DNA of 64,000 nucleotides from Paramesorhizobium deserti (GTDB lineage Bacteria > Pseudomonadota > Alphaproteobacteria > Rhizobiales > Rhizobiaceae): positions 248,001 to 312,000 of the forward strand of contig NZ_LNTU01000037.1 in NCBI RefSeq assembly GCF_001558695.1, read 5' to 3'. The first letter of the stretch is position 1; every line of letters begins with the position of its first letter. This document shows, piece by piece, positions 1 to 64,000 of the stretch. The position numbers and the translations under genes are program-made. Under the pieces are notes generated by a model, which was not told the DNA's origin, did no database searches, and saw only the letters and a program-made list of their open reading frames with translations.

Positions 1-1171
1 TCATCAGGGGCAGCGATACATTCCAGAAGGTGCGCCAGCGACCAGCACGCAACGTCTGCGAAGCTTCTTCCATCGATGGACTCACACCCTCGACCACGCC
101 GACCAGCACCAGGAAGGAAATCGGCGTGAACGACAAGACTTGCGCTATCCAGATGCCGGTCAATCCATAGAGCCACCGCCCCGGTTCAATGTCGAAAAGC
201 TGTGACAGGGTTTGGGTGACCACCCCCGCACGGCCGAAGAGCAGGATCAACGCCAGACCGATGACAAATGGCGGCGTAATGATGGGCAGGACGGTCAAAA
301 GTCGCAGCCCTTTTTTGAACGGAAAGCGAGTACGTGTCGCAACCAGGGCAAAGGCAAGCCCGAGCAGCGTGGAACCGCAGGCTGTCATGATTGCCAGCCA
401 GAATGTACGCCATGCGATGCCACAACGTTCGCCGCCGCCGAGGCATGCAAGGCTCCAGATCGAGGGATCCTTGATGTTGCGAATAAATCCCGAGGGGTCG
501 AATGAACCGTCGAAGCTCTGCAGCGAGCCTACGAACATGCTGCCGACCGGATAAAAGACAAATATGCCGACGAGAAGGACCAGCAGCGATATCGCCGCGG
601 TGATGAAGGCGTCACCTTTCAGCACGCCTCGCTCCGCCAAGCCAAAGGCAAATAGCAGCGTGAAAGCCAGGGTCGCCAAACCCGCGCCGGCCCCCATGGA
701 AGATTGGCCGGTGGTCAAGGGACCAAACAGCCTTTCAGTAAAGAGCCATGTCCAGCCACTGAACCCGATGGCAAGTCCCTGCAGAGCAAGGAAAATCAGG
801 CCGGCCGCTCCTGAAAACACAAGCAAGTTCGCCCGTTTTTTTTCTTCTGTCAGGAAACATGCACCGCCCGCGAACGCAAACAGGGTAGCGATGGCGGAGA
901 GCCACCAGCGGCCGTTCATCATCTCAACGACCATGGGTGCTTGATCTGCTCCGAAGGGAAAAGCGTCAAGCCAGCCAAAGCCATGGAAGCCGGCTTCGAT
1001 CCTGTACCAGGGCACCAGAAAAAGTCCGGCAAGCGCTATTCCAAATACAATGGCAAGTCTGCGGTCACGACGGTTCACGATGCTGCTGTCCATATCAAGA
1101 GCAAGTCCGGGAAAGGCGGAGAGAGGCGATCCCGCACGGACTTGCGTGGAAACAACGGGTCGAACGGTCAT
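1..1171 (-). CDS. ABC transporter permease, Fbp/Afu (iron or sugar-phosphate) type, partial
   Basis: This is an inner-membrane permease; the reading frame stays open to the left edge, so only the first 390 residues are present. The start is the ATG whose first residues read MTVRPVVSTQV. The translation shows a hydrophobic helix around residues 40-50, further hydrophobic stretches near 95-185, and then a classical binding-protein-dependent permease core (helices near LGLAFALVATRTRF and PPFVIGLALILLF, then an EAA-like loop with EEASQTLRAGRWRTFW). The unusually long helical N-terminus before the first permease domain is typical of fused two-domain FbpB-type permeases. It lies 86 bases downstream of the binding-protein gene on the same strand, so the two probably form one operon; the ATPase would lie outside the window. 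The substrate is not shown by the sequence: relatives carry ferric iron, but some carry sugar phosphates. Confidence 0.8.
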   Translation of the reverse strand, partial: MTVRPVVSTQVRAGSPLSAFPGLALDMDSSIVNRRDRRLAIVFGIALAGLFLVPWYRIEAGFHGFGWLDAFPFGADQAPMVVEMMNGRWWLSAIATLFAFAGGACFLTEEKKRANLLVFSGAAGLIFLALQGLAIGFSGWTWLFTERLFGPLTTGQSSMGAGAGLATLAFTLLFAFGLAERGVLKGDAFITAAISLLVLLVGIFVFYPVGSMFVGSLQSFDGSFDPSGFIRNIKDPSIWSLACLGGGERCGIAWRTFWLAIMTACGSTLLGLAFALVATRTRFPFKKGLRLLTVLPIITPPFVIGLALILLFGRAGVVTQTLSQLFDIEPGRWLYGLTGIWIAQVLSFTPISFLVLVGVVEGVSPSMEEASQTLRAGRWRTFWNVSLPLM

Positions 1172-1257
1172 TGACGCCTGGCGCCGCAGGAGCCGTTCTC
1201 ACCGAAAAGGTGCCGCCTGCCACCGGTCGGGCGACCAGGCAGACGGCTTGGCAACGA

Positions 1258-2286
1258 TCAATTGGCGTTTGCGCCAATCTCGCGGTCCCAGCGTTCGAGT
1301 AACTGCTTGCGCACCGTCGGATCGCCGTATTTCGTGAAATCGTAATCGATGAGCTTGATGTTCTCGAATTTCGGCGCTTCGGGCGGCACGGTGGCATTCC
1401 TGTTGGACGGCAACTGGAATGACTTCGCTTCCCGCATCAGAGACTGAGCTTCCCCCGATAGCGCCCAGTCATACCATTTCCTGGCATTCTCCAGATTGCG
1501 GGCACCCTTGATGATGGACATCGAACCGATTTCATATCCCGTGCCCTCGCAAGGGGCGACGATCTGGACCGGGAAACCCTCGACCTTCTGCGCGACGGCA
1601 TCATGCAGAAAAACAATGCCGATAGCTGTCTCGCCGCGCGCCGCCGCCTTAACCGGGGCCGAACCGGATTTCGTATATTGCGAGACGTTGGCGTTGAGTT
1701 TCTTCAAATAATCAAACGCCTGGTCCTCGCCCATGATCTGGACCAGCGAGGCGAGCGCCGTATAGGCTGTTCCCGATGAGTTCGGATTGGCAATCTGAAT
1801 CTCCCCTTTATAGGAAGAATCCAGCAAATCCGCCCAGCATTTTGGCTCTTTCAGCTCTTTTTTGGCGAAGATATCGGTGTTGTAGCCCCAGCCGAGCGCC
1901 CCGGCATAGACGCCGACCGTACGGAATCCGGCACTCTCCGCCTGCTTTCTCGCCCAATCGTGCAATTGATCCAGGAGCGGTGATTTATATTCCTGCGTCA
2001 ATCCTTCGGAAGCCGCCTGCAGATGCGGATCACCGGTTCCCGCCCACCAGATATCGGTTTTCGGATTGCGCGCCTCGGCGCGAATCTTTGCATAGGTTTC
2101 ACCCGAGGAAAGCCGGACCATATTGACCTGGATGCCCGTATTCTTCTCGAAATTGTCCTTCATCAACTCGCATATGACGACATCCGCACTGCAGATGAGA
2201 TTGAGCGAGCCCGCTGCGAGAGCGGCTGAAGGGGACCATTGCAGGCTGGCGGCGAGGGCCGCCATGGCGATAAATATCGAGCGCAT
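1258..2286 (-). CDS. ABC transporter periplasmic substrate-binding protein, FbpA/AfuA-like
   Basis: This 342-residue protein would capture a ligand in the periplasm for the adjacent permease. The chosen ATG follows a good ribosome-binding site (GGGAGG, 7 bases before) and opens a clear signal peptide (MRSIFIAMAALAASLQW, cleavage near ALAA-GS). The mature part has the extracellular solute-binding family 1 layout: LICSADVVICELMKDNFEK at the N-terminus, GYNTDIFAKK in the middle, and a C-terminal helix LLERWDREIG. It matches the ferric-iron group by overall pattern. However, the divergently encoded neighbour is a LacI regulator, a family that senses sugars or sugar phosphates, and AfuA proteins of this family have been shown to carry hexose phosphates. 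Iron is therefore only one of two reasonable ligands. An in-frame ATG 30 bases further upstream lacks a ribosome-binding site. Confidence 0.8.
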   Translation of the reverse strand: MRSIFIAMAALAASLQWSPSAALAAGSLNLICSADVVICELMKDNFEKNTGIQVNMVRLSSGETYAKIRAEARNPKTDIWWAGTGDPHLQAASEGLTQEYKSPLLDQLHDWARKQAESAGFRTVGVYAGALGWGYNTDIFAKKELKEPKCWADLLDSSYKGEIQIANPNSSGTAYTALASLVQIMGEDQAFDYLKKLNANVSQYTKSGSAPVKAAARGETAIGIVFLHDAVAQKVEGFPVQIVAPCEGTGYEIGSMSIIKGARNLENARKWYDWALSGEAQSLMREAKSFQLPSNRNATVPPEAPKFENIKLIDYDFTKYGDPTVRKQLLERWDREIGANAN

Positions 2287-2326
2287 TATATTCCTCCCTA
2301 TAAACGACACCTCCATGTCGACGCTA

Positions 2327-2342
2327 TTGCAAGCGTGTGCAA
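2327..2342. promoter_or_regulatory. LacI-type operator candidate 1
   Basis: The site reads TTGCAA-GCGT-GTGCAA, a 6-4-6 inverted repeat with one mismatch between the arms. It lies 40 bases upstream of the binding-protein start on the minus strand. The same arm GTGCAA in the same geometry recurs at the second site about 100 bases away, which argues against chance. LacI-family dimers bind short palindromes of this kind. Confidence 0.5.
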
Positions 2343-2423
2343 AGATTTTCTCTTAAAATCATCAATGTCAAGACAGTCGCGAATTTTTTCAACATAACGC
2401 CAATAAAAGTGGAAAATAACCCA

Positions 2424-2439
2424 TTGCACAGCGGTGCAA
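2424..2439. promoter_or_regulatory. LacI-type operator candidate 2
   Basis: The site reads TTGCAC-AGCG-GTGCAA, a perfect 6-4-6 palindrome. It lies 54 bases before the LacI-family gene, in the divergent region shared with the transporter. A third single half-site GTGCAA follows at 2457-2462. The placement suits joint repression of transporter and regulator by the LacI protein. Confidence 0.55.
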
Positions 2440-2493
2440 CTATATGCAAATTGCTTGTGCAAAGAGCCAATCTTCCAACACCGTGTGCACAAG

Positions 2494-3510
2494 ATGAAAC
2501 TCCGCAACTCCTCTGTCAGCGCCCGAGAAGTAGCCGCGCGTGCGGGCGTATCGCGATCGGCCGTATCGCGTACATTCACGCCGGGAGCAAGCGTATCGGA
2601 AGAAACGCGGCGCAAGGTGCTGGAGGCGGCCGAGGCGCTCGGCTATCACGTCAATCAACTGGCGCGCGGCCTGACCAGACAGGAAAGCGGCATCGTTTGC
2701 CTGATCGGTTCGGATCTCGGCACGCCATATCGCGCCAACCTGATGAAGGCCCTGACCCAGCATCTCCAGAACGTCGGCAAGGTGGCCATGGTCATCAACA
2801 CCGACCGGCTTGACGGCAGCGTTGATCTGGCGCTTCGCCAGGCGATACGATACCGGGCCGACGGTTCCATCATTCTTTCGGGCATGCCTGACAAGTCGAT
2901 TACCCGGCTTTGCTTAAACAACGGCCAGCGGCTCGTTCTCATTAATCGGGACGATGAGCATGACGGTCCGCTCCATATCAATCTCGATGAAGCCGCGGCA
3001 ATGGGCGCTGTTCTCATGGCCTTTCTTCGTGCTGGCTGCAGGCGCCTTGCGTTCGCCAATTCGGCAGCGGGAACGCCCAGCCTGATGGCCCGGGAAAAGG
3101 GCTTCATTGCCGCCGCCGCGACCATGGGACTGGACGTGATGACAGAGCGCCACGGCTTTACCTGTTATGATAGCGGACGGGTTCTGGCGCATCGGCTTTT
3201 GACGCGAAAGGAACGCCCGGACGCGGTCTTTTGTGTCACCGACCTGATCGCCTGCGGCTTTATGGACGCAGCGCGCCAGGAATTCGGTCTCCGCATTCCG
3301 GAAGATCTCTGTGTCGCAGGCTTCGACGACATAGAGCAGGCCGGCTGGTCTTCCTATGGTTTGACAACGTTTTCCCAGCCCATCGACGATATTGCGGCAA
3401 GGGCTGTGGCCTGGCTCGATCAGGGAGGAAGGAGCGATGCCCAGCCCCTTCCCTCTTTTATCCGCCTTCCCGCATCAATGGTCTGGCGTCAGTCGATCCG
3501 CAAGGGATAG
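2494..3510 (+). CDS. LacI-family transcriptional regulator
   Basis: This is a 338-residue DNA-binding regulator. The N-terminal helix-turn-helix reads VSAREVAARAGVSRSAVSRT (residues about 8-27), followed by the LacI hinge helix region RRKVLEAAEALGYHVNQLA and a periplasmic-binding-protein-like sensor domain to the end (IPEDLCVAGFDDIEQAGW is the usual late motif). The ATG at MKLRNSSV was chosen because it puts the helix-turn-helix at the normal distance from the N-terminus; the frame itself opens 20 codons earlier. No strong ribosome-binding site is visible. It is divergent from the Fbp/Afu-type importer and two palindromes lie between them, so it most likely controls that importer. Its effector is unknown; the family usually senses sugars. 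It converges on rpiB with a gap of only 3 bases. Confidence 0.85.
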   Translation: MKLRNSSVSAREVAARAGVSRSAVSRTFTPGASVSEETRRKVLEAAEALGYHVNQLARGLTRQESGIVCLIGSDLGTPYRANLMKALTQHLQNVGKVAMVINTDRLDGSVDLALRQAIRYRADGSIILSGMPDKSITRLCLNNGQRLVLINRDDEHDGPLHINLDEAAAMGAVLMAFLRAGCRRLAFANSAAGTPSLMAREKGFIAAAATMGLDVMTERHGFTCYDSGRVLAHRLLTRKERPDAVFCVTDLIACGFMDAARQEFGLRIPEDLCVAGFDDIEQAGWSSYGLTTFSQPIDDIAARAVAWLDQGGRSDAQPLPSFIRLPASMVWRQSIRKG

Positions 3511-3513
3511 AAG

Positions 3514-3975
3514 TCAGATCTTCCTTGCGCTGTACTTGCTATCGACCTCGTTGATGGCATTCACATTGCCCGCGGAACGACCGTTCTCGTCGAAGGTCTG
3601 GGCGAGATAGGCATCGGCAATCGCCTTGGCGAGTTCCGTGCCGACCACTCGCGCGCCCATGGTGATAATCTGCGCATTGTTGGAAAGGGCGGCGCGCTCG
3701 GCGGAATAGGTGTCATGGGTCAAGGCGGCCCGGATACCTGGGACCTTGTTCGCCGAAATGCAAACACCGATGCCGGTCCCGCAAACGAGGATGGCCCGGT
3801 CGTATTCTCCGGCCAAGACGGCGGATGCAACCCGGTCCGACAGATTTGCATAGAACGGATCGGGCCCGTCGGAGGTGCGGGAGATTTCCGCGACCTCGTG
3901 GCGATCCTTCAGGTAATCGGCAAGGATTTTGGCAAGTCCTTCACCTGCGCTGTCTCCGGCAATTGCAAGTTTCAT
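3514..3975 (-). CDS. rpiB: RpiB-family isomerase, D-erythrose-4-phosphate isomerase (EryI)
   Basis: This 153-residue cytoplasmic isomerase belongs to the RpiB/LacAB family. In Brucella the protein in this position (EryI) converts D-erythrulose 4-phosphate to D-erythrose 4-phosphate, the last step of erythritol catabolism. The family cysteine is present in CGTGIG (C65), as is the glycine-rich end MGARVVG. Two residues differ from the E. coli enzyme as I remember it: the position of His9 (CDHVG) is serine in GDSAG, and the position of His99 (QHND) is serine in LSNN. This agrees with a tetrose-phosphate rather than a ribose 5-phosphate substrate. The start follows GGAGACATCC. It lies 10 bases after tpiA2, as the last gene of the erythritol operon. 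Confidence 0.88.
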
Positions 3976-3985
3976 GGATGTCTCC

Positions 3986-4756
3986 TCAGATTTTTGCGGC
4001 GCAACGCGCCAGGATGTCCAGATAGCCCTCGACCTGCCAGGCCGATCGACCGATGAAGAGCCCGTCGATATGCGGGCAAGAGATGAGTTCTTCGCAGTTT
4101 CCCGGATTCACGGAACCGCCATAGAGGCAGGGAACTCTCCGCCCCACGATCTCCTCGGCAATGGCAGCGATTTCGGCATGGCGGGCATCCGCATAATCGG
4201 CAGTAGCCGGAATGCCCTTTTCGCCGATAGCCCAAACGGGCTCATAGGCGAGGAGAATATCGGCATGCTTCTGCCCGCCCTCAAGACGAGACAAGGCACC
4301 GCGCACCTGGCGCGCCAATATTTCCGCCGCCCTGCCGCTTTCCCGGTCGTCAAGTGTCTCGCCGATGCAGATCAGGGGCACTAGCCCATGGCGGACGGCT
4401 GCTTCGGTCTTCAGCCCGACCGTTTCATCGGTTTCCCCGAAATATTCACGGCGTTCCGAATGACCGAGTTCCACGATATCAAGATTGCAATCCTTGAGCA
4501 TCACGGGAGAGATCTCACCCGTCCATGCACCCTGGTCGGCCCAGTGCATATTCTGCGCGCCAACCTTGACGGAAGTGCCGTCCAAGGCCTCCTTTACCTG
4601 CCTCACCGCGGTGAAGGGCGGGACGACAAATCGCTGTATCCGTGGGTCCCGTTCGGAATCCGCTGCCTTCAGGCCGGCGGCAAACGCCAGCGCGTCAGCC
4701 AGCGTCTTGTTCATTTTCCAGCTGGTTCCGACCCAATAACGCCTTTCCTGGCTCAA
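3986..4756 (-). CDS. tpiA2: TpiA2/EryH, triose-phosphate-isomerase-like D-3-tetrulose-4-phosphate isomerase
   Basis: This 256-residue TIM-barrel isomerase is the EryH type known from Brucella and the TpiB type known from rhizobia. EryH interconverts the two tetrulose phosphates between EryC and EryI. The TIM catalytic set is intact: lysine in SWKMN (K14), histidine in ELGHSERR (H99), glutamate in AYEPVW (E172) and the phosphate loop YGGSV. The usual asparagine of NWKMN is serine here. The start chosen is a TTG that overlaps the stop of the upstream DeoR gene (TTGA) and follows GGGAGGAAGACG; no ATG is available in frame before the catalytic lysine except far inside the neighbouring gene. The overlap implies translational coupling to eryR. 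Confidence 0.88.
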
Positions 4757-5529
4757 ACGTCTTCCTCCCGCATTGCGATCTTGATTGTTGTGCCGGCCCG
4801 AACGAGTTCGGCCAACGCTTCTTCCGGCAACGGCTTGTCCGATATGATGGTGCTGAACTCCGAAAGATCCCCCAGCACATGCAGGGCGGTATGACCAAAA
4901 CGCCGGCTGTTGATCAAAAGGCACGTCTGTCTGCTGGATTTCATCATCGCGCGCTTCGTCCGAACGACGTCTTCATCCATGTGATAGGCATACCGGCCGG
5001 ACGCTGCCGGCGCTGACACAAAGGCAATGTCCGCCCTCAATCGCGACAGGGCTTCTTCGGTCATGATCCCCAGATAGGCATTGAACTTCGGTGAATAGAC
5101 CCCGCCCAGAGTAATCAGCCTGATGCCGCTCTCGCCTTTGACCCTCTCCATGATCGCTGCATTGTTCGTCACGATTGTCAGTGGCCGCCTTTCGAGAAGC
5201 ATCTCGCCAAAGACGGCGGCCATGGATCCGTCGTTGACGATAACGGTCATCCCCGGCTCCACGAGATCGATCGCAACACGGCCGATCGCCTGCTTGACTT
5301 CGGCGTCCTGCATCTGCCGGAAGCGGAAATCGCTTTCAAACTGGGTGCCCGCGTCGATGGTCGCACCACCGCGAACCTTGCGAAGAACCCCCGCGGCCTC
5401 GAGATCATCGAGATCACGGTGAATGGTCATTTTCGAGACGGCAAAACGCTCGGCCAGGTCGTCGAGATCGACGGCCCGGTTCTCGACCAGAAGATTTATG
5501 ATTTCCTGCCTGCGTTCTTCGCGTTTCAT
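4753..5529 (-). CDS. eryR: DeoR-family regulator of the erythritol operon (EryR-like)
   Basis: This 258-residue repressor-type protein has the DeoR N-terminal winged helix (RREEIINLL-like start, then LAERFAVSKMTIHRDLDDLEAAGVLRKVRGGA) and a DeoR C-terminal sensor domain that is related to sugar-phosphate isomerases (VNDGS, TNNAAIM, LGGVYSPKFNAYLG). The start MKREERRQ suits the usual DeoR N-terminus; a 9-codon longer start is possible. It sits between eryD and tpiA2 on the same strand. A DeoR gene in this exact position is called eryR in Sinorhizobium. The symbol is given by position and family, not by alignment. A 17-base palindrome lies just upstream, at the end of eryD, and may mark an internal promoter for eryR-tpiA2-rpiB. 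Confidence 0.85.
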   Translation of the reverse strand: MKREERRQEIINLLVENRAVDLDDLAERFAVSKMTIHRDLDDLEAAGVLRKVRGGATIDAGTQFESDFRFRQMQDAEVKQAIGRVAIDLVEPGMTVIVNDGSMAAVFGEMLLERRPLTIVTNNAAIMERVKGESGIRLITLGGVYSPKFNAYLGIMTEEALSRLRADIAFVSAPAASGRYAYHMDEDVVRTKRAMMKSSRQTCLLINSRRFGHTALHVLGDLSEFSTIISDKPLPEEALAELVRAGTTIKIAMREEDV

Positions 5530-5603
5530 GAGCCAAATCCTGCCGACAAGAGGCACCGGGACATCATCGTACGCGCCAGAGATAACATTTAATTGTCACA
5601 GAG

Positions 5604-5620
5604 TCACATAATTTATGTGA
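5604..5620. promoter_or_regulatory. 17-base palindrome before eryR
   Basis: The sequence is TCACATAA-T-TTATGTGA, a perfect inverted repeat with a one-base centre. It overlaps the stop codon of eryD and lies about 75 bases before the eryR start. A further TTGTCACA half-like motif sits beside it. The surroundings are AT-rich compared with the operon, which suits an internal promoter and operator. Which protein binds is unknown; EryR, EryD or a CRP/FNR-type protein are possible. Confidence 0.5.
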
Positions 5621-6590
5621 TTTCTTTCGATTTCTCGCGTGCATTCTCCTGTCGCCCCAACAATGCCTTCGCGGTCGCCTCATCCGTGATCAGGCCATGA
5701 AGTTTGTTGCTGTGAAGAACCGCGCTGATCGCCGCTGTTTTCATCGGTCCCCCTGCAATCGCCACCAGCCGGTCTTCGGCGGCATCGGACAACGGGGCGG
5801 CCAGGGTGCGCGCCGTCACGGAAGTTTGCAGGATCCGGCCTCTACTGTCGAAAAAATGCCCCAATAGCTCGCCGACCCCGCCTAGTGCGGCGATCTCCTC
5901 GACCTCCTGCCTTTCCAGCATCCCCGATTTGAAGAGATGCGCGTCGGCGTCCACGCTGCCGATACCAACGATCTTGAGATCGGCGCTGCTTGCCAGTTGA
6001 AAAATCTCCCGTACGCCCCGCTGGGCAAGGAAGACATCCCTGTCCTCCTCCGAATTGGCGAAGAACGGCACGGGCATGACATAGGCCTGCGTTCCAGTCT
6101 TCTCCGCCAACCGGTGCATGACGTCATGTGGATTGGCGGCATAGTTGCGAGTCAGACCGCCCAGGAGCGATACGAATGTCTTGCCGCTGGCTGATATCCG
6201 CGGCATCTGGCGCACCGCGGCGGACAGGGTCCGGCCATGTCCGAAACCAATGACCTTGCTTTCCCCGGTTTCGATCTCTCGCCTGAGAAAACGGCCGCCC
6301 ACATGGCTAAGCGTCGTGAGGGCGAGGCCGTCGTCTCCATCGATTTCCGGTGCGACCTCGCAGTAGTTCAGGCCGAACCGCGTGCAAAGCTCCATTTCCA
6401 GATTGGCGCACTCGGCAATCTCGCCTTCAATGCTCACCTTGACCACGCCTTCCGCAACGGCACGCGCAATCAGCCGATGCGCCTTCACCGAAGGGATGCC
6501 GAGCCTTTTCGCCACCGCGGATTGGGTCAACCCGCCGACATAGTGCAGCCAGGCAGCTCTTACAGCCAGGGAGCTTTCATAAGCTGACAT
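5613..6590 (-). CDS. eryD: EryD, SorC-family regulator of erythritol genes
   Basis: This 325-residue protein has a SorC/DeoR N-terminal helix-turn-helix (YVGGLTQSAVAKRLGIPSVKAHRLIARAVAEG, residues about 15-47) followed by the SorC sugar-binding domain (IGFGHGRTLSAAV, LLGGLTRNYAANP, and the late motif LITDEATAKALL). In Brucella EryD represses the ery operon and erythritol relieves it. The start MSAYESS was chosen because it gives the normal distance to the helix-turn-helix; the frame is open for 30 more codons upstream into eryC. The ribosome-binding site is weak. It lies in the operon between eryC and eryR. The same regulator fold appears at 35562, fused to a kinase. Confidence 0.9.
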   Translation of the reverse strand: MSAYESSLAVRAAWLHYVGGLTQSAVAKRLGIPSVKAHRLIARAVAEGVVKVSIEGEIAECANLEMELCTRFGLNYCEVAPEIDGDDGLALTTLSHVGGRFLRREIETGESKVIGFGHGRTLSAAVRQMPRISASGKTFVSLLGGLTRNYAANPHDVMHRLAEKTGTQAYVMPVPFFANSEEDRDVFLAQRGVREIFQLASSADLKIVGIGSVDADAHLFKSGMLERQEVEEIAALGGVGELLGHFFDSRGRILQTSVTARTLAAPLSDAAEDRLVAIAGGPMKTAAISAVLHSNKLHGLITDEATAKALLGRQENAREKSKEIT

Positions 6591-6631
6591 GGCGAATGCT
6601 TCTATCTCCACAATCTCGACCCGCCTGGGCC

Positions 6632-7567
6632 TCAGGCGATATGAATATCCGATGCGCCGGTATCGATGTAAGGCGCCCAAAATGCAATGCTCTCGGCAAT
6701 CTGCGGAATGACCTGCCGGTCATTCGGCTCGCGTTCCTTGAATGACAGTTCGAGGCAGATTTCGTTGTCCACGGCCCGGCCCTCCTGAAGGGCTTTCAGC
6801 AGCGGCTCGGGCTGTATTCTGCCCTTGGCATTGAACTCGGCCGTGAAAGGACGATGCCCGCCCTTGTCCATCAGGCTTTGCTTGATGTGGATAATCGGCG
6901 AGACCGGCGGCACGGCGCGCGCCCACGCATAGGGGTCGTAGTCATCCGGATTGTCGGACGTGACGTCGCCATGATCGATATCCGCCATCATCCACATCGG
7001 AATTGCCATCTTCGTCGTGGCGATCCGGTCCTGCAACTCCATGCAGGCCTTGATCGTCTCGCCGAATTCGCGCCCGATGCTCATCGGCTCCCAGAAAACA
7101 TAGCCGAGACCGGCCGTGCTGGCGTGCTCCGCGACCTCGGCCCAACAGTCGATCGCAATCTTGATGAGTTCCTCCCGGCGAACCGGATCATCGTAATCGC
7201 GATAGGTAAAAATCGCGAACTGCGTGCCCACGGACGTGCCACCGAGATCTCCGATGATGTCGGCGAATGTCTTGAACCAGTCGATATAGTAGCGTCGCAC
7301 GTCCCGATCAGGGTGTCCGAAATGATTGAGGCGGCCATAGGGGCCGGTCATGCCCGACGTGACACGCACACCGGTGCGCTGCAAAGCCCTTTCCATCTGG
7401 CGGGACAGCCGGCTGATCGTTGACGCCTGCCAGCTCGGGTTGATGAACTCATGGGTCAGTTGCAGATCTCTGATCTTCAGATCCCGCGCCACCGTATCGA
7501 TGAGATCGTCCGGATCCGCAAACCGGTTGACGAGTGGATTTGTGTTTAGCGACAGAGTGAGGGGCAT
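6632..7567 (-). CDS. eryC: EryC, tetrulose-4-phosphate racemase (xylose-isomerase-like TIM barrel)
   Basis: This 311-residue protein is the EryC type. In Brucella EryC was first called a dehydrogenase and later shown to be a racemase of L- and D-3-tetrulose 4-phosphate in the xylose isomerase-like superfamily. The sequence fits: no Rossmann motif, and the expected metal ligands spread along the barrel (glutamate in FWEPMS, aspartate and histidine in ADIDHGD, histidine in IIHIKQS, glutamate near the end in CLELSFKE). The start follows GGAGATAAGAC. It lies 38 bases after eryB. This protein links the EryB product to the EryH and EryI isomerases encoded further down the operon. Confidence 0.92.
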   Translation of the reverse strand: MPLTLSLNTNPLVNRFADPDDLIDTVARDLKIRDLQLTHEFINPSWQASTISRLSRQMERALQRTGVRVTSGMTGPYGRLNHFGHPDRDVRRYYIDWFKTFADIIGDLGGTSVGTQFAIFTYRDYDDPVRREELIKIAIDCWAEVAEHASTAGLGYVFWEPMSIGREFGETIKACMELQDRIATTKMAIPMWMMADIDHGDVTSDNPDDYDPYAWARAVPPVSPIIHIKQSLMDKGGHRPFTAEFNAKGRIQPEPLLKALQEGRAVDNEICLELSFKEREPNDRQVIPQIAESIAFWAPYIDTGASDIHIA

Positions 7568-7605
7568 GTCTTATCTCCGGGGATATTGATGCACTTGCCG
7601 CGCGG

Positions 7606-9117
7606 TCACGCGGCTTTTGCCAGCTCTGACTGAAACCATTCGGCAAAATCCGCCTTCTGCTCAGGCGTCATGCGCAAGCTCTCCTTGGTGCGCCGCCACA
7701 CCACATCTTCCACGGTCTGCGCCCACTCCTTTCTCGCGAGATAGCGGACCTCCACCTCATAGAGATTGCCGCCGAAATAGCGGCCAAGCCCGTCTAGCGA
7801 GGTCGCCTTGCCGATCACTTCGCGCGACCGGGTTCCATAAAGCCGGCCATAGTGCTCCATGAGATCACGCGGCATCCACGGATAATCCGTGCGCAATGTC
7901 TCGAAGAACGCCACGTAATCCGCGTTTGGAATTTCTCCGCCTGGCAAGACGGCCCTGGCTGTCCAGTCACCTCCCATTTTCGGGAAGTATTTCTGCAACC
8001 GCTGCAAGGCGTGCTCGGAGAGCTTGCGGAAGGTCGTGATCTTACCGCCGAAAACATTGAGCAACGGCACGTCGTCTGTCTCGTCGAGATCGAATACATA
8101 ATCGCGGGTAACAGCCGAGGGGTTGCCCTGGCCATCATCGAAAAGCGGGCGTACGCCGGAAAAGCTTTCGATCACATCGGATCTGCGCAGCTTCTCCTTG
8201 AAATAGCGGTTGACGACCGTGATCAGGTAATCGATTTCCGCCTCATCGGCGGTCACCGTTTCGGGCGCTCCGTCATAGGGAATATCGGTAGTCCCGATCA
8301 GGGCCTTGTCGCCCTCATAAGGGTTGATGAAGATGACGCGCTTGTCATTGTTCTGAACCAGATAGGCGTTCTGGCCGCTCCAGAACTTCGGCACGATGAT
8401 ATGACTTCCCTTTACGAGGCGGACCGAACGACGGCTGTTGGCGCCGGCAATCCTTCCGATCACATCATTGACCCAGGGACCGGCTGCATTGACGACGGCA
8501 CGGGCACGAATGCTGGTAACGGTACCTTTTTGGCTGTCACGCAGTTGCGCCGTCCACATCCCGTTCTCGCGACGAATGCTGATACAGGCCGTGCGGGTCA
8601 GGATCTTTGCGCCTTTTTCGGCGGCATCAATGGCATTCAAGACCACCAGGCGCGCATCATCCACCCAGCAGTCCGAATATTCGAACGCCTTTTCATACTG
8701 GTCCTGTATTACAGCACCTTCCGGATCGCGGCGCAGATCGATGGTACGGGTGCCCGGCAGCTTCCTGCGCCCGCCCAGATGATCGTAGAGAAAAAGGCCG
8801 AGGCGAACGAGCCACGCCGGACGGTCATCGGGGCTGTGAGGCAGTACGAAGCGCATCGGCCAGATGATATGGCTGGCGGAGTTCAGCAGCACTTCCCGTT
8901 CGATCAGCGCTTCACGGACAAGGCGGAACTCATAATATTCAAGATATCTCAATCCGCCATGGACGAGCTTGCCGGAACGCGAAGACGTGCCTTCGGCAAG
9001 GTCATCCTTCTCACACATGAGAACCGACAGTCCGCGGCCGGCCGCATCCCGAGCGATGCCCGCGCCATTGATACCCCCACCGATCACGAAGAGGTCGTAG
9101 GTCTCGGTTTCAGTCAT
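7606..9117 (-). CDS. eryB: EryB, L-erythritol-4-phosphate dehydrogenase (GlpD-like flavoprotein)
   Basis: This 503-residue flavoprotein belongs to the glycerol-3-phosphate dehydrogenase (GlpD) family. EryB oxidises L-erythritol 4-phosphate to L-3-tetrulose 4-phosphate and passes electrons to the respiratory chain. The FAD-binding dinucleotide fold is at the N-terminus (FVIGGGINGAGIARDAAGRG), followed by TSSRSGKLVHGGLRYLE, the GlpD substrate-side motif. Later family motifs are VNAAGPWVND, KGSHIIVP, IGTTDIPYDG and FGGKITTFR. The C-terminal domain is complete. The start follows AGGAGCGGTAA. It is the second gene after eryA, with a 66-base gap. A paralog of this protein is encoded at 18550. Confidence 0.93.
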   Translation of the reverse strand: MTETETYDLFVIGGGINGAGIARDAAGRGLSVLMCEKDDLAEGTSSRSGKLVHGGLRYLEYYEFRLVREALIEREVLLNSASHIIWPMRFVLPHSPDDRPAWLVRLGLFLYDHLGGRRKLPGTRTIDLRRDPEGAVIQDQYEKAFEYSDCWVDDARLVVLNAIDAAEKGAKILTRTACISIRRENGMWTAQLRDSQKGTVTSIRARAVVNAAGPWVNDVIGRIAGANSRRSVRLVKGSHIIVPKFWSGQNAYLVQNNDKRVIFINPYEGDKALIGTTDIPYDGAPETVTADEAEIDYLITVVNRYFKEKLRRSDVIESFSGVRPLFDDGQGNPSAVTRDYVFDLDETDDVPLLNVFGGKITTFRKLSEHALQRLQKYFPKMGGDWTARAVLPGGEIPNADYVAFFETLRTDYPWMPRDLMEHYGRLYGTRSREVIGKATSLDGLGRYFGGNLYEVEVRYLARKEWAQTVEDVVWRRTKESLRMTPEQKADFAEWFQSELAKAA

Positions 9118-9183
9118 TTACCGCTCCTTGGCACCCGCCAGACACGATCACCGCATGCCGGGAAGCCTTCACACTCGATTAAA

Positions 9184-10734
9184 TCAACGATTTGCCAGGA
9201 TGCCCCAGGCAGGCGCCACGCCCATGCGAATGGTCCTGTAGGCCTTGAACAGTCTTTGCATCCGTTCCGTATCCGCCTCGCCGGCGATTTCAGCATCTCC
9301 CAGATGCGGCGTTACCCAGTCGGCTATGCAATCATCCATATTCCGATAGGCGCCGATGGCGACGGCAGCCATCATGGAGGCACCGGCGGCACCGGCCTCC
9401 TCGCGAGAACTGACCCGCACCGGCGCATCGATGGCGGCCGAGAGAATCTGGCGAAGGGCCCTGGAGCGCGCGGCACCGCCGCTGATGCGAACTTCCGGCG
9501 GCAAAGCCCCCATCGCCGCGTAACAGTCGCGCGTTGCCATCCCGAGACCTTCGATCACGGCCCGAACCAGATCGGGATAGCGGTGCCGGCTGGAGAGTCC
9601 GCTGAAATTGGCCCGCGCCTCAGCATCGACGAACGGTCCGCGCTCGCCCGCCTCGGATATGTAGGGATGGTAGACGATGTCGCTTGGCGTACTTGACGCA
9701 AACCAGTGATCCACCCTTGCAATAAGGTCGTTGAGCTCCACCTCGACTCCGAACTCCGCGAGCAGATCCGCTCCTATCTGCAGCAACCAGTCGAGATTGA
9801 TCGTTGCCCCCATATTCGTCTGAACCTGGGTGACGATGCCGGGGATCGGCAGAGTGATCACATAGCCCGTCTTCTCGTCGTTCAATGTCACGTCGCCAAC
9901 GGCCTTGGCGCGCAAGTGGACGCCGGTGGAGCCGATCGCCGAACAAGCGGCGTTCTCTCCACCGCTTCTTATCCCGGCTCCAAGCGCCGTCATCACCATA
10001 TCGACATAGCCGAGACAGACCGGCGTTCCCGCGGCAAGGCCGCAGGTAGATGCGGCTTCCGCACTCAGCGGGTGGGTCGTCTGCGTTCCTTCGAGAACTT
10101 CGGGGAGCAGCTTGCGCCTGTGGCTGAGGCCGAGTGCCTCGAGAACGACCGCATCATAATTGCGGGTTCTGAAATTCCCGAAGGTGAAGCTGACCTCCGA
10201 CGGATCGGTCGCACGCACACCCGTCAGGTTCAGGTAGAGCCAGTCCTTGCAGTGCATGGCCACTTCGGCGACATCGAGCAGTTCCGGGCTATGGCGGTCC
10301 ATATGCGCCATCTGGCTGCCCTGTTGGCAGGTATTGAGACCAGTGCCGGTCGCCTCGAAACGCGCGCGGTCCGCCTCAAGCCCTGACAGCCGCACTACCG
10401 TCGGCGCGGCGCGCGCATCGAGCCACAACCAGGCATCGGCAACAGGCCGATTATCCTTACCGACCAGCCAGGTGCCGTCACCCTGGCCGGTGACGGCGAT
10501 GACCGCCACCCTTCGGGAAAGATCGTTGATTTTCCGCGAGAGGGCACGAAGTGCCGCGACGCAATCCGCCCATGTGCCGGATAGTGACTGCGTCACCGAA
10601 CCATCGTCCCCGGCATTGTAGGCATTGCGGACCGACGCGGACGCTATCTGGTTACCAGCGAGTGTGAAGGCAACGGCCTTCATAACCGAGGTGCCTGCAT
10701 CGATACCAATAATCAGATCCGCCTTTTCAGCCAC
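9184..10734 (-). CDS. eryA: EryA, erythritol kinase (FGGY family)
   Basis: This 516-residue cytoplasmic kinase phosphorylates erythritol to L-erythritol 4-phosphate with ATP. It has the FGGY N-terminal phosphate motif (LIIGIDAGTSVMKAVAF), the middle segment VTGQGDGTWLVG, WLWLDARA, and the C-terminal ATP-side motif VRISGGAARSRALRQI. The start is uncertain. The GTG chosen follows GAGG at a suitable distance. An in-frame GTG eight codons earlier has no ribosome-binding site. The strongest ribosome-binding site nearby belongs to a 22-codon open frame in another phase that overlaps this start, so coupling is possible. It is the first gene of the erythritol operon, divergent from the eryEFG importer. 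Confidence 0.93.
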   Translation of the reverse strand: MAEKADLIIGIDAGTSVMKAVAFTLAGNQIASASVRNAYNAGDDGSVTQSLSGTWADCVAALRALSRKINDLSRRVAVIAVTGQGDGTWLVGKDNRPVADAWLWLDARAAPTVVRLSGLEADRARFEATGTGLNTCQQGSQMAHMDRHSPELLDVAEVAMHCKDWLYLNLTGVRATDPSEVSFTFGNFRTRNYDAVVLEALGLSHRRKLLPEVLEGTQTTHPLSAEAASTCGLAAGTPVCLGYVDMVMTALGAGIRSGGENAACSAIGSTGVHLRAKAVGDVTLNDEKTGYVITLPIPGIVTQVQTNMGATINLDWLLQIGADLLAEFGVEVELNDLIARVDHWFASSTPSDIVYHPYISEAGERGPFVDAEARANFSGLSSRHRYPDLVRAVIEGLGMATRDCYAAMGALPPEVRISGGAARSRALRQILSAAIDAPVRVSSREEAGAAGASMMAAVAIGAYRNMDDCIADWVTPHLGDAEIAGEADTERMQRLFKAYRTIRMGVAPAWGILANR

Positions 10735-10795
10735 GACAGACCTCGCGATGCAAAACACGCGCGCCCGATCGAGACGCCGAACCGATTGAACTCAT
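10727..10795 (-). CDS. 22-residue leader open frame overlapping the eryA start
   Basis: This is a short ATG frame with a very strong ribosome-binding site (GGGAGGAGTGAA directly before the ATG). It encodes MSSIGSASRSGARVLHREVC plus two residues and stops inside the first codons of eryA, 8 bases past the GTG. The phase differs from eryA. It may be a leader whose translation delivers ribosomes to eryA, or it may show that the real eryA N-terminus is not as drawn. No homolog is recognised and the peptide has no clear signature. Confidence 0.35.
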   Translation of the reverse strand: MSSIGSASRSGARVLHREVCRG

Positions 10796-11300
10796 TTCAC
10801 TCCTCCCTGCGCTCGCTGCGAAAGCCGATGCGGTATCTGGACGAGATTCTGGTGCCGACCATTCACGACGCAGAGGCCGGATCCTTGCTCGTGAGCATGC
10901 AACCGCACCTCAAAGGACGCGACAACATTCACCTTGAATAGAGATACCATAAACTTAACACAAGTCTCGTAATTTTTTTCTCTACCGGAATTTTTTTTCA
11001 TGTAAAATAATCGACAACCTTGCGAAACGTTACTGATATCGCGCGCTCCGGCCCGGGAAACGAATTTCCGGGGAAAGCGCTTTTATGGTCACGCGCAAGA
11101 AGCTGCATGAAATAGAGTTTTTGCAGATATGTCAGCCTGTTAATTCAAAAACGGTACTGCAAGATCAGGAATCGCTTTAACGCGCAGCGCAATTCAAGAC
11201 GCTTTCTGCAGGCGCGAAACAGAGGACGGCCACGGCGTAAAACGAGAATGGGACCGAGGCAGCTCATCGCACCCGGACCGAAAATACGAAATGAGACCCG

Positions 11301-11328
11301 TTGACAGCTCGCGTGAATTTAACATATC
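11301..11328 (+). promoter_or_regulatory. Sigma70-like promoter for the eryEFG operon
   Basis: A perfect -35 box TTGACA is followed after 16 bases by CATATC, a weak -10 box, in an AT-rich stretch. It points towards the DUF2291-eryEFG genes about 265 bases away. The -10 match is poor, so the exact position is uncertain. Confidence 0.4.
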
Positions 11329-11343
11329 TCTTGCATTAATTAA

Positions 11344-11376
11344 CATGACCATAACGCAGCGATCGCGAAGGTCATG
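11344..11376. promoter_or_regulatory. Inverted repeat just after the eryEFG promoter candidate
   Basis: CATGACC and GGTCATG are perfect 7-base inverted arms separated by 19 bases. The position just downstream of the promoter candidate suits an operator or an RNA hairpin in the leader. EryD is the natural candidate regulator, but nothing in the sequence proves it. Confidence 0.35.
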
Positions 11377-11428
11377 AGTGCCGAGGGAATGGGGAGACTT
11401 CCGCTCGGCGTTCGGATGGGAGGAAACC

Positions 11429-11548
11429 ATGGCAAACACAATCAACCGCCAGCGGTGGCGGAAATGCGCAATTGGCGTCCGTATTAGAAGCGGCGACCGC
11501 CGAGCATGCGCTTTAGCCGCCCTGGGGATCAACATTCCCAGCCACTGA
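11429..11548 (+). CDS. Possible 39-residue leader peptide before DUF2291
   Basis: A short frame begins at an ATG with an excellent ribosome-binding site (GGGAGGAAACC). It encodes a basic 39-residue peptide starting MANTINRQRWRKCAIGVRIR and ends 44 bases before the DUF2291 start. It has no recognised family. The strength of the ribosome-binding site is the only argument for translation. It could be a leader peptide or a small protein of unknown role. Confidence 0.35.
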   Translation: MANTINRQRWRKCAIGVRIRSGDRRACALAALGINIPSH

Positions 11549-11592
11549 CATCAAACATCAGCGCCCACCGGAACTGCCGAGGCCATACGCTC

Positions 11593-12240
11593 ATGACTGA
11601 ACGCATCAGAAGAAACGCCGCCCGACCGTCGAAACGCTACATGTGGGCATTGGGAGCAGCCGCGATCGTCTTGGGCGCCATGGCGCTTGACACGAAGATC
11701 ATCGTGATCGGCTCCCAGCACGATGTTCGCGAACAGAGATTTTCAGCCCAGACTTTTGGCGAAAGCGAGTTCCCGAAGATCAAGGAAAACGTCGAGAAGC
11801 GCGCCGTGGACGCCGTCGAACTCGCGAAGGCAATCCAGGAGGACAAGCAGACGGCCGGTCAGAAATACGGTGTGGCGACTTCTACCGGCCCCGTTTTTCC
11901 TGTCTCGTTCACAGGCGTGGTCGGTGAGCGTAAGTCTCACTACAACACGGTCGCGATCGAGGGCCTGCCGCCGGAGATCAATGTCCGCGTGCAGACCGGC
12001 CCGGCCCTAACGGGAACCGACCTCAGGGATTCCACCGGAACAATTCAGTTCGACCAGTTCACCAACCAAATCGAGTATCAGGACGCCGGTTCGGCAATCA
12101 ACAACCAGGTCAAGAAGGCGGTGCTCGCCGACATCGACCCGAATGCCCTTACCGGCAAGACCATCGCCGTAGTGGGCGTCTTCAAGCTGGTCAATCCCAA
12201 GAGCTGGATCGTGACACCGGTGAGGCTCGAGGTACAATGA
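11593..12240 (+). CDS. DUF2291-family protein linked to the erythritol importer
   Basis: This 215-residue protein has one N-terminal membrane segment (MWALGAAAIVLGAMAL, residues about 17-32) after a basic start, and a soluble domain that would lie in the periplasm. The C-terminal part (NNQVKKAVLADIDPNALTGKTIAVVGVF and WIVTPVRLEV) matches what I know of DUF2291 proteins, which are often encoded beside ribose-type ABC importers. Its function is not known; a membrane-anchored periplasmic accessory of the importer is a reasonable guess. Its stop overlaps the start of the ATPase gene (ATGA), so the two are translationally coupled. The ATG chosen has GAGG ten bases upstream. Confidence 0.75.
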   Translation: MTERIRRNAARPSKRYMWALGAAAIVLGAMALDTKIIVIGSQHDVREQRFSAQTFGESEFPKIKENVEKRAVDAVELAKAIQEDKQTAGQKYGVATSTGPVFPVSFTGVVGERKSHYNTVAIEGLPPEINVRVQTGPALTGTDLRDSTGTIQFDQFTNQIEYQDAGSAINNQVKKAVLADIDPNALTGKTIAVVGVFKLVNPKSWIVTPVRLEVQ

Positions 12241-13778
12241 GCAACGACCAATCCCCGGGGAAAATCGGCGAGGTCGTGCTCGCCGCGCGCAACATCGCGA
12301 AATCCTACGGCAATATTCATGCGCTCAAGGGCGTGAATTTCGACATTCATCGTGGTCAGGTAACGACGCTCTTCGGTGAGAACGGCGCAGGTAAATCCAC
12401 GCTGATGAAGATACTATCCGGCGTCGTTCGCCCGACCTCCGGCGAGATCGTGCTGGACGGAAAACCCATCACGTTTTCCTCATCCACCGAAGCGCGCGAA
12501 CACGGCATTTCCATCATCCACCAGGAACTGAGCCTCGCGCCGAACATGAACGTGCGCGACAACATCTTCATGGGGCGCGAAATCCGGACGGCAACGGGCG
12601 TGGATTTTGCCGAGGAGGAGCGCCAGACCCAGGCGCTGATGGCCGAGCTCGAGGAAGACATCGATCCGCTGACGCTGGTCGAGGACCTGCGTCTCGGGCA
12701 GCAGCAGATCGTCGAAATCGCCCGGGCGCTCTCCGTCAACTCGCGTATCCTGATCATGGATGAGCCGACGTCAGCGCTCAGCGCCTCTGAAGTGGAAGTG
12801 CTCTTCAAGGTCATTCGCGACCTGACGAGCAAAGGTGTCTCGATCGTCTATATCTCACACCACCTCGAAGAAGCCCTGCAGATCACCAATCATGCAGTTG
12901 TCCTCCGTGACGGTACGATGACTGCTTACGCCGAGCGGAAAAACATCAATCTTGAGTGGATCGTACGCCATATGGTGGGCGAAAATTTCGACCTGGGCTC
13001 CCCGCCGACCGACCACACCATCGGTAGCGTCGCCCTGTCGATCGAGGGGTTGAGTGTGCCTGATCCCTCAGGAGCGGATTATAACGTCGTCGACAACCTC
13101 AGCCTGTCTGTCCGTGAAGGCGAGATCGTCTGCATCTATGGCCTTATGGGCGCCGGTCGAACGGAGCTTCTGGAAGCTGTCGCAGGACGGCTTTCTCCTT
13201 CATCCGGAAAAGTCACGCTGAGGGGACAGAATGTGACCGGCAAATCCATTGCCGAATGCATTCGCAACGGCCTCGTTCTGGTCCCCGAAGACAGGCAGCG
13301 TGATGGGCTTGTCCAGACAATGACCGTCGGCCGCAACCTCTCGCTTGCAAGCATCGGCGCGATTACGCGTGTGTTCTTTACGTCTTTTACCAAGGAGGCA
13401 CAGCTCGTCGGCGACGCTATTCAGCGGGTTCACATCAAGTCCGACGGCGGTGGGGCTGCGATCGGCTCGCTATCGGGAGGCAACCAGCAAAAGGTCGTCA
13501 TCGGCAAGATGCTCGCAACCGATCCGGAAGTGATCCTTTTGGACGAGCCCAGTCGCGGCATCGACATCGGCGCCAAAGCCGAAGTGTTCAAGCTGCTTGC
13601 CGAACGGGCCAAGCGGGGCCTCGCCGTCATCTACACGACATCCGAAGTCGGCGAATGCCTGAGCATCGCGCATCGTATCATCGTCATGCGTCGCGGCCGC
13701 ATTTCAGCTGAATTCGGCCCTGACGCCACCAAAGAACAAATCATGGCTGCCTCGGGTGAGGCTGTAGTCACGCACTAG
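12237..13778 (+). CDS. eryE: EryE, erythritol ABC importer ATPase (CUT2, two nucleotide-binding domains)
   Basis: This 513-residue protein drives uptake by the ribose-type importer. It contains two nucleotide-binding domains in tandem. The first has Walker [10 protein letters not shown] (around residue 45), signature-like LRLGQQQIVEIARAL and Walker B ILIMDEPTSAL. The second has the degenerate Walker A typical of the family (GLMGAGRTE), an intact signature LSGGNQQKV and Walker B VILLDEPSRGID. It is coupled to the DUF2291 gene and followed by the permease gene. It is divergent from eryABCD, as in Rhizobium and Brucella erythritol loci. The letters E, F and G are assigned in gene order and should be checked against published usage. 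Confidence 0.88.
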   Translation: MSNDQSPGKIGEVVLAARNIAKSYGNIHALKGVNFDIHRGQVTTLFGENGAGKSTLMKILSGVVRPTSGEIVLDGKPITFSSSTEAREHGISIIHQELSLAPNMNVRDNIFMGREIRTATGVDFAEEERQTQALMAELEEDIDPLTLVEDLRLGQQQIVEIARALSVNSRILIMDEPTSALSASEVEVLFKVIRDLTSKGVSIVYISHHLEEALQITNHAVVLRDGTMTAYAERKNINLEWIVRHMVGENFDLGSPPTDHTIGSVALSIEGLSVPDPSGADYNVVDNLSLSVREGEIVCIYGLMGAGRTELLEAVAGRLSPSSGKVTLRGQNVTGKSIAECIRNGLVLVPEDRQRDGLVQTMTVGRNLSLASIGAITRVFFTSFTKEAQLVGDAIQRVHIKSDGGGAAIGSLSGGNQQKVVIGKMLATDPEVILLDEPSRGIDIGAKAEVFKLLAERAKRGLAVIYTTSEVGECLSIAHRIIVMRRGRISAEFGPDATKEQIMAASGEAVVTH

Positions 13779-13801
13779 CCCCAGTGAAGGAGCGCCAAAC
13801 A

Positions 13802-14845
13802 ATGTCGGTCACCACTTCCGTGGAAACAAGCAAGCCGAATGCAAAGGGCAAGCGCAAGAAAAGCCTGGTGGAACTGCTGTTCGAAGGCCGCGCATTCTTC
13901 GCGCTGATCGCCATCGTCATCGTGTTTTCGTCGATGTCGCCTAACTACTTCACCATCAACAATTTTCTTATCATGTCATCGCATGTCGCCATCTTTGGAC
14001 TGCTGGCGATCGGCATGCTGCTGGTCATCCTCAACGGGGGCATCGACCTGTCGGTCGGCTCCACCCTCGGATTGGCCGGTGTGGTGGCCGGTTTCCTCAT
14101 GCAGGGCGTAACCCTGCCTCAGTTCGGCGTCATCCTCTATCCGCCGGTCTGGGTCGTGGTGGTGCTGACGTGCCTGCTCGGCGCAGTCGTGGGCGCCGTC
14201 AACGGCGTGCTGATCGCTTACTTGCGCGTCCCCGCGTTCGTCGCGACGCTCGGCGTTCTCTATGTCGCCCGCGGCATCGCACTGCTGATGACCAACGGTC
14301 TTACCTACAACAATCTGGGCGGGCGCCCGGAACTCGGCAATACCGGGTTCGACTGGCTCGGCTTCAACCGCCTCGCCGGCCTTCCGATTGGCGTTCTGGT
14401 GCTTGCTGTTTTCGCGATCGCCTGTGGCATCCTTCTCTCGCGAACCGCCTTTGGCCGCTGGCTTTATTCGTCCGGCGGCAACGAGCACGCCGCCGAACTC
14501 TCCGGCGTCCCGGTCAAGCGTGTAAAGATTATCGTCTATATGCTTTCAGGTGTCTGTGCGGCCGTCGCCGGCCTCGTGTTGTCTTCCCAGCTCACCTCCG
14601 CGGGTCCGACAGCCGGCACGACATATGAGCTGACCGCCATTGCAGCCGTCGTCATCGGCGGCGCCGCTCTCACGGGCGGCCGCGGCACGGTCATCGGAAC
14701 CCTGCTCGGCGCCTTCGTGATCGGCTTCCTGTCGGATGGTCTCGTGATCATCGGCGTCTCCGCTTACTGGCAGACCGTCTTCACCGGCGCCGTGATCGTC
14801 ATGGCCGTCCTGCTCAACAGCATCAAATACGGCCGCCGCTGGTGA
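13802..14845 (+). CDS. eryF: EryF, erythritol ABC importer permease (CUT2)
   Basis: This 347-residue inner-membrane protein is of the RbsC type. It has about eight to ten hydrophobic segments, the family motif GMLLVILNGGIDLSVGS early on, VPAFVATLGVLYVARG in the middle and a C-terminal GGAALTGGRGTVIGTLLGA. The ATG at MSVTTSVE follows GGAG and is preferred over one six codons earlier. It lies 23 bases after the ATPase gene. It would form the channel through which erythritol crosses the inner membrane. Confidence 0.88.
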   Translation: MSVTTSVETSKPNAKGKRKKSLVELLFEGRAFFALIAIVIVFSSMSPNYFTINNFLIMSSHVAIFGLLAIGMLLVILNGGIDLSVGSTLGLAGVVAGFLMQGVTLPQFGVILYPPVWVVVVLTCLLGAVVGAVNGVLIAYLRVPAFVATLGVLYVARGIALLMTNGLTYNNLGGRPELGNTGFDWLGFNRLAGLPIGVLVLAVFAIACGILLSRTAFGRWLYSSGGNEHAAELSGVPVKRVKIIVYMLSGVCAAVAGLVLSSQLTSAGPTAGTTYELTAIAAVVIGGAALTGGRGTVIGTLLGAFVIGFLSDGLVIIGVSAYWQTVFTGAVIVMAVLLNSIKYGRRW

Positions 14846-14962
14846 TAGAGCGACGGCGCACCAGGCTTTTCCGCGATAGGCAAGGAGGCAAACAAGGGAC
14901 CGATCGCGGGGAATAATGCCGGAAACCGGCGCAACCTCAGCTCATTGAAAGGGAGTGAGATC

Positions 14963-15910
14963 ATGTTCAATAAAGGCAAGCGCGTACTTCTCGCGGCGAT
15001 CGCGGCCGCCCCATTGCTCACCAGCACGGCCTGGGCGCAGGACCTGATGACGATCATCGTCAACGACCCGTCCAACCCCTACTGGTTCACGGAAGGTGAA
15101 GTTGCCAAAGCAACGGCGGAAAAGCTCGGCTACAAGGCAACCGTCAGCGCGCATAAGGGCGACACCAACACGGAAAGCAACCTGATCGACACGGCAATCA
15201 CAAACAAATCCGCCGCAATCATTCTCGACCCGGCAAACGCCGACGGCTCGATCGGGGCGGTCAAGAAGGCGGTTGCAGCCGGCATTCCGGTGTTCCTGGT
15301 CAATGCCGAAATCAACCAGGAAGGCCTTGCCAAGGCGCAGCTCGTCTCCAACAACGCGCAGGGCGCGGCGCTTGGCGCGCAACAGTGGGTCGAAGCCGTC
15401 GGTGAAGAAGGCAAATATGCCGAACTCTTCGGCAACCCGTCCGATAACAACGCGGCAACCCGCTCGAACGGCTACGAAACCATTCTCACTCAATATCCGG
15501 ATCTCGAAAAAGTCGCCAAGGAAGTCGCGAACTGGAACCGTACCCAAGGTCACGACAAGATGCAGTCGATGCTACAAGCCCATCCCGACATCATCGGCGT
15601 GATCAGCGGCAATGATGAAATGGCTCTCGGCGCGATTGCCGCGCTGAAGGAAGCCGGTAAGCTCGATCAGGTCAAGGTCGGCGGTTTCGACGGATCTCCC
15701 GATGCCGTTGACGCGATCAAAGCCGGCGAACTTCAGTACACGGTTCTTCAGCCTGTGGCGGTCTTTTCAGCAGAGGCCGTCAAGCAGGCCGACAGCTTCA
15801 TCAAGACCGGCAATACTGGCGTTGATCGTGAAAAGCAGCTTTTCGATTGCCTCCTGATCACCAAGGACAATGTCGACAAGTACACGGCTCCGTTCGTTCT
15901 CAGCGAATGA
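14963..15910 (+). CDS. eryG: EryG, periplasmic erythritol-binding protein (CUT2)
   Basis: This 315-residue RbsB-like protein has a signal peptide (MFNKGKRVLLAAIAAAPLLTSTAWA, cleavage before QD) and the periplasmic-binding type 1 fold: VNDPSNPYWFTEGEVAKATAEKLGY, then ILDPANADGSIGAVKKAVAAGIPVF and SGNDEMALGAIAALKEAGK. The start follows GGGAGTGAGATC. It is the last gene of the importer operon. A strong hairpin begins 9 bases after the stop. The ligand is inferred from the erythritol operon next to it. Confidence 0.88.
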   Translation: MFNKGKRVLLAAIAAAPLLTSTAWAQDLMTIIVNDPSNPYWFTEGEVAKATAEKLGYKATVSAHKGDTNTESNLIDTAITNKSAAIILDPANADGSIGAVKKAVAAGIPVFLVNAEINQEGLAKAQLVSNNAQGAALGAQQWVEAVGEEGKYAELFGNPSDNNAATRSNGYETILTQYPDLEKVAKEVANWNRTQGHDKMQSMLQAHPDIIGVISGNDEMALGAIAALKEAGKLDQVKVGGFDGSPDAVDAIKAGELQYTVLQPVAVFSAEAVKQADSFIKTGNTGVDREKQLFDCLLITKDNVDKYTAPFVLSE

Positions 15911-15918
15911 TCCGAAAT

Positions 15919-15950
15919 CACCAGGAGGCGCATAACCGCGCCTCCTGGTG
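15919..15950 (+). terminator. Strong hairpin after eryG
   Basis: A perfect 13-base stem (CACCAGGAGGCGC with its complement) closes a 6-base loop. No run of T follows, so it may act as an mRNA 3' stabiliser as much as a terminator. It marks the end of the eryEFG transcript. Confidence 0.7.
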
Positions 15951-16095
15951 ACTTGAATTCGCTGGCTGGAACAATGGCCATGGAACGTGCCGGCAGTCGA
16001 GGCTTTTGGGGTTGCGAGCTGGATGCGAAACCGGGTCATCGGGACCTTTGCGTTGCCGGGAGATACCGGATACGAAACCCGAACAGGCAGGTTTC

Positions 16096-16950
16096 ATGGA
16101 AAGGGCGATCGTGAAAAAGAAAGTCGACGTCAGGGAAATGCTGTCAGACGAAATGCCAAGCGACAGCAGGCACGCAAGGCAGCTCGCCCGACGCCAATTG
16201 ATTGCCGAGATCGTGATCGCGGAAGGATCAATTCGAATAGAGGACCTCACGGAACGCTTCGGTATCAGCCTCATGACGGCCCATCGCGATGTCGATGATC
16301 TGGTCAGCCGGGGCATCATCCGCAAGACCCGCGGTATTGTTACCGCCGCTCCTACCAGCCTTATCGAATCGAGCGATGTCTACCGCGCCACCCGGCAGTC
16401 CGACGAGAAGAAATCCATCGCGCAGACTGCGGTGCGTTTCGTCGAACCCGGGCAGGCCGTTATCCTAGACGACTCCACCACCGTCCAGCAGATGACCACC
16501 TTGCTGCCTTCGAAAGTGCCGCTCACCGTCATCACCAATTCGCTGGTTCTTATCAACGAACTCAAAGGGGTCCGCGACCTCAACCTGATCAGCCTTGGCG
16601 GGCAGTTCTACAATTGGTGCAACGCATTCATGGGACATATCACCACCAGCGAAATCCGCCGTTTGCGAGCCGATACGGTTTTTCTGTCCCTGGCCGCGAT
16701 CATCGACGACATCGTCTTTCACCAGTCTCCCGAAACCATAGAGACGAAGCGTGCAATGTTTGAATCGGCCGCCAAACGAATTCTGCTCGCGGATCATACC
16801 AAGTTTGAACGGCGCGCTTTGCATCGGTTTGCCGCGCTTGATGAATTCGACGCCGTTATCGTCGACGAGGATACGCCAATCGAGCATCTGTCCCGAATGC
16901 GTTCGAAAGGGATCAATGTCGTCGTCGCCGGCGGCAAGCAGCCGGACTGA
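16096..16950 (+). CDS. DeoR-family regulator of the second kinase-dehydrogenase set
   Basis: This 284-residue protein has the DeoR winged helix (IRIEDLTERFGISLMTAHRDVDDL, residues about 44-67) after a longer N-terminal extension than usual, and a DeoR sensor domain (ILDDSTTVQQM, ITNSLVLINEL, LGGQFYNWCNAFMG, ADHTKFERRALHRF). The ATG at MERAIVKKK is chosen because AGGCAGG precedes it. It is the first gene of a set with an FGGY kinase and a GlpD-like flavoprotein and most likely controls them. It resembles eryR of the erythritol operon in type, but the two proteins differ clearly in sequence. Confidence 0.82.
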   Translation: MERAIVKKKVDVREMLSDEMPSDSRHARQLARRQLIAEIVIAEGSIRIEDLTERFGISLMTAHRDVDDLVSRGIIRKTRGIVTAAPTSLIESSDVYRATRQSDEKKSIAQTAVRFVEPGQAVILDDSTTVQQMTTLLPSKVPLTVITNSLVLINELKGVRDLNLISLGGQFYNWCNAFMGHITTSEIRRLRADTVFLSLAAIIDDIVFHQSPETIETKRAMFESAAKRILLADHTKFERRALHRFAALDEFDAVIVDEDTPIEHLSRMRSKGINVVVAGGKQPD

Positions 16951-17017
16951 TGCGATATAGGCAACCAGCTGAGAATGTCGACGGCATGCGCTTGATTGCG
17001 AAATAAAGGAAGACAGA

Positions 17018-18550
17018 ATGGCGAGCATTCTCGGCATAGACAGCGGATTGACCGTCACAAAAGCCGTCATCTTCGATATCGATGGACGCGTGCTTTCGGT
17101 AGCCCGCCGCCGCATTCCGCAGATCATTCCCAAGCCCCGCCATGTCGAGCGCGATATGGAACTCATGTGGGCCGCGACCGCCGAGGCGATCAGGGAAGCC
17201 GTCGATGGAATGGGAAGGCCGGCTGGCGATATCATCGCGATCGCCGCCACCGCCCATGGTGACGGCATCTATCTCCTTGATCGCCACAACCAGCCACTGG
17301 GACCGGCAATCCTGTCGCTGGACACGAGAGCGATCGATATCGCGGATCAGTGGAACGACGGCGAAACCGCAGAGCGTTCCCTTTCCCTGACCGGCCAGCA
17401 TCCGCATGCTTCTGCTCCTTCGGCGATCCTTCGCTGGATCAAGGACGATGAGCCGGAACGTTTTTCAGGCATAGCCCATTTCATGGCCGCCAAGGACTGG
17501 CTGCGATATCGCCTTTGCGGAACGATCGGCACGGATCGCACCGAGGCGAGCACGTCCTTCACGGATGTGCAATCGCAGAACTATTCTGAGGCGGCCTTCA
17601 CGCTTTTCGGCCTGGAGGCGTTATGGGACAAGCGCCCTCCCATCGCATCCTCGGTCGATGTTGTTGGCACTGTAACCGGTCCAACGGCACGGCAGACCGG
17701 ACTTCTCGAAGGAACACCGGTCGTAGCCGGCCTGCATGATGTCACGGCCTCCGCTCTGGGCATCGGAGGCTATCGCGAGGGCGTTGTAGCGATCGTCGCC
17801 GGAACATATTCGATCAACGAGACGGTTTCATATAGGCCCGAAGTCGATGCCCGCTGGTTCTGCCGGAATGGCATCATGCCCGGAGAGTGGAACAATATGT
17901 CCATTTCTCCAGCATCCACGGCTAATTATGACTGGTTTATTGAGCGGCTTTGCGCCGAGGAAGCGAAAGCCGCTGAACAGGCCGGCGAAAGCGTGCATGC
18001 ATTGATAGCACAAGAGCTTGCGATGTCGGCGAATGCCGCTGGCGTCATTTTCCATCCCTATCTTTTCGGCTCTCCTTTCGCGGGCGCGTCCAGCGCAGGT
18101 TTCTTCGGCCTTAACGCATGGCATGATCGCAGTGATATCATTCGTGCCATCATTGAGGGCATCGCCTTCAACCACCGAATCCATGTCGATGCATTGCGCG
18201 ACGGTTTCTCACCTGGAACAGCCCGTCTGACGGGCGGCATTTCGAGGAATCCCATGATCGCCGGTCTTTTCGCCGACATTCTTGGAATGCCTGTGGCGGC
18301 AACAAAAACGGAGGAAGCCGCGGCTTGGGGCGCCGCCCTCTGCGCTGGCGCTGGCATGGGCGTCTATACCGCGCCGACTGACGATCCCCGCGATCTCTCC
18401 GAAATAGAAACACTTCACGAGCCGGATCCGGAGCGATGCGCGGCATACGAGACCAAGTATCAGGTCTTTCTCGAACTGGCCGAAGCGATGAAGCCCGTCT
18501 GGCCAAAGCTCCAGAAACTGGCCTCGTCCGCCTCTGATGGAATGAAATAA
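17018..18550 (+). CDS. FGGY-family carbohydrate kinase, EryA-like context
   Basis: This 510-residue kinase has the FGGY N-terminal motif LGIDSGLTVTKAVIFDID, the middle motif ATAHGDGIYLLD, LSLDTRA and the C-terminal ARLTGGISRNPMIAGLF. It is of the same general size and layout as EryA. It overlaps the next gene by one base (TAATG), so kinase and dehydrogenase are coupled. The pairing of an FGGY kinase with a GlpD-like dehydrogenase repeats the eryA-eryB logic: phosphorylate a polyol, then oxidise the polyol phosphate. The substrate is not visible; another tetritol or a pentitol is possible. The start follows AAAGGAAGACAGA. Confidence 0.82.
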   Translation: MASILGIDSGLTVTKAVIFDIDGRVLSVARRRIPQIIPKPRHVERDMELMWAATAEAIREAVDGMGRPAGDIIAIAATAHGDGIYLLDRHNQPLGPAILSLDTRAIDIADQWNDGETAERSLSLTGQHPHASAPSAILRWIKDDEPERFSGIAHFMAAKDWLRYRLCGTIGTDRTEASTSFTDVQSQNYSEAAFTLFGLEALWDKRPPIASSVDVVGTVTGPTARQTGLLEGTPVVAGLHDVTASALGIGGYREGVVAIVAGTYSINETVSYRPEVDARWFCRNGIMPGEWNNMSISPASTANYDWFIERLCAEEAKAAEQAGESVHALIAQELAMSANAAGVIFHPYLFGSPFAGASSAGFFGLNAWHDRSDIIRAIIEGIAFNHRIHVDALRDGFSPGTARLTGGISRNPMIAGLFADILGMPVAATKTEEAAAWGAALCAGAGMGVYTAPTDDPRDLSEIETLHEPDPERCAAYETKYQVFLELAEAMKPVWPKLQKLASSASDGMK

Positions 18551-20253
18551 TGAACAACCAGATCGCGGAAAACGCAGATGCCGTTTCTCAAACCGGCTCT
18601 GCCGGCGATTATGATGTCGTGATCATCGGTGCCGGCATCAACGGCGCCGGTCTTTTCCGGGAACTTTGCCTGCAAGGGATCAGATGCCTGATCGTCGACA
18701 AGGCGGATTTTGGCTCCGGCACGAGCGCTGCCCCTTCCCGCCTTATCCACGGGGGCATCAAATATCTCGAAACCGGAGAGCTGGGGCTCGTGGCTCAATC
18801 GACGCTCGAGCGTAATCTGCTCCTGCGCAACGCGCCTCATTGTGTGGAGCCTCTTGCGACCTTCATACCCTCCTTCTCCTATGCGAAGGGAGCGCTTTCG
18901 GCGCTGCGTACCCTTGCCGGATCGACCACCGCGCCGCGCAGCCGCGGCGCGCTCCTCATAAAGATCGGCCTTTGGCTCTATGATGTCTATGGCGCGCGCC
19001 ACCGCGTCATGCCGAAGCACCGCTTCCTGTTCCGCAATGCCGCGCTCAAGGAAATGCCGGAAATAACACCGCGCATCGTCGCAGGCGGGATCTATTACGA
19101 CGCCAGGATCACCCGACCGGAGCGGCTGGTCTGGGAACTGATCAGGGATGGAATGGAAGCAAACGCCGGTTCCCATGCCAGGAACTATGCCGAGCTGGAG
19201 AGCCGCGATGGCGGCGTGCTCACTTTCAAGGACGATCTGGATAACCGCTTTGCCGCTCGCCCGAAGATCGTGGTCAATGCCGGCGGTCCCTGGATCGACA
19301 GGATCAATACGAGCCTCGGCGAGCCGACAAAACTGATCGGCGGGACAAAGGGGTCACATATTTTGCTCCGGCACCCCGAACTCGTCGAAAGCCTCAAGGG
19401 ACGAATGATCTATTTTGAGGCAGACGATGGTCGCATCTGCCTGGTTTACGAATACCTCGGCCTTGTCCTCGTCGGCTCCACGGACATCAAGTCGGATGAT
19501 CCGGACAACGTCCAATGCGAGGAGGACGAAATCGACTATTTCCTCGCCAGCCTGAAGTCGCTGCTGCCGGACATGCATTTCGATCGCAGCCAGATCGTCT
19601 ATACCTATAGTGGCATCCGGCCCCTGCCGGCATCGGACGCCAGCCAGCCCGGGCTGATCAGTCGTGATCATTCAGCGCCGGTCCTGTCACCGACAGCAGA
19701 ACGGCCTTTTTCCATTGTGTCCCTCGTCGGCGGGAAATGGACGACGTTCCGTGGATTTGCGGAAGAAGTCGCCGACACGCTTCTCAAGCAGCTCGACGCT
19801 CCCCGCCGGCAGAGCACACAAATGCAGCCGATCGGGGGCGGACGCGCATTTCCTATAGATAGCGCCGCCCGAAAGAACTGGATTGGAGAACGAAGCAAGG
19901 CAAGCGCGATGAAGCCGGAGTTCATCGACAATCTTCTGGCGCGCTATGGAACCACGAGCGATCTCATTTTGTCCCACATCCAGGAATTTGAGAACGAAGC
20001 ACCGCTTGAGCACGTCGAGGGTTATACGCGGGGCGAGATCGATTGGATCGCCCGATCGGAGATGATTGCTCATCTCCCGGATATCGTCATGCGCCGGACG
20101 ACGACGGCGATTGAAGGACTTCTGTCTCGGCCCGGTCTCGAGGAAATCGCGACAATCGCCGCAAATGCGCTTAGCTGGAACGAAGAGAGGCGTCGACAGG
20201 AAATCGAAATGACTGTCGCACTGCTTGAGACGCGCCACGGGCTGATCTTCTGA
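18550..20253 (+). CDS. GlpD-like FAD-dependent polyol-phosphate dehydrogenase
   Basis: This 567-residue flavoprotein is a paralog of EryB. The FAD fold is at residues about 21-45 (DVVIIGAGINGAGLFRELC), followed by TSAAPSRLIHGGIKYLETGE, where EryB has TSSRSGKLVHGGLRYLE. Later family motifs are VNAGGPWIDR, GGTKGSHILL, LVGSTDIKSDD and LVGGKWTTFR. It is longer than EryB. It begins on the last base of the kinase gene. By family it would oxidise a polyol phosphate to a ketose phosphate and pass electrons to quinone. It could also be a true glycerol-3-phosphate dehydrogenase working with a glycerol-kinase-like neighbour; the kinase does not look like GlpK, so I favour another polyol. Confidence 0.82.
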   Translation: MNNQIAENADAVSQTGSAGDYDVVIIGAGINGAGLFRELCLQGIRCLIVDKADFGSGTSAAPSRLIHGGIKYLETGELGLVAQSTLERNLLLRNAPHCVEPLATFIPSFSYAKGALSALRTLAGSTTAPRSRGALLIKIGLWLYDVYGARHRVMPKHRFLFRNAALKEMPEITPRIVAGGIYYDARITRPERLVWELIRDGMEANAGSHARNYAELESRDGGVLTFKDDLDNRFAARPKIVVNAGGPWIDRINTSLGEPTKLIGGTKGSHILLRHPELVESLKGRMIYFEADDGRICLVYEYLGLVLVGSTDIKSDDPDNVQCEEDEIDYFLASLKSLLPDMHFDRSQIVYTYSGIRPLPASDASQPGLISRDHSAPVLSPTAERPFSIVSLVGGKWTTFRGFAEEVADTLLKQLDAPRRQSTQMQPIGGGRAFPIDSAARKNWIGERSKASAMKPEFIDNLLARYGTTSDLILSHIQEFENEAPLEHVEGYTRGEIDWIARSEMIAHLPDIVMRRTTTAIEGLLSRPGLEEIATIAANALSWNEERRRQEIEMTVALLETRHGLIF

Positions 20254-20356
20254 TTTTTGATCGTTCAAGACGCGTCCCGCTCCGCGGCGGGCAATTGCAA
20301 TGGCAGTGCTGTTCGTTGTAGCCATTCTGACCGCTTGATTTTAAAGGAGACGCAGC

Positions 20357-20749
20357 ATGGACCGTTTCACCGGCGGCTGCCTGTGCGGCAATGTCCGATT
20401 TGTGGCGTCGGGACTGCCATGCCGGGTCGGCATTTGTCACTGCCTCGACTGCCGCAAGCATCATGGCGCCCTTTTTCATGCTTCCGCGATCTTCCCTCAG
20501 GATGCGGTAACGATCGAGGGCGAAACACGCGGTTATGCCGGGCGGTTTTTCTGTCCCCGTTGCGGCTCGCCAGTTTTCGGGCGCAGCGGAGACGAAATCG
20601 AAGTGAATCTGGGATCGCTCGATGCCCCCGACCAGCTGAAGCCGACCTATGAACTCTGGACTATCCGTCGCGAATCCTGGTTGCCGCCATTTCCGCTCGC
20701 CAGACGATATGACCGCGATCGCGACGCCACGAGCCGATTTGAGGAGTAG
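20357..20749 (+). CDS. GFA/CENP-V family zinc protein
   Basis: This 130-residue protein carries the zinc-binding cysteines of the glutathione-dependent formaldehyde-activating (Gfa) fold: GGCLCGNVRF at residues 6-15, GICHCLDCRKHHGALF in the middle and FFCPRCGSPVF later. Some members bind S-hydroxymethylglutathione, but most are of unknown function, so formaldehyde metabolism should not be assumed. The start follows GGAGACGCAGC. It lies about 100 bases after the dehydrogenase on the same strand and converges on the arginase-like gene. Confidence 0.8.
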   Translation: MDRFTGGCLCGNVRFVASGLPCRVGICHCLDCRKHHGALFHASAIFPQDAVTIEGETRGYAGRFFCPRCGSPVFGRSGDEIEVNLGSLDAPDQLKPTYELWTIRRESWLPPFPLARRYDRDRDATSRFEE

Positions 20750-20753
20750 GGTT

Positions 20754-21665
20754 TCAAACCTGTCGGACGATGGTGCCGATCACATTGGCGAGCAGCCGCG
20801 CGGCGGTCAGAGCCGACAGTCCGTCAATGTCGGCGGGAGGATAGAGCTCGACAAGGTCGAACCCTGCGATCCTGGCCCGTTTGCCAAGGCCCGCGATCAG
20901 ATCGATCACCTGCGTATAGGTAAGGCCGCCGGGGGTACGCGCCGCCACACCGGGCATAATACTTGGATCAAGACCGTCGCAGTCGAGGGTAACGACGACC
21001 CGCGCTCCTTCCGGAATATGCCGGAGCGCGGCTTCGATACCTTGGGCGTGGACCTCGCGGGCGGTCACGAAGCGGCTGCCATAGTGCTGCGCCGCTTCGA
21101 TTTCGGTGTGGCGTGCGCTGCCGACGCCACGCATGCCGACCTGCACGATACCGGCGACATGCTGCATCTCGCTCGCCCGACGCATCGGGCTCGAATAGCC
21201 GTAGCGTTCCCCATAGAGCTCATCACGCCAGTCGATATGAGCGTCTATCTGAAGAATCCAGACCGGTCCGTGATCGATAAAGCCGCCGATGAAGGGAATG
21301 GGCACGGAATCGTCGCCGCCAAGCAGGATCGGTACGGCCGGCAATGCCAGGATCTCGCGCGTTTTCGCCTCGATCCGCGCCCGGTTGCCGGCGTTGTCAT
21401 GCATGGCGGTCGGGATGTCGCTGGCGTCGATGCAACAGACCGGCTTGCCATCGAACAGCGGTCCGCCGAGATCGAAATCCCAGTGCTCGACGAGCGCGGC
21501 ATCCTCCTGGCTGGCGATGCGGATGGCGTCGGCGGCCAATGCATAGCCGCTGCTGTCCTTGCCGGGATAGGTGCTGCCATGACCGGCTCCGAAAATCACC
21601 GCTCGCGGGATGCGGCCTTCGGCGAGGCGGTCGGGGAAGCCGAGAAAGTGAGGCGAGGCGATCAT
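20754..21665 (-). CDS. Agmatinase/arginase-superfamily hydrolase
   Basis: This protein of about 303 residues belongs to the ureohydrolase superfamily, which cleaves guanidino or related amide groups with a two-manganese centre. The metal motifs are DAHIDWRD and TLDCDGLDPSIMPG. The first metal motif is GGDDS where most members have GGDHS, so a metal-ligand histidine is replaced by aspartate. The start is uncertain: the frame opens with a TTG six codons upstream, and the ATG at MIASPHF has AGGA too close for a standard site. The substrate is not known. Its link to the sugar genes is unclear; it follows fba on the same strand with a 209-base gap. Confidence 0.75.
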   Translation of the reverse strand: MIASPHFLGFPDRLAEGRIPRAVIFGAGHGSTYPGKDSSGYALAADAIRIASQEDAALVEHWDFDLGGPLFDGKPVCCIDASDIPTAMHDNAGNRARIEAKTREILALPAVPILLGGDDSVPIPFIGGFIDHGPVWILQIDAHIDWRDELYGERYGYSSPMRRASEMQHVAGIVQVGMRGVGSARHTEIEAAQHYGSRFVTAREVHAQGIEAALRHIPEGARVVVTLDCDGLDPSIMPGVAARTPGGLTYTQVIDLIAGLGKRARIAGFDLVELYPPADIDGLSALTAARLLANVIGTIVRQV

Positions 21666-21696
21666 TTCCTGATGATGATTCAACTAGATTTCGGGG

Positions 21697-21717
21697 TTGA
21701 GGATTGAGGATTGAGGA
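21697..21717. repeat. Three tandem copies of TTGAGGA
   Basis: The heptamer TTGAGGA occurs three times without gaps, about 30 bases before the start of the arginase-like gene on the minus strand. The rest of the gap up to fba (21718-21874) shows nothing I can name. The function is unknown; it may be a slipped-strand repeat. Confidence 0.6.
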
Positions 21718-21874
21718 TGGGTCGTTTGAAGAAGCGAAAAAATCAACGCTGGACCTGCGAGATCACGAGATTAGCCCGCTTTGGAATTTTTGGAAACTGG
21801 GCCCTGAACTCATTGACAGGGCCGGCCTTCCTCATGGAACAGCATGGAAAGGCGCCCTCCACCGACAACGAGCG

Positions 21875-22939
21875 TTATGCCAAAACCGGATCCAGTTCGC
21901 CGGACTTGTAGCGCTTCGCCATTTGAGCAAGCGTCAGCGGCGTAATGTCTTCGGCATGTCCCGCCGTGTCAAACTGCTCGAAGCGCTCGCAGCAAAGTTT
22001 GGTCAGCGCGATCATCGCGGGCTTCAAATATTTCCGGACATCGAACTCGGCCGGATTTTCGCTCAGCACACGGCGGACCTGACCGGTCATTGCCATGCGG
22101 CAGTCCGTATCGATGTTGATCTTGCGGACGCCATTGCGGATACCCCGCTGGATCTCCTCCACCGGCACACCCCATGTCGGCTTGATGGCGCCGCCATACC
22201 GGTTGATGATCTCCTGCAGTTCTTCGGGCACCGATGAGGAACCATGCATGACCAGATGCGTGTTCGGCAGCTTCCGGTGGATTGCCTCGATGACATGCAT
22301 CGCCAGGACATCGCCGTCCGGCTTGCGGGAGAATTTGTAAGCGCCGTGGCTGGTTCCCATGGCGACAGCCAGCGCATCGACCTTGGTTTCGGCGACGAAC
22401 TTCACCGCTTCATCCGGATCCGTCAGTAACTGATCATGGGAAAGCTGCCCTTCGGCGCCGTGTCCGTCCTCCTGTTCGCCCATGCCGCTTTCCAGCGAGC
22501 CGAGCACGCCTAGCTCGCCTTCGACGGAAATGCCGCCGAGATGTGCCATCGTGGTCACTTGCCGCGTGACATTGACATTATAGGTCCAGTCGGCAGGCGT
22601 CTTGCCGTCCGCTTCCAATGAGCCATCCATCATGACGGAGGTGAAGCCGGACTGGATGGCTGTCATGCAACTGCCCGGTTCGTTGCCATGATCGAGGTGA
22701 ACGCAGACCGGAATATGAGGATAGATCTCGACGCATGCATCCATCATGTGTCGCAGCATGATATCGTTGGCGTAGCTGCGCGCGCCCCGCGAGGCCTGAA
22801 TGATGACCGGCGCCTTCGTCGCATCGGCGGCCTCCATGACCGCCAGCGCCTGCTCCATATTGCTGATGTTGAAGGCCGGCACGCCGTAGCCATGTTCGGC
22901 GGCGTGATCCAGCAATTGTCGAAGCGTAATGCGTGCCAT
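21875..22939 (-). CDS. fba: Class II fructose-bisphosphate aldolase (CbbA/Fba type)
   Basis: This 354-residue zinc aldolase joins dihydroxyacetone phosphate to glyceraldehyde 3-phosphate, and in Calvin-type organisms also to erythrose 4-phosphate. It shows the class II set: [19 protein letters not shown] at the N-terminus, the zinc histidine in [30 protein letters not shown] and [11 protein letters not shown]. The length fits the CbbA subtype. The start follows AGGAATATC. It lies 23 bases after the bisphosphatase gene, so it is third in a tkt-fbp-fba operon. The order resembles Calvin operons, but no RuBisCO or phosphoribulokinase gene is present in the window. Confidence 0.9.
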
Positions 22940-22962
22940 GATATTCCTTGTTCCCTCCGATG

Positions 22963-23994
22963 TTATTGGTGGCGGGCGATGTAACCGCAGACCGTATCGA
23001 CCTCGTCAGCCGATCCGAATATGAGGCTGGTGCGCCCGTGATATGTTTGCGGCTGTTTTTCGAGGATCGGCTGGCAACCATCCGAGGCCTTGCCGCCGGC
23101 CGACGCGCACAGGAAAGCGATGGGGTTTGCTTCATAGACGTGCCGCAGGCGGCCTTGCTCATAGCCCGGACGCAAATCATCCACATAGAAGAACAGGCCG
23201 CCCTTCAGGAGAATCCGGTGAAGTTCGCCGACCGCCGCCCCCAACCAGCGCATATTGAAATCGCGGCCGCGCGGCCCGCTCTTGCCCTGCAGGCAATCGT
23301 CCACATAGGCCTTCATGCCGGGGCGCAGATGGCGATAGACGGATGCGTTGAACGCTAGATCGCCCGTTTCGCGGGATAGCGCCATCTCCTCCGCGAGGAT
23401 GAGGAAGCGTCCGCTTCGCGCATCCATGGTGGCGGACACCAGCCCCTTGCCGACAGAAAAGCCGAGATCGACGGAATTGCCATAGGAAACATAGCCGGCA
23501 GCGACCTGCTCCCGCCCCGGCTGCAGGAAAGGATCCGTGCCGGCCTGATAGGGCAGAATGGAAAAAAGCGTCCCAAGAGGCGCGCCGAGCCCTACATTGC
23601 CAGAACCATCCAATGGATCGATCGCCACCGCATGCGTTCCACCGGCATGCCCCATAATGGGCTCTTCCGCCTCTTCGGAGAGCACCTGCGCCGCGCCAGC
23701 GGCAATAAGGAGGTCGACGAAAAGCTGATGTGATCCGACATCGATGCTTTTTTGGCGGTCACCGTCGGCATTCGATCCGGCGAGCCGGCCCGGGTCGCCC
23801 GGAAGCCGCCCCGCGGCAATGCGCCTGGACAAAATCGCGGCTCCGCAAAGGATTGCTTCCAGCAGCCTTGCGACCGATTGACGGCCCCTGTCGCCGGCCG
23901 CCCAGTCCGTGAGATAGGATTGCACCGGCCTGTGCTTGAAGGCGTTGTCGTCGCCTTCGAGTTCTAGCTTCGAGAGATCAGGCCGTGAATTCAT
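22963..23994 (-). CDS. fbp: Class I fructose-1,6-bisphosphatase (CbbF/Fbp type)
   Basis: This 343-residue phosphatase removes the 1-phosphate of fructose bisphosphate and, in related enzymes, of sedoheptulose bisphosphate. The class I metal motif DPLDGSGN is present in [15 protein letters not shown], and YVDD and the C-terminal substrate region ([26 protein letters not shown]) are normal. The start ATG lies inside the last codons of the transketolase gene; a GTG three codons earlier is an alternative. The overlap with tkt implies coupled translation. It would make the carbon flow from triose phosphates towards hexose irreversible. Confidence 0.9.
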
Positions 23995-25987
23995 TGACCG
24001 CACCTGTCAATTCACGGGCCCGCTTCATGATCGCTTCCCTGGTGATGCCGAATTTTTCATAGAGCACATCGGCGGGCGCCGAAGCACCGAAGCCGCTCAT
24101 GCCGATGACGTCATCCTCGCTCTCGACATAGCGAGTCCAGCCGAACTTGGCGGCCGCCTCGATGGCAAGCCTTGGCGCGCTACCGAGAACCTCGCGGCGA
24201 TATTCCCGGGATTGCGCTTCAAACAGATCCCAACTCGGCATCGAGACCACCGCGGCGGCGATCCCTTCTTTCGCAAGTTCTTCCGCCGCCGAAACGGCAA
24301 GCGCGACTTCGGTACCTGTTGCCAGCAGGGTTATATCGCGCTCGCCCGCCGTATCCTTGATCACATAAGCGCCCATCGCCGACCGGTTTTCCATGTCCGG
24401 CTCCCTGCGAAGCTGCGGAACGTTCTGACGGGAAAGTGCCAGAACGGAGGGTTTATTCACGTCGCGCATGGCGATTTCCCAGCACTCCAGCGTTTCGACG
24501 GCATCCGCGGGACGGAACATGTGCAGGTTCGGCAAGGCCCTCAGGCTTGCCAGATGCTCGATCGGCTGGTGGGTCGGGCCGTCTTCGCCAAGCCCGATCG
24601 AATCATGCGTCAAGACATAGACCACTCTTGTCCCCATCAGCGCCGAAAGCCGGATGGCGTTGCGGCAATAATCGGAGAAAACCAGGAAGGTGCCGCCATA
24701 GGGAATGACGCCTCCATGCACCGCCATCCCATTCATGGCCGCGGCCATGGCGAATTCACGCACGCCGTAGCTGACATAGCGCCCGGCGGAATGCGGGCCG
24801 AAATCCGTGTCGACAGCCGGTACCCGCGTCAGGTTGGAATGCGTGAGGTCCGCCGAGCCACCCAGCATTTCCGGCAATGCCGTGGTGATGGTCTCAAGCG
24901 CGATCTGGCTTGCCTTGCGGGTCGCGACAGCCTGCGGCGCTTCGAACAGCCGGGCCCGGGCATCGGCAATGGCCTTATCGAAGCTTTCCGGAAGAAGCCC
25001 CAGCACACGCCGCCGGAACTCCGCGCCGAGCGCTGGATCCACCGCCGACAGTCGGTCGGTCCAACGGCTGCGAGCCGCCTGCCCGCGTCGGCCGATCGCC
25101 CGCCATTTTTCGAGAAGGTCTGCCGGTATTTCAAAGGGCGCCGAACTCCAGCCGATGGCGGCCTTGGCGCCCGCCGCTTCCGCTGAGCCGAGCGGAGAGC
25201 CATGCGAGGAATTCATGCCCGCTTTCGTCGGCGCGCCAAAGCCGATGATCGTCTTCAGCGCAATCAATGAAGGCCGACTGTCTTCCGCAATTGCCTGGGA
25301 AAGAGCCGCATCGATCGCGGCATGATCATGGCCATCCACCCGCTGGACGTGCCAGCCGCAAGCCGACAGCTTGGCCGGAACGTCTTCCGTGAACGACACA
25401 GAGGTCGAACCGTCAATCGTGATCCCATTGTCGTCGTAGAGAACGATCAGCTTGCCAAGCCCCAGATGGCCGGCAAGCGAAATGGCTTCCTGGCCGACAC
25501 CCTCCATCAGGCAGCCGTCACCGCAGAAGACGTAGGTTCGGTGGTCGATGAGGTCAGCTCCAAAAACATCGGAGAGATGACGCTCAGCGATGGCCATGCC
25601 GACCGCTCCGGCGAGCCCCTGCCCCAATGGCCCCGTCGTCGTCTCGACGCCCGGTGTATGGCCGTATTCGGGATGCCCTGGCGTCTTCGAACCCCACTGC
25701 CGGAAATTCTTTAGTTCATCAAGGGTCATTCCCTCATAACCCGTGAGGTAGAGCAGGCTATAAAGCAGCATGGAACCATGCCCGTTCGACAGCACGAACC
25801 GGTCGCGGTCGGGCCACTTCGGGTCCGCCACGTCAAATTTCAAATGGTTGGAAAACAGGACCGTTGCGGCATCGGCCATCCCCATGGGCATGCCGGGATG
25901 CCCCGAATTCGCCGCCTCGACGGCATCGATGGAGAGCGCGCGAATGCAATTGGCAAGCTCGAACAGGCCTGACTTCGACGTGGGCAT
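23978..25987 (-). CDS. tkt: Transketolase
   Basis: This 669-residue thiamine diphosphate enzyme moves two-carbon units between sugar phosphates. It is full length: [21 protein letters not shown] at the N-terminus, the cofactor motif ([13 protein letters not shown] to DDNGITIDG), the pyrimidine domain with FVVFSDYCR-like [17 protein letters not shown], and [18 protein letters not shown]. The motif set is of the bacterial transketolase type. Dihydroxyacetone synthase of methylotrophic yeasts belongs to the same family, but nothing here points specifically to it. The start follows AAGGAGGATTAG. It leads the tkt-fbp-fba operon and is divergent from the dihydroxyacetone kinase gene, with an inverted repeat between them. 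Confidence 0.92.
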
Positions 25988-26050
25988 CTAATCCTCCTTG
26001 ATGAGGGCACTCGAATACGGCATATGAACAGAAATAACAATCCATAATAT

Positions 26051-26078
26051 CAAAATCACATTTTTTATGATGATTTTG
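26051..26078. promoter_or_regulatory. Inverted repeat between tkt and dhaKL
   Basis: CAAAATCA and TGATTTTG are perfect 8-base arms with a 12-base centre, in an AT-rich stretch 64 bases before tkt and 183 bases before dhaKL. The position suits an operator shared by both transcripts. A DeoR-type regulator from this window could be the binder; this is inference. Confidence 0.45.
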
Positions 26079-26260
26079 TGGAATCAGCATTCCCAAAGTG
26101 GATGTTGGATTGTGATATTCGGTCGTGTGAATGCCGTCCTTTCGCACAACCAACGGCCTTTGCAACGAAACGCCTTTTGCGCAAACTTGCTTGCACAGTG
26201 GAGATGATGCACGGAGTGCTCGAGCGGAAGGGGCACGCTGGGCGAAGGGAGAAAACCGGA

Positions 26261-27991
26261 ATGACCAAGATACTCGATGACGCAGAAGACTTCGCAGCCA
26301 CCGCGCTTGCAGGCTTTGCAAACGTCTATAGCCGCTATGTCCATCTGGTCCGAGGCGGCGTCATCCGCTCCACCAAAGTCCCGCGCGGGAAGGTTTCCGT
26401 CATCGTCGGCGGCGGCTCCGGTCACTATCCGGCCTTCGCCGGCTATGTCGGCCCCGGCATGGCCGATGCGGCGGTTGCCGGCGAGATATTCGCCTCCCCC
26501 TCGACGGCGGCAATCGCACGGGTCTGCCGCAAGGCCAATCATGGAGGCGGAATCCTGCTTGGCTTTGGCAATTATGCCGGTGATGTTCTCAATTTCGGTG
26601 TTGCGGCCGAACGATTGAAAGCGGAGGGCATAGACGTCAGGATCGTGACCGTCACCGACGATGTCGCCAGCGCGCCCGCGGACCGTCATATCCAGCGCCG
26701 GGGCATTGCCGGCGACTTCACCGTTTTCAAGATCGCCGGTGCCGCCGCCGAAGCCGGCATGCCGCTGGCTGAGGTGGAGCGCGTCACCCGCCATGCCAAT
26801 GCGCGCACCACGTCCCTCGGCGTTGCATTTGGCGGCTGCACGCTGCCGGGCTCCAGGGAACCGCTCTTCACGGTGCCTGCGGGTCGGATGGCGATCGGCC
26901 TCGGCATTCATGGCGAACCCGGCATTCAGGAACGCGATCTTGTGTCCGCAACGGAGCTTTCGACCCTGCTCGTCTCTACTTTGCTAAAAGAACGTCCTGC
27001 CGGCGGAAAACGGGCGGCGGTACTGCTCAATGGTCTTGGTGCGACCAAATATGAGGAACTGTTCGTTCTCTGGAACGCCGTGGAGAAGACACTGCGTTCG
27101 CATGATGTCGAGATCGTGCGTGCAGAAGCCGGGGAACTCGTCACTAGCCTGGACATGCAGGGCTGCTCCCTGACGATCACCTGGTTGGACGATGAACTCG
27201 AGCGGCTATGGCTTGCCCCTTGCGATACGCCGGTATTCCGGCGTGGCGAAACCTTCCGGACCGAGAAAATTGACATAACCCCGAAGGACGAAGACGAAGC
27301 ACCCGCCTATCCGCCTTCTTCCGAGGCATCGAGACAGGACGCGGCCTGCCTGGCCGGTCTCTTCAACGTAATTGTCGATGCTCTTGAGAAAAACGAGCAG
27401 GAACTCGGCCTCATGGATGCGCATGCCGGCGACGGCGATCATGGTCAGGGCATGCGCCGGGGTGCCACTGCCGCGAAGAAGGCGATCCATGCGGCAGTCG
27501 AAAGCGGCGCCGGCGCAAAGTCGGCGCTCGCAGTTGCAGGCGATGCGTGGGCGGATCGGGCGGGCGGCACATCTGGTGCGATCTGGGGATTGCTCTTAAG
27601 ATCCTGGAGCGGGGCCTTCTCGGATACAGACCGCTTGAACGCATCTGCCATCGCCAGGGGCGCTCGTGCTGCGGCCGACGACGTGACACGGATCGGCGGC
27701 GCCAAAATCGGCGACAAGACGCTGGTCGACGCCCTTCTTCCCTTCGTCGGCACCCTGGAGAAGAACATATCGGAAGGACAATCGCTATCGAAAGCATGGA
27801 ACGATGCCGCGTCCGCCGCACAGACAGCAGCGGAGGCGACGGCGCCGCTTTCCCCGCGCCTCGGGCGCGCACGTCCATTGGCAGAACGCAGCATTGGCCA
27901 TCCGGATCCAGGCGCCATCTCCCTTGCGCTAATCGCGAAAGTGATAGGGACCCGCATAAGCGAACAAGCACAGCAGGCGTTATCGATCTGA
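26261..27991 (+). CDS. Single-chain dihydroxyacetone-type kinase (DhaK-DhaL fusion, DAK family)
   Basis: This 576-residue ATP-dependent kinase has a DhaK domain at residues about 1-330 and a DhaL domain at about 365-576. The DhaK part shows VSVIVGGGSGHYPAFAGYVG and the covalent-substrate histidine in GLGIHGEPG. The DhaL part shows the magnesium aspartates in DAHAGDGDHGQGM and the end motif LAERSIGHPDPGA. Members phosphorylate dihydroxyacetone, glyceraldehyde or erythrulose. The ATG at MTKILDD was chosen because the upstream open frame of 61 codons is not DhaK-like and GGGAG precedes this ATG. It is divergent from tkt-fbp-fba, which would use its dihydroxyacetone phosphate. Confidence 0.88.
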   Translation: MTKILDDAEDFAATALAGFANVYSRYVHLVRGGVIRSTKVPRGKVSVIVGGGSGHYPAFAGYVGPGMADAAVAGEIFASPSTAAIARVCRKANHGGGILLGFGNYAGDVLNFGVAAERLKAEGIDVRIVTVTDDVASAPADRHIQRRGIAGDFTVFKIAGAAAEAGMPLAEVERVTRHANARTTSLGVAFGGCTLPGSREPLFTVPAGRMAIGLGIHGEPGIQERDLVSATELSTLLVSTLLKERPAGGKRAAVLLNGLGATKYEELFVLWNAVEKTLRSHDVEIVRAEAGELVTSLDMQGCSLTITWLDDELERLWLAPCDTPVFRRGETFRTEKIDITPKDEDEAPAYPPSSEASRQDAACLAGLFNVIVDALEKNEQELGLMDAHAGDGDHGQGMRRGATAAKKAIHAAVESGAGAKSALAVAGDAWADRAGGTSGAIWGLLLRSWSGAFSDTDRLNASAIARGARAAADDVTRIGGAKIGDKTLVDALLPFVGTLEKNISEGQSLSKAWNDAASAAQTAAEATAPLSPRLGRARPLAERSIGHPDPGAISLALIAKVIGTRISEQAQQALSI

Positions 27992-28088
27992 TCGTTCGGT
28001 ACCATCCTCCGCTAAGGATGCTTGCCGCTGGCCAGCGGGGGCATCAAGCCGCCCGCTGAATAAGGATTGAACGGCCGGCAGTCTGAGT

Positions 28089-28739
28089 TCAGGCTGCTCC
28101 CGCTATCTCCAGGACTGCACCAGCCGCCTGTTTGCGCTGCGCCATATGATCGATCAGATCCTTGATCGTGACGAGAAGCAGGCCATGTCTTTCGGCAAAG
28201 AGCATGAGCTCGGGTAGCCGCGCCATCGTCCCGTCATCATTGGCGACTTCGCAGATCGTGCCAGAGGGGTACCGCCCCGCCAGACGACAGAGGTCGACGG
28301 CGGCTTCGGTATGCCCCGCTCGGCCGAGAACGCCGTCAGGATTGGCTCTTAATGGAAAGATGTGGCCCGGGCGGGCGAACTCTTCGGGGCGGGCGCTGTC
28401 TTCGACCAGCGCCCGGATCGTTTTCGCGCGGTCGGCCGCCGAGATGCCGGTCGTCGTGCCGGGGATGTAGTCCACCGAAACCGTGAATGCCGTCTTATGA
28501 TATTCGGTGTTGCGCGGCACCATCAAGGGAAGATCGAGCGCGTCCAGACGTTCGCCTTCCATCGCCACGCAAATCAAGCCGCGGGCGTAGTTCATCATGA
28601 AGGCGACGGCCTGCGGGGTAATGCTGTCCGAGGCGATGATGATGTCGCCTTCATTCTCGCGATCCTCGTCGTCGACAACGATCACCATTTCTCCACGGGC
28701 GATCGCCTCGATTGCATCTTCGATTTTAGAGATAGTCAT
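28089..28739 (-). CDS. ribB: RibB, 3,4-dihydroxy-2-butanone-4-phosphate synthase
   Basis: This 216-residue enzyme makes 3,4-dihydroxy-2-butanone 4-phosphate and formate from ribulose 5-phosphate for riboflavin synthesis. The acidic metal motif VVDDEDRENEGDIIIASD is intact, as are TGISAADRAKTI and the late motif RAGHTEAAVDLCRLAG. It is a stand-alone RibB without the RibA domain. The start MTISKIED was chosen by family length; AAAGG precedes it. An FMN riboswitch lies about 125 bases upstream on the same strand, so the gene should be repressed by FMN. It sits between two carbon-source islands rich in flavoprotein dehydrogenases rather than among other riboflavin genes. Confidence 0.92.
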   Translation of the reverse strand: MTISKIEDAIEAIARGEMVIVVDDEDRENEGDIIIASDSITPQAVAFMMNYARGLICVAMEGERLDALDLPLMVPRNTEYHKTAFTVSVDYIPGTTTGISAADRAKTIRALVEDSARPEEFARPGHIFPLRANPDGVLGRAGHTEAAVDLCRLAGRYPSGTICEVANDDGTMARLPELMLFAERHGLLLVTIKDLIDHMAQRKQAAGAVLEIAGAA

Positions 28740-28863
28740 TCCAAGCCTTTCAAGGGTTAGCCGGTGGCCGGCATCTTCGTGCTCGTGACCGAGCGCCAAA
28801 TATCCCTTGGGCGAACAAGCATCGATCCGCCGACATACGGACGGCGTTCGCTACATTGTTCTC

Positions 28864-28999
28864 TTCCATCCGGACTATACCGTCGGCTCCGGCATCGCAC
28901 CGGATCTGCTGACCTTTCGGGGTTGCCGAAAGCGCTCGCGGGCTCCGGGATCTCTCCCGATACCGCCGGTGGGGAATTTCACCCCGCCCTGAGAACATT
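28864..28999 (-). promoter_or_regulatory. FMN riboswitch (RFN element) controlling ribB
   Basis: Read on the minus strand, the region contains the conserved blocks of the RFN element in order: GGGCGGGGTGAAATTCCCC, then ACCGGCGGTA, then AGCCCGCGAGC, GGTCAGCAGATCCGGT, GAGCCGACGGTATAGTCCGG and ATGGAAGA. The terminal pairing TTCTC...GAAGAG-like and the multibranch layout are as expected. FMN binding to this leader represses the gene downstream, here ribB. Between the element and the ribB start there is a short GCCGG-CCA-CCGGC hairpin near the ribosome-binding region, which may be part of the expression platform. Confidence 0.95.
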
Positions 29000-29182
29000 G
29001 CGTAGATAGGCCAGGGGAACAGCGGAAAGCAAGACAAGAACGCGTGATTTTCGATCGATGGCTCGAATTCCGGCGAGAAGTACCCAGACCGGACACGCTC
29101 GGCGCACGGAACGCGAATCCGAGATACCGAACCCGCGGTTACGGCAGACGGTACCTGGGAGAAACATTCTCTTGAACGAGAG

Positions 29183-29212
29183 TTGACAAATGTCGATGCA
29201 TTTCCGAATAAT
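29183..29212 (+). promoter_or_regulatory. Sigma70-like promoter with internal palindrome
   Basis: TTGACA and AATAAT are separated by 18 bases and point at the CUT2 importer operon starting at 29290. Within the spacer lies AAATG-TCGATG-CATTT (29188-29203), a 5-6-5 inverted repeat suited to a repressor site. The other bases between the riboswitch and this promoter (29000-29182) show nothing I can name. Confidence 0.6.
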
Positions 29213-29289
29213 GTAAAAATCAACTCAGGCAGCGCCTAGCCTGAGGCTATGAACCGGCGCAGATCGGGACGAAATCGGGAGGCCATGCC

Positions 29290-30768
29290 TTGGAATATCT
29301 GCTTGAGGTGGAGGGGCTGCGGAAGTCCTTCGGCGGTGTTGCGGCCCTATCTGACGGGCGTTTGCAACTGCGTGCCGGCTCTGTCCATGCCTTGTGCGGG
29401 GGCAATGGCGCGGGAAAATCCACGTTTCTCAAAATCCTCATGGGAATTCACATGCGCGACGGAGGATCGATCCGCCGCCGCGGCATGGAAGTAGCCTATT
29501 CGACCCCCGCCGAAGCACTCGCTGCCGGCATCGCTATCATTGAGCAGGAACTGAGCCCGGTGCCGCATATGACGGTTGCCGAGAACATCTATCTCGGCCG
29601 TGAACCGTCTGGCCGTTTCAGTGGCATCGATTTCAAGACGATGAACCGCAATGCCCAGGCCTTGCTGGATCGGCTCGGCTTCAATGTCCGCCCATCACAG
29701 CTGATGATGAACCTGTCGGTTGCCCAGGTTCAATTGGTCGAGATCGCCAAGGCATTGAGCCACAATGCCGAAGTCATCTTCATGGACGAGCCGACCTCCG
29801 CTATCGGCGAGAAGGAGGCCCAGCATCTGTTCGAGGCCGTCAAGCGCCTCAAAACCGAGGGCAAAGGCATCGTCTATGTGTCCCATCGCCTCTCGGAGAT
29901 CTTCCAGATCGCCAACTCCTACACCGTCTTCCGGGACGGCAGCTATGTCGGCAGCGGCAATCTCGCGGATATCGACAGGCCCGGGCTCATCCGCATGATC
30001 GTCGGCCGGGAATTGGGAGACGAGTACATCAAGACCAACGCCCCAAGCGTTGTCCCCGGTATCGAAGTATCCGGTCTCACCGCGCCGGGCAAAATCGATG
30101 ACGTGTCCTTTACGGCCTGCAAGGGGGAGATCCTCGGCATATATGGGCTGATGGGTTCCGGTCGAAGCGAAATCTTCAACTGCCTGTTCGGCCTTGATCC
30201 TACCTCCAGGGGACGCATCAGCGTCGACGGCCGGAATATCACGATCGCGAAACCGTCCGATGCGATGGCCCATGGCATCGCGTTCGTCACCGAGGACCGC
30301 AAGCTGACGGGTCTCAACCTGACGGGCAGCGTGCGCAGCAACATCTGCATGGCCAGTCTTCCGGAGCTCAGCCCTCGCCTCAACATGAACCGCCGAATGG
30401 AAGCCGATGCCAGCCGGCAAATGGTGGAACGCTTCGACATCAAGGCCGCGCGGGACACGATGCCTGTTTCCGGTCTTTCCGGCGGCAATCAGCAAAAGGT
30501 CGTTCTCGGCAAATGGTTTCATCGCAAGCCAAAAATCCTGCTGCTTGACGAACCAACCCGCGGCGTCGACGTCGGCGCCAAGCGCGAGATCTACCGCATC
30601 ATCTGCGAGTTCGCCGAAGAGGGCGGCACGGTCGTCATGATCTCCTCGGAGATTGATGAAGTTCTAGGCATGTCCGACCGGATCATGGTCATGCGCCGTG
30701 GGCGATCCGCCGGGATCTACAACAGGGAGCAATCGAACGCGCAATCGCTCGTTCACCTGTCCACCTGA
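29290..30768 (+). CDS. CUT2 sugar or polyol ABC importer ATPase (second importer)
   Basis: This 492-residue RbsA-type ATPase has two nucleotide-binding domains. The first shows Walker A GGNGAGKST and Walker B VIFMDEPTSAI, with a degenerate signature (LSVAQVQLVEIAKAL). The second shows the family's atypical Walker A GLMGSGRSE, an intact [14 protein letters not shown] and [16 protein letters not shown]. The start is a TTG with GGGAGG seven bases before; a nearby ATG is out of frame. It is the first gene of a long plus-strand run that continues with a permease, a binding protein, an SDR and DAK kinases, which points to a polyol or ketose as substrate. Confidence 0.87.
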   Translation: MEYLLEVEGLRKSFGGVAALSDGRLQLRAGSVHALCGGNGAGKSTFLKILMGIHMRDGGSIRRRGMEVAYSTPAEALAAGIAIIEQELSPVPHMTVAENIYLGREPSGRFSGIDFKTMNRNAQALLDRLGFNVRPSQLMMNLSVAQVQLVEIAKALSHNAEVIFMDEPTSAIGEKEAQHLFEAVKRLKTEGKGIVYVSHRLSEIFQIANSYTVFRDGSYVGSGNLADIDRPGLIRMIVGRELGDEYIKTNAPSVVPGIEVSGLTAPGKIDDVSFTACKGEILGIYGLMGSGRSEIFNCLFGLDPTSRGRISVDGRNITIAKPSDAMAHGIAFVTEDRKLTGLNLTGSVRSNICMASLPELSPRLNMNRRMEADASRQMVERFDIKAARDTMPVSGLSGGNQQKVVLGKWFHRKPKILLLDEPTRGVDVGAKREIYRIICEFAEEGGTVVMISSEIDEVLGMSDRIMVMRRGRSAGIYNREQSNAQSLVHLST

Positions 30769-30816
30769 CCTAACAGTCGTGATCCCGACATCGCCGCCAT
30801 TGAAGAGGTAATATCC

Positions 30817-31818
30817 GTGTCCACCGAGAATAGTTCGCTCAGCACCTGGTTCGGCTCCGAACAGCGCAAACTTATCATCCAGGAATATGGGATCTTCGTC
30901 GCATTTCTTCTTTTGGCTTTGGTTCTTTCGATATCGAACGAATATTTCCTGACGGCGGGCAACATCTCCAACGTGCTGCTACAGACGTCCATCAACGGCA
31001 TTCTGGCGATCGGGATGACCTTCGTCATTCTCACCCGGGGCATCGATCTTTCGGTCGGTTCGGTTGTCGCCCTGGCGGGTATCGTCAGTGCAAGTTTCGC
31101 CACCACCTCCTCGACGGCCGGCGTTCCAGGCGCCCCCTACCCGGCTCTCCTCGCCCTTCCTGTGGGTCTTCTGGTCGGCATCGCCTGCGGCGCCATCGTG
31201 GGCATTATCGTCTCGCGGTTCGCGGTGCCGGCCTTCGTTGCCACGCTTGGCATGCTGTCGGCGGCGCGTGGCATGACGCTCCTTTATGGCGGCGGCCGCC
31301 CGGTTCCCGCCCTGACGCCTGAGTTCCGCTGGATCGGTACCGGCAACATCCTGGGCATACCGATGCCGGTCGTGCTGCTCGCGATCGTTTTTCTGGTCTC
31401 GTGGTGGGTTTTGAACCGCACGCGTTTCGGCCGTTACATCTACGCGGTCGGCGGCAACCCGCATGCGGCCGTTACGTCGGGCATCAATGTCTCGCGACTG
31501 CGCCTATCGGTTTACGTCATATCGGGCGGCCTTGCCGGGCTCGCAGGCATGCTGCTTTCGGCCCGAACCGGATCCGCGTTGCCGCAGGCCGGTATCTCGT
31601 ACGAGCTTGATGCCATTGCCGCCGTCGTTATCGGAGGCACGAGCCTCTCGGGCGGGGTGGGCCGCATCACCGGCACACTTGTCGGCGCTCTGATCATCGG
31701 CGTCATGAACAACGGTTTAGATCTGATGGGCGTCCAATCCTATTACCAACAGGTCCTGAAGGGCGCCCTGATCGTCGGCGCCGTCATGCTGGACCAGAAA
31801 CGGAATCAGGGGGTTTGA
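30817..31818 (+). CDS. CUT2 importer permease (second importer)
   Basis: This 333-residue RbsC-like inner-membrane permease shows INGILAIGMTFVILTRGIDL early, VPAFVATLGMLSAARGMTL in the middle and GGTSLSGGVGRITGTLVGA near the end, with eight to ten hydrophobic stretches. The start is GTG after GAGGTAATATCC. It lies 48 bases after the ATPase gene. It pairs with the binding protein encoded next. Confidence 0.87.
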   Translation: MSTENSSLSTWFGSEQRKLIIQEYGIFVAFLLLALVLSISNEYFLTAGNISNVLLQTSINGILAIGMTFVILTRGIDLSVGSVVALAGIVSASFATTSSTAGVPGAPYPALLALPVGLLVGIACGAIVGIIVSRFAVPAFVATLGMLSAARGMTLLYGGGRPVPALTPEFRWIGTGNILGIPMPVVLLAIVFLVSWWVLNRTRFGRYIYAVGGNPHAAVTSGINVSRLRLSVYVISGGLAGLAGMLLSARTGSALPQAGISYELDAIAAVVIGGTSLSGGVGRITGTLVGALIIGVMNNGLDLMGVQSYYQQVLKGALIVGAVMLDQKRNQGV

Positions 31819-31907
31819 AGCCCCTGGCGAAGGGCAGCGGTCGAACCGCATCCCAACTCTTCGGCACGCTGGTGTAGTGGCCGGGAACTCAACGGAGGAG
31901 AAAGAGA

Positions 31908-32897
31908 ATGAAAAAGCTTTTGATTGCGCTTGCGGCAGCGACCGCATTGATGGCCTCACCAACACTGGCGCAGGATAAGAAGATTAAAGTCGGCGCCGCT
32001 GTCTATGGCCTGAACGCGGAATTCATGCAGATATGGTCGGCCGCCCTGGAAGAGCATCCCGCCATCAAGAACGGTGAAGTCGATCTGACCGTATTCGACG
32101 GCCGCTATGACGCCCTCGTCCAGCAGGAGCAGTTCAACACGATGATCACGCAGAAATACGACGCGATCATCTTCGTGCCGATCGACATCGAAGCAGGCGC
32201 AACCGCCGTCCAGGCGGCACATGATGCCGGCATCCCGGTTATCGGATCCAACACGCGTGTGAACTCCGAGCTTCTCGCATCCTATGTCGGTTCGGACGAC
32301 ACCGTCTCCGGCTATATGGAGGCCAAGAACGTCCTCGACAAAATCGGCTGCAAGGGCAACGTCGTGATCCTCGAAGGACCGATCGGCCAATCGGCCCAGA
32401 TCTCCCGTCTGGAAGGCAACAAGAAGGCACTCGCCGAATGCCCGGAAGTAAAGGTTCTGGAAGACCAGACCGCCAACTGGTCGCGTGCCGAAGCCCAAAC
32501 GCTGATGGAAAACTGGCTGACGGCACATCCGGGCCAGATCAACGGCGTCATCGGCCAGAACGATGAAATGGCGCTCGGTGCGATCGAGGCCATCAAGGCA
32601 GCCAATTTGAAGACCGAGGACTTCGCCATTGCCGGCATCGACGGCATCACCGACGCCCTGCATGCCGTCAAGGCCGGCACGATGACATCCATCCTTCAGG
32701 ATGCCCGTGCACAGGCGCAAGGGGCACTTGATCTGGCGATCTTCCACGCAAGGAAGGGTGACTACAAACCGGAATCCGACATCTGGGCCCAATACCCAGA
32801 CATGCCTTTCAATGATGGCAAGGAAGCCGTCTACAACGTTCCGTGGACCCCGGTAACGGTGGAAAACGTCGACAAGCTCCTGGAAGCCCGCAAGTAA
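31908..32897 (+). CDS. CUT2 periplasmic sugar- or polyol-binding protein (second importer)
   Basis: This 329-residue RbsB-like protein has a signal peptide (MKKLLIALAAATALMASPTLA, cleavage before QD). The mature protein shows VGAAVYGLNAEFMQIW, the hinge region IIFVPIDIEAGATAVQAAHD, and GQNDEMALGAIEAIKAANL. The start follows GGAGGAGAAAGAG, a very strong site that suits high expression of a binding protein. A stable hairpin follows the stop. The ligand is unknown; the genes downstream suggest threitol, erythrulose or a related compound. Confidence 0.87.
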   Translation: MKKLLIALAAATALMASPTLAQDKKIKVGAAVYGLNAEFMQIWSAALEEHPAIKNGEVDLTVFDGRYDALVQQEQFNTMITQKYDAIIFVPIDIEAGATAVQAAHDAGIPVIGSNTRVNSELLASYVGSDDTVSGYMEAKNVLDKIGCKGNVVILEGPIGQSAQISRLEGNKKALAECPEVKVLEDQTANWSRAEAQTLMENWLTAHPGQINGVIGQNDEMALGAIEAIKAANLKTEDFAIAGIDGITDALHAVKAGTMTSILQDARAQAQGALDLAIFHARKGDYKPESDIWAQYPDMPFNDGKEAVYNVPWTPVTVENVDKLLEARK

Positions 32898-32905
32898 GCC
32901 AACAT

Positions 32906-32930
32906 TGCGGGGCGGCACCTCCGCCCCGCA
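32906..32930 (+). terminator. GC-rich hairpin between binding-protein and SDR genes
   Basis: TGCGGGGCGG and CCGCCCCGCA form a perfect 10-base stem with a 5-base loop. No T run follows. Such a hairpin after a binding-protein gene usually protects the upstream message or reduces read-through to the genes behind it. Confidence 0.65.
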
Positions 32931-32953
32931 CCGCCAACCGAGGCTTTTCAAAA

Positions 32954-33727
32954 ATGACCGATACAGCTCCCCACATCGATCTAAATTTCCCGCTCTCCAG
33001 CAAGGTTGCCCTCGTAACCGGAGGAGGGTCCGGCATCGGTGCGGCCATCGCTTCCGCCTTCGCCGCGAAGGGGGCGAAGGTCGCTATTCTGGATATCGAC
33101 ATATCCATCGCCACCGCCAAAGCCGATGCGATCGGCGGTAGCGCAAAACCGTTCGCCTGCGACGTTTCCAATATGGACTCGGTCAATAAGGCGATTGCCG
33201 ATGTTCTTGCTGCCTTTGGCCAGATCGATATCGCGGTCAACAGCGCCGGTGTCGTATTCCTCGCGCCGGCGGAGGAACTCTCGCTGGACCACTGGGACAA
33301 GACAATCGATATAAACCTGAAGGGGACCTTCCTGGTCACCCAAGCCGTCGGCAAGGCGATGATTGCAGCCGGTCAGGGCGGCAAGATCATCAACATTGCC
33401 TCACAAGCCGGCACGGTCGCCATCGAAGAGCACGTCGCCTATTGCGCCTCGAAATTCGGGGTCATCGGCATGTCGAAAACCTTTGCCGCCGAATGGGGAC
33501 GCCACGGCATCAATGTCAACACCATCTCACCCACCATCGTCCTGACCGAGCTGGGCAAGAAGGCATGGGCCGGCGAAAAGGGCGAAGCCGCCAAAAAGCG
33601 CATTCCGGCGGGCCGTTTCGCCTATCCGGAAGAGATTGCCGCCGCGGCTGTTTTCCTGGCATCCGCGGGCGCGGAGATGATCACCGGCGCCGATCTCCTG
33701 ATCGACGGCGGATACACGATACTGTGA
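32954..33727 (+). CDS. Short-chain dehydrogenase, probable polyol dehydrogenase
   Basis: This 257-residue NAD(P)-dependent enzyme is a classical SDR. It has the nucleotide motif TGGGSGIG (residues 22-29), NSAGVV, the catalytic serine in INIASQAG and YCASKFG with the Y-x-x-x-K pair, and ends with TGADLLIDGGY. The ATG at MTDTAPH gives the normal SDR length; the frame itself is open for 37 more codons that overlap the binding-protein gene. An SDR followed directly by DAK kinase genes matches the layout described for D-threitol catabolism (dehydrogenase to erythrulose, then erythrulose kinase). That assignment is inference. Confidence 0.83.
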   Translation: MTDTAPHIDLNFPLSSKVALVTGGGSGIGAAIASAFAAKGAKVAILDIDISIATAKADAIGGSAKPFACDVSNMDSVNKAIADVLAAFGQIDIAVNSAGVVFLAPAEELSLDHWDKTIDINLKGTFLVTQAVGKAMIAAGQGGKIINIASQAGTVAIEEHVAYCASKFGVIGMSKTFAAEWGRHGINVNTISPTIVLTELGKKAWAGEKGEAAKKRIPAGRFAYPEEIAAAAVFLASAGAEMITGADLLIDGGYTIL

Positions 33728-33757
33728 GCATCTGGCTCAAAGCTTATAGGAGACACT

Positions 33758-34750
33758 ATGCAGCGATTCATCAACAATCCCGATGAAGTCGTCGAAGATA
33801 CCGTCAAAGGCTTCGTAAAAGCCCATTCCGATATTGTTCGCCTTGCGGAAAACCCGCGCGTGATCGCTGCCAGGAATGCACCTTACCAAGGCAAGGTCGG
33901 CGTCATAACCGGCGGTGGTTCAGGTCATGAGCCGGCCTTCATCGGCTATACCGGCAAGAACATGCTGGACGCAGTCGCCGTCGGCGAACTTTTCTCGTCT
34001 CCAACGGCCAAGAGCTTCTACGACGCCGTTCGCGAAGCCAATGGCGGAAAGGGTGTCGTCTGCCTCTACGGCAACTATGCCGGCGACAACATGAATGTGA
34101 AGATGGCGGTAAAAATGGCCGCTAAAGAGGGCATCGAGGTCGCGACCGTCGTGGCCAATGATGACGTATGTTCAGCCCCGCCGGAAGAACGGAAAAAGCG
34201 CCGCGGCGTGGCGGGCGAGATCTTCATGTGGAAGATCGGCGGCGCCAGGGCGGCAAGCGGTGCTTCGCTTGAGGAAGTCCGCGCAACCGCCCAGAAAGCC
34301 ATCGACAATTGCCGCTCGATCGGCGTCGGCCTTGGTCCCTGTACCCTTCCGGCGGTCGGCCATCCGAACTTCCAGATCGAACCCGGCACGATGGAAGTCG
34401 GCATCGGGCATCACGGCGAGCCCGGCGTGCGTGTGGAGCCCTTGAAGACCGCGGATGCGATCGCCAGGGATATGTGCAGGATCGTTCTCGACGATCATGC
34501 CCTGCCTGAAGGCACCGAGGTCGCGGTGCTTGTTTCGGGCCTCGGCGCGACGCCGCTCAATGAGCTTTATATCCTAAACGACACAATCGAAGCGGAAATC
34601 ACCGGCCGCGGCCTGAAGATATACCGCACCTATGTCGGCAACTATTTTACATCCCTCGAAATGGTCGGTGCCACATTGACCGTCATGGCGCTCGATGCGG
34701 AATTAAAGGAACTCCTCGACGTCGAAGTTCATTGCACAGCGCTTTTGTAA
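33758..34750 (+). CDS. dhaK: DhaK subunit of a DAK-family ketose kinase (copy 1)
   Basis: This 330-residue protein is a stand-alone DhaK. It has VGVITGGGSGHEPAFIGYTG at residues about 47-66, YGNYAGDNMN, RGVAGEIFMWK and the covalent-substrate histidine in EVGIGHHGEPG. The residue before that histidine is also histidine, where isoleucine is usual (GIHGE). DhaK binds the ketose, here perhaps dihydroxyacetone or erythrulose, and needs a DhaL partner, which is encoded next. The start follows AGGAGACACT. No DhaM phosphotransferase gene is seen, so ATP is the likely donor. Confidence 0.88.
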   Translation: MQRFINNPDEVVEDTVKGFVKAHSDIVRLAENPRVIAARNAPYQGKVGVITGGGSGHEPAFIGYTGKNMLDAVAVGELFSSPTAKSFYDAVREANGGKGVVCLYGNYAGDNMNVKMAVKMAAKEGIEVATVVANDDVCSAPPEERKKRRGVAGEIFMWKIGGARAASGASLEEVRATAQKAIDNCRSIGVGLGPCTLPAVGHPNFQIEPGTMEVGIGHHGEPGVRVEPLKTADAIARDMCRIVLDDHALPEGTEVAVLVSGLGATPLNELYILNDTIEAEITGRGLKIYRTYVGNYFTSLEMVGATLTVMALDAELKELLDVEVHCTALL

Positions 34751-34762
34751 GAAAGTTTAGAA

Positions 34763-35404
34763 ATGCAGACATTCAGCAATACCTCGTCCGGCGACATCGT
34801 TCTTGCCATGGCCGACCGTATTATCGAGAACCGCGCCTATCTCAGCGAGATAGACGGCAAGATCGGTGACGGCGATCATGGAGTCAACATGGCCAAGGGC
34901 TTCAGCATGGCTGCCGAACGGCTCAAAGGCAGGAAGGTTTCGCTCGGCGAATCCTTTGACACGCTTGGCACGGTGCTTATGACCGAAATTGGCGGGTCAA
35001 TGGGACCGCTCTATGGTGTTATGTTCACTGAGTTTGCCGAGAAGCTTGAGGGCGCCGAGGCCATTGACGCCAAGGCTTTCAGCGACATGCTTCATGCAGG
35101 TCTTGCCGGCATCCAGTCCATCGGATCCGCCAAGGTCGGCGACAAGACCCTGCTCGACACATTCGTGCCCGCCGTGGAAGCTTTTGACATGGCAACCGCT
35201 TCCGGAAAGTCATTTTCGGATGCTCTTCAAGCCCTTGTCATCGCAGCGGAGCAGGGCCGCGACTCCACGATCGATCTTGTCGCGAAGATCGGTCGCGCCA
35301 GCCGGCTCGGTGATCGTTCGCTTGGCGTGCTGGATGCCGGTGCCACTTCCTGCGCCATCATCTTGAAGGAGCTGTCGCTCGGCGCATCGGACAAGCTACA
35401 CTGA
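34763..35404 (+). CDS. dhaL: DhaL subunit of a DAK-family ketose kinase (copy 1)
   Basis: This 213-residue nucleotide-binding subunit shows the magnesium-binding aspartates in EIDGKIGDGDHGVNMAKGF, the GGSMGPLYGVMF helix turn and the final LGDRSLGVLDAGATSC motif. It lies 12 bases after dhaK and completes a two-chain kinase. The ribosome-binding site is weak, which suggests coupling to dhaK. It is similar in layout to the second DhaL at 37692 but the two clearly differ. Confidence 0.87.
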   Translation: MQTFSNTSSGDIVLAMADRIIENRAYLSEIDGKIGDGDHGVNMAKGFSMAAERLKGRKVSLGESFDTLGTVLMTEIGGSMGPLYGVMFTEFAEKLEGAEAIDAKAFSDMLHAGLAGIQSIGSAKVGDKTLLDTFVPAVEAFDMATASGKSFSDALQALVIAAEQGRDSTIDLVAKIGRASRLGDRSLGVLDAGATSCAIILKELSLGASDKLH

Positions 35405-35561
35405 CCGCAGGCCCCTGGGCATGCTACGAGCGTTGAAATCCGAGAGCTGCATGGCCAGGCCGCACTTGGCCGTGCACTGTTGCAAAAACGCTTGAACCGG
35501 CCGCGCATCACCGTCATCTTCGACACCGTTATCAGGATGTGAGCGCAGAGTTACGAAACGA

Positions 35562-37646
35562 ATGCCATCAACGAAGAAAGCAGCAGCAAAAAAGGCGGAA
35601 CCGTCCGAAGGAATGGAGGTCATGCCACTTCGTTATGGTGATGATCCCTATGTCTGGGCCTGTTGGCTCTATTACCAGGAAGGGCGCACCCAAGGCGAGA
35701 TCGCCGGGATCATGGGAATATCGCGAGCAACGGTGAACAGCTACCTCGCGGACGCCCGTCACCGTGGCATCGTCAACATCTCGCTTGAACCCGAACGGCT
35801 CAGTTCGCTTTCGATCGCACAGGAACTAAAGCGTCATTTCGGCCTGACGGATTGCCTTGTCGTGCCGAGCGACGATGGTTCCCGGACCATTATAGACCGC
35901 CTGGGTTCAGCCGGCGCGCAGGCGCTGACGAAGCTCCTGAAGTCCGGCGATACGCTTGCCGTTGCCTGGGGGCGCACAACGCTGTCGATTGCGGAAAATC
36001 TGTCGGTCTCCAATCTGCAGGATGTGACGGTGGTGCAGGCAACCGGCGGCACCCGTGCGACTTTCACCTATACGCCCGAGCTTTGCGCCTCGGCAGCCGC
36101 CACCGCCATCGGCGCCAGGCTGGTTAACATCACCGCGCCGGCGATCGTCTCCAGCGTAGAAGTCCGCTCGGCACTCATGCAGGAGCCTCTGCTGGAAGAA
36201 CAGTTCGCGGTCCTTGCCCGGGCCAACAAAGCGCTGTTCGGGGTTTCGTCGCTCCGCCCGAATTCCACCATTCATACCAGTGGCTTCTTTGAATCGGTTT
36301 CCATCCAGGATTATCTGGCGAAAAACGCCGTTGGTGTCGTTGCCGGCCGGTTCGTGGACTCCCATGGGCATCCCGTCGCCGGCCCCCTGGACGAGCGGAC
36401 GGTTGGCATTTCGCTGGATATGCTGAAGAACATCGGAACGCGCATTGCTGTCGCCGGAGGGTTCGACAAGGTGCCGGCAATCCTGGCCGCTCTCAGAGGG
36501 GGGTATGTGAATGTCCTCATCACCGACGCAGCAACAGGGCGAGGCATATTGAACGCCGACGGCGTAACGGAATTCGACCAGAAGGCATCGCAGCGCTCGC
36601 GCGTCAGAGAAACGGTTCAGCTTACGAGTAACGTCCGTACACATATCAAGAAATTCCTCAACAATCCCAATGACGTTGTGGAAGAGATGCTGGACGGTGT
36701 GACGAAGGCGCATGCTGCCTACATCCAGCCGATCAAGGGATCGAACCGAAGCCTGGTGGCGAAAAATGGTCCCCGCAAGGGCAAAGTCGGCCTCGTCATC
36801 GGCGGTGGCACCGGACATGAACCCTGCTTTCTCGGCTATGTCGGCAAGGGGCTTGCCGATGCTGTCGCCGTCGGCAACATTTTTTCTTCGCCTCCTCCGA
36901 CGCCCATCCTGGAATGTACGAAAGCTGCGTCCGGCGGTGAAGGCGTTTTGTTTGTCTACGGCAATTACGCCGGCGACGTCATGAACTTCGAAATGGCGGC
37001 GGAAATGGCGCAGGACGAGAATATCGAGGTTCGCACCGTTTTGACCACTGACGACATAGCCTCCTCTCCCATTGAGGACCGCGAGGGACGGCGCGGCGTC
37101 GCGGGCAACATCTTCGTCTTCAAGATCGCCGGTGCGGCCTGTGACCGGGGACTTTCCCTCGCCGAATGTGAGGCCGTCACCCGCAAGGCGAACAACCGGA
37201 CATTCACCATGGGCGTGGCGCTCGAGCCCTGCTCGCTGCCGCAGACCCGGCGGCATAATTTCGAGATCGGGCAGGACGATATCGAGATTGGCATGGGCAT
37301 CCACGGCGAGCGCGGCGTCGTGCGCGACCGGATGATGCCTGCCGACGAGATCACCGACCGGATCATGGACCGGATATTTTCGGAGATGAACGCGGTACCG
37401 GGGGACCGGGTTGCCGTGCTTGTCAATTCCTTCGGAGCAACACCGCTTATGGAGCTCTACATTCTGTTCCGACGTGTTGCGCAGCGTCTGAGCGCCAAGG
37501 ACATCAGCATCGAGGCGAACTGGATCGGCCACTACTGCACGTCGCTGGATATGGTGGGGGCATCGATCTCGATCCTGCATCTGGACAATGAATTGTCGGA
37601 ATTGCTCCACCATCCTTGTGATACCGCATTTCTGAGAGTGAACTGA
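35562..37646 (+). CDS. SorC-family regulator fused to a complete DhaK domain
   Basis: This 694-residue protein joins two whole proteins. Residues about 22-335 are a SorC regulator: helix-turn-helix YYQEGRTQGEIAGIMGISRA (residues 37-56), the sugar-binding domain with VAWGRTTLSIAENL, QATGGTRATFTY and the late LITDAATGRGIL, also seen in EryD. Residues about 357-694 are a full DhaK: KVGLVIGGGTGHEPCFLGYVG, YGNYAGDVMNFEMA, RGVAGNIFVFK and the covalent-substrate histidine (H581) in GMGIHGERG. The frame is continuous, with a short linker, and both halves keep their key residues. The protein could bind DNA and ketose at once. A dhaL gene follows 45 bases downstream. A lysine-rich 20-residue tail precedes the regulator; the exact start is not certain. 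Confidence 0.9.
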   Translation: MPSTKKAAAKKAEPSEGMEVMPLRYGDDPYVWACWLYYQEGRTQGEIAGIMGISRATVNSYLADARHRGIVNISLEPERLSSLSIAQELKRHFGLTDCLVVPSDDGSRTIIDRLGSAGAQALTKLLKSGDTLAVAWGRTTLSIAENLSVSNLQDVTVVQATGGTRATFTYTPELCASAAATAIGARLVNITAPAIVSSVEVRSALMQEPLLEEQFAVLARANKALFGVSSLRPNSTIHTSGFFESVSIQDYLAKNAVGVVAGRFVDSHGHPVAGPLDERTVGISLDMLKNIGTRIAVAGGFDKVPAILAALRGGYVNVLITDAATGRGILNADGVTEFDQKASQRSRVRETVQLTSNVRTHIKKFLNNPNDVVEEMLDGVTKAHAAYIQPIKGSNRSLVAKNGPRKGKVGLVIGGGTGHEPCFLGYVGKGLADAVAVGNIFSSPPPTPILECTKAASGGEGVLFVYGNYAGDVMNFEMAAEMAQDENIEVRTVLTTDDIASSPIEDREGRRGVAGNIFVFKIAGAACDRGLSLAECEAVTRKANNRTFTMGVALEPCSLPQTRRHNFEIGQDDIEIGMGIHGERGVVRDRMMPADEITDRIMDRIFSEMNAVPGDRVAVLVNSFGATPLMELYILFRRVAQRLSAKDISIEANWIGHYCTSLDMVGASISILHLDNELSELLHHPCDTAFLRVN

Positions 37647-37691
37647 GAAGCCGGAGTGAACGGCGGAATTCGGTCGAGTTGAGGAACTCTT

Positions 37692-38345
37692 ATGTCTGAA
37701 AGTGCAGCGCGCCGCCTGAGCCGGATGTTCCAGCTGATATCCCTCGCCATCGACGCGAAACAGGATCATCTGTCCGATCTGGACGGAGCGATCGGCGATG
37801 CCGATCACGGGATCACGATGTCGCTCGGCTTTGCCGCGGTCAACAGTGAACTCGCCAAGCTCGACCTCGACCGAATGCTGCCTTCCGAAGTCTTTTCCGC
37901 AGCCGCGACGGCCTTCCTCAATGCGGTCGGCGCGTCGACCGGGCCACTCTATGCGACAGCTTTCCGCAAGGCAGCGCAGGCCCTGAAGCCATTGGAAAGC
38001 CTTTCACCGGCCGATCAGGCAATCATCATCGAAGCCATGGCCACCGGCATCAAGGATCGAGGCAAGGGACAGCGCGGCGATAAAACAATGCTCGACGCCT
38101 GGATTCCTGCCGCAGAAGCTGCCGCGAAAGCCGCTTCCCGAGAGGCCACGGCCGCCGAGATGTGGAGCAGCATCCTTGCCGCCGCTCAGGATGGCGCCAA
38201 TGCCACGAGGTCGATGGTCGCAGCGCGCGGCCGCGCGGCGCGGCTCGGCGAACGGTCATTGGGGCATATGGATCCAGGATCTGCTTCCGCCGTTATCATC
38301 CTCAATGCCATGCGGGATGCCTTCACCGAGGGCAGCGATTCGTGA
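37692..38345 (+). CDS. dhaL: DhaL subunit (copy 2), partner of the SorC-DhaK fusion
   Basis: This 217-residue subunit shows the aspartates in DLDGAIGDADHGITMSLGF, where the usual GDGDHG is GDADHG, the segment NAVGASTGPLYATAF, and LGERSLGHMDPGSAS near the end. It lies right after the fusion gene and probably supplies the nucleotide-binding half for its DhaK domain. If it also controls the SorC domain, as DhaL does with DhaR in E. coli, it would be a regulatory link; that is speculation. Confidence 0.86.
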   Translation: MSESAARRLSRMFQLISLAIDAKQDHLSDLDGAIGDADHGITMSLGFAAVNSELAKLDLDRMLPSEVFSAAATAFLNAVGASTGPLYATAFRKAAQALKPLESLSPADQAIIIEAMATGIKDRGKGQRGDKTMLDAWIPAAEAAAKAASREATAAEMWSSILAAAQDGANATRSMVAARGRAARLGERSLGHMDPGSASAVIILNAMRDAFTEGSDS

Positions 38346-38462
38346 GGCAATGAAAATCAGCTATAGGGCCGATCAATCCGTTCGGCTGCATCACCAAATT
38401 CACTTTGAGTTGCCTGGTGCGAATGTTATTTTTGATGACGTTTTCTGCCCGGGGAATGCTGC

Positions 38463-39368
38463 ATGGCAAACGAGATTGGACGCAGCTTAGGCAGATTCGT
38501 CGGACTTGAGCAGCCTCGGACTCTCAGCACCCGCTTTTTGCAACTGGCGGAAATCACTGGCACCCGTCTTAGATGGAACGAACCTGAAAACGAAGCTCCG
38601 GTCCGGATGGAACGAAGCAACGGCTATCTTCTGTGCCTGCAGCGGCGCTATCTGGCCGAGTACCCATATTGGGTCAACGACAAACCGGTGTCGGCAATGC
38701 CGCTCGATGCCGGGCAGTTTCTTTTTCTCGATATGAACGAGGAGCATGCCTCCCTGACGCGGGGCGCCGTGGATTGCGTTTCCATGTATCTTCCGCATGA
38801 GGCGCTGCGGCGCTTTCATGAAGAACACGATCTGCCATCGGTGGGAGCGCTTCGGACCGCCAGCGGCGTGGCCTTTAACGATGACATCATCAGGAATCTG
38901 GGTGAGTGCCTCGTTCCGGCCTTCGAGCGGCCGGATAGGGTGAGCCAGTTGTTTGCCGACCACGTCGCGCTGGCGCTCACGACCCATTTGAGCGCCTCCT
39001 ATGCCGAAGGGCCCGTCGTCCTGCGGCCGGTCCGTGGAGGATTGGCCCAATGGCAGGAACGTCGGGCGAAGGAAATGCTGCTGGCCAATCTGGATGGCAA
39101 TATTGGTCTCGGGGAACTGGCTCGTGCATGCGGCCTGTCGCGCAGCCATTTCGCGCGGGAATTCAAGACCACCGTGGGCATGCCTCCCCTGCGATGGTTG
39201 CTGGTCCAGCGAATAGAGCGAGCGAAAGACCTGCTTATGAACCCTTCTTTGCCGATCGATCAGATCGCGCTTCATTTCGGGTTCACTGACCAAAGCCACT
39301 TCACCCGCGCCTTTCACAAGGTTGAAGGTGTCACGCCTGGCACGTGGCGACGTATCCGCCGTTTTTAG
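38463..39368 (+). CDS. AraC-family regulator A of the aldehyde oxidoreductase genes
   Basis: This 301-residue regulator has an N-terminal AraC-binding-like domain (YLLCLQRRYLAEYPYWVNDKP) and a C-terminal double helix-turn-helix (LGELARACGLSRSHFAREFKTTVG and IDQIALHFGFTDQSHFTRAFHKVEGVTPGTWRR). It lies about 240 bases before the paoABC-like genes on the same strand. It is closely similar in length and sequence to the regulator at 43695 behind those genes, so the pair probably arose by duplication. The signal it senses is unknown. Confidence 0.85.
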   Translation: MANEIGRSLGRFVGLEQPRTLSTRFLQLAEITGTRLRWNEPENEAPVRMERSNGYLLCLQRRYLAEYPYWVNDKPVSAMPLDAGQFLFLDMNEEHASLTRGAVDCVSMYLPHEALRRFHEEHDLPSVGALRTASGVAFNDDIIRNLGECLVPAFERPDRVSQLFADHVALALTTHLSASYAEGPVVLRPVRGGLAQWQERRAKEMLLANLDGNIGLGELARACGLSRSHFAREFKTTVGMPPLRWLLVQRIERAKDLLMNPSLPIDQIALHFGFTDQSHFTRAFHKVEGVTPGTWRRIRRF

Positions 39369-39607
39369 ACGTACTTTGATCGGACGACATCTTCTAATTG
39401 AAATTCCTCCCGCAACTGCTCGGCGGCTTTGGATCACGCTTGCGTGAGCCGAAGGCTCAGTTTCCGCAAGACAGCACTTGCGTACAAAAAACAGCACTCC
39501 ATGCACTGGCCCGTGAACGAGCGATAAGTAGCGTTTGAAGTCGAAGCTGCGGAGGGCTGGCCTTGTTTGGCCGAATGCCACCACGCGGCATTCGCCAGGA
39601 GGCCAGG

Positions 39608-40255
39608 ATGACCAACCAACACCAAAGATCCCCAGGTGAGGCAGGAACGAACGGGCACTCGGGCCCCGCTTCCACATTATCACGTCGCACCGTCCTTCAG
39701 ATGGCCGGTAGCGCCGCATCGCTCGCGGCGATGTCTCATGCGGAGGCACAGTCAATTTCAGAGACGCAGTCCACCGTTGCGGATGCCGGAGCGGCCAGGC
39801 CGCTCCAGCTCACTGTCAACGGCGTATCGAGAGAGCTGGAGGTCGATCCACGGCAATCATTGCTCGATGTCCTGCGTGAAACGCTCGATCTCACCGGCAC
39901 GAAGAAAGGCTGCAACCAGGGCGCATGCGGTGCGTGCACCATTCTCGTCAACGGCAGGCGTATCGTCTCCTGCCTGACCCTGGCGTCCATGCATGACGGC
40001 GCCGAGATCGAAACGATCGAGGGGCTGGAAAAGAATGGGGAGCTTCACCCACTCCAACAGGCGTTCGTGGAGCATGAGGGCCTGCAGTGCGGCTTTTGCA
40101 CCCCCGGTCAGATCATGTCCGGACTGGGCTGCATCGCCGAGGGACATGCGGGATCGCCGGAGGAGATCCGGTTCTGGATGAGCGGCAATATCTGCCGCTG
40201 CGGCGCCTATCCGGGCATTGTCGCAGCCGTTGCCGACGCGGCCGGGAGGAGCTGA
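39608..40255 (+). CDS. PaoA-like iron-sulfur subunit of a periplasmic aldehyde oxidoreductase
   Basis: This 215-residue subunit carries two 2Fe-2S clusters. It has a twin-arginine signal (LSRRTVLQMAG, then ASLAAMSHAEA), so it is exported folded. The plant-type cluster motif is GCNQGACGACTILVNG with a later C in IVSCL; the second cluster motif is QCGFCTPGQIM with CRCGAYPG. Cluster spacing and the Tat signal match E. coli PaoA (YagT). The start follows AGGAGGCCAGG; the frame opens 15 codons earlier. It is the first of three subunits, with 3 bases to the next gene. Confidence 0.87.
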   Translation: MTNQHQRSPGEAGTNGHSGPASTLSRRTVLQMAGSAASLAAMSHAEAQSISETQSTVADAGAARPLQLTVNGVSRELEVDPRQSLLDVLRETLDLTGTKKGCNQGACGACTILVNGRRIVSCLTLASMHDGAEIETIEGLEKNGELHPLQQAFVEHEGLQCGFCTPGQIMSGLGCIAEGHAGSPEEIRFWMSGNICRCGAYPGIVAAVADAAGRS

Positions 40256-40258
40256 CCC

Positions 40259-41236
40259 ATGTTTCCGTTTGTGCTGGAAAAAGCCGGTAGCGCGGAAGCC
40301 GCGATAGCAGCCGCGGCCGCCGGAGCGCGTTACATCGCCGGTGGCACGACGCTTGTCGATCTCATGCGCGACGAGGTCGAGCGTCCAGAGCGGCTCGTGG
40401 ACATCAACGCCCTTCCCCTGAGCGACATCCGGGCGGATGGCGAAGACCTGGTCATCGGCGCGCTAGCCCGGATGTCCGATGTCGCCACCCATCCAGAAGT
40501 AGGGCGCCTGCAGCCGATAATCGCGGAAAGCCTGATCGAAGGCGCGTCGCCGCAGTTGCGCAACATGGCCTCCATGGGTGGCAACCTGCTGCAGCGTTGC
40601 CGTTGCCCCTATTTCAGGATGCTCGACGCAGCCTGCAACAAGCGCGATCCGGGCTCCGGCTGCGCGGCGATCGACGGCCTCAATGCCGGCAACGCGATCC
40701 TCGGTACGAGCGATCATTGCGTGGCCACACATCCTTCCGATGTCGCCGTCGCCCTCGTGGCCTTGGGAGCGACGATGCGCGTCCGCGGCTCGGATGGCGA
40801 ACGCAGCTTCGCCGTGGAGGATCTTTTTCGCCTGCCCGGCGATACGCCGCATCTCGAACATACGCTGACCCCGGGCGAGCTCATCCTGGATATCCGTGTA
40901 CCTGGCGGGCCCTACGGTCGCCGCGCGCGCTATCTCAAGGTGCGCGACCGTGCGTCATACGAGTTCGCCCTCGTCTCGGCAGCGGTGGCGCTCGATGTCG
41001 AGGAGGGTCTTATCCGTTCCTCGCGCATCGCGGTGGGCGGGGTCGGCACCAAGCCCTGGCGCCTGCGGGCCTGCGAGACGGCTCTCGCCGGCAAACCCGC
41101 GGACCGCTCGAGCTTCGAGGCCGCCGCGCGTCTGGCGACGGAGGGTGTCCGCCCGCTGAGCCATAACCATTACAAGGCCGAGCTATTGCCTCGGACCATC
41201 GTCCGTGCCCTCGAAATGGCGGGAGACGTCGCATGA
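40259..41236 (+). CDS. PaoB-like FAD and 4Fe-4S subunit
   Basis: This 325-residue subunit binds FAD (AGGTTLVDLMRDE near residue 28 and NMASMGGNLLQR near 102-113). Unlike ordinary xanthine dehydrogenase FAD subunits it has four clustered cysteines: RCRCPYFR (C114, C116), AACNKR (C126) and GSGCAA (C135). This is the extra 4Fe-4S motif of E. coli PaoB (YagS). It therefore places the enzyme in the PaoABC group rather than with cytosolic xanthine dehydrogenase. It overlaps the large subunit gene by four bases (ATGA). Confidence 0.87.
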   Translation: MFPFVLEKAGSAEAAIAAAAAGARYIAGGTTLVDLMRDEVERPERLVDINALPLSDIRADGEDLVIGALARMSDVATHPEVGRLQPIIAESLIEGASPQLRNMASMGGNLLQRCRCPYFRMLDAACNKRDPGSGCAAIDGLNAGNAILGTSDHCVATHPSDVAVALVALGATMRVRGSDGERSFAVEDLFRLPGDTPHLEHTLTPGELILDIRVPGGPYGRRARYLKVRDRASYEFALVSAAVALDVEEGLIRSSRIAVGGVGTKPWRLRACETALAGKPADRSSFEAAARLATEGVRPLSHNHYKAELLPRTIVRALEMAGDVA

Positions 41237-43467
41237 CAGTCCGGTTTATCGGTAGCCCCCACACCCGTGTCGACGGTCCCCGCAAGGTGACCGGGAATGC
41301 CCGCTACGCGGCCGACTTCAATCAGGCAGGCCAGGCCTACGCCGTCATCGTGAGCGCCACGGTCGGGCTCGGCCGGATAACGGAGATGGACGGCGCCTCG
41401 ATCGAGCGGATGCCGGGCGTCGTCGCGGTCATTACCCACCACAATGCCGAGAAGCTGCCCTATCTCCCCCACAAGGCGGTCATCGATCCGGCGGAGGGCG
41501 AGCGGCTGCACGTGCTGCAGGACGATCAGGTGCGGTTTTACGGACAACCCGTCGCGGTCGTCGTGGCCGACACGCTCGATGATGCCGAACGTGCGGCCGC
41601 GGCGCTGCGGATCAGCTATGATGCCCGGCGACCAATCGTCGATCATGCCGGCGACGAAGTGAAGGCGATCGTGCCCGATGCGGCCACACGGCCCGGCGCC
41701 AGAACGCTGGCGGACCGGTCGCGCGGCGAGGCGGATGCCGCCGTGGCGAACGCGGCGGTAAAGGTCGACGAGAATTATGACATCGCCCGCGAGAACCACA
41801 ATCCAATGGAGCCGCATGCGACGATCGCCTCCTGGAATGGTGAACGGCTCACCTTGTGGAGCAAGAGCCAGTATCTGGTCAACGAGCAGGCGGAGATCGC
41901 CGCCATATTCGGACTGCCCCTCGAGAATGTCGAGGTCGTTTGCCCCTTCATCGGCGGCGCCTTCGGGACAAGCCTCAGAACCTGGCCGCATGTCACGCTG
42001 GCCGCACTTGCGGCGCGTCATATCAGGCGCCCCGTCAAGCTCGTGCTCACCCGCAAGCAGATGTTCTTCACGACCGGGCATCGGCCACGCACGCTTCAGA
42101 GGATCGCGCTTGGAGCGACACCGGAAGGTGCGCTTGCGGGGATGGTGCACGAAGGCACCGGCGAAACGAGCCGCTACGAGCAGTTCATGGAGGCGCTGAC
42201 GAACGTCACCGATTATCTCTATTCCTGTCCCAATGTGCGCACGCAATATCGGCTGGCGCCTCTCGACACGAGCACCCCCAATCACATGCGAGGCCCTGGT
42301 GAAGCCAGCGGCATCTTTGCAATCGAGAGCGCCATGGACGAATTGTCCTATAAGCTCGGGATCGATCCGATCGAGCTGAGACGGCGCAACGAACCGCAGC
42401 TCGATGAAGCTGAGAACAAGCCGTTCTCCAGCCGCTCGCTCATGCAATGCTACGAACTCGGCGCCGAACGTTTCGGCTGGACTCAAAGAACACCCGAGCC
42501 GCGTTCCATGCGCGACGGGCGTCTTCTCATCGGCATGGGAACGGCAACGGCCACTTACCCGGCCTTCCATGCGCCGGCGAGCGCCAGGGTCCGGTTGCTC
42601 GCCGACGGAACGGCAGAAGTCGAGGCGGCCGCAAGCGACATGGGACCAGGGACCTATACCTCCATGAGCCAGGTGGCGGCGGAATTCCTTGGGCTGCCGC
42701 TGGAACGGGTTCGTTTCAGGCTCGGCAGGTCGGATTATCCGCAGACCCCTTCTCACGGCGGCTCGTGGACGATGGCATCGGTGGGATCGGCAATCCGGGC
42801 GGCCTGTCTGGAAGTGCAGGCGCAAGCAGCGCGCCGCGCGGCGGCGGACGCCGGCTCACCGCTATCCGGAGCGTCGGTGGACGATCTCGAATGGAGCGAA
42901 GGGCTTCTTCGACGCCGGGGCGATACGTCACCGGGCATATCCTATCACGACATCGTCGTCAGAGCCGGCGTGCCGATCGAGGCCGGCGGGTCCGCGCAAC
43001 GCGATCCGAAAGTGGCGGAACAATATTCGATGCACGCCTTCGGTGCGGTCTTCGCCGAGGTCGCCGTCGATCCCGATGTCGGCACGATCGCGGTTCGCCG
43101 GATTGTCGGCGCATACGGGATCGGCCGCGTGGTCAATCCTCTTCTTGCCCGCAGCCAATGCACCGGCGGCATGATCGGCGGCATGGGTATGGCGCTCATG
43201 GAGCGCACCGCGCTTGATCCCCGCGACGGCCGTCCGGTGAACGCCCATATGGCCGACTATCTCATGCCTGTGAACCTCGATATTCCGGAACTGGAGGCGC
43301 ATTTCGTCGATGAGGTCGACCCGCACGTCAACCCCTTGGGCGTAAAGGGCCTGGGCGAGATCGCGCTTGTGGGAACCGCTCCGGCGATCGGAAATGCGGT
43401 GTTCCACGCAACGGGCAAGCGCGTGCGGACCCTGCCGATCCGGATCGAGGACATGCTGACCGCGTAG
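41233..43467 (+). CDS. PaoC-like molybdenum cofactor-binding large subunit
   Basis: This 744-residue catalytic subunit of the xanthine oxidase family would oxidise aldehydes to acids in the periplasm. It shows the entry motif RVDGPRKVTGNARYAADF, FIGGAFGTS in the cofactor region, MRGPGEASGIFAIESAMDEL and the active-site glutamate in GLGEIALVG near the end. E. coli PaoABC has broad aromatic aldehyde specificity; the substrate here is unknown. No PaoD/XdhC-type maturation gene is visible in the window, so the cofactor chaperone must be elsewhere. The gene is coupled to the FAD subunit gene. Confidence 0.88.
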   Translation: MTVRFIGSPHTRVDGPRKVTGNARYAADFNQAGQAYAVIVSATVGLGRITEMDGASIERMPGVVAVITHHNAEKLPYLPHKAVIDPAEGERLHVLQDDQVRFYGQPVAVVVADTLDDAERAAAALRISYDARRPIVDHAGDEVKAIVPDAATRPGARTLADRSRGEADAAVANAAVKVDENYDIARENHNPMEPHATIASWNGERLTLWSKSQYLVNEQAEIAAIFGLPLENVEVVCPFIGGAFGTSLRTWPHVTLAALAARHIRRPVKLVLTRKQMFFTTGHRPRTLQRIALGATPEGALAGMVHEGTGETSRYEQFMEALTNVTDYLYSCPNVRTQYRLAPLDTSTPNHMRGPGEASGIFAIESAMDELSYKLGIDPIELRRRNEPQLDEAENKPFSSRSLMQCYELGAERFGWTQRTPEPRSMRDGRLLIGMGTATATYPAFHAPASARVRLLADGTAEVEAAASDMGPGTYTSMSQVAAEFLGLPLERVRFRLGRSDYPQTPSHGGSWTMASVGSAIRAACLEVQAQAARRAAADAGSPLSGASVDDLEWSEGLLRRRGDTSPGISYHDIVVRAGVPIEAGGSAQRDPKVAEQYSMHAFGAVFAEVAVDPDVGTIAVRRIVGAYGIGRVVNPLLARSQCTGGMIGGMGMALMERTALDPRDGRPVNAHMADYLMPVNLDIPELEAHFVDEVDPHVNPLGVKGLGEIALVGTAPAIGNAVFHATGKRVRTLPIRIEDMLTA

Positions 43468-43694
43468 AACAACTTTAGGATCGGACACCGGAAGGGCAAT
43501 TTTGACCCGTCGTACCTGAAAGCCACAGGCACGCAGGGATAGGCTCGGCTGTTCCTTATGCACGGCTGCACGGACTACAGGCCTTTCGCCAATAGGCGTG
43601 TCCATATGCACCAAGGAATCGGGGAACAAACCCGAACGGGTTCGGATATGATGGCTCGGGTACCACAACGCTCCGTAAACCGATGGAGAAGGGG

Positions 43695-44600
43695 ATGACG
43701 GAGAGGATCGACGGTCATGCAGGCACATTCGATAAAGTACATGATCAGCCTCATTTCAGGATCAGTGCAATACCGTCGGCGGAAATCTCGTTGAGCTGGA
43801 TGGCCTGGAAGGAACCCGGATCTGGGAGCCCGACGCGGTTCGAGCGCAAGGATGGCTATCTCATGTGTCTGCAGCGGATCGACGTTCCTGCAAATCCACA
43901 TTGGGTCGATGGCCGGAGCGTTGTGATGCCGCACGTCATCCGCGGACAGTCGCTGCTCGCCGATCTCAACCGGGAACATACCGCAATCGTCCATACGGCG
44001 GTCGACTGCATCTCATTTTATGTTTCACGCAGGGCAATCGAGCGCTTCCTCGATGAGCACGGCCTGCCGAGGGTTGCCTCGCTTCGCGCAATTCAGGGTG
44101 AGGCGCTGAACGACACCGTCGTTGAAAATCTCGGCAATTGCCTGTTGCCCGCTTTCCAGCATCCGGAAACCGCCAGTCAGCTTTTCGTGGACCATGTCGC
44201 GCTTGCACTCCTCTCGCATCTGGTCGCCAGTTACGGGGAGCGTGAAGTCACGATAAGGCCGGCAAGCGGCGGGCTCGCGCCCTGGCAGGAGCGGCGCACC
44301 AAGGAGATGCTGCTCGCCAGCATCGACGGAAAAATCGGGCTCGACGAACTTGCACGGGGATGCGGCCTGTCGCGCAGCCATTTCGCGCGGGCCTTCAAGA
44401 CCACGACGGGAATGTCTCCCATGCGGTGGCTGCTCGTTCAGCGTATCGAACGCGCGAAGGATCTGCTGACGAATTCCCCGCTACCCGTCGATCAGATAGC
44501 GCATCAGTGCGGTTTCGCCGATCAAAGTCACTTCACCCGCGCTTTTTTCAGGATAGTGGGCGTCACACCCGGTGCGTGGCGCCGGGTGCGCCAATTCTAG
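43695..44600 (+). CDS. AraC-family regulator B, paralog flanking the aldehyde oxidoreductase genes
   Basis: This 301-residue AraC protein has the same domains as the regulator at 38463: sensor segment YLMCLQRIDVPANPHWVDGRS and helix-turn-helix pair LDELARGCGLSRSHFARAFKTTTG and VDQIAHQCGFADQSHFTRAFFRIVGVTPGAWRR. The ATG chosen follows GGAG and gives exactly the length of the paralog; one four codons earlier is also in frame. It stands alone after paoC with a 227-base gap that holds nothing else I can name. It converges on the surface-protein operon. Confidence 0.85.
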   Translation: MTERIDGHAGTFDKVHDQPHFRISAIPSAEISLSWMAWKEPGSGSPTRFERKDGYLMCLQRIDVPANPHWVDGRSVVMPHVIRGQSLLADLNREHTAIVHTAVDCISFYVSRRAIERFLDEHGLPRVASLRAIQGEALNDTVVENLGNCLLPAFQHPETASQLFVDHVALALLSHLVASYGEREVTIRPASGGLAPWQERRTKEMLLASIDGKIGLDELARGCGLSRSHFARAFKTTTGMSPMRWLLVQRIERAKDLLTNSPLPVDQIAHQCGFADQSHFTRAFFRIVGVTPGAWRRVRQF

Positions 44601-44664
44601 TCTGCATTTCAGAACATACGCGGTCGGATAGGTTGATCCGGCCGCGTTGGTTTGTTTGTCTTGA

Positions 44665-47600
44665 TCAGAACTTCCCGATGACGTTGATGAAGACGCCCCT
44701 GTCGTCGAGGGTGAGGTCTCTGAGGTCGTCGGAGAAGACGCCGAAGTTATAGCCGGCGCCAACCTTGAAGTTGTCGCCGACATGGCGGTAGACGGCGAGG
44801 AGCGCACCGTAATCGGTGGTCTTGGCCTCGGGCATGCGCATGACGCGGCCTTCGATGAGGGCGTCCCAGTTCTTGACCACGTGCAGATCGGCCCTGACGA
44901 TGCCGAGATGGGCGGTGGAGGTATACCACTCGGAGAACGTCTCGCGGTCACCGTCGAGCGCCCTTTCGCGGACCTCGCCATAGCGCATGCCGTACTTGCC
45001 GCCGATGGACAGCCACGGCATCAGATCATAGGTGAAGTCGGCCGACAGGATGTGGCTGCGCTGGGCGGGGCCGTATTCGTCACCGGTGATGGCGCTGACC
45101 TGGTCGACGCCGGGCAGGTCGTAGACCCAGCTGTATTTGAACAGCGCGTTGAGCCGGTCGTTGTCTACCGGGCGATAGGCATAGCCGATCGACGCCTCGA
45201 CATAATCGCCGTCGCGGAAGGAGCTTTCGCCGGAGGAATCGGAGACCACCGCATCGATATTGGCGAGGAGCCGCCAGTCCTCGCTGGTCTTCCAGCTGAC
45301 GCCGGCCGCGAACAGATAGGTGTCGCGGTCGCGCGTGCCGTCGTCGGAATCCTCGAAGCGCGCCTCGCCGCGGACACGGGCATTGATGCCGCGCTCCTCG
45401 TCCTTGTAGCCGACAGACAGGGAGACCGCCTTGCGGTCGAAGTCGGAGCGCTCCAGCCCGGTATCGGGATTGATCGTGTCGTCCTCGATCGTGCCGATCT
45501 CCAGGCCGCCATCGACGGTCCACACCTTGTCGGGCGTATAGACGACGCCATAGGTCTTGGTCAGCGAATGGCGGCGACCGAAGAGATCGTAATTGTTCTC
45601 CGCATAGGCCGACAGCGTGTCGTCGAGCTTGCGCCGCATGCCGAGCACGATGGTGCCCCTGTCGGCGCCGTCGAGATCATAGGAGCGGTCGAGATCGAAG
45701 GCGCGGTCGGGATCGAGCCGATAGCCGAAGTAGTAATTGTCCTCCGCCGTCGGCGAATAGGTGATCGCCGCCAGCCCGCCAAGGCCGGTATTGCCGTAGG
45801 ACACCTCCCCCTCCAGGCCGATCTTCTCGGTCAGCTGGTATTTCGAGCCGACGCCGATGCGGTCGTTGCGCCTGACATCGCCGGAGCGCCGCAGCGTGCC
45901 CTGGCCGAAGGCGTAGTATTTATGGTCGGCATCAGGCGCGTATTCGAGCCTGACGCCGGCATCGAGCCGCTCGCCGTCATAGCCGCGCTTGCCCGAGGCG
46001 ACCGCGATCGGCGAGCGTGTGTCGGTATAGGAGACGCCGAAGGAGGCCTTCCAGTACTCGTCGAGCTGCTTGCTGATCGTCGCCTCGCCCTTGCGCCTGC
46101 TGCGCCCGCCCGTCTCGCGACCATAGAAGTCGTCGTAATCGCGCCCTTCATGGTAGTCGTCATAGGTGAGCTTCAGATCGACATCGGTGGTGAGCTCGAC
46201 GTCGGCATGGGCGCCCCAGATGCGCTGGTCGACGGCGATCTGGTCGGACAATGTCGAGAAGCCGGCCTGCTTCTCCTCGTAATAGCCGCCGACGGTGCCC
46301 TTCATACCGTTCCTGGTGATGTCCTCCAGATCGACCTGGCCACGGGTGCGCCAGGCCGTCGCCGCGCGGTCGCGCGAGCCTGATGTGGCGACGTCGCTCA
46401 AGGTCAGGCCGCCATCGGTGGAGCGCGAGGTGCCGAAGCCCGGTCCCTTGGAATGCGAGACCTCCGCCTCCAGGAAGGTCTTTTCCGAATGGCGGATGAC
46501 GATGTCGGCGCCAAGCGCCTGCTGGTCGGCGACCCCGGTGGTCTCGTTCATGCCGGTGACGCCGACGCGCACCTTCTCGTCGAACCAGTGCTGCGCCCGG
46601 CCGCCATAGACATAGCCGTCCACGTCACCGATCGCGGGCGTGTATTCGTACTGGACGATGAGATAGACCCTGTCGCCGCCGAGCGCCCCCTCGCGCACCG
46701 CCGAACCGGTGCCGGTCGACGACGACAGCGGCCGCCTGAGGATCACCATCCCCTGCAGATAGTCGACGGTATAATCCTCGCCATAAAGGAGCGTCCTGCG
46801 CTCCTTGACCTGACCGGTCACCTGGTCGCGCACCTCGACGGTCAGCGTCTCGGAGCCGGTGGTGATGTCCTGGCGCTTGAGGAAGTAGGCGGAGCCGCCG
46901 GTGCCGAGGAACTCGTCGCGCTGCGGCAGCGTGTCGGGCTGGGCAGCGTAGACGTTGACCTCGGTCTGGCGCTCGCCGAACGCGGTCACGGCCTCCGAGC
47001 GGTAAACGCCGCTGGCGCCATAGAGCGCGCGTTCGGAATGCATGAACTCCGTGCCCTTGATGACGGCCTTGTAATTGCCCCACATCACATGGCTGTCGCC
47101 GCGCTCCAGCCTGACATAGAACTTGCCGTTGGTCGGCGCGTCCTCGATCATCGTGGAATCGTCGCCATAGACCGGATAATAGGCATCGGGATCGATGCGC
47201 CGGAGCAGGCTTCGCGGGTCCCTGTCGTCGAGGCCGCGGAACATGTCCTTGATCGCGCTTTCGCGCGTATCGGCGGCCGCCGTCAAAAGGTATTTGCCCT
47301 TGATCTTGCCCTTCACATAGAAGGCCAGCCGGCCCCTGGTGTAGACATCGTCATATTCGCCGGGACGCACGCTCTCGATATTGTCGTCGCCCATGCGCTT
47401 GCCAACCGTCAGATCGGCGAGACCGACATAGAACCAGTCATTGTCGGGAATGTTGATGTCGCGGCTGAAGTCGAGGGCGCTGCCCTTCATCGAGCCGAGC
47501 ACCGCGACATCGACATTGTGGTCGCCCGGCGGCAGGATGCGCTGCACGACGAAGGCCTGATTGCGGTCGAGCGGCACGATGTCGCCGAGCGCGCTGACCT

Positions 47601-48411
47601 GATAGCCCTCCGGCACGTTGCGGCCATGGACCGTCACCGCCCCGCCATTGACCTGGATGTTGCGCGTACCGGTATTGTCCTCGCCCATCCCCGGCGCCGG
47701 CGCGTCGGTGATCCTGTCGCTCTCCCTGGGAAGCTCCTTGTCGGTGCGGGCGATCGTTCTGGGCAACGTCTCGTCATAGCGGCCCTGATCGTCATAGACG
47801 CGCAGGATATATTTGAACCGGGTCTTGTCGTTCTCGGTCTCGGGCATCACCCATTCCGCCTCGCCATTGACGGCGACGGGAACGGCGGCCACGGGCTCGT
47901 CCTTCAGTGATTTGTCGGCTTCGAAGATGCGGATCTCCGAGCGCGCGATGAAGGCCGGGTAGTTCGAGGTGGCGAGGAAGCGCACCGGCTCGCCGATTTT
48001 GTAGACGCGGCGCACCGGCGTGGTCGAGACGTTGAGGATCGGCCTGGCATCGAGCCCGTCGAACTTGACCTGGATGTCGACGGCACTCAAACCGACATCG
48101 GTCCTGCGCTGCCGGTCGGCCTGGGCCTTGCCCGGGCCCGCCGGCTTGCCGGTCGCGGCCAGCGTCTCGCCGTCGACGCTGATCGAGAACGGGATGTCGC
48201 CGCCCTCGCCCGGGGCCTCCTCTTCGACATTGGGCGCGATCGCCACGTCGCTGACGGCGCTGTTGTCGAGCACCTTGCCGCGCAGCCGGTCCTCGGCGGA
48301 TGCGCCGGGGACCGTGGCATTGACCACGGCCAGGGCGCAGCCCGCGAGAAGCAGGTTACGCTTTGAGGCCAGGTGGAGGAAGGCGGATGAAGTCAAGGAC
48401 GTGGTTCTCAT
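44665..48411 (-). CDS. Large putative outer-membrane beta-barrel protein, partner of the repeat protein
   Basis: This 1248-residue protein has a signal peptide (RNLLLAGCALAVVNATVPGASA, cleavage before ED). Residues about 110-330 look like beta-sandwich domains (VYKIGEPVRFLATSNYP, QVNGGAVTVHGRNVPEGYQ). From about 420 onwards amphipathic strands alternate with acidic turns (TWRTRGQVDLEDITRNGMKGTVGGYYEEK, YKDEERGINARVRGEARFEDSD), and the chain ends VFINVIGKF with a terminal phenylalanine, typical of an outer-membrane barrel. I do not recognise a named family. Its start overlaps the stop of the repeat-protein gene (ATGA) after GGAGGCAGGCC, so the two are made together. A role in anchoring or exporting the partner is inference. 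Confidence 0.75.
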   Translation of the reverse strand: MRTTSLTSSAFLHLASKRNLLLAGCALAVVNATVPGASAEDRLRGKVLDNSAVSDVAIAPNVEEEAPGEGGDIPFSISVDGETLAATGKPAGPGKAQADRQRRTDVGLSAVDIQVKFDGLDARPILNVSTTPVRRVYKIGEPVRFLATSNYPAFIARSEIRIFEADKSLKDEPVAAVPVAVNGEAEWVMPETENDKTRFKYILRVYDDQGRYDETLPRTIARTDKELPRESDRITDAPAPGMGEDNTGTRNIQVNGGAVTVHGRNVPEGYQVSALGDIVPLDRNQAFVVQRILPPGDHNVDVAVLGSMKGSALDFSRDINIPDNDWFYVGLADLTVGKRMGDDNIESVRPGEYDDVYTRGRLAFYVKGKIKGKYLLTAAADTRESAIKDMFRGLDDRDPRSLLRRIDPDAYYPVYGDDSTMIEDAPTNGKFYVRLERGDSHVMWGNYKAVIKGTEFMHSERALYGASGVYRSEAVTAFGERQTEVNVYAAQPDTLPQRDEFLGTGGSAYFLKRQDITTGSETLTVEVRDQVTGQVKERRTLLYGEDYTVDYLQGMVILRRPLSSSTGTGSAVREGALGGDRVYLIVQYEYTPAIGDVDGYVYGGRAQHWFDEKVRVGVTGMNETTGVADQQALGADIVIRHSEKTFLEAEVSHSKGPGFGTSRSTDGGLTLSDVATSGSRDRAATAWRTRGQVDLEDITRNGMKGTVGGYYEEKQAGFSTLSDQIAVDQRIWGAHADVELTTDVDLKLTYDDYHEGRDYDDFYGRETGGRSRRKGEATISKQLDEYWKASFGVSYTDTRSPIAVASGKRGYDGERLDAGVRLEYAPDADHKYYAFGQGTLRRSGDVRRNDRIGVGSKYQLTEKIGLEGEVSYGNTGLGGLAAITYSPTAEDNYYFGYRLDPDRAFDLDRSYDLDGADRGTIVLGMRRKLDDTLSAYAENNYDLFGRRHSLTKTYGVVYTPDKVWTVDGGLEIGTIEDDTINPDTGLERSDFDRKAVSLSVGYKDEERGINARVRGEARFEDSDDGTRDRDTYLFAAGVSWKTSEDWRLLANIDAVVSDSSGESSFRDGDYVEASIGYAYRPVDNDRLNALFKYSWVYDLPGVDQVSAITGDEYGPAQRSHILSADFTYDLMPWLSIGGKYGMRYGEVRERALDGDRETFSEWYTSTAHLGIVRADLHVVKNWDALIEGRVMRMPEAKTTDYGALLAVYRHVGDNFKVGAGYNFGVFSDDLRDLTLDDRGVFINVIGKF

Positions 48412-51400
48412 TGGCCTGCCTCCACACGGGTTTCGATGTTGAGCTCGTATCGGCCCCTGACCGATTTCCATCGTTGCGTGATGTCCTCCCCGAGGGCGTC
48501 GATGCGCTGGCGGGCGAGCGTCGCGTCAGCCGCCGCGCCATAGCCGATGCGCAGCGTCGACGGTTCGCTCTCGAGCGCCGTGATCAGCTGATCGATGCCT
48601 TTTTGCCATTGCTGCTTCAGGGTGGTGGTGCCGGGCTCGAAGGCCGCGTCCGCCAGATCGACGCGGACGACGCGGCCGATCGAGGCCCCGAAGTTCAGCG
48701 TCGACATCTTGCCGGCGGTCAGCCGGATGACGCGCGGGTTCTCCGTCGTCAGCCGGTAGCCGGTCGGCAGGGTGCGCGGATCGACCTTCATGATGAAGTT
48801 CGAACCGATGCGGCTGTCCGGCAAGTCGGCGCAGGCCACATGGAAGCGCCCGTGCTTGTCCGTCGTCACCAGCGCACCGCGCACCGTGGCGATCCGCACG
48901 CCCGGCAGCCCCGGCTCGCCCTTGTCCTGGTAGCCGTTGCGGTTCAGATCGTCGAACACCTTGCCGATGATGTCGCCGCAGTCGAAGACCGGCTCGATCA
49001 TGATCTCGATGTCGGCGCGCGCCTCGGGCGCCAGCGGATTGCCGTCGAGGCCGCTGACGGTCGCCTTGTTGGTGTGCTTGCCCGGCCCGGCCGAGCTCAA
49101 GGCCAGCATCTGCAGCCGGATCACCACCTCGGCATTCGGCCCGAGCGCGATCATGTCGAAGCGCACCCGCTGGCCGGCGATATCAGGCGTGACGGCGACG
49201 CCGTCGATCGTCGCCGATCCGTCGATGTAGCGGAAGCCGGACGGGATGATGTCGGTGACGCTCACCTGGCCGGCATTGCGGCTGGAGTGGTTGGTCACCT
49301 TGATCGTGAACGGCGCTTTCTCGCCGCGCTTGATCTGGCGCAGCCCCGCCTGCTTGATGATCGAGATGTCGGAGGGCTCCGCCGGCGGGATCGTCACCCT
49401 GGAGGTCGACGTCGTCGAGGGCACCGGATTGTCGCCGGCGTTGCCCCTGGCGGTGGCCGAGTTCTCCATGCCGTCCTGCATGCCGGCGGCATTGTCGATA
49501 TCCTCCTGCGTCAGGGTATAGGTGGCGGTGAAGACCTGCGAGCCATGCGCCTGAAGCGTCACGCTTTCCGGCGTGAAGGCCGAAAGCGTCGCCGTCGCCG
49601 GCTTGCCGTTGAAGGTCGGCCCGGCATCGACGGGCATGACATCGGTGACGACCTGGCCGCCCGTATTGGTAACGGTGAAGCTGTAGGTGATCGTGTCGCC
49701 AAGGCTGGCATAGCCATTGCCGTCGGTATCGTTGAACGTGCCCTGCTTCTCGATCCTGAGGGTGGAAGGCTCGACCGGCGGCACGACGACCGTGTCAGGC
49801 GGGCTTTCCACCGGCGGACCGGATGGCGGCGTGCCGGTGCCGGTCGCCGTGTTGGTGACGGAGCCCGCGTCGATATCGGCCTGCGTTGGCTCATATTCCG
49901 CCGTGAAGGTGACGCTCTGCCCAGGCGCCAGCGTCTGCGGCCCGGGAGAGACCGAGATCCCCGCATTGGTCAGCAGCGGGTCGTTGACCGTGACATTGGT
50001 CAGCGTCACGGCGCCCGTATTGGTGACCACCAAGGAATAGCTGATGGTTTCGCCCAGATCGATCAGGTTGTTGCCGTTCCCGTCATTGAGCGTCGCCTGC
50101 TTGTCGATCGTCATGCCGGAGTTCTGGTCCGGCGGCACGGTAACCGTGTCGGGCGGGCCTTCAACCGGCGGGCCGGAGGGCGGTGTGCCCGTCGGGGTCG
50201 CCGTGTTCTCCACCCGGCCGGCGTCGATCTCCGCCTGCGAAGGCTGATAGGTCGCAGTGAAGGTGGCGCTGCCGCCCGGCGCCAGCGTCTGCGGCCCGGG
50301 CGTCACCGATATGCCCGCATTGGCCAGGAGCGGATCGTTGACCGTGACGTTGGTCATCGTCACATTGCCGGTGTTGCGCACTAGGAAGGTATAGGTGACT
50401 GTCTCGCCGGCATCGATGAAGCCGTCGCCGTCGAGATCGTTGAGCGTGCCCGACTTCTCGACCGTCAATCCGGACGCCTGGTCGGGCGGCACCACCACCG
50501 TGTCGGGCGGGCTCTCGATCGGATCGCCGCCGCCCGGAGGCGTACCGGTGCCCGTCGCCGTATTCTCCACCTGGCCGGCGTCAATCTCCGCCTGCGTCGG
50601 CTGATAGGTCGCCGTGAAGGTGACGCTGGCGCCCGGCGCCAGCGTCTGCGGCCCCGGCGTCACCTGGATCCCCGCCCCGGCAAGCAGCGGATCGTTGACG
50701 GTGACGTTCGCCATCGTGACGTTGCCGGTATTGGTGACGAGGAATGAATAGGTGATCGTCTCGCCCGGATCGAGCAATCCGTCGCCGTCGAGGTCGTTGA
50801 GCTGGCCGGTCTTCCTGATGGTGAGATCCGACGCCTGGTCGGGCGGCACGACGACCGTGTCCGGCGGGCTTTCCACCGGCGGACCGGAGGGCGGCGTGCC
50901 GGTGCCGGTCGCCGTGTTCTCGACACGGCCCGCGTCGATATCGGCCTGTGAAGGCGTATAGGTCGCCGTGAACGTCACGCTGCCGCCAGGCGCAAGCGTC
51001 TGCGGTCCCGGTGTCACCGAGATGCCGGCATTGGCCAGCAGCGGATCGTTGACCGCCACATTCGACAGCGTCACATTGCCCGTGTTGATGACGAGGAATG
51101 AATAGCTGATCGTCTCGCCCAGATCGATCAGCCCGTCGCCGTCGAGATCGTTCAACGTGCCGGTCTTCTCGATCGTCATGCCCGACGTCTGGTCCGGCGG
51201 CACCATCACCGTGTCCGGCGGGCTCTCGATCGGGTCACCGCCGCCGGGCGGCGTGCCGGTGCCGGTCGCCGTGTTCTCGACACGGCCCGCGTCGATATCG
51301 GCCTGCGACGGTGTATAGGTCGCATGGAAGGTGAAGGAACCACGCGGTGCCAGCGTCTGCGGACCCTCATCGAGCGTCACTCCGGCATTGACGAGCAGCG

Positions 51401-54400
51401 GATCGTTCACCGTCACACCCGTCAGCGTCACATTGCCGGTGTTGCGCACCAGGAAGGCATAGGTGATCGTCTCGCCCGGATCGAGCAGGCCATCACCGTC
51501 AAGGTCGTTGAGCCTGCCCGTCTTGTCGATGGTCATGGCAGGCGCCAGGTCAGGGGGCACCCTCACTGTGTCGGGTGGGCTCTCGATCGGATCGCCGCCG
51601 GGCGTCGTGCCGGTGCCCGTCGCCGTGTTCTCCACCTGCCCCGCGTCGATCTCGGCCTGCGAAGGCGTATAGGTCGCATGGAAGGTGAACGAGCCGCCCG
51701 GTTCAAGCGTCTGCGGACCCTCGTTGACCGTCACCTTTGGATCGTTGACGGTGACATTGGTCAGCGTCACCGCGCCGGTGTTCGCTACCCGGAACGCATA
51801 GGTGATCGTCTCGCCCGGATCGAGCAGCCCGTCGCCGTCGAGATCGTTGAGCGTGCCCGTCTTGTCGATCGTCAGCCCCGGCGTCTGGTCCGGCGGCACC
51901 ACGACCGTGTCGGGCGGGCTCTCGATCGGATCACCACCATCAGGCGGCGTGCCGGTGCCCGTCGCCGTATTCGAGACCGAACCCGCGTCGATCTCCGCCT
52001 GTGTCGGCGTATAGGTCGCCGTGAAGGTGGCACTCGCACCCGGCGCCAGCGTCTGCGGGCCGGGTGTCATCGAGATCCCCGCATTGGTCAGCAGCGGATC
52101 GTTCACCGTCACACCCGTCAGCGTCACATTGCCGGCGTTGGTGACGAGGAAGGAATAGGTGACCGTCTCGCCCGGATCGATAAGACCATCGCCGTCCTGG
52201 TCGTTGAGCGTGCCCGTCTTCTCAATCGTCAGCCCCGAGGCCCGGTCCGGCGGCACCACCACCGTGTCCGGCGGGCTCTCGATCGGGTCGCCGCCACCCG
52301 GAGGCGTACCGGTGCCCGTCGCCGTGTTCTCCACCTGCCCGGCGTCGATCTCGGCCTGCGAAGGCATATAGGTCGCATGGAAGGTGAAGGAACCGCCCGG
52401 CGCAAGCGTCTGCGGACCCTCCTCCACCGACACCTTCGGATCGTTGACCGTCACATTAGTCAGCGTCACTGCGCCGGTGTTGCGCACCACGAAGGCATAG
52501 GAGATCGTCTCACCCGGATCGAGTAGCCCGTCGCCGTCGAGATCGTTCAGCGTCCCCTGCTTGTCGATGGTCAACCCAGGCGTCTGGTCCGGCGGCACCA
52601 CGACCGTGTCCGGCGGGCTCTCGATCGGATCACCGCCATCAGGAGGGGTGCCGGTGCCGGTCGCCGTGTTCTCCACCTGACCCGTGTCGATCTCGGCCTG
52701 TGTGGGCTGGTAGGTCGCCGTGAACGTCACCGTTCCCCCCGGCGCGAGCGTCTGCGGACCCGGGGACACCGAGATGCCGGCATTGGTCAAGAGCGGATCG
52801 TTCACCGTCACGCCGGTCAGCGTCACATTGCCCGTGTTGGTGACGACGAACGAATAGGAGACCGTCTCGCCGGGATCGATCAGACCGTCGCCGTCATTGT
52901 CGTTCAGCGTCCCAGTCTTCTCGATCGTCAAAGCAGGCGCCGCTACGACGTCCGTGTCCGTCGCAGTGTTATTGCTCGTGTTGGGATCAGACGTGCCGGA
53001 CGGGTTGGTTACCGTGGCGACGTTCACCAGATCACCGGTGAAGTCCGCCGGCACCGTCAAGGTCAATTCGAAGGTGACGGAGCTGCCCGTGGGCAGGTTA
53101 ACGCCGACATTCCCGATGGCTCCCGCACCGCTCGGTACGCTGCAGGTAGCGCCGTTGGTGGGGCTGCCGCACGTCCATGTCGCCTCGGTGATGCCTGAAG
53201 GCAGCGGATCGTTCACCAGCGCGTTCTGGACACCGAACGGCCCGCTGTTCGAGACCACCATCGTATAGGTGACGCTCGTGCCCGGCGTATAGGTGTCGCT
53301 GCCGTCAGTCTTGGTAATCTGCGTGTCGGCAGGAAGATTTACAGCCGTAATGGGGCATTTGGCGCCGTCGCCACCGCCTGATGGCGCATCGGAGATGAGC
53401 GTCGCCACGCCCGTCGCAACGTCGAATTGATAGAATCCGCCGCTATTGTAACGACCAAAAATACCGTTAGAGGCGCTGATCAACGATCCGAAGCCACCAG
53501 AGGTATCAATGCCCGTGCTCCCTACAAGACTAACGGCTCCGGTGTCCGGATCGATCGTATATAGATTGCCGTCGGCGTGATTTTGCGTGTAGATGAGCCC
53601 GTTGTGCCAAGCTAGGTCCGCGTTCTGGATCGTACGGTTGAGCGGAATGCTGGTGGCCGTCCTGGTGGTCAGATCAACGCGCCACATCACGTTCGAGGCG
53701 CCGTTCTCCTTCACGTAGTAGTAGCCGTCCGGTCCCACCACGCCGGAGGCTACCTGCCCCGAGCCGTTATTGATGCCGCCCCCGACGATAGGACCCTGAT
53801 CGCTGACGGAGCCATTGCTGCCGATCCGCAACAGACGGTACCTGCTCGTGGTGCTGTCCCAGCGCGTCGCGTAAATATAGTTACTGACGACGTCGTAACC
53901 CATCGCATTATAGCCGGGGCTATTCACTCCGCCGATGGCAGAGAAGGTGAGTGGGTTGGTGCTTGTATTGGTCCGAAGGAGCTGCGTGGGCGCGTTGACG
54001 CCGAAATACATGGTCGAATCGCACACGAAGTTCGGCTGGGTGCCGAACGTGACCGAGGTGCCGCCGGGCGGGTTGATGCCGACGGCCGACGTGATGTTCG
54101 ATGCGTCGTTGGTATAGGTTCCGGCGGAGCTGGAGGTTACCGGCACGGTCGCCGTGCACGAAGCCATGCCGGCGGTGAGATTTCCCGAGACATCTATGGT
54201 CGATCCGCCGACGGGCGCCGTAACGACACCCGCGGGACAGGTCGTGCTGATCTCGTCGGAGGCCACCCTGAGGCCGACCGGAAGCGCATCGGTGAACGAC
54301 CACCCGGTCTTCGCCCCCAACTCGCTGGTGTTGGTAATCGTGAACGTCAGAGCCGACACACCGCCGACGGCCAGGTTGGTCGGGCCGAACTCCTTGTCGA

Positions 54401-55250
54401 GCTGTGGTGTTGCATCGAGGACCGTGATGTTGTCGAAGGCGTGGTCGTTGCCTACGCCGCTGCCGTTGTTGTTGACCATGCGGACGCCGAAGGAGGCGCC
54501 ACTGATAAGGACGGCTCCGTTCGACGCGTAGGTGCCGGCGCTAGCGGTGGTGGCGCCGACACTGCCCAAGGCAGGAATGTTGAAGGTCGTCGCGCTCGTA
54601 CAGGCATTGATCTGGGAACCGGCCGGTGTCGCGTTGCCACCCTCATCCACCAGTGAAAACTGAAGCAATGGAGCGGAGGCACCGCAGTTGATAGCGGCAA
54701 CATCGACGCTGAACGAAAGGAACCGGTTGCTTGTCGGGAACGAAATGTTCGTCGCGGTTTGGAACTCAACGTTTCCGACACCCGGATTGCCCGCCGTGTA
54801 GGCTGAAACACTGTAGTTATCGCGAGCAGCTGTCTGGCTCTGGCCTGAGTAGAGGCCCAGCGCCCAGGAAAGCTGCTGTGCCCGGTTCCAATTGTTTTGA
54901 TTAACGCAATCGGCGACCTGCGCCGCAGCGTCTGTCGGCTGGTTCGCGGAGGCTATCCAGCCGTTACAGGCCGTCAACCAGTTCGGGTGGGCCGTATAAG
55001 CCTGCCCTGTCGTCCCCGCGTATCCATTGAGCCTGACGATCGGCGTCGGCCCCGGTCGGTTCTGGAGATTTTCCGTATGGATAGCAAGTGGCGCCTGCGG
55101 AACACCCGGCGTGCCCGGATCGGCTTTCGCACTGGAACCGTACGCCACCAGCATCGCCAGAGAAGCCGCCAAAGAGCGTATGAAGGCTCGCTTTGCAGTG
55201 ACAGGATGGATTGGGCGGGCTGCCGCCGGCAGCAAGACAGTCTGAATCAT
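48408..55250 (-). CDS. 2280-residue DUF11-repeat surface protein with EF-hand-like loops
   Basis: This very long protein has a signal peptide (SLAASLAMLVAYGSSAKA, cleavage before DP), an N-terminal region of about 260 residues, two DUF11-like segments around a propeller-like stretch (GYDVVSNYIYATRWDS, GPDGYYYVKENG, HNGLIYTQNHADGNLYTIDP), then ten tandem repeats of 110-120 residues. It ends with another DUF11 domain (KQAGLRQIKRGEKAPFTIKV), an SdrD B-like domain (GKVFDDLNRNGYQDKGEPG) and an OmpA-like periplasmic end (STLRIGYGAAADATLARQRI). The repeats each hold a 12-residue loop such as DLDGDGLLDPGE. Composition is poor in cysteine and lysine. It is probably a surface adhesin or matrix protein. 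The start follows GAGGGGACCGTTC. Confidence 0.85.
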   Translation of the reverse strand: MIQTVLLPAAARPIHPVTAKRAFIRSLAASLAMLVAYGSSAKADPGTPGVPQAPLAIHTENLQNRPGPTPIVRLNGYAGTTGQAYTAHPNWLTACNGWIASANQPTDAAAQVADCVNQNNWNRAQQLSWALGLYSGQSQTAARDNYSVSAYTAGNPGVGNVEFQTATNISFPTSNRFLSFSVDVAAINCGASAPLLQFSLVDEGGNATPAGSQINACTSATTFNIPALGSVGATTASAGTYASNGAVLISGASFGVRMVNNNGSGVGNDHAFDNITVLDATPQLDKEFGPTNLAVGGVSALTFTITNTSELGAKTGWSFTDALPVGLRVASDEISTTCPAGVVTAPVGGSTIDVSGNLTAGMASCTATVPVTSSSAGTYTNDASNITSAVGINPPGGTSVTFGTQPNFVCDSTMYFGVNAPTQLLRTNTSTNPLTFSAIGGVNSPGYNAMGYDVVSNYIYATRWDSTTSRYRLLRIGSNGSVSDQGPIVGGGINNGSGQVASGVVGPDGYYYVKENGASNVMWRVDLTTRTATSIPLNRTIQNADLAWHNGLIYTQNHADGNLYTIDPDTGAVSLVGSTGIDTSGGFGSLISASNGIFGRYNSGGFYQFDVATGVATLISDAPSGGGDGAKCPITAVNLPADTQITKTDGSDTYTPGTSVTYTMVVSNSGPFGVQNALVNDPLPSGITEATWTCGSPTNGATCSVPSGAGAIGNVGVNLPTGSSVTFELTLTVPADFTGDLVNVATVTNPSGTSDPNTSNNTATDTDVVAAPALTIEKTGTLNDNDGDGLIDPGETVSYSFVVTNTGNVTLTGVTVNDPLLTNAGISVSPGPQTLAPGGTVTFTATYQPTQAEIDTGQVENTATGTGTPPDGGDPIESPPDTVVVPPDQTPGLTIDKQGTLNDLDGDGLLDPGETISYAFVVRNTGAVTLTNVTVNDPKVSVEEGPQTLAPGGSFTFHATYMPSQAEIDAGQVENTATGTGTPPGGGDPIESPPDTVVVPPDRASGLTIEKTGTLNDQDGDGLIDPGETVTYSFLVTNAGNVTLTGVTVNDPLLTNAGISMTPGPQTLAPGASATFTATYTPTQAEIDAGSVSNTATGTGTPPDGGDPIESPPDTVVVPPDQTPGLTIDKTGTLNDLDGDGLLDPGETITYAFRVANTGAVTLTNVTVNDPKVTVNEGPQTLEPGGSFTFHATYTPSQAEIDAGQVENTATGTGTTPGGDPIESPPDTVRVPPDLAPAMTIDKTGRLNDLDGDGLLDPGETITYAFLVRNTGNVTLTGVTVNDPLLVNAGVTLDEGPQTLAPRGSFTFHATYTPSQADIDAGRVENTATGTGTPPGGGDPIESPPDTVMVPPDQTSGMTIEKTGTLNDLDGDGLIDLGETISYSFLVINTGNVTLSNVAVNDPLLANAGISVTPGPQTLAPGGSVTFTATYTPSQADIDAGRVENTATGTGTPPSGPPVESPPDTVVVPPDQASDLTIRKTGQLNDLDGDGLLDPGETITYSFLVTNTGNVTMANVTVNDPLLAGAGIQVTPGPQTLAPGASVTFTATYQPTQAEIDAGQVENTATGTGTPPGGGDPIESPPDTVVVPPDQASGLTVEKSGTLNDLDGDGFIDAGETVTYTFLVRNTGNVTMTNVTVNDPLLANAGISVTPGPQTLAPGGSATFTATYQPSQAEIDAGRVENTATPTGTPPSGPPVEGPPDTVTVPPDQNSGMTIDKQATLNDGNGNNLIDLGETISYSLVVTNTGAVTLTNVTVNDPLLTNAGISVSPGPQTLAPGQSVTFTAEYEPTQADIDAGSVTNTATGTGTPPSGPPVESPPDTVVVPPVEPSTLRIEKQGTFNDTDGNGYASLGDTITYSFTVTNTGGQVVTDVMPVDAGPTFNGKPATATLSAFTPESVTLQAHGSQVFTATYTLTQEDIDNAAGMQDGMENSATARGNAGDNPVPSTTSTSRVTIPPAEPSDISIIKQAGLRQIKRGEKAPFTIKVTNHSSRNAGQVSVTDIIPSGFRYIDGSATIDGVAVTPDIAGQRVRFDMIALGPNAEVVIRLQMLALSSAGPGKHTNKATVSGLDGNPLAPEARADIEIMIEPVFDCGDIIGKVFDDLNRNGYQDKGEPGLPGVRIATVRGALVTTDKHGRFHVACADLPDSRIGSNFIMKVDPRTLPTGYRLTTENPRVIRLTAGKMSTLNFGASIGRVVRVDLADAAFEPGTTTLKQQWQKGIDQLITALESEPSTLRIGYGAAADATLARQRIDALGEDITQRWKSVRGRYELNIETRVEAGQ
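49405..52940 (-). repeat. Ten tandem repeats of about 335-360 bases inside the DUF11 protein gene
   Basis: Each unit encodes the order: (T/S)IxKTGTLND, EF-hand-like loop, GETITYSFLVTNTGNVTL, VTVNDPLL, GPQTLAPGGS, FTATYTPSQAEIDAG, VENTATGTGTPP, ESPPDTVVVPPDQ. Eight units are close copies. The ninth has a degenerate loop (DGNGNNLIDLGE) and the tenth is clearly divergent (DTDGNGYASLGD). Units 2 and 4 share a shortened form with NDPKV instead of NDPLL, which suggests duplication of pairs. Limits are approximate. Confidence 0.85.
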
Positions 55251-55623
55251 GAACGGTCCCCTCGATGCGAAACCATCCAGTGACCCGCTTCGCCTCTTTC
55301 ATGTATCGTCGCAAAAGCCGCGCAGCCCCGCCCGCTGCCGCTTCGACGCCGATTGAGGCAAATCGAACACCGAATAGGTCAATCAAGGGGTAGGAAAAGA
55401 CAGATTCGCGCGCGGGCGTATTTCAACATCCTACGGTTTTCTTAAGCACTCTCTGAAAATAACCTTCGGATGATGCGATGCCTTAACAGGCCGTTAACGC
55501 GGCTTCTTCACGACATCTAGGGAAGCTATTTCGCCCGCCGACGCGGCAAGCGCGTTATTTGCGGTTGGGTCGCGTTACTTGGCTATGGGCGGGGAAACGT
55601 CGGAACGGGAGGCGCAACAGCAA
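55251..55623. other. Gap upstream of the surface-protein operon
   Basis: About 370 bases separate the repeat-protein start from the HAD gene stop. The minus-strand promoter of the surface operon should lie here. A CtrA-like box is listed separately. Apart from that and a CTTAAG site near 55440 I see nothing that I can name. Confidence 0.6.
55483..55498. promoter_or_regulatory. CtrA-box candidate
   Basis: TTAACAGGCCGTTAAC matches the alphaproteobacterial cell-cycle regulator consensus TTAA-N7-TTAA and is nearly palindromic. It lies about 235 bases upstream of the repeat-protein start. A single match of eight fixed bases can occur by chance. Confidence 0.4.
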
Positions 55624-56469
55624 TTAACGGAAGGCGGTCATCAGAAAGCGCGGCATGGCATTTTTCATCCTGATCTTCCGCGTCAGTTCCTGCTCTGTGA
55701 GGGTGGCCAGAATGCCCGTGCGCACCAGCACCCCATCAGCGCCGAAATCGTTTGCGCCGCGGATATCATGATCGAGACTGTCTCCGATACAGACGATTCC
55801 GTTTTTGCCAGGCATTCCGCACAGCATCTGGGCATATCGATACATTGGCAGATATGGCTTGCCGACGCGCACAACGTTGCCGCCCAACTCCTCATAAACA
55901 TTGGCGATTGCACCGGCGGCAGGCACAAGTCCGCCTTCCGCGAGCTTGTGGATATCAGGATTGGTGCAAATGCAGGGGATACCACGCGAAGCAGCGGGGG
56001 CAAGAAGATCGCGATATCGCGAAAGCGGGATGCGCTCGGCCTCACTGCCTGCAATGATCACGATATCCGCGCTGGCGGGATCGGCGACATTGGTGGCTTG
56101 CAGCCGGTCGGCGAGATTAACATCGGCACCGCTCGATACGGTGAATATGCGCGTCTCGCCGCTGATCTCCACCGGAAGCTCGCCGGAAGAAAGCAATGAA
56201 TAGGCAACATCACCCGAGGTAACGAAGTGATCAAAGGATCCGCGGGAAAAGCCGAGGCTCTCCAGCCGGCGCGCATTATAATCGCCGCTGCGGCCCGAAT
56301 TGGAGAATATCACCACGGTCTTGCCGGCGTCCTTCAAGGTGCGCAATCCGGCCGCGGCTCCCCCATAGGCACGTTCATCATCGCGCAGCACACCGAACTG
56401 ATCGATGAAGAAGACGTCGTAAAGATCGATCAGTCGCGCTAGATCGACCGCTTCCAATAGCTGATTCAA
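55624..56469 (-). CDS. HAD-superfamily phosphatase, NagD/class IIA type
   Basis: This 281-residue phosphatase has the HAD nucleophile motif near the N-terminus (YDVFFIDQFGVLRDDER), motif II in VVIFSNSGR, and the late motif CIGDSLDHDIRGANDFG with VGKPYLPMY before it. The large insert between motifs II and III is the class IIA cap. These enzymes hydrolyse sugar phosphates or phosphoglycolate-like compounds. Its start overlaps the stop of the kinase gene (ATGA). It is the last gene of an aldolase-kinase-phosphatase operon. The role may be disposal of a toxic phosphorylated intermediate; that is inference. Confidence 0.85.
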   Translation of the reverse strand: MNQLLEAVDLARLIDLYDVFFIDQFGVLRDDERAYGGAAAGLRTLKDAGKTVVIFSNSGRSGDYNARRLESLGFSRGSFDHFVTSGDVAYSLLSSGELPVEISGETRIFTVSSGADVNLADRLQATNVADPASADIVIIAGSEAERIPLSRYRDLLAPAASRGIPCICTNPDIHKLAEGGLVPAAGAIANVYEELGGNVVRVGKPYLPMYRYAQMLCGMPGKNGIVCIGDSLDHDIRGANDFGADGVLVRTGILATLTEQELTRKIRMKNAMPRFLMTAFR

Positions 56470-57734
56470 TGCTTGTTCTCCTGCCGCAGCACGAGGGCCG
56501 CGATACCGGCCGCTGCCTCCACCGAGCGCGGCTCCAGAAAGGGAACGCCGAGCTTGCCATGGCGGATTTCCCGCCAGGCGGAATTGCGTACGCCGCCGCC
56601 GACGGTGCGCATGGAGGCAAGCCTGGGGGCGCCAAGTACCGTAAGCCTCTCGAAGCCAAGCCGTTCGATTTCCGCCATGCCTTCAAGGATGCCCTGGAAG
56701 AAAACCGCATCATCGGCGGGCCTCGGCGCCAGTCGCGGCGGATAATGCGGATCGCTGATCGGGAAACGTTCACCCGGCTTGAGCAATGGATAATAATCGA
56801 GCCCGGTCGGTCGGCCCGGATCAAGCCGCGCGGTCAGCTCTTCCAGACGGTCGTCGCCGATCAGTTGGCGGATCACCGCGCCGCCGCTGTTGGACGCGCC
56901 GCCGACCAGCCAAAAATCGCCGATCCGATGGCTATAGATGCCATATTCGGGCGCATTGACCGGGCAATCGGACGCGAGTTTCAGCACCAGCGTCGATCCC
57001 AGCGCCGTGACGCCATCACCTCTCTCGGAAGCCCCGGTGGCGAGAAACGATGCGCAGCCGTCCGTTGTGCCGGCAAAAAGCAGGCAGGAAGGCGGCAACC
57101 CCAACTCCCGGGCCAGCGACCCTACGGAACAGATTTTCGTTCCGGCGCGAACGACATGCGGCAGCAGACCGCGCTTCATACCTGTCCGTTCGATCCAGTC
57201 AGGCCAGCTTTCACCGGAGAGATCGTAGCCGGTCTTGAGCGCATTGTTTTCGTCAGATACGGGCTCGCCCTCACCAAGACGCATGGCGATCCAGTCCGCC
57301 TGATGCACCACGTGAGCGACGCCCTCCCGACGTGACAGAAGAATTGCGCGCCCGAGCGCCGTGCTCGTTCCGCGCGCCGGACTGGTGGCGGGAGCGGCCG
57401 CATCAATGGCTGCAATCACCGAGGCGTCGGGACACGGATCGTTATAGAGAAGCGCCTCCCCGATCGGCTGTTTGTCCCGGTCGAGTGCCAACACTGTTCC
57501 CGACGTGCCGTCGACGGCAATTCCGCGGACGCCGGCAAGCGAAACCTTCGCTGCCAACATATTCAGGCATATCTCGGTACCCCGCCACCAGGCGGCTGGC
57601 TCACGGATTTCATCCGGCGTGGCGAAGGCGGATGCGGCGAAGGCGACCTGTCTGCCATCCTCGTCGAGGGCGGCGGCGCGGACACCAGATGTTCCGAGAT
57701 CGATGCCGATTGCGACAGGATTTACGGTCATCAT
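56466..57734 (-). CDS. Short FGGY-family kinase (ribulokinase/xylulokinase-like)
   Basis: This 422-residue kinase is shorter than most FGGY enzymes (about 480-520). It shows the N-terminal motif AIGIDLGTSGVRAAALDEDG, IAVDGTSGTVLALD, the middle segment FAGTTDGCASFLATG and the C-terminal MRTVGGGVRNSAWREI. The short form resembles the D-ribulokinase-like or xylulokinase-like proteins of cyanobacteria and plants. It lies one base after the aldolase gene and overlaps the phosphatase gene. A kinase followed by a class II aldolase is the usual logic for ketose breakdown, with cleavage of a ketose 1-phosphate to dihydroxyacetone phosphate and an aldehyde. The substrate is unknown. Confidence 0.83.
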   Translation of the reverse strand: MMTVNPVAIGIDLGTSGVRAAALDEDGRQVAFAASAFATPDEIREPAAWWRGTEICLNMLAAKVSLAGVRGIAVDGTSGTVLALDRDKQPIGEALLYNDPCPDASVIAAIDAAAPATSPARGTSTALGRAILLSRREGVAHVVHQADWIAMRLGEGEPVSDENNALKTGYDLSGESWPDWIERTGMKRGLLPHVVRAGTKICSVGSLARELGLPPSCLLFAGTTDGCASFLATGASERGDGVTALGSTLVLKLASDCPVNAPEYGIYSHRIGDFWLVGGASNSGGAVIRQLIGDDRLEELTARLDPGRPTGLDYYPLLKPGERFPISDPHYPPRLAPRPADDAVFFQGILEGMAEIERLGFERLTVLGAPRLASMRTVGGGVRNSAWREIRHGKLGVPFLEPRSVEAAAGIAALVLRQENKH

Positions 57735-57735
57735 G

Positions 57736-58824
57736 CTATTGTGCCGCGGCTCGCCGGTCGAGCGCCTGGCGATATTGCTCGGCTTCCCAATGGGTCAGCT
57801 CATGTTCCTGCGCCGCATCGAGATAGCAGATCGCTTCGTCCGCCGGAATACGTGTGACGACCTCGGCAAGGCATCGCGCCATGGCTTCGCCGCCCGGCGT
57901 CAGTTCCCGTGCGACGAGCACGCCCCGGCCTGAAGCGATCAGCATCTTGGGCGCGGGCAGGCGCCTTTCGGAAAAATCGTCCAGCAGTTCCGCAATTGAT
58001 TGCCCGTCCCGCAATACGCCGATCGACGTACCGAGGAAAATCACATGATCTGGATAGAGCGAGCCGGCAAGCGCGATCTTCATCCCGACCGGGCAAAGCG
58101 CCGTGGCGTGTGTTTCCGCATCCGCGGCAACACGGTAGCCCGTTTCGGCCGTGGCCGCTTCCAGCCACGGCAGATCGGCAGGTCCAACACGCCTGCGAGG
58201 GAGTCCCAGCGCTGTTGTTACCGTTTCAATGCGTGCGGCAACTTCATCGACGGTTTCGCCCACAATGATGATGCCGTGATTGCAAAGGATGAGCACATCG
58301 GGTTTTTCCGCTGCAACCTTGTCTATCTCCCGCGCCAGCGGCGTACCCGGCCGCCGGTATGGAACGAGCCGCCAGGAAAGACCTGGCGCACCGCGCGCCA
58401 TGCGTTCGGCGATCAGCGCCTCCCGGCGTTCCAGCACGGCAAGCGCGATGCTGTTGACACAATGAAAATGCGCGACAACCGGCTGCGGCAAGACCGCATG
58501 GAAACTCGTTTCGATGGAAGGCCTGAGCCTGCTTTCGTTGAGATCCTCGACGATGAAATCCGTCGCCTTTTCCGCGCGTGGATCACCATTTCGCAATGCT
58601 TCCACGAGTGGCGCTACCGCCACAGGAACCATGATCTGCCTCTCCAGCGCATGGGCCAGCCACGTACCTGAAGCTTTCACACACATGACACCGCCATGCT
58701 TGATTGACGTGTTGCCGCCAGCACCCTGGGTGCGCAAGATATTTTGGCCGAGCCGGGCGGAAAGCTGGAGAAAGCGAGCCATTTCCGGCGCGCGGTTCGG
58801 GTCAATACCCTTAGAAGCTGCCAA
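57736..58824 (-). CDS. Class II aldolase/adducin-family protein with C-terminal extension
   Basis: This 362-residue protein has the class II aldolase fold in its first 230 residues: GGNTSIKHGGVMCVKASGTWL, the catalytic-site glutamate in IETSFHAV, the metal histidines in VVAHFHCVNS and a third in LCNHGIII. FucA and AraD are about 215-230 residues, so some 130 residues follow, including DHVIFLGTS and EAMARCLAEVVTRIPADE. This longer form resembles the aldolase half of rhamnulose-phosphate aldolase fusions. The start is a TTG with GGGAGGATATC; the first in-frame ATG is 14 codons later. It is the first gene of the minus-strand operon. Confidence 0.82.
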   Translation of the reverse strand: MAASKGIDPNRAPEMARFLQLSARLGQNILRTQGAGGNTSIKHGGVMCVKASGTWLAHALERQIMVPVAVAPLVEALRNGDPRAEKATDFIVEDLNESRLRPSIETSFHAVLPQPVVAHFHCVNSIALAVLERREALIAERMARGAPGLSWRLVPYRRPGTPLAREIDKVAAEKPDVLILCNHGIIIVGETVDEVAARIETVTTALGLPRRRVGPADLPWLEAATAETGYRVAADAETHATALCPVGMKIALAGSLYPDHVIFLGTSIGVLRDGQSIAELLDDFSERRLPAPKMLIASGRGVLVARELTPGGEAMARCLAEVVTRIPADEAICYLDAAQEHELTHWEAEQYRQALDRRAAAQ

Positions 58825-58903
58825 GATATCCTCCCTCTGCCATAGCTGTCACCGGCTGCCATCCACGATCACTACCTCTGATCGATCTCGTTCACGCAAA
58901 CTA

Positions 58904-58989
58904 TGCATTTGATGCAAAAACGTCAATCATGAAGATGTTCAATCGATAGCACTTGCAGAACCGGACTCCATATGATTATAGTCAATCAT
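58904..58989. promoter_or_regulatory. Candidate operator cluster between the divergent sugar operons
   Basis: Within the 197-base divergent gap there is a palindrome TGCAT-TTG-ATGCA (58904-58916) and two direct copies of GTCAATCAT (58922-58930 and 58981-58989). DeoR proteins often bind repeated sites. The region should hold promoters for both operons. The likely binder is the DeoR protein encoded next to it. Confidence 0.4.
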
Positions 58990-59021
58990 CAATGCATGAG
59001 GGGCATTGCGGAGGAGCGATT

Positions 59022-59804
59022 GTGAGCGATCTGGATCGTCACAAGATAATCACCGATCTGCTGCGCGAGCGTTCGTTCGCTTCGGTGCGCGATCTGCAGG
59101 AATTGCTGGGCGTCTCCGCCGCCACCATTCGTCGCGACATCGACAAGCTTGATGAAATCGGTGTCGCGCGCAAAGTCTATGGCGGCATCTCCTCTTCCCA
59201 AGGGTTAGAGACCCATCAGCTTTCCGCCCGCCCCTATGATGAAAACCGCGATATTGCCGTGGAGGCCAAGCGGGCGATCGCCGAATGCGCGGAAACCCTG
59301 GTGCGAGACGGCGATTCCGTGATCGTCCATGCCGGCTCGACCTGCTACTATCTGGGCATCCGGTTGGCGCGGCGGAATGTCCGCATTTACACCAATTCGA
59401 TGCCGCTGGCGGCGCATTTGGGCGAGCACGGGACATGCCAGGTGACCCTGGCGGGAGGCGATCTTTATCGCGAGCCGGGCATCGTCCACGCCGTTCAGGG
59501 CGGCAAACCCGCTTACTTCGCCTCTAAATTCTTTCTCGGCACCCAGGGCATAAGTCCCGAAGGGCTGCTTGAATCGCATCCGCTACTGGTCAAGGCCATC
59601 AGCGAGTTGAGCCAATGCAGTGACGAGATCGTCGTTCTTGCTGATAGCCGTAAGTTTGCCATCCGCCCGCGCAACATCGTTCTGCCGCTTTCGCGCATCG
59701 GCACGCTCGTCACCGATGACGGCCTTTCCGACGCAAATGCCAAAATGCTCGAGGATGCGGGCGTCAACATCATTGTAGCCAGCACGTCGGGAGAGTGGAA
59801 TTGA
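59022..59804 (+). CDS. DeoR-family regulator of the aldolase/kinase/importer island
   Basis: This 260-residue protein has a DeoR winged helix (HKIITDLLRERSFASVRDLQELLGVSAATIRRDIDKLDEIG, from residue about 6) and sensor domain (IVHAGSTCYYLGIRLARRNVRIYTNS, LAGGDLYREPGIVHA, FFLGTQGIS, VLADSRKFAIRP). The start is a GTG with a strong GGAGGAGCGATT; the frame is open 23 codons further up without such a site. Its stop overlaps the start of the following kinase (TTGA). It is divergent from the aldolase operon and probably controls both sides. Confidence 0.86.
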   Translation: MSDLDRHKIITDLLRERSFASVRDLQELLGVSAATIRRDIDKLDEIGVARKVYGGISSSQGLETHQLSARPYDENRDIAVEAKRAIAECAETLVRDGDSVIVHAGSTCYYLGIRLARRNVRIYTNSMPLAAHLGEHGTCQVTLAGGDLYREPGIVHAVQGGKPAYFASKFFLGTQGISPEGLLESHPLLVKAISELSQCSDEIVVLADSRKFAIRPRNIVLPLSRIGTLVTDDGLSDANAKMLEDAGVNIIVASTSGEWN

Positions 59805-61228
59805 GCGCGCGCGCGTCAGGAGATGCCGATGTGCTTGCGGTCTTCGATCTCGGCAAGACCAATTCCAAGCTGTTCGTCTTCAGCGCCGATGGCGCGCTTC
59901 TGGATGAGCGGAGAACGAAGCCGGTGTGGCGCGGGGATGGCGATATCCGTGTTCTCGACGATGACGCTCTTTTTGCCTGGATGCGCGGAGCGCTCGCAAC
60001 CGCCGTTGCGGATCACGGCGTCAACCGCGTCATGTTTTCGGGCCACGGCTGCACCTTCGCCTTGACGGAAGGCGATCGCCTGGCGCATCCGGTGCTCGAC
60101 TACGAACAGGAGCCGCCGGCCGATACCGCCGTGCGCATCGAACGCCGGATACCGGATTTCCAGGAGACATTTTCGCCGCGATTGCCGCTCGGCTTCAACT
60201 TCGGACGTCATATGCTTTGGCTCCAGGAGCGCGCGCCGGACATCTTCGAAAACGCCGATGCCATTCTGGGATACCCGCAGTTCTGGACATGGAAATTCTC
60301 GGGCGCAAAGCTTTCCGAAGTCTCCTATCTCGGCTGCCATTCCCATCTCTGGGCGCCGCTGTGCCATGATTTCAGCTCACTGGTCGACACACAGGGCTGG
60401 CGGGAAAAGATGCCCGGCTTTGCCCGCGCTGGCGCGGTGGTGGGCGAATACAAGGTTGCCCTTGCCGATGGCACGTCCGTTCCGGTCAAGGTTCATAACG
60501 GCGTCCACGACAGCAATGCGGCGCTCTATTTCTACCGCTCCGCCGGCTTCACCGATTTCACGTTGGTCTCCACCGGCACATGGGTCATCATCTTCAACAC
60601 GGCCTGTCCGCTCGACGCGCTCGATCGCGAGCGCGACATGCTCGCCAACGTCACGGTAGATGGTGAACCGGCGGCCACCATACGTTTCATGGGCGGGCGC
60701 GAATATGATGTGGCGAGCGGAGGCTGGGACCGGCCGATTTCGCTCCGCGCTATCAAAAGCATCATCGAAAAGAATGTCTTTGCACTGCCGTCCTTTGCGC
60801 CGGGAGGACCGCTCCCCGGCCTCCAGGGCCAATTCATCGGCCCCGAACCGGATGGCGAGGAAAGGGCTGCCGCGGCCCTGCTCTATGTGGTGCTGATGAC
60901 GGATCTGTCGCTCGACCTCATCCGGTCACGCAATACCATCATCATCGATGGCGGGCTGGTGAAAACGGGGCTTTATACCGGGCTTCTCGCCCAGTTGCGC
61001 CTTTCCCAAACCTTTATGACCAACGCCAACGCGGAAGGCAGTGCGTTCGGAGCAGCCGCGCTTGCCTTTGAGGCCGCCGGCATTACGCCCTTTGCCAATA
61101 GCTGCGAAAAAGTCCGACCGACACAAATCGCCGACCTCGAAAGCTATCGGGCCCGCTGGCGAGACCTTGTCGATCAGCGTCGCCACAAAGCATGGGCCGG
61201 CATGCATATCCGGGAGGCGCAATCATGA
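59801..61228 (+). CDS. FGGY-family sugar kinase, rhamnulokinase/fuculokinase-like
   Basis: This 475-residue kinase shows [18 protein letters not shown] at the N-terminus, where the usual DxGT is DLGKT, then [22 protein letters not shown] and [11 protein letters not shown], and [17 protein letters not shown] near the end. The pattern is like that of rhizobial RhaK-type kinases. The start is probably the TTG overlapping the regulator stop, with GGGAG before it; a GTG two codons earlier is possible. It is coupled at its end to the importer ATPase gene (ATGA). The substrate would be the sugar or ketose brought in by that importer. Confidence 0.82.
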
Positions 61229-62775
61229 CAGCCCCGGCCAGACATCAGGCGGAAGCGGCGCCTCTTCTGGAGATGCGCAACATCAACAAGACCTTTGGCG
61301 CGATCAGGGCATTATCCGGCGTGTCACTTTCCGTTCGCGCGGGCGAGGTCCACGCGCTCATGGGAGAAAACGGCGCCGGTAAATCGACGCTGATGAAAGT
61401 CCTTTCCGGAGCTTATCGGGCCGATCCCGGCGGAGAGATCCTGATCGATGGACAGCCGGTGCAGACCGGCAATCCGATCAAGGCCAAGGCGAGCGGGATC
61501 GCCGTCATTTATCAGGAATTGTCGCTCGCGCCGAACCTGACAGTCGCCCAGAACATGTTCCTCGGCGCCGAGCCCTCGCGTTTCGGGCTGGTTGACCGCC
61601 GTGCCAATGAAGGAAAGGCGAAGCCGATCCTCGATCGTCTCGGCGTCAGCTTCTCCGCGTCGACACCCGTTAACCAATTATCACTCGGCGAGCGGCAGAT
61701 GGTCGAGATCGCCCGTGCGTTGACGACCAATGCGCGCATCATCGTCATGGACGAGCCGACCACATCATTGACGACGCGCGAAACCGACCGACTTTTCGAA
61801 GTGATCGCCAGCCTGAAGGCACACGGCATCGCGGTGATCTATATCAGTCACCGCATGGAGGAAGTTTATCAGCTTACCGACCGCGTGAGCGTACTGCGCG
61901 ACAGCGCCTATGTCGGCGCGCTCGATCGCTCCGAACTTTCGGCATCCAGGCTTGTTTCCATGATGGTCGGGCGTGATCTCTCCTCCTTCTATAAAAAGGA
62001 GCACAGGCCTCCGTCCGGCGAACGCAAGGTGGTGCTTTCCGTGCGCGACATGGGGGATGGCTTTCGCGTCCATGACTGCTCTTTCGATATCCGTGCGGGA
62101 GAGGTTGTCGCCATGGCCGGCCTTGTCGGCGCCGGCAGGACAGAGCTGGCTCGCCTGATCTTCGGTGCCGACCATCGTCGCTCGGGAACGATTTCTGTCG
62201 ACGGTCGGGACTGCGACATCCGCAATCCGCGCGATGCGATGGCGGCAGGCATCGCCTATCTGACCGAGGACCGCAAAGGTCTTGGCCTGTTTCTCGACAT
62301 GTCGATTTCCGAGAACATCAATATCGGCGTCATCGGGCAGGACGCACAGGCCGGGTCGTTTCTTGATTTCAAGGCTGCCCGCAGGCGCGCCGACAGGGCC
62401 GTCGCCAGCCTCGCCATCAGAACCAAGGGCACCAGCATCAATGTCGGGGCTCTATCGGGCGGCAATCAGCAGAAGGTGCTTCTGGCCCGTTTGCTCGAAA
62501 CCAGGCCACGGGTCGTCATTCTTGACGAACCGACGCGCGGCGTCGATGTCGGCGCCAAGTCGGAAATTTATCGCATCATCGATGATCTCGCGCAGAACGG
62601 CATCGCCATTCTGGTGATCTCCAGCGATTTGCCGGAGGTCGTTGGCATTGCCGACAGGGTGTTGGTCATGCGCGAAGGGCGGATCGCCGGGGAAATTACC
62701 GCCAGTGCCGCAAGCCCAATCACCCAGGAAGCCATCATGGTGCTGTCGACAGGCGCTTCGGAAGATCACGGATAA
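61225..62775 (+). CDS. CUT2 sugar ABC importer ATPase (third importer)
   Basis: This 516-residue RbsA-type protein has two nucleotide-binding domains. The first shows [31 protein letters not shown] and [11 protein letters not shown]. The second shows [31 protein letters not shown] and [16 protein letters not shown]. The start follows GGGAGGCGCAATC and overlaps the kinase stop. It is followed by the permease and a binding-protein gene. Confidence 0.88.
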
Positions 62776-62803
62776 CCAACAATAAGAGCGATGGAACCGC
62801 GCG

Positions 62804-63787
62804 ATGACCGCAGTTGAGACAGAACAGACGAGACAGGAAAAGCTGAAGCTCAGGGCAACCCTGACGGCGCTTGGCATGTTGCCGGTTCTCGTGGTCCTGG
62901 CGATCGGCTTCGAGCTTCTAAGCGGCCGCTTCATGACCATCAACAATCTGTCGATCGTCATGCAGCAGGCCTCGATCAACATTGTGCTGGCGGCAGGCAT
63001 GACATTCGTCATCCTCACTGGCGGTATTGACCTCTCGGTCGGCTCCATCCTTGCCGCGTCGGCGATGATCGCCGTCATTATCTCGCTGGTACCGGATTAC
63101 GGCATGCTGGGCATTCCCGCCGCCATCGCAGTCGGCCTCGCCTTCGGCATCGCCAATGGCAGCCTCATCGCTTTCCTGAAACTGCCGCCATTCATCGTCA
63201 CCTTGGGATCGCTTACGGCGGTGCGCGGCGTCGCCCGCCTCCTCGGCGGCGATACGACGGTCTTCAATCCGGATCTACCTTTCGAATTCATCGGCAACGG
63301 CACGCTCTTCGGCGTGCCCTGGCTGGCCATCATCGCATTGGCTACCGTGGCGATGTCCTGGTTCATCCTGCGCCGCACGGTGCTGGGCACCTGGATCTAC
63401 GCCGTCGGCGGCAATGCCGAGGCCGCGCGACTGACCGGCATCAAGGTGCCACTGGTGCTTCTATTCGTCTATGGCATGTCCGGACTTCTGTCGGGTCTGG
63501 GCGGCGTCATGTCCGCCGCCCGTCTTTATGCCGCCAACGGCCTGCAACTCGGGCAGGCTTATGAACTGGACGCCATCGCGGCAGTCATCCTCGGCGGCAC
63601 CAGCTTCGTCGGCGGCGTCGGTTCGATCTGGGGCACCCTGATCGGAGCGCTGATCATCGCGGTCCTGTCGAACGGCCTCATTCTCGTCGGTGTCTCGGAC
63701 ATCTGGCAGTACATCATCAAGGGATTGGTCATCATCGCGGCGGTCGCTCTCGACCGTTACAGGCTCAAGGGATTGAGCAGGACGTGA
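62804..63787 (+). CDS. CUT2 sugar ABC importer permease (third importer)
   Basis: This 327-residue inner-membrane permease is of the RbsC type, with INIVLAAGMTFVILTGGIDL, LPPFIVTLGSLTAVRGVARL, VGGNAEAARLTGIKV and GGTSFVGGVGSIWGTLIGA. Eight to ten hydrophobic stretches are visible. It lies 28 bases after the ATPase gene. The ribosome-binding site is weak. Confidence 0.87.
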   Translation: MTAVETEQTRQEKLKLRATLTALGMLPVLVVLAIGFELLSGRFMTINNLSIVMQQASINIVLAAGMTFVILTGGIDLSVGSILAASAMIAVIISLVPDYGMLGIPAAIAVGLAFGIANGSLIAFLKLPPFIVTLGSLTAVRGVARLLGGDTTVFNPDLPFEFIGNGTLFGVPWLAIIALATVAMSWFILRRTVLGTWIYAVGGNAEAARLTGIKVPLVLLFVYGMSGLLSGLGGVMSAARLYAANGLQLGQAYELDAIAAVILGGTSFVGGVGSIWGTLIGALIIAVLSNGLILVGVSDIWQYIIKGLVIIAAVALDRYRLKGLSRT

Positions 63788-63824
63788 TGGTTGGCCGCAC
63801 GAACCGGAAACTTGCCGGGAAAGC

Positions 63825-63844
63825 ATGACGCGAGGAAGCGTCAT
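63825..63844 (+). promoter_or_regulatory. Small hairpin before the third binding-protein gene
   Basis: ATGACGC and GCGTCAT form a 7-base stem with a 6-base loop, between permease stop and binding-protein start. Hairpins here often adjust the higher expression of binding proteins within an importer operon. Confidence 0.4.
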
Positions 63845-63884
63845 TCAACATGGCGTGAGGAGCGCCAATCATGAGGAGGAAGAA

Positions 63885-64000
63885 ATGTCGAAATTCACCA
63901 GATTGCTGATGGGAACGGCTCTCGCCGCCGTCATGGCAATGCCAGCCGCTGCCAAGGACCTCGAAAAGATCGGCATTTCGGTCGGTCTCCTTGGCAATCC
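63885..64000 (+). CDS. CUT2 periplasmic sugar-binding protein, partial
   Basis: Only the first 38 residues are present; the right edge cuts the gene. The ATG follows GAGGAGGAAGAA. The translation opens with a signal peptide (MSKFTRLLMGTALAAVMAMP, cleavage after AAA) and continues KDLEKIGISVGLLGN, the usual first strand of an RbsB-like protein. It completes the third importer set. Confidence 0.82.
   Translation, partial: MSKFTRLLMGTALAAVMAMPAAAKDLEKIGISVGLLGN

Follow-up and report, generated by a model that had tools for sequence, protein, structure and literature searches.

The gene at 35562-37646 on the forward strand of the window (the 64,000-nucleotide stretch of Paramesorhizobium deserti DNA analysed here) encodes a protein of 694 residues (P0001) in which a SorC-family transcription regulator and a complete DhaK kinase subunit (Pfam PF04198 and PF02733, respectively) follow each other in a single uninterrupted frame. 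Its conservation marks this fusion as an old, maintained pairing and not an accident. The reading favoured here, with a fair degree of confidence, is that the protein acts both as local repressor and as ketose kinase subunit, the repression being relieved by a ketose phosphate made by its own kinase half. Enzymes that inform transcription factors are usually separate proteins, whereas here regulator and enzyme form one chain. The pairing is kept in several alphaproteobacterial families, as judged from tree labels, and comes with a compact predicted operator that makes the idea testable.

A SorC regulator and a DhaK subunit in one chain

Translation and a Pfam scan bear out an earlier interpretation made from the DNA letters alone (the sequence-only reading), which had described one continuous 694-residue frame with a SorC part and a full DhaK and had proposed a domain search of both halves; both families were found. 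The helix-turn-helix (residues about 41-72, 35682-35777, recognition part SRATVNSYLADAR) was located by alignment with DeoR and LsrR, is represented in the predicted structure by helices 44-51 and 55-67, and is common to stand-alone paralogs. In the Pfam scan this region (about residues 33-71) gives weak matches to generic helix-turn-helix and sigma-region-4 models. Behind it lies the SorC sugar-phosphate sensor domain (residues 82-331, 35805-36554; PF04198, E 4e-62, 210 bits against a cut-off of 27), and the structures of DeoR, LsrR and SorC match the model across both helix-turn-helix and sensor, which places the fusion in the SorC family. With Bacillus subtilis DeoR and CggR and with LsrR and SorC it thus has in common the helix-turn-helix, the PF04198 sensor and, by prediction, an operator of two halves. 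However, solved SorC-family proteins stand alone, with chains of about 315-350 residues, while here a complete kinase subunit follows.

This subunit, the DhaK (Dak1) domain, occupies residues 362-694 (36645-37643). The PF02733 match covers residues 379-689 and positions 2-312 of the 313 in the profile (E 2e-118, 395 bits), far above the Pfam cut-off despite a score 23 bits short of the NCBI cut-off for the DhaK equivalog TIGR02363 (382.8 vs 406.25 bits). The covalent-substrate histidine H581 pointed out in the sequence-only reading is present, as are H419 and D472. By alignment with 1oi2, H419, D472 and H581 presumably fall at H56, D109 and H218 of E. coli DhaK, which are the catalytic histidine, the aspartate and the covalent histidine of that enzyme, respectively. 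The two halves are connected by a flexible linker (residues 338-361, 36573-36644) with pLDDT below 50. The AlphaFold model of the whole protein, built on an alignment of 21 sequences, has a mean pLDDT of 76.5 and a pTM of 0.49, and its best fold matches are E. coli DhaK structures, at the top, and separately those of DeoR, SorC and LsrR. With a disordered linker and this pTM, the model does not point to a fixed contact of the SorC half with the DhaK half.

Conservation was assessed on 45 fusions, the window's included. They remained from 47 frames with both halves among 104 sequences once L001, a copy of the window's own fusion, and a duplicate (L004) had been set aside. H419, D472 and H581 are kept in 45/45, which rules out a degenerate DhaK half; 97/97 unfused DhaK frames likewise keep them. 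The 164 invariant positions comprise 18 of 54 in the helix-turn-helix, 42 of 260 in the sensor, 104 of 333 in DhaK and 0 of 26 in the linker (positions 336-361). The frame is unbroken in relatives at 93-94 percent identity. Comparison with the two nearest relatives, L002 and L003, by our own Nei-Gojobori script gives dN/dS values of 0.05-0.08 for the helix-turn-helix, 0.06 for the sensor and 0.03-0.04 for DhaK, which indicate that all three are under strong purifying selection. In the same comparisons the value is about 1.5 over the first 21 codons; residues 1-21 thus appear unconstrained and the true start may lie slightly downstream. The sequence-only reading had itself named a stop or frameshift between the halves, or a half lacking all activity and conservation, as evidence that would count against it. 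With the frame intact in relatives, an assembly or frameshift artefact is ruled out, and together with dN/dS at 0.03-0.08 this makes it very unlikely that the halves were joined by sequencing or that one of them is decaying.

The fusion is seen in Rhizobiaceae and, by tree labels, also in Brucellaceae, Xanthobacteraceae, Rhodobiaceae and Roseobacteraceae. In the window's family it occurs in 23 of the 199 genomes scanned (in one, G537, partially), and 110 plasmid records match it at a coverage of at least 80 percent. Among 398 genomes of the phylum, a full-length match (E at most 1e-100) was obtained in five, the window's included, all of the same class, and none outside it. In a quick tree, fused DhaKs form one group (50 of 142 rows, SH-aLRT 99) apart from the group of the separate subunit DhaK1 described below; they are joined there by four DhaKs that are not fused and by one whose contig is cut off (L054). 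No SorC half was found beside unfused close DhaKs in L107 and L108. The architecture itself is already known, as both families are known and databases have a name for their combination. The sequence-only reading mentioned such a name from genome annotations, and the NCBI record WQP11238.1, for one, is labelled 'bifunctional sugar-binding transcriptional regulator/dihydroxyacetone kinase subunit DhaK'. No experiment on a SorC-DhaK fusion was recognised among the papers listed in the literature searched, and subscription journals, mostly outside that search, may hold one. As far as these searches go, what appears to be new is the predicted operator and how it is linked with the fusion, the genomes in which the fusion is the sole kinase of its kind, and the separate promoter-like element.

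Operon, kinase partners and a separate promoter-like element

The operon of the window, all on the forward strand, begins with a sugar ABC transporter ATPase (29290-30768) and permease (30817-31818), both recognised from their translations and assigned to family by resemblance, the former with homologs above 70 percent in 30/39 loci and the latter in conserved order. These are followed by an RbsB-like periplasmic sugar-binding protein (31908-32897; PF13407, with RbsB as best NCBIfam model, below its cut-off) and a short-chain dehydrogenase of the GolD/DthD family (32954-33727; NF005309, 403 bits against a cut-off of 286), whose match begins at residue 38 of a frame starting at 32843. A Sinorhizobium homolog of this dehydrogenase is annotated as D-threitol dehydrogenase. 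The last four genes encode the separate kinase subunit DhaK1 (33758-34750; PF02733, a distinct clade in the tree), DhaL1 (34763-35404), the fusion and DhaL2 (37692-38345), both DhaLs being PF02734 members above the TIGR02365 cut-off. The dehydrogenase is the one pointer to the sugar, which is perhaps D-threitol, converted to D-erythrulose.

The neighbourhood was compared in 39 related loci, 37 from genome contigs (without L054) and two from plasmids. The transporter is that of the window in 30 of them (type A), an unrelated four-gene transporter in four (type B; L034, L047, L050 and L101), and the surroundings differ in the remaining five (L042, L043, L045, L052 and L056). Both L042 and L106 carry genes of yet another kind of transporter (SBP_bac_1). 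In L106 the solute-binding-protein gene diverges from the fusion, and in L105 a run holding two ABC ATPases does so. Transporters thus change across loci and the fusion and DhaL remain. DhaL adjoins the fusion in 39/39 loci (placed before it in L050 and L056) as well as in 3/3 further loci (L005-L007), and no regulator other than the fusion belongs to the conserved operon core.

In the window, this adjoining protein is DhaL2, the likely ATP-binding kinase partner of the fusion, whose aspartates D31, D36 and D38 are invariant in 11 aligned DhaL proteins. A full Dak1 domain, the catalytic residues in all aligned fusions and a neighbouring DhaL with nucleotide-binding aspartates are the features of a DhaK subunit. 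In two genomes (G025 and G028) the fusion is the sole Dak1 and the neighbouring DhaL the sole Dak2, so that the fused DhaK must be the working kinase there, if any DhaKL kinase works. Two genomes (G390 and G398) have two Dak1 and two Dak2 each. G008 has two Dak1 and one Dak2 above the cut-off, located between the free DhaK and the fusion and common to both; DhaL is therefore not always private to the fusion. The adjoining DhaL and the sole-kinase genomes make it very probable that the fused DhaK is catalytic. Compared with the DhaK of DhaKL(M) systems, it has the same Dak1 fold, catalytic residues and adjacent DhaL, but differs in its N-terminal regulator, in its score below the TIGR02363 cut-off and in the lack of DhaM. 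A search that is positive in E. coli found no DhaM in the window's genome (0/1), which makes ATP the likely phosphate donor.

The fusion gene seems to have a promoter of its own. The gap between DhaL1 and the fusion measures 142-401 bases (median 161) in 31/31 type A loci, and in the window it holds the promoter-like element TTGAAC-N17-CATCTT (35492-35520, forward strand). The commonest form in relatives, TTGCAA-N17-CATCTT, is found with at most two mismatches in 30 of the 33 loci with a gap below 320 bases, against 0.4 percent of shuffles, and is absent in L026, L027 and L037. A consensus tool did not recognise the element at 35492-35520 as sigma-70. A separate element of this kind suggests basal expression of the fusion and DhaL2 when the main promoter is shut.

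A predicted double operator at the operon head

An EM search (own script) of 71 dereplicated upstream stretches yielded the palindrome TTGACA(TA)TGTCAA. With at most three mismatches and within 400 bases, it occurs at 31/31 type A operon heads, the window's included, and in 0.7 percent of 1580 plain shuffles of the upstream stretches. Alignment of the operon heads reveals a second half site 21 bp further on in most of them, while the flanks differ. In the window the predicted double operator lies at 29183-29217 (forward strand) and reads TTGACAAATGTCGA-N7-CCGAATAATGTAAA with the spacer tgcattt, the half sites being 21 bp apart from centre to centre at the operon promoter. By sequence, this is the layout of a two-part SorC operator. 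A promoter-like match to consensus, TTGACA-18-AATAAT (11/12), falls within it at 29183-29212. Tetramers of SorC regulators occupy operators made of two parts and come off them when a phosphosugar of the pathway concerned is bound, and in DeoR the operator overlaps the promoter (PMC11229326), as the predicted one does here. The strict double pattern is found in 27/31 type A heads (not in L030, L035, L039 and L040). The sequence-only reading had suggested testing for DNA binding upstream of both 29290 and 33758; an operator of SorC layout precedes 29290, and none precedes 33758. The window holds a single palindrome match with at most three mismatches in its 64 kb, which proves little by itself as 0.82 are expected by chance. 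A second exact palindrome in the same genome (C39, beside a P-type ATPase-like frame) has no second half site by eye and was taken as chance.

The motif was derived from the same upstream stretches that were later scored, which leaves genome scans as its sole test, and some scanned genomes probably belong to species used in motif discovery. Among 61 relatives, seven with the fusion, the strict double pattern is present at six sites in five genomes, and four of these sites head the fusion operon. Among the 199 family genomes, the exact double operator is present at 16 sites in 15 genomes, namely in 14 of the 23 with the fusion versus 1 of the 176 without (Fisher p 1e-14, the genomes being treated without correction for relatedness). 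Fourteen of the 16 sites are located at most 11 kb from the fusion, two of these 3' of it, and a reversed control pattern gave 0 in both scans. The fusions of the nine genomes without the exact operator are at 55-65 percent identity in seven cases and at 73-74 percent in two. Outside type A, the strict pattern also occurs in three type B loci (L034, L047 and L101) and in L042, and imperfect double forms in L043 and L052. A relaxed double criterion gave no operator in L039, L045, L050, L104, L105 and L106, the last having a weak one in another search. The double operator is predicted with high confidence to be bound by the SorC half.

Individual sites of other placement were noted in G016 (an exact operator site and no fusion) and in G463 (a second site away from the fusion). 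Within 300 bases before the fusion gene, no palindrome is found on the forward strand in 42/43 loci (the window counted twice), and autoregulation is thus not supported in type A operons. An imperfect double site lies just before the fusion gene in L052, a weak one in the divergent gap of L106, and an exact one 795 bases upstream of the fusion gene in G495.

A repressor that may make its own inducer

The operon would serve to take up and phosphorylate a small polyol or ketose, and the fusion probably represses it rather than activating it. In the model proposed here, the SorC half would sit on the operator as a tetramer of two dimers covering the operon promoter, and the bound fusion would keep the ABC transporter, the dehydrogenase and DhaK1-DhaL1 off, while its own promoter-like element would ensure that a little fusion and DhaL2 is present without sugar. 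An incoming ketose would be bound by the fused DhaK via H581 and phosphorylated with ATP-loaded DhaL2. The ketose phosphate would then bind the SorC sensor and release the repressor, so that transporter, dehydrogenase and DhaK1-DhaL1 would be made. Opening of such an operon would require substrate, ATP and kinase partner together. The chances that the effector is a ketose phosphate are about even. That the repressor synthesises its own inducer, a product that the SorC half would sense within the same oligomer, is plausible though slightly short of an even call, and direct coupling between the halves is somewhat less likely than not. If its own product is sensed, the fusion would be a metabolic switch that is minimal and self-contained, and a candidate for building sensors of small ketoses. 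Product sensing fits SorC biology better than an E. coli-type model, since the SorC-family member CggR is released from DNA by dihydroxyacetone phosphate (PMC11229326).

Other relations between the two halves have to be weighed against this model. The DhaK paralog DhaQ of Lactococcus acts as a co-activator, and a DhaQ structure (2iu4) is among the fold matches of the fusion. A fused DhaK that no longer matters as an enzyme and reports bound ketose to the SorC half would agree with this match, with the retention of the covalent-binding H581, with the existence in most loci of a second pair, DhaK1-DhaL1, that could do the bulk work, and with the one DhaL serving both fusion and free DhaK in G008. 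This role is nevertheless distinctly unlikely, as the fusion scores 212.9 bits on the DhaQ co-activator model TIGR02362 against a cut-off of 413.25, keeps all three catalytic residues in every aligned member, has a DhaL beside it wherever checked and supplies the sole Dak1, next to the sole Dak2, in two genomes. A lesser but serious possibility is that the halves are joined for co-production only and work independently, the SorC half sensing another phosphosugar. This would suit the long disordered linker of unconserved sequence, the pTM of 0.49 and the absence of residue evidence for an interface; it is weakly opposed by the loci examined, none of which showed a recognisable split version though gene order around the fusion varies, and by the operon itself, which would serve co-expression. 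The sequence-only reading had thought of direct contact, as in E. coli, where DhaR is regulated through DhaR-DhaK contact and the PTS protein DhaM drives the DhaK-DhaL-DhaR system. Docking of DhaL2 on the fused DhaK, or its nucleotide state, would then alter DNA binding by the SorC half, and the traffic through the kinase would itself act as the signal. There is a precedent in 4lrx (by title DhaR-DhaK), which is among the fold matches, and DhaL is beside every fusion checked. However, the analogy holds only in part, given the missing DhaM, and purifying selection on the SorC sensor suggests a small-molecule effector of its own, so that this mechanism is unlikely. What stands of the earlier proposal is a regulator that carries its own ketose kinase, supported at the sequence level by the catalytic residues, the adjoining DhaL and the operator of SorC layout.

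A further alternative concerns the operator, which might belong to a stand-alone SorC paralog, the fusion being a kinase with a DNA-binding half that is vestigial or acts elsewhere. In the four genomes examined, the nearest stand-alone SorC proteins are 40-42 percent identical to the fused SorC half, and two of them, L125 in the window's genome and L124 in a relative, adjoin an operon with a double operator. That of L125 (at 11292) is near-identical to the operator of the fusion operon and its neighbouring operon is of sugar type by family scan; no good site was seen near the other two, L127 and L128. The recognition stretch SRAT is common to these paralogs and most fusions (SRPT in L050, SRAS in L056), and two more distant SorC proteins differ from it. 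Paralogs with a common helix-turn-helix and the same operator indicate that the operator fits this SorC subfamily, and L125 could bind that of the fusion operon instead of, or as well as, the fusion. An exclusive claim of the paralog is, however, highly unlikely: the helix-turn-helix of the fusion is constrained (dN/dS 0.05-0.08) and keeps the paralog's recognition stretch, 14 of the 15 operator-bearing genomes have the fusion, and the operator is present in G021, where the next SorC match among those listed is 31 percent identical.

The favoured reading, a repressor relieved by the product of its own kinase half, has relatives among known systems. DhaK-like proteins inform a transcription factor in DhaQ-DhaS and in DhaR-DhaK-DhaL, as separate chains acting on regulators outside the SorC family, whereas here the connection is covalent and the regulator is SorC. 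LsrK, a kinase of another family than DhaK, is likewise a separate chain. The likeness to LsrR-LsrK lies in a kinase that makes the phosphorylated inducer of a SorC-family repressor, as described in PMC2561040.

For S. meliloti and other plant-associated bacteria, the fusion provides a testable regulator for a sugar locus. The S. meliloti protein WQP11238.1 is 79 percent identical to that of the window and has the same DhaK-DhaL-fusion-DhaL core, but a different, divergent transporter replaces the transporter and dehydrogenase of the window. That transporter is annotated as autoinducer-2 binding; a link to autoinducer-2 was considered and rejected, as the binding protein beside the fusion misses the cut-offs of both LsrB (110.3 vs 384 bits) and RhaS (137.7 vs 342.25 bits). 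On pSymB of strain 1021, a far better LsrB lies elsewhere, with 634.9 bits at 639 kb versus 110.2 bits at 318 kb, beside the DhaK genes.

Other SorC-type proteins and operator-like sites

Contig C37 of the window's genome encodes a stand-alone SorC paralog (42 percent identity; locus L125, 4239-5285), and the same locus contains at 11292 a double operator of the fusion-operon kind, with one mismatch. This double operator belongs to an operon, located near the paralog gene, that encodes an RhaD-like aldolase/dehydrogenase and an ABC transporter. A further SorC-type frame, present in the window on the reverse strand (5616-6680), is 27 percent identical to the SorC half of the fusion and differs from it in the recognition helix of the HTH. 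Operator-like palindromes, which overlap each other, also occur in a genome without the fusion (G016), at the end of a contig (L126, 89-133).

Additional Dha kinases and transporters

The window contains a third kinase of the Dha family, a DhaK-DhaL fused protein encoded in a single 637-aa frame (26078-27991, forward strand) that scores above the cut-off for the PRK14479 family and is positioned upstream of a ribB-like gene. In genome G008, a free DhaK, a single DhaL and the fusion are encoded in a row on the same strand (L104, 9878-13821), one DhaL thus being common to two DhaKs; this row adjoins a PfkB-type kinase gene. In the Labrys locus L026, part of the type B (four-gene) transporter (2-2000) adjoins the operon of a locus with the type A sugar ABC transporter, as if one kinase set might be fed by both uptake routes.

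Surroundings of the fusion gene

By eye, many relatives (L021, L022, L035, L051 and others) show an inverted repeat rich in GC, approximately GCGCGACC...GGTCGCGC, 3' of DhaL1; this element between DhaL1 and the fusion gene is perhaps a partial terminator. In the corresponding gap of the window, the repeat is indistinct.

Oriented divergently from the fusion operon, on its 5' side, are an FMN riboswitch (28854-29000, reverse strand; RF00050, 121.5 bits) and the ribB-like gene that it precedes (28089-28799, reverse strand). Downstream of DhaL2, three frames resembling molybdenum hydroxylase (39563-43467; assigned by eye) lie between two forward-strand AraC-type regulators, one assigned by Pfam (38463-39368) and the other by eye (43683-44600), which appear similar by eye.
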